Positions 1-20,122 of a stretch of DNA of 20,122 bases are shown piece after piece. A model generated the notes under the pieces. The model saw nothing but the letters and a program-made list of their open reading frames with translations, ran no database searches and was not told where the DNA came from. Every line of letters begins with the position of its first letter. Position 1 is the stretch's first letter. Origin of the DNA: a virus. The position numbers and the translations under genes were made by a program. The stretch spans positions 1-20,122 of the IMG/VR virus record IMGVR_UViG_3300034196_000265. One strand, 5' to 3'.

Positions 1-786
1 ATGAACCCGTCCCCGCTGATCAGACGCTTCTCCCGCAATCCTCTGGGGCGGGATCTCGCCGTCGGCGATATCCACGGCTACTTTTCACGGCTGGAACAGA
101 CCCTGAACCAGGCGGGGTTCGATCCTGCTCGGGATCGCCTCTTCTCAGTGGGGGATCTGGCGGATCGCGGCCCCGACTGCACAGCCGTGCTCGAGTGGCT
201 GGCCAAGCCCTGGTTTCACCCTGTCTGTGGCAATCACGACGACTACGTCTGCCGTTACGAGAGCTGCGATCGGGAGAACTGGATCCAGAACGGCGGCGGC
301 TGGTTTCAGCAGCTGACCCCAGGCGAGCAGGCGGCGTTCGCCGACCACTACCGCCCCCTGCCCCTTGCCATCGAGGTGGCCACCCCGGCCGGCCCGGTCG
401 GGCTGCTCCACGCCGATTGCCCCTTCTCCTCCTGGCAGGACCTGCTGGACACACTGGATGCGAGGGTGAGCGGCGGGAAGCTTCGGGCCATCAAGAACGT
501 CTGCCTCTGGTCAAGGCGCCGCATCGAGCAGCTGGACGAAAGCGGGGTCGAGGATCTCGTTGCCTTGGTGGTGGGCCACACCCCGGTGGGCCGCCCGACG
601 CGCCTTGGCAATGTGTACTACATAGACACCGGCGGCTGGTATCCCGATGAAGGCGGTTACTTCACCCTGCTGGATCTGCATACCCTGATGCCGCTCGCCC
701 TGGGGCATCCCGATGAGCCACCTGAGCGTGCGATGTTTCACCATGCAATCCGCGATCATGCTGACCCCTTGAGCCGACGCTCTTGA
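1..786 (+). CDS. PPP-family serine/threonine-type metallophosphatase
   Basis: Predicted to hydrolyse phosphoesters using two metal ions, probably as a protein phosphatase like lambda phosphatase (NinI) or bacterial PrpA/PrpB. The 261-aa product shows the family's motifs in order: GDIHG (residues 22-26), GDLADRG (51-57), GNHD (77-80), a later HAD (137-139), GHTP (192-195) and IDTGG (208-212). An NGGGW stretch near residue 97 is also typical of the lambda-type group. No signal peptide or membrane segment is visible, so it should be cytosolic. The ATG is the first base of the window, so its ribosome-binding site and promoter are not visible. It is the only large gene facing rightwards and is separated from the phage genes by a non-coding stretch and a terminator. 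It could be a host gene at the prophage edge or a phage cargo gene; the sequence does not decide. Family is confident, substrate is unknown. Confidence 0.88.
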   Translation: MNPSPLIRRFSRNPLGRDLAVGDIHGYFSRLEQTLNQAGFDPARDRLFSVGDLADRGPDCTAVLEWLAKPWFHPVCGNHDDYVCRYESCDRENWIQNGGGWFQQLTPGEQAAFADHYRPLPLAIEVATPAGPVGLLHADCPFSSWQDLLDTLDARVSGGKLRAIKNVCLWSRRRIEQLDESGVEDLVALVVGHTPVGRPTRLGNVYYIDTGGWYPDEGGYFTLLDLHTLMPLALGHPDEPPERAMFHHAIRDHADPLSRRS

Positions 787-827
787 GCGTTCATTAAACC
801 AGCAGCCAGACGAGCTGCCCTTCGTTC

Positions 828-856
828 TGCCTGCGCTATGGTTTACCATGCAGGCA
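828..856. other. stem-loop downstream of the phosphatase gene
   Basis: TGCCTGC (828-834) pairs with GCAGGCA (850-856). Inside it, ATGG (838-841) pairs with CCAT (846-849) around a TTTA loop, leaving a three-base bulge (835-837). It starts about 40 bases after the phosphatase stop codon. No T-run follows, so it is not a classical intrinsic terminator. It may protect the 3' end of the phosphatase mRNA or be incidental. Confidence 0.4.
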
Positions 857-993
857 ATTGTGGTGCAGGGCACCGCTCACCCAGGTGCTTTGGCGCCGTC
901 GCCATCCCGGACACCCTATCTCGGAACATATGAGCAAAACAGCACAATCCGGCATTGAGCCCACTTTCTACTTCCACGTTTATGAAACACAGT

Positions 994-1035
994 AAAAAGC
1001 CTTTGATTTAAATAAGAAATCAAAGGCTTAGTTTT
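994..1035. terminator. bidirectional Rho-independent terminator
   Basis: A perfect 13-bp stem pairs 997-1009 with 1017-1029 around a 7-base loop. On the minus strand the stem runs straight into a T-rich tract (five T in a row including the stem end), and on the plus strand it is followed by TTTT (1032-1035). It lies about 60 bases downstream of the antirepressor stop codon, so it should end the long leftward phage transcript. It could also end rightward transcription from the phosphatase gene. Confidence 0.85.
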
Positions 1036-1068
1036 AATCTGTACTTGGTTTTGTACTAATTCTGATAT

Positions 1069-1084
1069 GTGGGCTTTCGCCCAC
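1069..1084. other. small GC hairpin after the antirepressor gene
   Basis: GTGGGC (1069-1074) pairs with GCCCAC (1079-1084) around a TTTC loop. It lies six bases beyond the antirepressor stop codon and has no T-run of its own. It probably works as a 3' mRNA-stabilising hairpin ahead of the terminator at 994-1035. Confidence 0.4.
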
Positions 1085-1089
1085 CATTA

Positions 1090-2049
1090 TCAGTGGTGTT
1101 CTCGCCAGATCCGGCGCTTGATGCGGGCGGCGCTGTCGGCGATATCCTCCAGCGTCAGCTGGTAGGATTCGAGGTGGTGCTTCATGGCGCGCAGTTCGGC
1201 GCGGCAGGCTGACACCTCATACTTGTGTCGCTCCAGCTCGGTGAGCAGGGCGTTGATGGCCGACTTGGCATCACCCCCGATCAGGGCGCCAGCCGGGATA
1301 CAAGCGCCATACCCCATCTGTGTACCCATACCCAGCGCATTTTGTTTCATCCAGCCATCGAGCGGATAGTTGATCTCGAGCGGCGTGGCGATCTCTTTTG
1401 GCATCAGCTCGCCTTCCAGCGGGATCCTTGCCACCAGCGACACAGCATCAGCGAAGTGATCCGGATCGATCTGCTTGTAGGTCATGCCGAACTTGGACTT
1501 GAGCGCAGACCAGCAGGTGATCGCCGCCTTGGCCTGCTTCTCTGGCGGCAGCAGCTCCACCCGCGCCTTAACCAGTGCCTTGATGCTGGTTTGCTGCTCC
1601 ACGGTCAGGCCGCCTGGGAGCGCCTTGGCCCGAGAGGTTTGCTTTTTCACCTGCTCTTTGGTGGCGGTGCCGGTCGTCCAGTATTGCCACAGCACCTCAT
1701 CACACTCTTCCTGATAAGCAACCACCTTCTCGCGGATCTCTGGGGAGACCTTCCCAGGCTGTACAGAGTAAAGCCACGCAGGCAGCTTGCGCAGTTGGAG
1801 ACAGATCATGGACTGAGCACCACCGGCTGAAGGTAAGGTTATTTCGACCGCCCCTTTGAACTTGCGGTGAATCTTGTTCCTTTGTGTATCCCAGTTAAGC
1901 CCCATGCCCTCAACCACCGGCTTCATTGGTACATATGGTTGACCATCACACTCGACCAGATAGAGGTTGTCACCCCTGAACGGTACTGACATGGAGTGAT
2001 TTGCTGTGACACTAACTTTTGTTTGCGGCTGATGTTGTTGTATAGTCAT
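1090..2049 (-). CDS. ant: P22-type phage antirepressor (Ant-like)
   Basis: A 319-aa protein expected to bind and inactivate a phage C2/CI-type repressor and so promote lytic growth, as P22 Ant does. Residues about 21-124 match the P22_AR_N domain pattern: VPFRGDNLYLV, QPYVPMKPVVEGMGL, the ICLQLRKLPAWL segment, then SPEIREKVVAYQEECDEVLWQYW. The middle (about 150-220) carries the region often following it, with AKAAITCWSALKSKFG and ADAVSLVARIPLEGE. The C-terminal part (about 265-310) looks helical or coiled-coil. The ATG at 2049 is preceded by AAGGA at 8-base spacing. It follows an Arc-like gene and a candidate 24-aa reading frame in the same operon, and its expression is probably controlled by the Arc-like and Mnt-like repressors. 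The domain is clear; the target repressor is not in this window. Confidence 0.9.
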   Translation of the reverse strand: MTIQQHQPQTKVSVTANHSMSVPFRGDNLYLVECDGQPYVPMKPVVEGMGLNWDTQRNKIHRKFKGAVEITLPSAGGAQSMICLQLRKLPAWLYSVQPGKVSPEIREKVVAYQEECDEVLWQYWTTGTATKEQVKKQTSRAKALPGGLTVEQQTSIKALVKARVELLPPEKQAKAAITCWSALKSKFGMTYKQIDPDHFADAVSLVARIPLEGELMPKEIATPLEINYPLDGWMKQNALGMGTQMGYGACIPAGALIGGDAKSAINALLTELERHKYEVSACRAELRAMKHHLESYQLTLEDIADSAARIKRRIWREHH

Positions 2050-2060
2050 ACCGTAAATCC

Positions 2061-2135
2061 TTACTTACTGGTGTGGATTACACTCTCGGCCTCAACGGTT
2101 GCGCCCGTTGGGGTCGAAACTTTTCTGATACTCAC
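2061..2135 (-). CDS. candidate 24-aa peptide between arc-like and ant genes
   Basis: A short frame beginning with GTG at 2135 and ending TAA at 2061, encoding 24 residues that I do not recognise (basic start SIRK, then a T/V/E-rich tail). It is proposed because a long purine-rich Shine-Dalgarno sequence (AAGGAAGAGG) lies 7 bases upstream of the GTG, and the start overlaps the Arc-like stop codon as GTGA, a coupling arrangement. Its own stop codon runs into the ribosome-binding site of the antirepressor gene. It may be a real peptide, or a translated relay that tunes antirepressor translation. It could also be chance, since the Shine-Dalgarno bases also encode Lys/Glu codons of the Arc-like tail. 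Confidence 0.4.
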   Translation of the reverse strand: MSIRKVSTPTGATVEAESVIHTSK

Positions 2136-2287
2136 TGCACTACCTCTTCCTTTTTCATCTCCTCTTTCAAGATCATCATGATCTCGCGGTTTACACTTCT
2201 TCCGTTGTCTACTGCCCGATGCGACAACCACTTTCTGATCTCGTTTGGAAGGCGCAGTGATGTGTTTCGGATTTTTTCTTGCTCCAT
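2132..2287 (-). CDS. arc: Arc-like ribbon-helix-helix repressor (51 aa)
   Basis: A small DNA-binding protein, predicted to act as a dimer and to repress its own antirepressor operon as P22 Arc does. The protein is 51 aa, close to the 53 aa of P22 Arc. It has a short beta strand (NTSLRLP, residues 8-14), a first helix (EIRKWLSHRAVD, 16-27), the turn NGRSVN (28-33) that matches the Arc family turn, and a second helix (REIMMILKEEMKK). The ATG at 2287 is preceded by AGGAGGAAG, a near-perfect Shine-Dalgarno sequence. A longer open frame over the same bases (2061-2393) is out of frame and has no such start. It is the first gene of the leftward operon, about 20 bases from a palindromic operator at 2308-2318, and overlaps the next short frame. 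Confidence 0.85.
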   Translation of the reverse strand: MEQEKIRNTSLRLPNEIRKWLSHRAVDNGRSVNREIMMILKEEMKKEEVVQ

Positions 2288-2307
2288 TTCTTCCTCCTAA
2301 AAGATAA

Positions 2308-2318
2308 GTCACAGTGAC
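2308..2318. promoter_or_regulatory. operator copy 1, GTCACAGTGAC
   Basis: A perfect 11-bp palindrome (5-bp half-sites around one base) between the proposed leftward -10 element and the Arc-like ribosome-binding site. It is one of three related sites in this 90-bp stretch. A repressor bound here would block initiation or early elongation of the arc-ant operon. Confidence 0.65.
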
Positions 2319-2327
2319 ATCACTAAA

Positions 2328-2354
2328 GGTATAGACCAAAGCGCTGCGCGTCAA
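2328..2354 (-). promoter_or_regulatory. candidate leftward promoter for the arc-ant operon
   Basis: On the minus strand, TTGACG (2354-2349) and TATACC (2333-2328) resemble -35 and -10 elements, separated by 15 bases, which is shorter than ideal. A start near 2321 would place operator copy 1 just downstream and operator copy 2 just upstream. The element match is good but the spacing is weak. Confidence 0.45.
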
Positions 2355-2366
2355 CACAAATTGTGT
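2354..2366. promoter_or_regulatory. 13-bp palindrome ACACAA-A-TTGTGT between divergent promoters
   Basis: ACACAA (2354-2359) and TTGTGT (2361-2366) are perfect inverted repeats around one A. The site overlaps the leftward -35 element by one base and operator copy 2 by two bases. It could be a second type of operator, for example for the Arc-like protein if the Mnt-like protein uses GTCACNGTGAC. This is inference from symmetry and position only. Confidence 0.4.
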
Positions 2367-2375
2367 CACGGTGAC
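2365..2375. promoter_or_regulatory. operator copy 2, GTCACGGTGAC
   Basis: A perfect 11-bp palindrome of the same type as at 2308-2318. It lies between the leftward -35 element and the rightward -35 element, so it can influence both promoters. The GTC...CGGTG...AC layout is reminiscent of the P22 Mnt operator, which from memory centres on GTCCACGGTGGAC. Confidence 0.65.
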
Positions 2376-2379
2376 TCCA

Positions 2380-2407
2380 TTGAAGTATGTCACCGTGCCT
2401 GTATGCT
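2380..2407 (+). promoter_or_regulatory. candidate rightward promoter for the mnt-like gene
   Basis: TTGAAG (2380-2385) and TATGCT (2402-2407) are each 4/6 matches to the sigma-70 elements with 16-base spacing. Transcription would begin near 2414, just before the proposed start codon at 2437 (or 2428). Operator copy 3 lies in the spacer, which fits autorepression. Confidence 0.5.
2389..2399. promoter_or_regulatory. operator copy 3, GTCACCGTGCC
   Basis: Matches GTCACNGTGAC except for one base (C for A at 2398). It starts 24 bp after operator copy 2 and sits between the -35 and -10 elements of the proposed mnt-like promoter. Confidence 0.55.
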
Positions 2408-2436
2408 TTCGTTACTCATATAAGCAAATGAAAGTA

Positions 2437-2739
2437 ATGGCGAAAACGAATATGGCACCAACAGGAAGAGCATCAGATAAATTCATGCTTCGTCTGCCAG
2501 ATGGCATGCGTGAAAAAATTGCAGAGCAGGCCAAGGCCAACGGACGCTCAATGAATGCAGAAATCGTCTATCACCTCCAGAAAGCACTGGACGATAACTC
2601 ACCTTCTCAGGATGTGGTGATCAAGGTTGACCCCAGCATGAAGGATGCTGTCGAGATGTATGCCACGATAGATCCCGACTTCGCGCCAGTCGTCCACGCC
2701 ATGATCCAGTACCAAAAGGCCAAGTCAGGTAAGGGCTGA
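2437..2739 (+). CDS. mnt: Mnt-like ribbon-helix-helix repressor
   Basis: Predicted DNA-binding repressor of the antirepressor operon, like P22 Mnt. With the ATG at 2437 the protein is 100 aa, against 82-83 aa for P22 Mnt. Residues 15-21 (DKFMLRL) form the operator-contacting beta strand, helix A is about 22-34 (DGMREKIAEQAKA), the turn is NGRSMN (35-40), which I recall as identical to Mnt, and helix B runs to about 51. The rest (about 55-100) is probably an oligomerisation part and does not resemble a toxin. The frame is open further upstream (ATG 2428, GTG 2371), but starts before about 2414 would lie inside the proposed promoter. No start has a strong Shine-Dalgarno sequence; GAAAG near 2430-2434 is weak. 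It ends three bases from the stop codon of gene D, tail to tail, with no terminator between. Confidence 0.85.
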   Translation: MAKTNMAPTGRASDKFMLRLPDGMREKIAEQAKANGRSMNAEIVYHLQKALDDNSPSQDVVIKVDPSMKDAVEMYATIDPDFAPVVHAMIQYQKAKSGKG

Positions 2740-2742
2740 CCA

Positions 2743-3786
2743 CTACACCAACTCCACATCCGGATCCTCACCGCTATTCGGCTTCTCTGCCTCGATGTCG
2801 CAGACGTAGCCGCCGGAGCAGTCGAGCGATTGGGTGACACGGGAGATCAGCCATTGGCTGTCGATGTCTGGCCGGAACCCTGTGGTGGTGAGTGGCGCCT
2901 CTGCCAGATAGCCGGGGTCACCGACTGCTGACAATGCCAGGGTCTCCTGCGCCCGCTCCCTGCGCGTCAGTTCTGCGCGGGCGGCGGCCAGGGCCATCTC
3001 TTCTGTCGGGTAGTATTGGCGAAGGCGGCGCACCGGCTCCCCCTGCCCCACCTTGACTTCGTTACGCTTGGAGTTCTTCACCGCATGCCAGTAGGCGACC
3101 ACCATCCCGGCGGTTTCCCGCTTCGACTTAACCAGGCGGTAACTCGAGCAGTCGCCGGCGGTGATGGTCACCGGTGGTAGTGGCTTGCCACTGACGGAGC
3201 GGGACTCCCCGCGCTTGGATAGGATCAGCTTGCCAGCGGCAGGCTTGATGATGGCGTCATAGCGCTTGGCCATGCGCACCAGCAGGTTGATATCTGACTC
3301 GTCAGACTGATCGGTGTGCGGCAGCGCAATGGTGGCCAGTGACGGCGCAACCGCCGCCTCCATGCCGTGCTCGGTGGCAATGGTCTTGACCATGTCGCCC
3401 AGGGTGGTGCCCTTCTTCCAGCTGCGGTTTTTCTGGGTCTGCAGGTTGGTCTTGCCGCCCTTGCTCTTGTCGTAGGTAGCAGCGCGGGCCCTGATGATCA
3501 GCTGAGACGGCCAGCCTGCCAGTTCGGCCTCATCGAACACAAACAGCCCCATGTACTGGTTTACCCCGTCATAGCCTAGGTAGAGTTCAAGCTCTGCCCC
3601 CTCTGGCGGGATCAGTAATGGCTGGTCTGGATCCGAGTCGTCCAGAGTGATCTCCAGCATGTCAGACTCCAACCCGACCGCATCGGTCAGGGTCAGGCTG
3701 ATGAAGTGCTCACTGATCTGGGTGGTGATGTCGGCCTTATTGGCGATGATCTGCCATGTCGGCGCGATGCGATCGGTCAGCTCCAC
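2743..3786 (-). CDS. D: P2 gpD-like baseplate hub protein
   Basis: The 347-aa product resembles the P2 gpD family, named 'late control protein D' in databases but structurally the hub at the base of the tail tube that holds the V spike. Support comes from the N-terminal hub-like segment (ISLTLTDAVGLESDMLEITLDD, about residues 28-50), the LYLGYDG segment, the middle KGTTLGDMVKTIATEHGM, the LLVRMAKRYDAIIKPAAGKLILSKRG stretch typical of the family, and a C-terminus with WLISRVTQSLD. The length is near the usual 380 aa. It follows X with a 10-base overlap and is the last structural gene of the tail block. There is no terminator after it, so its transcript continues antisense through the mnt-like gene and then in sense through arc-ant. 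Confidence 0.9.
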   Translation of the reverse strand: MELTDRIAPTWQIIANKADITTQISEHFISLTLTDAVGLESDMLEITLDDSDPDQPLLIPPEGAELELYLGYDGVNQYMGLFVFDEAELAGWPSQLIIRARAATYDKSKGGKTNLQTQKNRSWKKGTTLGDMVKTIATEHGMEAAVAPSLATIALPHTDQSDESDINLLVRMAKRYDAIIKPAAGKLILSKRGESRSVSGKPLPPVTITAGDCSSYRLVKSKRETAGMVVAYWHAVKNSKRNEVKVGQGEPVRRLRQYYPTEEMALAAARAELTRRERAQETLALSAVGDPGYLAEAPLTTTGFRPDIDSQWLISRVTQSLDCSGGYVCDIEAEKPNSGEDPDVELV

Positions 3787-3989
3787 AGCCTTACCCCTTG
3801 TTCCTGCTGCTGCGGGGTAATATCCGGCATATTGACCAGTACTCCGGCGGGCAGCACTGGGCCGAGATCGGCAATGCCAGGGTTGGCATCGAGCAACTGC
3901 TCAACCACCCGCCCATCGAGCGTCTGGTAATACTTCCAAGCGATGTAGTCCAGGGTGTCGCCGTCACTGGTGCGATAGGTCTGCATCAT
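3777..3989 (-). CDS. X: P2 gpX-like tail protein (LysM-like)
   Basis: A 70-aa protein of the phage tail protein X family, which has a LysM-like fold and is thought to act at the tail hub or tape-measure end. Visible features are the start TYRTSDGDTLDYIAWKYY, typical of LysM-like domains, and the end LVNMPDI. It starts ATGATG, so either Met may be used, and overlaps the U stop codon as ATGA. Its end overlaps gene D by 10 bases, indicating tight coupling in the order U-X-D, the same as in P2-like tail blocks. Confidence 0.88.
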   Translation of the reverse strand: MMQTYRTSDGDTLDYIAWKYYQTLDGRVVEQLLDANPGIADLGPVLPAGVLVNMPDITPQQQEQGVRLWS

Positions 3990-4894
3990 GCCCCCAGCGT
4001 CTGGTTGAAGTTGGATGTTTCGGCATGCACCCTGGTTGATTCAACGGCCGACCGGCTGCAAGAGCTGGTGCAGCTGCGAACGGCGGTGATCGCCTCGGGA
4101 TCAGTGGTGGTCATGGTGCTGGATAGCAAGGTGGCCGCGCCGGAGGCCACCGCCCCGGCATTGGACGCCGCCGAGGCCGCCGACATCACGCCATAGATGG
4201 CGGATTGCACGTTCTCCAGCGAGTTCAGGTTTTTGCTGGCCTCCTTGAGGTTGCTCACCTGACTTTGGAGATCCCGGGCGGTGCGGATGCTGTTTTGCAC
4301 CGTGGCAATCACCGGCCCCACCGCATTGCCGATCTCGGCTGCTTTGCTCTGCACCGCATCGAGGGCGCTGGTCATCGAGCTGATCGCCGATCCGACTGTG
4401 GCTATGGCCCCGTCTGCGAAGCTGCCAAGGCCGGAGCTGGCGGTGGTACCACTGGCCAGCTTGCCGAGCGCGTCGATCTGGTTGGTCGCCGAGTCGGGGA
4501 ACCGCTTGAGCGCGATGGTGAACTCCTGCTTGCGCGGGGCGCCGGCGGCGGCGAAGGTACCCTGCTTCTCTTCCAGGCTCTCGATCACCCAGCGGCCCAT
4601 CATCTGCCCTGCCCCGCCAACCAGATTGAGCGGCTGGCCGCCTCCGGCGAGCTGGCGCATCTTGTCGAGCTGGCCACCGCCCCCTTTGTAATCCGGATAG
4701 ATGACGCCCACCAGCGAGATCGCCTCGCTGGCAGGGCCGGTGTATTGCAGGTTTGGCTGCTTGCCGAAGCGATCCTGTGATGCCCATCGGTATTCGCTGC
4801 GGCGGGTCAGCTCCTGATAGGCGGCGGTGCTGATGCTGAACTGGAAGGCCCCGAGCTGCATCATCACGCTGGGACCGAGGGAAAGACCGTTCAT
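3986..4894 (-). CDS. U: P2 gpU-like tail protein with long C-terminal extension
   Basis: Residues about 1-135 match the P2 gpU family: MMQLGAFQFSI, a stretch of aromatic and basic residues, IYPDYKGGGGQLDKMR, and MGRWVIESLEEKQG. This protein is needed for tail completion. The gene encodes 302 aa, roughly twice P2 gpU (about 159 aa). The extra part is rich in Ala, Ser and Thr and predicted helical, with a heptad-like region (about 190-235, for example RDLQSQVSNLKEASKNLNSLENV) and no clear domain. The ATG at 4894 follows the T stop codon within a few bases and has AGGGG upstream. Confidence 0.82.
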   Translation of the reverse strand: MNGLSLGPSVMMQLGAFQFSISTAAYQELTRRSEYRWASQDRFGKQPNLQYTGPASEAISLVGVIYPDYKGGGGQLDKMRQLAGGGQPLNLVGGAGQMMGRWVIESLEEKQGTFAAAGAPRKQEFTIALKRFPDSATNQIDALGKLASGTTASSGLGSFADGAIATVGSAISSMTSALDAVQSKAAEIGNAVGPVIATVQNSIRTARDLQSQVSNLKEASKNLNSLENVQSAIYGVMSAASAASNAGAVASGAATLLSSTMTTTDPEAITAVRSCTSSCSRSAVESTRVHAETSNFNQTLGA

Positions 4895-4900
4895 TTCTTT

Positions 4901-7126
4901 TTACCCCTGAAAAACATAGCCATCAGGCATCATGCTGCGAGCACTAATGCCCTGCTGCCGCTTAAGTTCCTTCACCGCCTCTCTGGCTATCTCTTTTGGA
5001 TCTGCCCCCGGCGGAGGGTTTATAGTCAGGTCGTACTGGTTATGATTTGTAACGGTTGTTGAGCTCTTGCTTCCGGCGATTTTAGGAAGCGGAGGGAGTG
5101 ATTGGTCACCGCCGAGATAAGTAGATCCAGATGCCAAAGCGGGGACGAGATTATCGGGCCTTGGTGACGCTAACCCTGATGTGTCTGTGGCAAACCCCAG
5201 CGTTGAGCCGATAGAGCTCATATTGTTGATAACCCACGTGATGCTCTCGATCAGCCACCTGATTGGGGTGTACAGAGAGTCAATGGCCTTGCCGAGCACT
5301 ACGCCGAAATTCTTGCCTGCCGAACTGGCCTTGCCCAGCTCATCCTTGGTATAGATGACCGGTTCAAGCAGTTTTTTGAACCCTTCCCATAGCGCGGTTA
5401 CCTTGTCAGTAATGCCAAGCGCCTCGCCAAGTCCTTTCCATGCGTTGATGGCGGGTTCCAGTCCGACCTTGATGCCGTCGAATACTCCCCCCATGAAAGC
5501 TGAAACACCATCCCAGTGCTGATATATTGCAAGACCAGCAAGGGCTACACCTGCGAGCAAGGCCCCGATCCCGGTCGATACAAAGGCAAGGCCGATGCCC
5601 CGGATGCCTGTTGCTACGAATGGGAGGGCCCGACCTGCAAGCAAGGCGCCGGCTCTCATCTTCTCCATCACCCCAGCACCGCCAAGCAACCCTCCGCGAA
5701 GGAATGTGAAGGCGAATTTAGTGCCGAGCACGGCAAGTCTCAGGGTGGTGAACGCTGCAGCGGAAGCGATCACCCCGCCCACCAGCTTGGGGTTTGCTTT
5801 TACAAAGTCTCGAGTAGCCGCCACCACCGGCATTAATGTGTCGGCGAGCTTCCCAACGATTGGATCAAGAGCGCCACCTATCGCCTCGGTCAGACCCCAC
5901 ACCGAATTTGATAGCCGCTCTGTCTTTTCCTTGCTGCTGGCCATGACGGTTGCCCAGTCACGCTCTATCACCCCTTGAGACGCAAGCACCTTCTGCTTGA
6001 TCTTTTGGTACTCTTCGAGGTTTTGCAGCATTGGGCGAATGAAGTTCTGAACCTGCATGTCGCCGAACAGCTTGGTTATCAGCTCCTGATCGCCGCCCTT
6101 GGTGATGCGGTTGATCTCGGCAATCGCCGCTTCGATGGGGTTGGCTCCTGACGCTTGCGCATCCCGGATGACCTTGGATATGTTGCCGCCCATCTTCTCC
6201 GCCTTCTTGGCGGTTTCCTCTGTCATCAATTTGGCGAGGAAGTTGGACATGTTGTTGGCGGCTTCTTCCTCTGATTTTGCGCCCCTGATGGCGATCTGCA
6301 GCGCAGATCCCATAGTGGCAACAGCCTCAGCGCCGGTCATCTTCAAGGCTTGGAATGATGATCCAAGCCCTGGCAGCTCGGCGGCCATGGCCTTGAATTC
6401 AAACTTACCTTCTTTGCCCGCAGTCACCAGCATGTCTAGCGCTTGCAGCATGGCATCCGGCTTCACCTTGAGCGCATCGCCCATGGTGAATGAGGCACGG
6501 GCCACATCCTCAATATCAGATCCGGTCGCCTTTGCCGTTTTACCGATGGATTTCAGGTTTTCTTGGGCTTCACCAACACCCTGGCCAGCGGCAACCAGAA
6601 AGCCGAAGGCATTCTTCATGTTCTCTTGGCTGACACCCGTCTGGTCTGAGAGGGTGACCATTGTGCCGCCGAGCGCGTCAATTTCCTTCTTGGTCATCTC
6701 AGCGGTCAGGCCGATCATCATCAGGTCATAGCTGAACTGTGATGACTGCTTGAACATGGCGAAAGATGGCAGCGCGATCGCTGCACCAGCGGCGGCCGTG
6801 TTGACTATCTTCCCGCCCAGTTCGCTGCGATGCGCCTTGTTTTCCTGTTGCTGGCGCTGGATCCGGTTAAGGCGTTCATGCGCCTCGCGCAGCCGGTCAA
6901 TCTGGCTGGTGATGGCCACATATTTTTGACGCAACCCATCGACATTGCGGCCTTGCTTGCCGAATGTCTGGATTGACTGAGAAAGGAGCTTTTGCTGCCG
7001 TTCGGCATTGCGAATGGCGGAGCCAACCTCGTTGACCCCGCCCTTTACCGAACCAAATGCAGATTTGAGACTGGAGGCAACCGCCCCGCCGATGGTGATG
7101 GTTGCCGAGAGTTTTTTATTTGCCAT
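4901..7126 (-). CDS. T: tail tape measure protein (P2 gpT-like)
   Basis: A 741-aa tape measure protein, which sets tail length and is ejected with the genome. It is the longest tail gene and lies right after the E/E' chaperone, as in P2 (T is about 815 aa there). The N-terminal part (about 30-100) has coiled-coil stretches with many Gln, Arg and Lys. The central part (about 120-400) matches the TP901-type tape measure core, with TMVTLSDQTGVSQENM, FGFLVAAGQGVGEAQENL and ELPGLGSSFQALKMTGAEA. Hydrophobic segments occur near 108-124, 445-475 and 495-530 (for example IGALLAGVALAGLAIY) and may insert in the host membrane. The C-terminus is less conserved. The ATG at 7126 overlaps the end of the E' frame. 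Confidence 0.93.
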   Translation of the reverse strand: MANKKLSATITIGGAVASSLKSAFGSVKGGVNEVGSAIRNAERQQKLLSQSIQTFGKQGRNVDGLRQKYVAITSQIDRLREAHERLNRIQRQQQENKAHRSELGGKIVNTAAAGAAIALPSFAMFKQSSQFSYDLMMIGLTAEMTKKEIDALGGTMVTLSDQTGVSQENMKNAFGFLVAAGQGVGEAQENLKSIGKTAKATGSDIEDVARASFTMGDALKVKPDAMLQALDMLVTAGKEGKFEFKAMAAELPGLGSSFQALKMTGAEAVATMGSALQIAIRGAKSEEEAANNMSNFLAKLMTEETAKKAEKMGGNISKVIRDAQASGANPIEAAIAEINRITKGGDQELITKLFGDMQVQNFIRPMLQNLEEYQKIKQKVLASQGVIERDWATVMASSKEKTERLSNSVWGLTEAIGGALDPIVGKLADTLMPVVAATRDFVKANPKLVGGVIASAAAFTTLRLAVLGTKFAFTFLRGGLLGGAGVMEKMRAGALLAGRALPFVATGIRGIGLAFVSTGIGALLAGVALAGLAIYQHWDGVSAFMGGVFDGIKVGLEPAINAWKGLGEALGITDKVTALWEGFKKLLEPVIYTKDELGKASSAGKNFGVVLGKAIDSLYTPIRWLIESITWVINNMSSIGSTLGFATDTSGLASPRPDNLVPALASGSTYLGGDQSLPPLPKIAGSKSSTTVTNHNQYDLTINPPPGADPKEIAREAVKELKRQQGISARSMMPDGYVFQG

Positions 7127-7534
7127 CGTCTTTGGGCAGCCCCTTTATCCACCATATAAACCGTGACGTGCGCAGGGCGCTGATCTCCGCCAGTGACCAG
7201 CCTGTGTGGGAGGCCAGTGCTAACACCCCTTGGCGGATGTACTCAGGTGCTAGTCGAGAAAAGCGGTGTAAGCCCGCTGCAGGCGGCCATAGTCGCGCAT
7301 CGGCAGCTTGCGGATATCATCCGGTGCCAGCCCGCACAGGTTGGCAAACGCGGTGATCTCGCGGGTTGCGTCGCTGCCGCTCATCTGGGTGGTGATCTCT
7401 TGATCACCCACGGTCGGCTCGCGCATGCGCAGCATGGCAACTTTGGCGCCGCCAATATCTGCCGGACGTGACAGGGTGATATCGGCGCTGCCGTCATCGT
7501 TGATTTTCAGGTATTGAGGGAGTTTGTTTTCCAT
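7116..7534 (-). CDS. E+E': tail assembly chaperone E+E' made by -1 frameshift
   Basis: After the E stop codon the -1 frame stays open to TAA at 7116-7118, inside the start of gene T. It encodes about 48 residues, including LASHTGWSLAEISALRTS and RFIWWIKGLPKDDGK, a Trp-rich tail like the E' part of P2. It has no start codon or ribosome-binding site of its own. A -1 slip on the four T bases at 7262-7259 joins E to this frame and gives a protein of about 139 aa, close to the 142 aa of P2 E+E'. Such fusions bind the tape measure and recruit tube subunits. The frame and length support are strong; the exact slip codon is inferred. Confidence 0.8.
7220..7262 (-). promoter_or_regulatory. programmed -1 frameshift signal in gene E
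   Basis: On the minus strand the codons GCT TTT CTC provide a run of four T (7262-7259) where Phe-tRNA can re-pair one base back. Five bases downstream begins an 8-bp stem: CTAGCACC (7253-7246) pairs with GGTGTTAG (7227-7220) with one G-U pair, around an 18-base loop. The E stop codon lies in the first arm. Site, short spacer and stem are the classical layout. The site is not a full X-XXY-YYZ heptamer, so frequency may be modest. Confidence 0.65.
7250..7534 (-). CDS. E: tail assembly chaperone E
   Basis: A 94-aa protein of the gpE tail assembly chaperone family, close to the 91 aa of P2 gpE. It begins MENKLPQYLKINDDGSADITL, carries VAMLRMREPTVGDQEI in the middle and ends with LAPDDIRKLPMRDYGRLQRAY. 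It lies between the tube gene FII and the tape measure gene T, the conserved place for this chaperone. The ATG at 7534 is preceded by GGTGAG. Most ribosomes should stop at TAG (7250-7252); a minority should shift to make E+E'. Confidence 0.9.
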   Translation of the reverse strand: MENKLPQYLKINDDGSADITLSRPADIGGAKVAMLRMREPTVGDQEITTQMSGSDATREITAFANLCGLAPDDIRKLPMRDYGRLQRAYTAFLD

Positions 7535-7561
7535 GGTCTCACCGGTTTGAATGGATGAGCC

Positions 7562-7578
7562 GGCAGGGCAAGCCTGCC
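7562..7578. other. intercistronic hairpin between FII and E
   Basis: GGCAGG (7562-7567) pairs with CCTGCC (7573-7578) around five bases in the 51-base gap between the tube and chaperone genes. No T-run follows. It may protect or process the mRNA so that the abundant sheath and tube proteins are made in excess over the downstream genes. Confidence 0.4.
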
Positions 7579-7585
7579 AGCAGGG

Positions 7586-8092
7586 TTAGATGCCCAGCGC
7601 GTTGCGGGCGGCGGCCAGAATGTCAGTGCCGTTGATAATGCGCACCATGTTCTCGGCGTCGATCTCGTGCACCACCTGATCGCCGTGCTGCATCTTGTAA
7701 TAGGTCAGGCTCATGGTGACCTTGAGCGATGGCAGATCGCCAGGCTTGCTGGTGCCGGGGTCCAACTCGGTGATCTTGCCGCGCATGGTGTGCACCACAG
7801 CAGTGGTGGTGCCATCAAACGACTCGAGTTGTTCGCGCAACACCAGCGGGACGCGGGCACCTTCGGTTATCCCGAACAGGGCCAGCACGTTGCGGTCATA
7901 GGCCTTGAGGCTGAAATCTGTCACCAGCTTTTCCATACCCATGGTCACATCAATGGGTGCGTCCATCCCGCCAGCCCGAAACTCCTCGGTCTGCAGGGTC
8001 AGCTTGGGGGCGTTGAATTCATCGACCTGCCCGGCATAGCCGCGGCCATCGACGAAGGCGTTAAAATTCTTGCGAATGTCGCGGGCTGCCAT
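7586..8092 (-). CDS. FII: major tail tube protein (P2 FII-like)
   Basis: A 168-aa tail tube protein, which forms the inner tube through which DNA passes. P2 FII is about 172 aa. Recognisable segments are NFNAFVDGRGYAGQ near the start, the FRAGGMDAPIDVTMGMEKL stretch (about 38-56), VPLVLREQL and the C-terminal SLTYYKMQHGDQVVHEIDAE, all typical of the family. The ATG directly abuts the sheath stop codon (TAAATG), so the two abundant proteins are translationally coupled. A hairpin and a 51-base gap separate it from E. Confidence 0.94.
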   Translation of the reverse strand: MAARDIRKNFNAFVDGRGYAGQVDEFNAPKLTLQTEEFRAGGMDAPIDVTMGMEKLVTDFSLKAYDRNVLALFGITEGARVPLVLREQLESFDGTTTAVVHTMRGKITELDPGTSKPGDLPSLKVTMSLTYYKMQHGDQVVHEIDAENMVRIINGTDILAAARNALGI

Positions 8093-9526
8093 TTAGAAGA
8101 TCTCCGTGATGAAATCATTGGTCAGATGGCTGCGGAACACGATGTGCTCAGCCGGGTACACAGGGGTGAACGAGAAATCAAACACGATCTTGCCCTGGGC
8201 GATCTGGTCCGGTGTGTTCAGGTCAGGGTCGATCCAGCAGTTGCCACCAAGGATGGCGCCCTTGTTGACCAGGCTGCGCAGGTAGGCGTTAACCCCCTCG
8301 GTCACATCGGTGACGTAGTTCTTGGTGATGCCGCGATCCACCGCCCACAGGTGATTCACCAGAATGGACTCGTTGATCATGTCTGCGGTACGCACCACGC
8401 AGAGGAAGGCCCACTTCTGATCGCTCGACAGGGTGCGGTTACCCCACAAGCGATAGCCATCCTCGCGGATGATGGTGGCGACCTTCTTCTCATTGAGCAG
8501 GTTGGCCCGGCTACTGGTATCGCCCAGGGTGAAATCGATGGGGCGCGCCGTGCCGATGATGCCGTTGATGTTCTGGTTCGACGGTGACCACCAGAATCCT
8601 CTCTCGTTATCGCTCTTTGCGATAAGCCCCGCAACGCAGGGGGATGCCCATTCGGTGACGTTGTTGCCGCCTTCGTCGGTCTTGATGATCTTGGGGTCAA
8701 CCAAAAACACCCGCTTGCTGCCAAAGTCGCCGGCATAGGCGATGGCGGCTGCGTCGGTGGTGTTGGGGCCATCGGCAATGATGACGGCGCGCAGCTTCTC
8801 GGCGATACCTACCAGCTCGGCGACCACGGCGTTGCCTACGGTACCGAAGGATGCGGTTGCGGCTGCGCCAGTGCCACCGCCGCCAGAGAAGGCGACAGTC
8901 GGCGCGGCGGTGTAGCCGCTGCCGGCATCTTCCACGATGACAGAGACCACCTTTCCCGCACTGGTGCCGGTACCGAGTACCGCCTTGGCTTTGGCGCCAG
9001 TGCCAGAGCCACCACCGGAGAGGGCAACTGTCGGGGCGCTGGTGTAGCCGGTGCCCTGAGTGGTCACTGTGATGGCGGTGACGCCACCGGTGACCCGCTT
9101 GTCGGTGAAGCCAGGGGCGATCAGTACCTTCGGCGAGAAGCCAACGGCAGATTTCGCCCCCAGGAAGGCGTGAACACCTTCATAGTTGCCAGTCGTCGCA
9201 TTGACCCCACCCAGGATGTTGGCAAGCGTGGTTGCATCGCTGGAGCCTTTCTCAACCCGCACCACGATGATCACCGCGCCGCACTGATCAAAGATGGAGT
9301 CTATGGCAGGTGGCAGCGTCCCCTCGCCGGTGCCCAGCGTATCCAGGCCAGCCGCTTCACGACGACTGCCCGCGATCAGCACCGGGGTGTTGAGCGGGAA
9401 CTGGGTAACATCTGCATTTGGGGCGGTGCCGATCAGGCCGATGACGCTGGAACGAACGGTGGAGATAGGGCGGGGACCGGAGTCAATATCGATGACCTCG
9501 ATACCATGAAGGAACAGTTCAGACAT
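8093..9526 (-). CDS. FI: tail sheath protein (P2 FI-like) with inserted repeats
   Basis: The contractile sheath of the tail. The first part begins MSELFLHGIEVIDIDSGPRP like the P2 FI family, and the last part carries VNKGAILGGNCWIDPDLN, GKIVFDFSFTPVYPAEHI and NDFITEIF, which are typical of the inter-subunit strands. With the ATG at 9526 the protein is 477 aa; GAGG lies 8 bases upstream, whereas the alternative GTG at 9547 has no good ribosome-binding site. P2 FI is 396 aa. The extra length is a Gly/Thr-rich insertion at about residues 146-231, holding two copies of a GxGYTxAPTV...SGGG unit. The insertion falls between SPKVLIAPGF and VVAELVGIAEKLRAV, which are adjacent in ordinary P2-like sheaths. 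Confidence 0.93.
   Translation of the reverse strand: MSELFLHGIEVIDIDSGPRPISTVRSSVIGLIGTAPNADVTQFPLNTPVLIAGSRREAAGLDTLGTGEGTLPPAIDSIFDQCGAVIIVVRVEKGSSDATTLANILGGVNATTGNYEGVHAFLGAKSAVGFSPKVLIAPGFTDKRVTGGVTAITVTTQGTGYTSAPTVALSGGGSGTGAKAKAVLGTGTSAGKVVSVIVEDAGSGYTAAPTVAFSGGGGTGAAATASFGTVGNAVVAELVGIAEKLRAVIIADGPNTTDAAAIAYAGDFGSKRVFLVDPKIIKTDEGGNNVTEWASPCVAGLIAKSDNERGFWWSPSNQNINGIIGTARPIDFTLGDTSSRANLLNEKKVATIIREDGYRLWGNRTLSSDQKWAFLCVVRTADMINESILVNHLWAVDRGITKNYVTDVTEGVNAYLRSLVNKGAILGGNCWIDPDLNTPDQIAQGKIVFDFSFTPVYPAEHIVFRSHLTNDFITEIF
8834..9091 (-). repeat. two-unit Gly-rich beta-repeat insertion in the sheath gene
   Basis: Encodes sheath residues of about 146-231. Each unit has the pattern xVTxxGxGYTxAPTVxxSGGGxGTGAxAxA. 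The two units differ in DNA sequence, so the repeat is mainly at the protein level. The pattern is known from bacterial and phage surface proteins as a small beta-rich repeat and would sit on the outer face of the sheath subunit. Confidence 0.75.
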
Positions 9527-9550
9527 GTGCTTGGCCTCGATGGACACGGT

Positions 9551-9586
9551 TTAAGATCGTGCTGTCATCATGGCTTTGCGGTGCAT
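9551..9586 (-). CDS. possible 11-aa leader peptide upstream of the sheath gene
   Basis: ATG at 9586 opens an 11-residue frame (MHRKAMMTARS) with AAGAGG (9598-9593) six bases upstream, ending TAA at 9551. It lies about 25 bases before the sheath start, right after the repeated element at 9588-9613. Good ribosome-binding site and spacing are the only evidence; chance is quite possible in such a short frame. Confidence 0.2.
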   Translation of the reverse strand: MHRKAMMTARS

Positions 9587-9587
9587 T

Positions 9588-9613
9588 CCCATCCTCTTGG
9601 GGGATTTCCAGTG
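9588..9613 (-). repeat. repeated SD-bearing element, copy 1
   Basis: This 26-base sequence is identical to 19694-19719 in the same orientation. Its minus-strand core, GGAAATCCCCCAAGAGG (9609-9593), occurs a third time at 15353-15337. It lies in the non-coding leader between the fibre-block terminator and the sheath gene. The AAGAGG end is a Shine-Dalgarno-like sequence followed by ATG. Confidence 0.8.
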
Positions 9614-9627
9614 GTGGCAGCAATAGA

Positions 9628-9649
9628 AAACCCCGCCGGAGCGGGGTTT
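9628..9649 (-). terminator. Rho-independent terminator after the fibre genes
   Basis: AAACCCCGC (9628-9636) pairs with GCGGGGTTT (9641-9649), a 9-bp stem around a CGGA loop. On the minus strand it is followed by a further T, giving TTTT, then CTATT. It lies 10 bases beyond the tail fibre assembly gene and before the sheath gene. It should divide the late region into a head-baseplate-fibre transcript and a sheath-to-D transcript. Confidence 0.85.
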
Positions 9650-9659
9650 GTTGTACTGG

Positions 9660-10271
9660 TTACTGCGGCTTTGCAGGCCAGTTAACTGGGTGGACGCTGC
9701 AATCAATGATGGCCAGCGATGCTCGATAGGTTTTCCACTCCATCAGTTTTGCCTGAACCTGATCGTCAGGGTTTGAGATGATGGCAGGGTCAAGCGCATC
9801 AAGCAGCGCGGAAATCTCGATGCTAGCCTCACCAAGCAAGTTGGTTCTCTGTGATTGTGCCTGCTGAGTCAACCACGCTTGCTCGGCAGTGGCATCCTTA
9901 ACCCATGCGCCAACCGTGGTATTCCACACATCAAACTGTGACTGCGGAACCAACAATGTCAGCTGCTCAGGGAGCATGCCAAGCGCATTGACAACTTCTG
10001 ATTGCCTGGTCTGCTTGTTGTAAGCTACGGTGCCACGCAGATCATCAACCAACTCCCAAGCGCCATGCTGACGAACAATGGCTTTCCCTTGTTCACTCTG
10101 AGGTGGTGGATCAATAAAAGCCCCTGCCGGCATAGATGTACCAACAGAAACCCATACATCCTGAGAATACAGGTACTCACCAGTAGCTTGATTTATGCAA
10201 TGAGCCAACTCCCATCCACTGTCTGAGGCAAAGCCATCCATACCCCAAACAACACGCGGTTCATTCATCAT
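9660..10271 (-). CDS. tail fibre assembly chaperone (Tfa / P2 G-like)
   Basis: A 203-aa protein of the Caudovirales tail fibre assembly family, needed to fold or trimerise the fibre encoded just upstream. The C-terminal part (about 125-203) holds the family features: a Gln/Ala-rich helix (AEQAWLTQQAQSQRTNLLGEA), then QAKLMEWKTYRASLAIID and the proline-rich end VNWPAKPQ. The N-terminal part (1-110) is variable, as is usual where it adapts to its fibre. The start ATGATGA overlaps the fibre stop codon, and the terminator follows directly. Base composition is lower in GC than in the sheath gene, like the fibre gene itself. Confidence 0.88.
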   Translation of the reverse strand: MMNEPRVVWGMDGFASDSGWELAHCINQATGEYLYSQDVWVSVGTSMPAGAFIDPPPQSEQGKAIVRQHGAWELVDDLRGTVAYNKQTRQSEVVNALGMLPEQLTLLVPQSQFDVWNTTVGAWVKDATAEQAWLTQQAQSQRTNLLGEASIEISALLDALDPAIISNPDDQVQAKLMEWKTYRASLAIIDCSVHPVNWPAKPQ

Positions 10272-11398
10272 GCAGCCCTCACTATGTAGTTAAATGAAAT
10301 GTTGCGTGGGCGGTTTTCTACCGCTGTCGGGACAACAGATGCGGCATTGAACGTCACCCGCCCATTATTTTTTAGTGGCGTAGTTGTAACGGAGAAAATA
10401 GAACTTGCTCCACCAATTTGGCTGGCGTATGAGAAAGCGCCAGTGGCTGAGCCAACTGGTTCTCCATTGGTGTTTTCCCCGTGCAAATCGAATGAGGCTG
10501 ATATATTACGGATGGCATCACCTTGAGAGGAAAGCAGTGCCCGAGAAACATCCACACCACGCCCGCTATCCCAGCCACGAATGAACTCAGCGCGAAGGTC
10601 TGGCAGAACTCCGCTTGGGTACGCCAGCGCAAGTTTTGGATAGGTTGCAGGACTGAATGACTGGCCGTTCATCACCAAAAAACCTGAAGGAGGGACAGCT
10701 GTTGGCCATGGTATTGGGGCGCCTACAGGGTAAGCGCTAAACGCAGCCTCGAGCGCCCCCTTTGGAGTGACAGCCTTCTGATCATCATTTCCTGCAATAG
10801 CCTCTGCAACAGATGAAAGAATAACAATGCCAGGTTGCGATAAGGACGCGGAGCGGCGCTCATCAATAAACAAGAGACCTGTTGAGCCAATACTGATCGC
10901 CCCGGTGCTTGACAAATACCACACCTTTCCTGCATTAACGGTTCCGCCCTCAACAGGAACTCTTGCGCCACCAGTAAGTTTCTCTCCGCTATCAGCGTCT
11001 ATAGAACGCGCCCAGCTTTGTGCTGCAACCAGGTATATCCCATTCTGGGCGGCAGTGGTCTGGTCTTTTACCAGTACCCGATCACCCACGGTAAGCACCA
11101 CGCCATCAATGGTCTGGGCACCAGAGAGGGTGATATTCGCCACTGTGGCGGCCCGCACACTCTGCTTGCTGTCCAGTTTCTGCAGCTCACCCTGCACATG
11201 GTCTTTTGATGCTATCCAGCTCGGCGTCAGATTGCCGGAGTTAAGCTGGTCGATCTGCTGTTTCAGGAAGGCGGTGCGGTTTGCCAACCCTTTTGCTTGC
11301 GCGTTGGCGATGCCATTGGGACCGCCAAGCACCGGGTCAGTGGTTTCGATTTGATAGATGCCAGTATCATAGCTGGGGGTTTCCGTTACATTTGCCAT
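10268..11398 (-). CDS. H: tail fibre protein (P2 H-like position, collar-type)
   Basis: A 376-aa fibre, probably the main receptor-binding protein. Residues 1-50 (MANVTETPSYDTGIYQIETT, then ANRTAFLKQQID) are a baseplate-binding N-terminus like those of P2-type fibres. Residues about 80-175 form a common fibre module (TIDGVVLTVGDRVLVKDQTT, AAQNGIYLV). Residues about 225-300 are a tail collar-like domain (GAPIPWPTAVPPSGFLVMNG, LPDLRAEFIRGWDSGRGVD). The end, ENRPRNISFNYIVRAA, is typical of fibre tips. It is shorter than P2 H (669 aa). It overlaps the I stop codon and its chaperone gene follows with an ATGA overlap. Lower GC suggests module exchange. Confidence 0.9.
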   Translation of the reverse strand: MANVTETPSYDTGIYQIETTDPVLGGPNGIANAQAKGLANRTAFLKQQIDQLNSGNLTPSWIASKDHVQGELQKLDSKQSVRAATVANITLSGAQTIDGVVLTVGDRVLVKDQTTAAQNGIYLVAAQSWARSIDADSGEKLTGGARVPVEGGTVNAGKVWYLSSTGAISIGSTGLLFIDERRSASLSQPGIVILSSVAEAIAGNDDQKAVTPKGALEAAFSAYPVGAPIPWPTAVPPSGFLVMNGQSFSPATYPKLALAYPSGVLPDLRAEFIRGWDSGRGVDVSRALLSSQGDAIRNISASFDLHGENTNGEPVGSATGAFSYASQIGGASSIFSVTTTPLKNNGRVTFNAASVVPTAVENRPRNISFNYIVRAA

Positions 11399-11964
11399 TA
11401 CGCAGTCCCGTAGTTATAGGTGCCGTCATAACCAAGTGCCCCGTCATACAGGTTGGCAGCCTCGGTGAAAATAAGTGATACCAGGTGGCAGCGAGCTGGT
11501 GCTGTGTATTTCAGAATGCGGCGCACCTGCTCGGCCTGCTGGTTGGTAATTGGGCGATCTAGGATGACTCGGTACTTTGCCCACTCATCAGGCGAGCCGA
11601 AGGTTGAAAGGCCGTTATATTTGAGGACGCCGTTATAGGTGGCGCCGTAAATACCCTCGATGATCTGCGCCGTGCCATAACCGGCGTTGGCCAGCGCACG
11701 CCGCACCGACCATACCGACCCCTTGCGGCGCTGCACCAGTACCGCCTCGCGGATGGTCTGCCGCTTGGCCTCATCTGACCAATCCGGTGACCACTCATCA
11801 CACCCGAACGCCCACGCCAGCCACGGCAGCAGATCGGCGGGGCAATTGTCAGGGCTCCATATCTCGCGGGTGCGGATAGGCACATCAGACAGGCGGGAAA
11901 CCGTCAGCGCCAGCGCAACCTCTTGGGCGCTGGCACTGGATGGCAGCAGAGATCCGCTACTCAC
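11398..11964 (-). CDS. I: baseplate protein gpI (P2 I-like)
   Basis: A 188-aa member of the P2 gpI family (176 aa in P2), which links the tail fibre to the baseplate wedge. The segments LLPWLAWAFGCDEWSPDWSD (about 46-65), REAVLVQRRKGSVWSVRRAL and the late TAPARCHLVSLIF are family hallmarks. The GTG at 11964 is inside the J stop region (GTGAGTAG), so translation is coupled to J. It ends at the first base of the next fibre gene. Confidence 0.92.
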   Translation of the reverse strand: MSSGSLLPSSASAQEVALALTVSRLSDVPIRTREIWSPDNCPADLLPWLAWAFGCDEWSPDWSDEAKRQTIREAVLVQRRKGSVWSVRRALANAGYGTAQIIEGIYGATYNGVLKYNGLSTFGSPDEWAKYRVILDRPITNQQAEQVRRILKYTAPARCHLVSLIFTEAANLYDGALGYDGTYNYGTA

Positions 11965-12856
11965 GGATCACCCCGGCAGTGATATTGATTGCGGTGCAAT
12001 GCGGCGCCTGATTCCACTGAATAGGTATATCCGCAGCCGGAGAGGAAAGGTTGACCTTCTGCACCCCAGGCCTGCGCAAGGCGGCATAGACACCGTCTAG
12101 GGTGATATCCATCCCGAGCTTGTGCATCTCGGCAGCATAGGCTTGTGCGCTTGAGGTAGCAGCTTCCAGCGCTTGCTGTTGCCCCACCCCAGGGAAGAAG
12201 TCGAGTACGGCACCGATTTGGAAATTAACCACATCGGCGGCAGATACCACCACCGTATCGCATAGCGGCCGCACAATCTCTGAGGTCGTTGCTGCAATCA
12301 CGGCATTCAGCGTCGCCTGCGGCGGCACCCCGAATCCTGTACGAGATAGCACCGCGATATTGACGCGGCCGGGAACCAGGCTATCAACCCCCACATCAAG
12401 CACGTCACCGGACGCACTGATGGCGTGATAGACATAACTACCGATCGAACCTGCAGTGGTATACCCCTCGAACGACAGCAGGATGCGCAGGCGGTAATCA
12501 TCATCAGCCTCCATCACATCCTTGGTCGGCGGGATGGCTGCAGGATCGCCGGGGATAATAACCAGCCTAGGCACATTACTGTTGGCGCCAACCTGATCCA
12601 GATCAGCGCCATTGGCAAACGCCAGCATTACCGCCTTGGCAGACTCATTGGCCCGCTGGCGCAGCAACACCTCGCGATAAGCGGCCACCTCGAGGATCTT
12701 GAATGCAGGGTCACTCTCCACCAGCGCTGTGAACACCGGATCGCGACTCTGCAGATCGGCCAACATATCGGCAAAGATGGTTTCGAAGTCTAGCTGCTCC
12801 ACCACCACAGGCGGCGGAAGTTGCGACAGGTTGACGGCAGTGAATGCGCTAGTCAT
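11957..12856 (-). CDS. J: baseplate assembly protein gpJ (P2 J-like)
   Basis: A 299-aa baseplate wedge protein of the P2 gpJ / Mu gp47 / T4 gp6 family (P2 J is 302 aa). Clear segments are LSQLPPPVVVEQLDFETIF near the start, ILEVAAYREVLLRQRANESA, MLAFANGADLDQVGAN, the DDDYRLRILLSFEGYTTAGS stretch and SGDVLDVGV. The ATG at 12856 begins the expected MTSAFTAVNLSQ; a TTG at 12868 is possible but adds four residues unlike the family. It follows a 101-aa gene by two bases and overlaps I by eight bases. Confidence 0.93.
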   Translation of the reverse strand: MTSAFTAVNLSQLPPPVVVEQLDFETIFADMLADLQSRDPVFTALVESDPAFKILEVAAYREVLLRQRANESAKAVMLAFANGADLDQVGANSNVPRLVIIPGDPAAIPPTKDVMEADDDYRLRILLSFEGYTTAGSIGSYVYHAISASGDVLDVGVDSLVPGRVNIAVLSRTGFGVPPQATLNAVIAATTSEIVRPLCDTVVVSAADVVNFQIGAVLDFFPGVGQQQALEAATSSAQAYAAEMHKLGMDITLDGVYAALRRPGVQKVNLSSPAADIPIQWNQAPHCTAINITAGVIRE

Positions 12857-12858
12857 CG

Positions 12859-13164
12859 TTATGCCCAAACCCGTGCCGGCGTAACCGGATAAGTCCGCAG
12901 ATCAGCCAGCGCATCAGCAACATCCTGTGATGCAGTCCGCACATTGACGTGATAGCCGGTAACTTCGGCCATCACCGGCACCTCCTCGCCATCCACCAGC
13001 GATGTTTCCCCGGTAGGCTGGTAGATGGTGCCGATCACATCAAGCGAGGCCTCAGGGTGATAGAGTGCCCCACTGTCAGAATCTTGGCTAAAGCCCGCCG
13101 TCTTGAGGGCCTGCGTCATGGCCGACTTGCTGCCAGCTTTGAGATAGAGATCAATCATGGTCAT
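12859..13164 (-). CDS. conserved-looking 101-aa protein between the inserted fibre and J
   Basis: Function not known. The ATG at 13164 has AAGGA 8 bases upstream and gives MTMIDLYLKAGSKSAMTQAL, a start resembling small proteins found near phage tail and baseplate genes. The remainder alternates short hydrophobic strands (SLDVIGTIYQPTG, VPVMAEVTGYHVNVRT) with a helical end (ASQDVADALADL), suggesting a compact alpha/beta fold. There is no signal peptide or membrane segment. It lies 78 bases after the inserted fibre gene and two bases before J, so it is co-transcribed and may be a fibre partner or tail accessory protein. Confidence 0.7.
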   Translation of the reverse strand: MTMIDLYLKAGSKSAMTQALKTAGFSQDSDSGALYHPEASLDVIGTIYQPTGETSLVDGEEVPVMAEVTGYHVNVRTASQDVADALADLRTYPVTPARVWA

Positions 13165-13242
13165 GGGTTTTGTCCTTCCAGAAATGCCAGCAGCTGTTCG
13201 TACCTGTGGAGACTGGGACAAGCCCTGTGCAGTAGTGACTGG

Positions 13243-14868
13243 TCATCGCAGGGCCTTAATTTGGGCATCAGTTAGCTCAAAGTGCCAAATCCTCAGGTCA
13301 CGCAGGTGCCCATTTAAGTGGCGGGTAGAAGCAGCTTTTTGACAGCCCAAATACATTGCATCTTCAAAGCCTGGACTAGTTCCTTGTGAACCGTCCTTTC
13401 TGCCAGACGGCGTTACGGTACTCAAACCAGCAGGCGTTTTAATTCCAGTAAAAACCTGGCCGCTTTTGAAATTTGCCACGACAGAACCAGCGTTTGTCAA
13501 ACCGCCGAAATTATTTGCATTAATTTCTGAACTGATTGAACCAGGCCCTATTGACGCATCCCAAGCCCTTGCGCTGACCCCAGCGGCTCTAACGCTAAAT
13601 ATCCTCGGCGCAGGGTTCGGGGCCGAAATAGATGCCCAATTTACCGACACAGTGACAGCGACCGTGGCTATTTCAGCCCCGCCATTTATAGCTGGTATAA
13701 ACGGGTAGTCCGCCGCGCGGGTGGCTGCGGCCCCGGTTGTATGGATATATGAAGACGGAAACGCCGCCGCTTCAAGCTGCATAAATGCGCACAATACGGC
13801 CTCGGAAGGTTGCCCCGGCTCCGCGAGGCTGTTTTTAATATAAAATTGATTTTGGATGGTGACATCGGCGGGCGGCGTACCTGTAACCCATATAAGCCAC
13901 CATCCCCCGCCCTTATAAATAGCCCCGCCATAGCACTGAGTGAAATTTCCGCCGGAATACGTGGTGGTTTGCCCTGTAACTAAATCGACAACAACTCGCG
14001 CTGCGTTTACTAGTCCGCTTTGGTCCCGCAACCACAACTCAACACTTCCTGCGCCGTCGTCTTTTATTAACGCGCAGCCACAATAGGCCACGCCGGCTAG
14101 TGCGGCTATGTTACGGTTTATAACTGCGTGAGTTACTGCCGGGGTTGTATCGCGGGAAAAACGCCCTACGGTAAAATTGAATCTAGCATCTGTAACCGCT
14201 GAATAATTTACGTTGTATGGCATTTGGTCCGTTCGATACGTACCATCAAACCAGGAAAACTTGTGCAAGTTTGTAGATGGTCCTTCGACCAACAACCCCT
14301 TTGCTTCATAGCGGGGCTCATTGATAGCTGCCTGCCGCAACACACCAGACTTATCGAAATACCAGGCAGAGGAGGCACGCGCGAAACTCACGTAGCGGCC
14401 TACAACATCATCCCCCACCTTCACCTCGCGGCCCTGGCCTGCAAACATGAGCAGCGAATCACTGAGTGGGATCCATACATCCGGAAATGGCAAAGCAGCC
14501 AAGCCGATGGCATCTGCAACGGTGGATAAACCGGTAATCTGCGCTGCGCGATCTGCTTCTGACTGAGCCCGATCGGCTTGGGTCTTGGCCTTGTTATATT
14601 CTGTGGTGGCCAGCGTCACCGAATTGGCGGCGGCGTTGGCCTGAGTGGTGGAGCGGTCTGCTTCATCGCGTGAGCGATTGGCCTCCGCTGCCGCCGTGGC
14701 GGTGGTTTCATCAAGCCGCTCATCAACGCGGGCTGCCAGCGTGGGCTGATTTCCGTAACCAGGCACATCAACTACCTGATTGCTGGCGCCAGTGATGATC
14801 TTCTCAAAGGCTTCTGTCGCCTTGTTCAGGCGGGCAACGGCGACATCCCCGGCGGCAGTGGTGGTCAT
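13243..14868 (-). CDS. additional tail fibre-like protein inserted between W and J
   Basis: A 541-aa structural protein, probably a fibre or receptor-binding part. Residues about 40-115 form an Ala/Asp/Arg/Thr-rich coiled coil (EANRSRDEADRSTTQANAAA), as in fibre shafts. Residues about 155-200 hold FARASSAWYFDKSGVLR and GLLVEGPSTNLHKFSWF, a module common in phage fibre and tail proteins. The rest (about 200-540) is Gly/Thr/Ala-rich and beta-like, with a C-terminus (RHLNGHLRDLRIWHFELTDA) like the last strands of a LamG/concanavalin-type domain. The start has GAGG 8 bases upstream. P2 has no gene here (W is followed by J). The distal two thirds look lower in GC than W and J, fitting acquired receptor-binding sequence. 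Confidence 0.75.
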   Translation of the reverse strand: MTTTAAGDVAVARLNKATEAFEKIITGASNQVVDVPGYGNQPTLAARVDERLDETTATAAAEANRSRDEADRSTTQANAAANSVTLATTEYNKAKTQADRAQSEADRAAQITGLSTVADAIGLAALPFPDVWIPLSDSLLMFAGQGREVKVGDDVVGRYVSFARASSAWYFDKSGVLRQAAINEPRYEAKGLLVEGPSTNLHKFSWFDGTYRTDQMPYNVNYSAVTDARFNFTVGRFSRDTTPAVTHAVINRNIAALAGVAYCGCALIKDDGAGSVELWLRDQSGLVNAARVVVDLVTGQTTTYSGGNFTQCYGGAIYKGGGWWLIWVTGTPPADVTIQNQFYIKNSLAEPGQPSEAVLCAFMQLEAAAFPSSYIHTTGAAATRAADYPFIPAINGGAEIATVAVTVSVNWASISAPNPAPRIFSVRAAGVSARAWDASIGPGSISSEINANNFGGLTNAGSVVANFKSGQVFTGIKTPAGLSTVTPSGRKDGSQGTSPGFEDAMYLGCQKAASTRHLNGHLRDLRIWHFELTDAQIKALR

Positions 14869-14878
14869 AGATTAAACC

Positions 14879-15328
14879 TCAACTTGCGAATCCAAGCAGG
14901 CAGCAGCGTTCGACCTGCGCTGCCCACGATGTAAAGTTCCAGACGTTCGCCTCTGGCTGGGCAAGCTTGTCGATCACGATCCCGTCGATGGTCACCTTCT
15001 GGCCGTCTGGTAGATACTCGCCATACAGGTCCAGCTCGATATAACCAGGGGATGCGGCAACGGCTTGCACCTGCTCAAGGCTGAAACGGGGCTCCCACTG
15101 CTGCAGCGCCTCCGCCGTGGCGGCGTAGATGTCGATCAGCGTGGCGCGATTCATGGGGGCATCAATCAGACTGGGGATCCGGCTGCCATAGGCGCGGCGC
15201 ATCACCCGGGTGCCGATACGGGTACCCAATATGTCGGTGATGCTTTGTCGCAGGTGCTGGATCCCGCTCAGGCGCTTGCCTGTGAGTGAATTGGTGCCGT
15301 TCATGGTTGCATTGTTGCCAGCCACCAC
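14879..15328 (-). CDS. W: baseplate wedge protein gpW (gp25 family)
   Basis: A wedge protein of the P2 W / T4 gp25 family, which starts sheath assembly at the baseplate. It shows GTRVMRRAYGS, then a DAPMNR segment, and the EPR motif (in QQWEPRFSL) that marks the gp25 fold. The start is uncertain: GTG 15328 (149 aa) has AAGAGG at good spacing, GTG 15337 has the same AAGAGG too close, and the ATG at 15304 matches where P2 W begins in alignment but lacks a ribosome-binding site. The frame is open further upstream into V. It overlaps no neighbour with the start chosen here. Confidence 0.88.
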   Translation of the reverse strand: MVAGNNATMNGTNSLTGKRLSGIQHLRQSITDILGTRIGTRVMRRAYGSRIPSLIDAPMNRATLIDIYAATAEALQQWEPRFSLEQVQAVAASPGYIELDLYGEYLPDGQKVTIDGIVIDKLAQPEANVWNFTSWAAQVERCCLLGFAS

Positions 15329-15336
15329 GTTCAGCA

Positions 15337-15353
15337 CCTCTTGGGGGATTTCC
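15337..15353 (-). repeat. repeated SD-bearing element, copy 2 (17 bases)
   Basis: GGAAATCCCCCAAGAGG on the minus strand, immediately after the V stop codon and directly upstream of the W start. It is identical to the core of copies at 9593-9609 and 19699-19715. Here its AAGAGG is the likely ribosome-binding site of W. Confidence 0.75.
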
Positions 15354-15354
15354 G

Positions 15355-15918
15355 TCAGATAGGGGCGTCGGTGTTCTGTCCGCCGCGCTGAATGCCGCTG
15401 TGAGCGTGATCTGAACCGATATTCTTGCCGTTGTGAGTAACCTGCCCGCCTTGAATATCAAGGCCGCTGGACGTGATGACGAATGTCACGCCGCCAACAG
15501 CAAGTGCAATCTTGCCGCGATCGGCAGTGATGGTGGTGGTATCGATGGTGGCATTCAGTGTGTGGCTGGCGCTGTCATAGCTGATGCTGGTGCCATCAGG
15601 GTAGAGCTCTTTATCCAGACTGGCGCTGCTGGCTGGTGCCGGATTGGTAGCCGAGTACAGGCTGCAGACGATGATGGCTTGCCCAAGATCGCCATATGGC
15701 GACAGGATCAGCACCTGCTCACCAATGCTGAGCGGGCTCCACGTCTTGGTGTTACCTGCCCGCTTTGCGCCGAACGGCAGCCAATCAGAGTCGAAGCCGG
15801 AGACTGCCACCTTTACCCTGGGTGCATCCGGATCGGTAAAGTCAGTTTCTGCGACCTCCCCCACCCTGATCAGGTTTGCAATCTGGCGCGACAACTCGCC
15901 CAGGCTGTAATCGCTCAT
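15355..15918 (-). CDS. V: baseplate spike protein gpV (P2 V-like)
   Basis: The membrane-piercing spike at the tail tip, 187 aa (P2 V is 211 aa). The N-terminal OB-fold part (about 15-90) includes GEVAETDFTDPDAPRVKV, WLPFGAKRAG and WSPLSIGEQVLILSPYGDL. A beta-helix region follows (about 95-165, SISYDSASHTLNATIDTTTI). The end has HAH at 171-173, the HxH motif that binds iron at the apex of P2-type spikes. The ATG at 15918 overlaps the previous stop codon as ATGA. It lies in the canonical place before W. Confidence 0.93.
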   Translation of the reverse strand: MSDYSLGELSRQIANLIRVGEVAETDFTDPDAPRVKVAVSGFDSDWLPFGAKRAGNTKTWSPLSIGEQVLILSPYGDLGQAIIVCSLYSATNPAPASSASLDKELYPDGTSISYDSASHTLNATIDTTTITADRGKIALAVGGVTFVITSSGLDIQGGQVTHNGKNIGSDHAHSGIQRGGQNTDAPI

Positions 15919-16592
15919 GGGGTGATCTCCGTGATGTCATCACCAGGCTGGCAGTCGCCAAAGCCGAGCTGCCCACCGATACAGGCCACATCACCGGCCC
16001 ACTCTTCAAAGTCGAAATAGACAGCGGTGCCGTCAATGTCTGCTCTGACATCTTCGCGCACAAAGATGCGGCCAGGGGTAACGCCTTCATCGGTCCAGAC
16101 GGTTTCGCCAAGGTGCAGTCGCTGCTGCCACTCCACCCGCCATACCTCGAACTGGGAGAGATCCTGATCCTGACGGCGGCCCATCACCGAGAAATCATCC
16201 TGATAGGCTCCGATCACCATCGCCTCACCGGTTGGCAACTTCTTGGCAGGGTCGGCAGGGTTGGTCCAGCGGCGCATCCGCAGCCACGCCTCGAGAGACG
16301 CAGCCAGCATCCTGATGGAGAGCTTGGCCTTGGCCATACTGCCAGCCTGTGGCCGAAACCCGATCACCAACTCAGCCTCAAACTTTGCCAGCACAGCCAG
16401 CTGCTCGGTGCCAGGGTCGTTATCGGGATCAGCCTCCAGCTCGGTGAGCTCCAGCAGGCATGCCGGGGTGACCAGAGATTTGCGATCTTCCCGGTAGAAT
16501 TCGACTGTTTTCAGGTCGGGGAAAGCGGCCTTGATATCGGCCACGATGGCATCATGCACCACGGAGAGATCGATATTGGTATTGGCGTTCAT
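15915..16592 (-). CDS. putative tail terminator (Mu gp37-like)
   Basis: A 225-aa protein whose place between the lambda Z-like gene and V suggests a tail terminator or head-tail completion role. The segments SVVHDAIVADIKAAFPDLKT at the start, LELTELEADPDNDPGTEQLA, FEAELVIGFRP and FEVWRVEWQQRLHLGETVW resemble the DUF1834/Mu gp37-type family, which I recognise only by pattern. It contains no membrane segment. It is coupled on both sides by ATGA overlaps (Z-like stop and V start). Confidence 0.6.
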   Translation of the reverse strand: MNANTNIDLSVVHDAIVADIKAAFPDLKTVEFYREDRKSLVTPACLLELTELEADPDNDPGTEQLAVLAKFEAELVIGFRPQAGSMAKAKLSIRMLAASLEAWLRMRRWTNPADPAKKLPTGEAMVIGAYQDDFSVMGRRQDQDLSQFEVWRVEWQQRLHLGETVWTDEGVTPGRIFVREDVRADIDGTAVYFDFEEWAGDVACIGGQLGFGDCQPGDDITEITP

Positions 16593-17137
16593 GAGGCACC
16601 TATTTGATATTTAACCCTGGCGCGCAAGTCACGCTCAAAATGCCCCCAAAATACGGTCAGCACCTCGTCAAATACCTCGCTTTCAACGTAATCGCTGGCA
16701 TCTTCTTCTATGGCAACCGTCTGTTCTTCGATCTTGAGGCGCGCCTTACCTTTGCGCTTAAAAATGGAGTGGTGGCCGTTAGGCATCTTCCCGACAAAGC
16801 CATCCTTGAATAAGTAATTCTGCTTTGACGCCCCCCATGATTCTTTTTTTGCCCTTCCTTTCAGACTGCTGGCAGATACGGGGTTAAGGCCAAACCAGAG
16901 ATCAGCTTTAACCTCGTTGTTCTTTATTCGCATCTGGGTTTGCTTGACCCGGCTGCGAAGGTTTGAGGCGGCGCCAAGCATCAGCTCTCTTTTCAGGTCT
17001 TTGACTGATGATTTTCGAAGAGAGGTTAGCGTTCTGTTCAACGCGCGCTTAAGCGAGAGCACCACCTGCTTACTGGTAGCACCCAGGTCTTCGGTGACCT
17101 GAAGCAATTGAGCAATATCAACGTCAAAGTGCAGCAT
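16589..17137 (-). CDS. lambda gpZ-like minor tail / tail completion protein
   Basis: A 182-aa protein resembling the Minor_tail_Z family (lambda Z, 192 aa), which acts at the head-proximal end of the tail. The pattern is a helical N-terminus with LSLKRALNRTLTSLRKSSVK, then basic stretches (NLRSRVKQTQMRI), the family segment ADLWFGLNPVSASSLKGRA, and a helical C-terminus with DEVLTVFWGHFERDLRARV. It overlaps the head-tail joining gene by 14 bases and the next gene by four. Confidence 0.75.
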   Translation of the reverse strand: MLHFDVDIAQLLQVTEDLGATSKQVVLSLKRALNRTLTSLRKSSVKDLKRELMLGAASNLRSRVKQTQMRIKNNEVKADLWFGLNPVSASSLKGRAKKESWGASKQNYLFKDGFVGKMPNGHHSIFKRKGKARLKIEEQTVAIEEDASDYVESEVFDEVLTVFWGHFERDLRARVKYQIGAS

Positions 17138-17465
17138 GCTGCGGCCCCTGCCGTACCATCGTCACCAGCGCCCAGCCGGTGCCATCTGCCTGCGGGCTGG
17201 TCATCACATCAAACCGCTCTCCGGCCACCACCACCTCATCACCCCGGCTGATGCCAACCATGTCCACCTCTTTGCCACTGATGCGTGGCTCGCTGGTGTC
17301 TGCCTCATACTCGCCAAGCTGGGCGTTGAGATAGGGATCATCGAAGATCACTGAAATGGTTCTGGTGCTGCCATCCCCAAAATGAACAACGGCGGGTGTT
17401 GCAAACCCGCCGCTACTATCCAATTGCAGGAAGGCGTCCAGGTTCTCCCAGGACGGCCCGCGCAT
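17124..17465 (-). CDS. head-tail joining protein (lambda FII-like)
   Basis: A 113-aa protein resembling the lambda gpFII attachment family (117 aa), which forms the connector face that receives the tail. Visible features are a compact beta-rich pattern, VVHFGDGSTRTISVIFDDPY (about 26-45), ISRGDEVVVAGERFDVMTSP, and the C-terminal TGWALVTMVRQGPQ, which resembles the family ending. It starts within the previous stop codon (TGATG) and overlaps the Z-like gene. The family assignment is by pattern and position. Confidence 0.65.
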   Translation of the reverse strand: MRGPSWENLDAFLQLDSSGGFATPAVVHFGDGSTRTISVIFDDPYLNAQLGEYEADTSEPRISGKEVDMVGISRGDEVVVAGERFDVMTSPQADGTGWALVTMVRQGPQHAAL

Positions 17466-17821
17466 CAGGTGTACTGCTTACGGCCGACCAGCGACACCCC
17501 GCGCACCACGGCGTTGGCGCCGCCGGCCAGGGTATCCACCACCCGCACAAACTTTTTCAGCGCATCCGCATTCATGGTGATCGATGGGGCCGCCGCAGTG
17601 GTGCCAACCGCAGGGAATGCGCCATTTGGCACATCAACCCAGTTGGTCGAACCATCATCGCTGTGCTGCAGCTTGACGGCGTTGGTGCCAGCGTTGGTCG
17701 GGCCAGAGTTCATAATGAGCTGGCAGATGCCTTGAAAATCACTGACGTTCACCGCCGCGCCGTTACCGGATGCAGCGATAGAGGCCGATACGGCCAGTAC
17801 GATTCGAGTTACACCGCGCAT
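17465..17821 (-). CDS. small putative virion structural protein
   Basis: A 118-aa protein with no confident family. It has a beta-rich, Ala/Gly/Asn-rich composition, with VKLQHSDDGSTNWVDVPNGA (about 49-68) and FVRVVDTLAG (about 91-100), a layout seen in small phage head or decoration proteins. The start RGVTRIVLAVSASIAASG is moderately hydrophobic but looks like a beta strand, not a signal peptide. Its ATG abuts the preceding stop codon (TAAATG) and the next gene starts in its stop codon, so it belongs to the head operon. A decoration or connector role is inferred from position only. Confidence 0.55.
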   Translation of the reverse strand: MRGVTRIVLAVSASIAASGNGAAVNVSDFQGICQLIMNSGPTNAGTNAVKLQHSDDGSTNWVDVPNGAFPAVGTTAAAPSITMNADALKKFVRVVDTLAGGANAVVRGVSLVGRKQYT

Positions 17822-18154
17822 TTACTCGCCCTCTTTCCGATCGGCGTCATCGTCAGCACCAGCAGGCGCCGCTTCGATAACATCGATGATCTGATCCTTG
17901 GTCATGCCGCTGGCCACTTCAACACCGAGCTTCTTGGCGCACTCAAGCAAGGCAGGCTTGGTCCAGCTGGAATAATCCGTGCCGGCATGCTCTTCTTGCT
18001 GCTCAACACCATCTTCTGCGGTCGCCAGTACCGCCTTGCCGCGATGGAGGAAGTTCTTGGCTTCCGCCTCGCTCACTTCCACCAGCGAACCCGGCTTGTG
18101 GATCTGACCATCGATGGCGATCGCACAGGTCAGTTTCAATACATAGCTTTTCAT
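17822..18154 (-). CDS. HeH/LEM-like small head protein
   Basis: A 110-aa protein. The N-terminal part (MKSYVLKLTCAIAIDGQI, then KPGSLVEVSEAEAKNFLHRG) is a small beta/alpha domain found in proteins encoded next to phage capsid genes. The C-terminal part (about 66-100, SSWTKPALLECAKKLGVEVA then TKDQIIDVIEAA) has the helix-extended-loop-helix pattern of HeH/LEM/SAP-like domains, which can bind nucleic acid or protein. The ATG at 18154 is chosen because GAGGG lies about 8 bases upstream; a longer frame from 18202 would begin inside the hairpin at 18177-18199. A role in head assembly or DNA packaging is inferred from context. Confidence 0.65.
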   Translation of the reverse strand: MKSYVLKLTCAIAIDGQIHKPGSLVEVSEAEAKNFLHRGKAVLATAEDGVEQQEEHAGTDYSSWTKPALLECAKKLGVEVASGMTKDQIIDVIEAAPAGADDDADRKEGE

Positions 18155-18176
18155 CCGGTCACCCTCTTGGATGGAA

Positions 18177-18199
18177 GGTGGCCGCCACCGGCGGCCACC
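18177..18199. other. strong hairpin directly after the capsid gene
   Basis: GGTGGCCGCC (18177-18186) pairs perfectly with GGCGGCCACC (18190-18199), a 10-bp GC-rich stem with a three-base loop. It lies seven bases beyond the capsid stop codon. It is not followed by a T-run, so it is likelier to stabilise capsid mRNA or limit read-through than to be a full terminator. Confidence 0.7.
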
Positions 18200-18205
18200 C
18201 ATTAA

Positions 18206-20122
18206 TTACGCGACGTTTTGGCTGCCCCAGCAGAACGACTCGACCCGGCGCAGGACAAAATCAACGTCCTGGAACACTACCAGACGCAGACCGCCGGACT
18301 TGCTCAGGCTGTACGGGTCAACAGTCAGATCCAGACCGCCCCACATTCCGATCAGCATGTCGGCGAAGTTGCCGAAGAACACATCGCCGGAGGCGATCTG
18401 GTTGCTGATCTCGGTGTTGTAGCCGTTGATAGTGTTGCCCGGCTCCCAGATGGTGGATTCGGTACCGGTGCCGAACTTCGCGGTGGTCTTACAGTGACCA
18501 CGGAAGGTAGCGTTACCGATGTAACCCATCTGGCCGATATCGGCGTTATCGGCAGCAATGGCCGACTCCATGTCAACCAACTCTTTGAAGGTTGGTTGCA
18601 GGGCGGTGAAATCAACGGCGTTGATCCCTGTGTAGTTCTTGATGCCGCGCGGCTGGTTGCCAGCGCCGCTGCCGTAGTAACCGGCAAAGTCGATCGCCTG
18701 CGCCATGGCATTTACCAGGTCGCGGCGCACAATACCTTCTGCATCCATGCTGGACTGCATCAGCAGACGGCGAGTGATATCGGTATAGGCAGCCAAGGTC
18801 TTGGGAGACAGCTCGAGCTGACCGATGGTCGGAGTGCCTTCTTGCGCATCTTCACCTTCACCCAGCCAGTAGGCAGTCGCGCCACCGGTTTGACGGGGGA
18901 TGTCAACGTTACCGACCAGCCCGCCCATGGTGGTGGCCAGGCGCATGATGGTGGTGCGATTGCGCAGCATCTCGATAAAGCTGCCACCCATAAAGGTGGT
19001 ATCAACCAGGTTCTGGCCGGACTGCGCACCGTTCGGGGTATTGGCTGCGCCGCCAGCATTGAAGGCGCGGGAGTTCAGTACGTCCTGCGGGATCAGGATG
19101 CCTTGGGCGGTCTTGCCGAGTTGACGCTGGGCAGTCTCGGAGCACTCGAGTTCGAATGCGGCTGCTTCGCGGTCAGCCCGGGTCGCATTGGGTTGCAGGG
19201 CGCGCACAGCACGGAAGATGCTGTAGTTGCGCACTTCCTGATCGGTCAGGCCGATGTCGGCGCTTTGCATCTCGGAAAGCGGAGTGCCGGAGCGTTGGGA
19301 AGGCTGGGCTGGCTGGCCTGCCGGCTTCTTGGCGCCACGGGTGTTGATGTGGTCAAGCACCGCAGCGCGGAATGCGTCTACGGTATCGCCTGCGGCAACG
19401 GCTTTTTCGGCCAGATCGCGGCAGTCGTATTGGGTGCCCATCTGCAGAATAGATGCGGTGCGCTCGCGCTCGGCTTTTGCGGCGCCAGTTTGGGCGTTGC
19501 GAACATCGGCACCCGCCTCTTCCAGCACTTCGAGCACTTCGAGGATCTTGCCCTCGGCATCAACCATGGCACGGACCAGGTTGCCCTTGCCGTCACGCAG
19601 GATTTTTTCGTTCATCGTTCTGACTTCCTCAGTAGTTGAGTTTTTAGCGGTCGTGCCACGCTCAATGGTGCCAGCATCGCCTGTCGGCTGTTCCCCATCC
19701 TCTTGGGGGATTTCCAGTGAGCGGCCAACGCCAACGTCATCATCTGCGGCGACAGAAACAAGGCTCACTTCATAGGGAGTCCAGGACACGCGGAACACAT
19801 CGACGCCGTCACGTTCTTCAACAAGGCGCAGGCCATTGACGAAGTAGCCAACCGATACCTTGGTAACAATGTCATCAGCTACATCCTGAAAAAGCTTTTC
19901 ACCGTCCTCTGAGCGGCTGAAACGGACCTTACAGCGGCCTTTCTTGTCTTGGTCGATGCGGGCGGTACCCTGCTCGATTACCCCACGCTGATCGTCCCAG
20001 TCGTGCATCCAGAGCAGCGGGGCCTTGTTGTTAAGGCGGGTCAGGTCGCATTCGCCAGCTTCGTGACCAAGGATCTCGATACCAAACCAGCGCTCAACAC
20101 CTTCTGTTTCGCTGCTGAAAGA
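18206..20122 (-). CDS. fused prohead protease and HK97-fold major capsid protein (5' partial)
   Basis: The reading frame is open to the window edge; 638 residues are visible and the true start is outside. Residues 1-130 (window numbering) are the end of an HK97-type prohead protease: ERWFGIEILGHEAGECDLTR, LLWMHDWDD with the candidate catalytic His 40, and VSWTPYEVSLVSVAADDD with candidate Ser 120 or 123. A linker (about 130-169) follows, then a scaffold-like delta region with coiled coil (about 170-260, KILEVLEVLEEAGADVRNAQ). The capsid fold (about 320-638) shows NRTTIMRLATTMGGLVGNVD, LGEGEDAQEGTPTIGQLELS (E-loop region) and FAGYYGSGAGNQPRGIKNY. An in-frame ATG at 19615 (residue 170) has GAGGAAG 8 bases upstream and could give a separate 469-aa capsid precursor. 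Confidence 0.88.
   Translation of the reverse strand, partial: SFSSETEGVERWFGIEILGHEAGECDLTRLNNKAPLLWMHDWDDQRGVIEQGTARIDQDKKGRCKVRFSRSEDGEKLFQDVADDIVTKVSVGYFVNGLRLVEERDGVDVFRVSWTPYEVSLVSVAADDDVGVGRSLEIPQEDGEQPTGDAGTIERGTTAKNSTTEEVRTMNEKILRDGKGNLVRAMVDAEGKILEVLEVLEEAGADVRNAQTGAAKAERERTASILQMGTQYDCRDLAEKAVAAGDTVDAFRAAVLDHINTRGAKKPAGQPAQPSQRSGTPLSEMQSADIGLTDQEVRNYSIFRAVRALQPNATRADREAAAFELECSETAQRQLGKTAQGILIPQDVLNSRAFNAGGAANTPNGAQSGQNLVDTTFMGGSFIEMLRNRTTIMRLATTMGGLVGNVDIPRQTGGATAYWLGEGEDAQEGTPTIGQLELSPKTLAAYTDITRRLLMQSSMDAEGIVRRDLVNAMAQAIDFAGYYGSGAGNQPRGIKNYTGINAVDFTALQPTFKELVDMESAIAADNADIGQMGYIGNATFRGHCKTTAKFGTGTESTIWEPGNTINGYNTEISNQIASGDVFFGNFADMLIGMWGGLDLTVDPYSLSKSGGLRLVVFQDVDFVLRRVESFCWGSQNVA
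19615..19630 (-). promoter_or_regulatory. internal ribosome-binding site and start in the capsid fusion
   Basis: GAGGAAG (19630-19624) lies 8 bases upstream of an in-frame ATG (19615-19613), at the boundary between protease linker and capsid delta region. This is stronger than most start sites in the window. It suggests that a 469-aa capsid precursor is made independently of the protease fusion, which would supply many capsid subunits per protease. Confidence 0.6.
19694..19719 (-). repeat. repeated SD-bearing element, copy 3
   Basis: 26 bases identical to 9588-9613, including the 17-base core at 19699-19715. Here it is translated, in the linker of the protease-capsid fusion (SLEIPQEDG). It lies about 80 bases upstream of the internal capsid start. 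Confidence 0.8.

Follow-up and report, generated by a model that had tools for sequence, protein, structure and literature searches.

The window, that is, the whole stretch of 20,122 nucleotides from viral record IMGVR_UViG_3300034196_000265, carries the tail sheath, baseplate W and fused protease-capsid genes on its minus strand. On this strand of the structural genes the 17-base core GGAAATCCCCCAAGAGG is found in exactly three exact copies. The features considered below are the following, the promoters and their -10 hexamers being predictions.

9588..9613, minus strand: element before the tail sheath gene (core 9593-9609), exact match, 26 bases the same as in the capsid copy
15337..15353, minus strand: element between V and W (core 15337-15353), exact match, directly past the V stop
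19694..19719, minus strand: element in the protease-capsid linker (core 19699-19715), reading EIPQE there
9630..9642, minus strand: terminator-like hairpin just upstream of the predicted sheath promoter, from a consensus scan with no excess over shuffles
9567..9572, minus strand: predicted -10 hexamer CATGAT of the sheath promoter, 20 bases past the core; predicted start about 9560
8093..9547, minus strand: tail sheath gene (PHROG 23, E 1.1e-120), from GTG 9547 or, as in relatives, ATG 9526
15311..15316, minus strand: predicted -10 hexamer AACAAT of the W promoter; predicted start about 15304
14879..15304, minus strand: baseplate W gene from its likely ATG 15304 (open reading frame from 15337: PHROG 43, E 1.2e-39)
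19673..19678, minus strand: predicted -10 hexamer GATGCT of the capsid promoter; predicted start about 19666
18206..19615, minus strand: capsid-only reading frame from the internal ATG 19615, with a Shine-Dalgarno-like GAGG ahead (whole open reading frame: PHROG 617, E 5.1e-177)

The initial annotation had described three copies in one orientation, before the sheath gene, at W and in the protease-capsid linker, the first and third being identical over 26 bases. Number, orientation and places were all confirmed, and alignment of 9588-9613 with 19694-19719 gave the 26-base identity. The sheath copy lies between the terminator-like hairpin and the gene. As had been argued, the repeat is not a chance occurrence: shuffled windows held on average 0.08 matches to the core even at up to three mismatches, and none of 100 had three. 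No 17-mer reached three copies in 100 dinucleotide shuffles; 99 of them had no repeated 17-mer, and the remaining one had a single one.

A survey of the core in other genomes, which had been suggested as a check, found the element at the same places in a close relative and in named phages of Pseudomonas, Burkholderia, Achromobacter, Xanthomonas and enterobacteria. Five sites are shared: the 3′ end of terL, the protease-capsid linker, the positions before baseplate W and before the sheath, and the 3′ end of the gene for a PHROG 836 late activator, upstream of the holin. Five copies each are present in Persinger, Mano, Mica and PPpW-3, and also in FoX5, M29, Murka, MQ-4 and the relative G004, the activator-gene copies of MQ-4 and G004 having one or two bases changed; ep3 and ECO1230-10 have four copies and a variant in the activator gene. 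The sheath-site copy was seen in Persinger, Mano, Mica, PPpW-3, Arya, ECOO78, MQ-4, FoX5, KA2-1, ep3 and G004. In the activator genes of Arya and KA2-1 there are no more than questionable remnants, with 6 and 4 mismatches of 17 respectively, each with the hexamer still present, and no remnant was found in that of Alexa; KA2-1 also has a changed base in one of its four other copies. In the partial record of ET-SD-TH no threefold 12-mer was found, and contig G009 has one exact core with no PHROG 836 match and no repeat. Other phages show the same arrangement with other words, for example TGACAAACCCCAAGAAG. Stretches matching the core numbered 51 in genome contigs against 30 expected in uniform random sequence; L061 was looked at in context and the others were judged by hexamer count.

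Each window copy can be read GAA ATC CCC CAA GAG, and a conserved EIPQE peptide had been named as a possible cause of all of them. The coding copies that were read (terL, capsid, activator) do use this frame, in which the W copies of the window and G004 are also open, the window one in the W frame. But a stop divides the window sheath copy from the sheath frame, the frame of the W copy differs among phages, and other phages have other words. A peptide is refuted as the common cause because the sheath copies are non-coding, and we consider this explanation next to impossible.

The conserved partner of the element is a hexamer at a fixed distance. In 33 IMG/VR contigs, nAnnnT begins exactly 20 bases past the core in 96 of 99 copies (33/33 in activator genes, 63/66 elsewhere), against background means of 0.96/33 and 2.16/66 at offsets outside 18-22; the contigs are related, so that these counts are not independent. 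The three copies lacking it belong to L169 (two) and L180 (one). The named set of six phages and the window has the hexamer at this offset in 30 of 32 copies, the two misses being W copies with a spacer one base longer; L124 (Persinger) and L130 (G004) are in both sets. Among exact 17-mers from genome contigs, taken as a control, 4/52 have it, one of these four being a true relative. The contigs came from a locus listing of 90 rows, of which 15 duplicated a locus or contig and 11 were dropped as apparent near-duplicates (L187, L188, L190, L192, L195-L201). Of the 64 loci scanned, 13 had less than 4 kb downstream, 6 had no repeat, 12 reached only 15/18 and 33 were kept. Of the 51 with enough downstream sequence, 18 thus lacked a repeat of at least 16/18, and eight of these 18 gave only 14-15/18 matches in a hexamer-conditioned scan. 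That scan was replaced by an unconditioned one for the final counts, with the register set by a profile of ten typed versions; the Alexa version was placed with the hexamer in view.

The A and T of nAnnnT resemble -11A and -7T of the sigma-70 -10 box. Strong conservation is confined to the element and the hexamer, the spacer being nearly flat, and the consensus at the would-be -35 position is AGGAAC, not TTGACA. If the hexamer is taken as -12 to -7 of predicted starts, the core spans -49 to -33 with its centre at -41. A sigma-70 scan of window positions 9000-20122 picked out none of the three element copies; its single hit lay elsewhere.

The initial annotation had read the AAGAGG end of the core as a Shine-Dalgarno sequence at W, possibly also at the sheath, and had suggested a translational control site. 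AAGAGG does end the core, the GTG at 15337 chosen for W by the ORF finder touches the element, and a short open reading frame follows the element ahead of the sheath in the window. Comparison of relatives, however, favours the in-frame ATG 15304, 32 bases past the core, and AAGAGG is probably not the W Shine-Dalgarno sequence; the sheath GTG and ATG lie 45 and 66 bases past the core. The core-to-ATG distance at W is 32, 33 or 34 bases among phages, and the gap from hexamer to ATG is 6 or 7 bases in 12 of 13 rows by a pattern script, which missed FoX5 (6 by eye). The preferred ATG agrees with the annotation in Mica, Arya and ECOO78, while W is annotated 9-15 bases farther upstream in three records (Mano, PPpW-3, Persinger). 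Other copies are intragenic, at the ends of terL and the activator gene and in the capsid reading frame. The proposal of a control site ahead of structural genes stands, but its assignment to translation does not, since the element has a -10-like box at fixed spacing and covaries with an activator (below); a translational role is highly improbable.

At W the predicted transcription start falls on the likely ATG 15304, which would make the W mRNA leaderless. Downstream of the capsid hexamer, an in-frame ATG with a Shine-Dalgarno-like word is found 36-57 bases past the hexamer in 10 of 12 rows of named or window type; in FoX5 the ATG at 51 has no such word, and in MQ-4 the sole start listed was a GTG at 96. 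These 12 rows were relied on in place of the script's 36/44 capsid-start rows, which include some terL-site rows. Ahead of the sheath copy, a G+C hairpin with a T-run is present in the named phages compared, in G004 and in L009, and absent in L001 and L061.

The spelling of the element is each phage's own and near-identical across its own sites, with 32 versions among 42 phages. The terL- and capsid-site copies, told apart by position, differ within a genome by 0.41 per 18 bases, whereas same-site copies differ between genomes by 4.9-5.0 per 18 bases; in 27 of 27 cases a phage's own other copy was at least as close as the nearest relative's same-site copy. No dyad symmetry was found in the 32 versions. 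The geometry of the Mor site (two 5-bp inverted repeats with a 6-bp spacer) was not found either, the best having 3/5 pairs, equalled each time by at least a third of shuffles.

All 31 activators of alignment A5, and those of 6/6 named phages, match the PHROG 836 profile, and 16/31 match Pfam Mor (PF08765) at E up to 0.1, the best at 6.4e-8. The activator of the window phage lies outside the 20-kb contig and was inferred from G004, which has the same core; the G004 protein (L130), the nearest to the window phage, gave no Mor row. Its AlphaFold model has a mean pLDDT of 87.2. Foldseek gave no match in the PDB at E up to 0.001, and in BFVD only the Mano homologue (E 1.2e-10). The HTH region aligned with Mu C 9l0x (Z 6.1, rmsd 3.3, 49 aligned) and Mor 9l0y (Z 5.5, rmsd 2.5, 44 aligned), scoring level with unrelated HTHs, in VIA-align rows that cover mainly residues 87-139 and barely sample the N-terminal domain. 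Searched against PDB sequences, the activator profiles hit chiefly generic HTH proteins, with weak scores. A PDB sequence match to 8vd6 'CAP repeat' (E 1.7e-16 and 6.6e-15) had its best stretch in the HTH.

Across 39 phages, bases 1-6 of the element correlate with the recognition helix of the activator (r 0.46; partial Mantel r 0.46, p 2e-4, given the N-terminal domain) but not with the N-terminal domain (r 0.07, p 0.25), and their covariation in sliding windows peaks at the helix. A helix Asn and GAAA at bases 2-5 occur together in 18 phages, Asn alone in 0, GAAA alone in 3 and neither in 18. Bases 7-18 correlate with the N-terminal domain, not the helix (r up to 0.55 around Mano residues 71-85 and near 0.5 around 19-27), so that much of the site is unexplained by the helix; base 16/residue 73 and base 13/residue 75 are among the top covarying pairs. 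Covariation with residues 121-124 was set aside as coding overlap: the activator-gene copy encodes these residues, and the sliding-window peak past residue 121 is partly of this origin.

The element had also been likened to a seam at which modules recombine, in the manner proposed for lambdoid linkers. It does lie mostly near gene boundaries, and G004, which keeps the W copy, is unrelated to the window upstream of it as far as the element. A seam predicts neither the fixed 20-base spacing of nAnnnT, nor the in-step, phage-specific spelling, nor the covariation with the helix, and copies lie inside terL and the capsid reading frame. As the main function it is refuted and keeps hardly any probability, though occasional exchange at the repeats is possible.

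The best explanation, at a probability of about 0.85, is that each phage's late activator recognises the element at about five parallel late promoters. This activator would be the PHROG 836 protein, a distant relative of Mu Mor/C. It would occupy the DNA from about 49 to 32 bases before the start, where a -35 box would otherwise lie, and would recruit the sigma-70 RNA polymerase of the host to a weak -10 box, nAnAAT, 20 bases beyond the element. From some five promoters in one direction, late transcription would begin anew at lysis and portal/capsid, within the protease-capsid reading frame, and at W and the sheath. The internal one would yield a capsid-only mRNA and extra capsid, that at W a leaderless mRNA, and that at the sheath would restart transcription past the terminator.

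It is also conceivable, though unlikely, that the element is a promoter site read by another phage or host factor, or a repressor operator, with the helix covariation of PHROG 836 inherited. Binding of the activator is deduced from sequence, bases 7-18 track its general divergence, and an A. finlandensis genome has the sheath copy but gave no PHROG 836 match. Against this, bases 1-6 track the helix and not the N-terminal domain of one and the same protein, the element lies close to the position of the Mor site, and AGGAAC occupies the would-be -35.

Late activators with several targets are known from other contractile-tailed phages. P2 Ogr and P4 Delta are zinc-binding activators whose site, centred near -55, has a dyad; they too serve several late promoters, but the protein family here is different. 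At the Mu middle promoter Pm, a 16-bp Mor site centred at -43.5 takes the place of the -35 (PMC4390567). The present element similarly appears to pair an activator site in the -35 place with a recognisable -10, its centre being about -41 from predicted starts, and the activator, like Mor, is a small phage-coded HTH protein. Unlike the Mor site it has no dyad that was found, and in place of the single middle promoter of Mu about five promoters are predicted, several within coding sequence and one in the activator gene. Mu C is one phage activator for several late promoters (lys, I, P, mom), lysis included (PMC4461284). One activator for several late promoters including lysis is likewise proposed here, with another site sequence whose spelling, unlike that of Mu, varies by phage in step with the recognition helix.

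More tentatively, a single non-palindromic contact may divide the site in two, bases 1-6 falling to the helix and the remainder to a portion of the N-terminal domain; the site itself would then be directional. The group would in that case offer 32 or more naturally occurring spellings with their matching activators and a readable helix-to-base code, together with an operator in the activator gene, a promoter inside the protease-capsid reading frame and a leaderless W mRNA.

Among the papers listed by searches of PMC, none was recognisable as describing these elements. A passage of a 2025 paper (PMC11990801) describes Jilinvirus isolates as not well characterised. The proposed scheme offers a testable plan of late transcription for a widespread group of small contractile-tailed phages, comprising Jilinvirus, Foxunavirus, Hiroshimavirus, Manovirus, Micavirus, Harrisonburgvirus and relatives. 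A fused protease-capsid gene could in this way yield more capsid than protease, and the scheme also points to a leaderless mRNA for a structural gene. The many natural pairs of activator and site would be a source for a recognition code and for orthogonal switches.

The initial annotation had described three copies of the core GGAAATCCCCCAAGAGG, the first and third identical over 26 bases, as a repeat very unlikely to arise by chance. This was borne out, and a 17-mer present three times was seen in 0 of 100 shuffled windows. The copies are:

9593-9609, minus strand, core copy before the sheath gene
15337-15353, minus strand, core copy before the baseplate W gene
19699-19715, minus strand, core copy in the protease-capsid linker

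An exact scan of IMG/VR detected the core in 11 stretches on 10 contigs. On the 35-kb contig 3300043413_000144, from the close relative G004, it occurs exactly at four places, with one changed base at a fifth.

Positions of the element in G004
3' end of the activator gene
3' end of terL
protease-capsid linker
before W
before the sheath gene

Genome contigs gave 51 matches against about 30 expected in uniform random sequence; among them, the Aeromonas finlandensis match belongs to the sheath site of this phage group. Contig G009 carries a single core, and neither a repeat nor a PHROG 836 match was found there. At locus L063 the same 17-mer is followed by CACAAT at the right spacing, and on Bordetella pseudohinzii plasmid NZ_CP016441.1 (L066:15001) it precedes a hypothetical gene; both could be chance matches.

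A conserved peptide, EIPQE, encoded by the core, had been named as an alternative that could explain all copies. The EIPQE frame is used by the coding copies examined, and by the W copies of the window and G004 relative to W. The peptide is ruled out as the common cause on two grounds: in the window, a stop keeps the sheath copy out of the sheath frame, and the core stands 32, 33 or 34 bases from the W start depending on the phage.

In named relatives the element stands at the same places in other words.

Spelling of the element in named phages
Persinger: GGAAATCCCACAAGAGG; five places
Mica: GGAAATCCCACGGGAGG; five places
PPpW-3: GGCAAACCCACAAGAGG; five places, the fifth copy with one change
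Mano: GGAAAA, a variable base, then CCGCAAGAGG; five places
Arya: TGACACCCCGCACGAAG; four places
ECOO78, ep3: TGACAAACCCCAAGAAG; first base changed at the sheath, variant in the activator gene
FoX5, M29, Murka: GGAAATTCCGGACATGG; five places
MQ-4, KA2-1: words of their own
Alexa (Acinetobacter phage): another word, three copies, with CATAAT, TATAAT and TAAAAT 20 bases on

Only doubtful remnants are seen in the activator genes of Arya and KA2-1, and no copy was found in that of Alexa. Within a genome, the terL- and capsid-site copies differ on average at 0.41 of 18 bases (27 genomes) and are identical in 18 of the 27; same-site copies of different genomes differ at 4.9-5.0 of 18. In all 27, a copy is matched by its counterpart in the same genome no less closely than by the same-site copy of the nearest relative. 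No repeat scoring at least 16/18 was seen in 18 of 51 contigs with enough room.

In a sigma-70 -10 box the second base, A, and the sixth, T, are the key ones. In the window and six named phages, base 22 past the core is A, and base 26 is T, each in 30 of 32 copies; in the two that deviate, both W copies (Arya and ECOO78), the hexamer lies one base further on. A hexamer-independent test was carried out on 33 contigs found via the activator, with the register set by the element profile. The hexamer nAnnnT was present at exactly offset 20 in 33/33 activator-gene copies (background mean 0.96) and 63/66 other copies (background mean 2.16), backgrounds being averages over offsets outside 18-22; these counts, like the preceding ones, are not independent, owing to relatedness among the sequences and to the presence of Persinger and G004 in both sets. 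The largest other peak, a weaker one, lies at offset 31 in the non-activator copies (26/66). Strong conservation in the profile is confined to bases 1-19 and 39-43; the stretch between these two blocks shows little. With the hexamer taken as -12 to -7, the core would span -49 to -33; the consensus at the would-be -35 box is AGGAAC.

The activator gene, which carries one of the copies, encodes a PHROG 836 late transcriptional activator in 6/6 named phages and 31/31 aligned proteins, 16 of which match Pfam Mor at E up to 0.1. For the window phage we infer the activator from G004, since the window stops short of terL and the activator. Such an arrangement appears to function in the manner of a Mor/C promoter. 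Unlike a Mor site, the element has no dyad that could be found, and it was not classed as one.

Element spelling and activator change together. Among 39 phages with activators less than 95% identical, bases 1-6 correlated with the recognition helix (r 0.46; given the N-terminal domain 0.46, p 2e-4). With the N-terminal domain itself they showed no such correlation (r 0.07, p 0.25). Bases 7-18 correlated with the N-terminal domain (r 0.58); their value for the helix given that domain was 0.06. In a sliding window along the activator the correlation peaked at the recognition helix; windows past residue 121, which contain residues encoded by the activator-gene element copy, are best discounted. 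In 18 phages a helix Asn is paired with GAAA at bases 2-5; none has the Asn without GAAA, and three (L144, L165, L204) have GAAA without the Asn. By eye, VKRH, VKRY and VSRH helices pair with TGACA, RETVNA with GCAGA (once ACAGA) and SASQVRL with GCCTA.

At L120 (G006), 9200-10154 on the minus strand, two tandem activator-like stretches lie inside one 349-aa open frame, and a diverged element copy with 3 mismatches retains the -10 hexamer. A further copy with hexamer lies upstream of the activator at L175:690, L179:744, L135:530, L137:530 and L172:2008; in the two of the five inspected (L175, L179) it precedes, by eye, a small VRR-NUC-nuclease-like ORF standing ahead of a primase-like gene. 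The sheath-site element is kept in A. finlandensis (L061) and contigs L001, L008 and L011, in none of which a PHROG 836 match was found; other copies in the L061 genome (up to 3 mismatches) were not in excess over control. These sheath elements are possibly remnants or helper-dependent.

No earlier description of the elements was found in the PMC literature searched. Beside the end of the window's tail module lie, by eye, a short Arc-type-repressor-like protein (2371-2739, plus strand) and a P22-type-antirepressor-like protein (1090-2049, minus strand).

Promoter roles at W, sheath and capsid are predictions from spacing. Between hexamer and W ATG lie 6 or 7 bases in 13 rows, of which FoX5 was read by eye and the other 12 by script. 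The W mRNA would therefore begin at the start codon or one base before, and may be leaderless. In the window (15304-15316) the predicted transcription start is the likely W start codon; in the 12 other rows the two are no more than one base apart. Against a leaderless W, the Mano, PPpW-3 and Persinger records start W 9-15 bases further upstream; those of Mica, Arya and ECOO78 use the same ATG as here. In G004, the 268 bases from the V stop to the W element (L005:1339-1606) do not resemble the window; starting W from an ATG in this stretch would carry the gene through the element.

A terminator-like hairpin precedes the sheath copy in G004, in the named phages compared there and in the window itself, and a promoter at this site would restart transcription after the hairpin. 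Of 12 phages, named or window-type, 10 have downstream of the capsid copy an ATG that is in frame and accompanied by a Shine-Dalgarno-like word; in the window it is ATG 19615. A promoter at the capsid site could thus yield capsid without protease.
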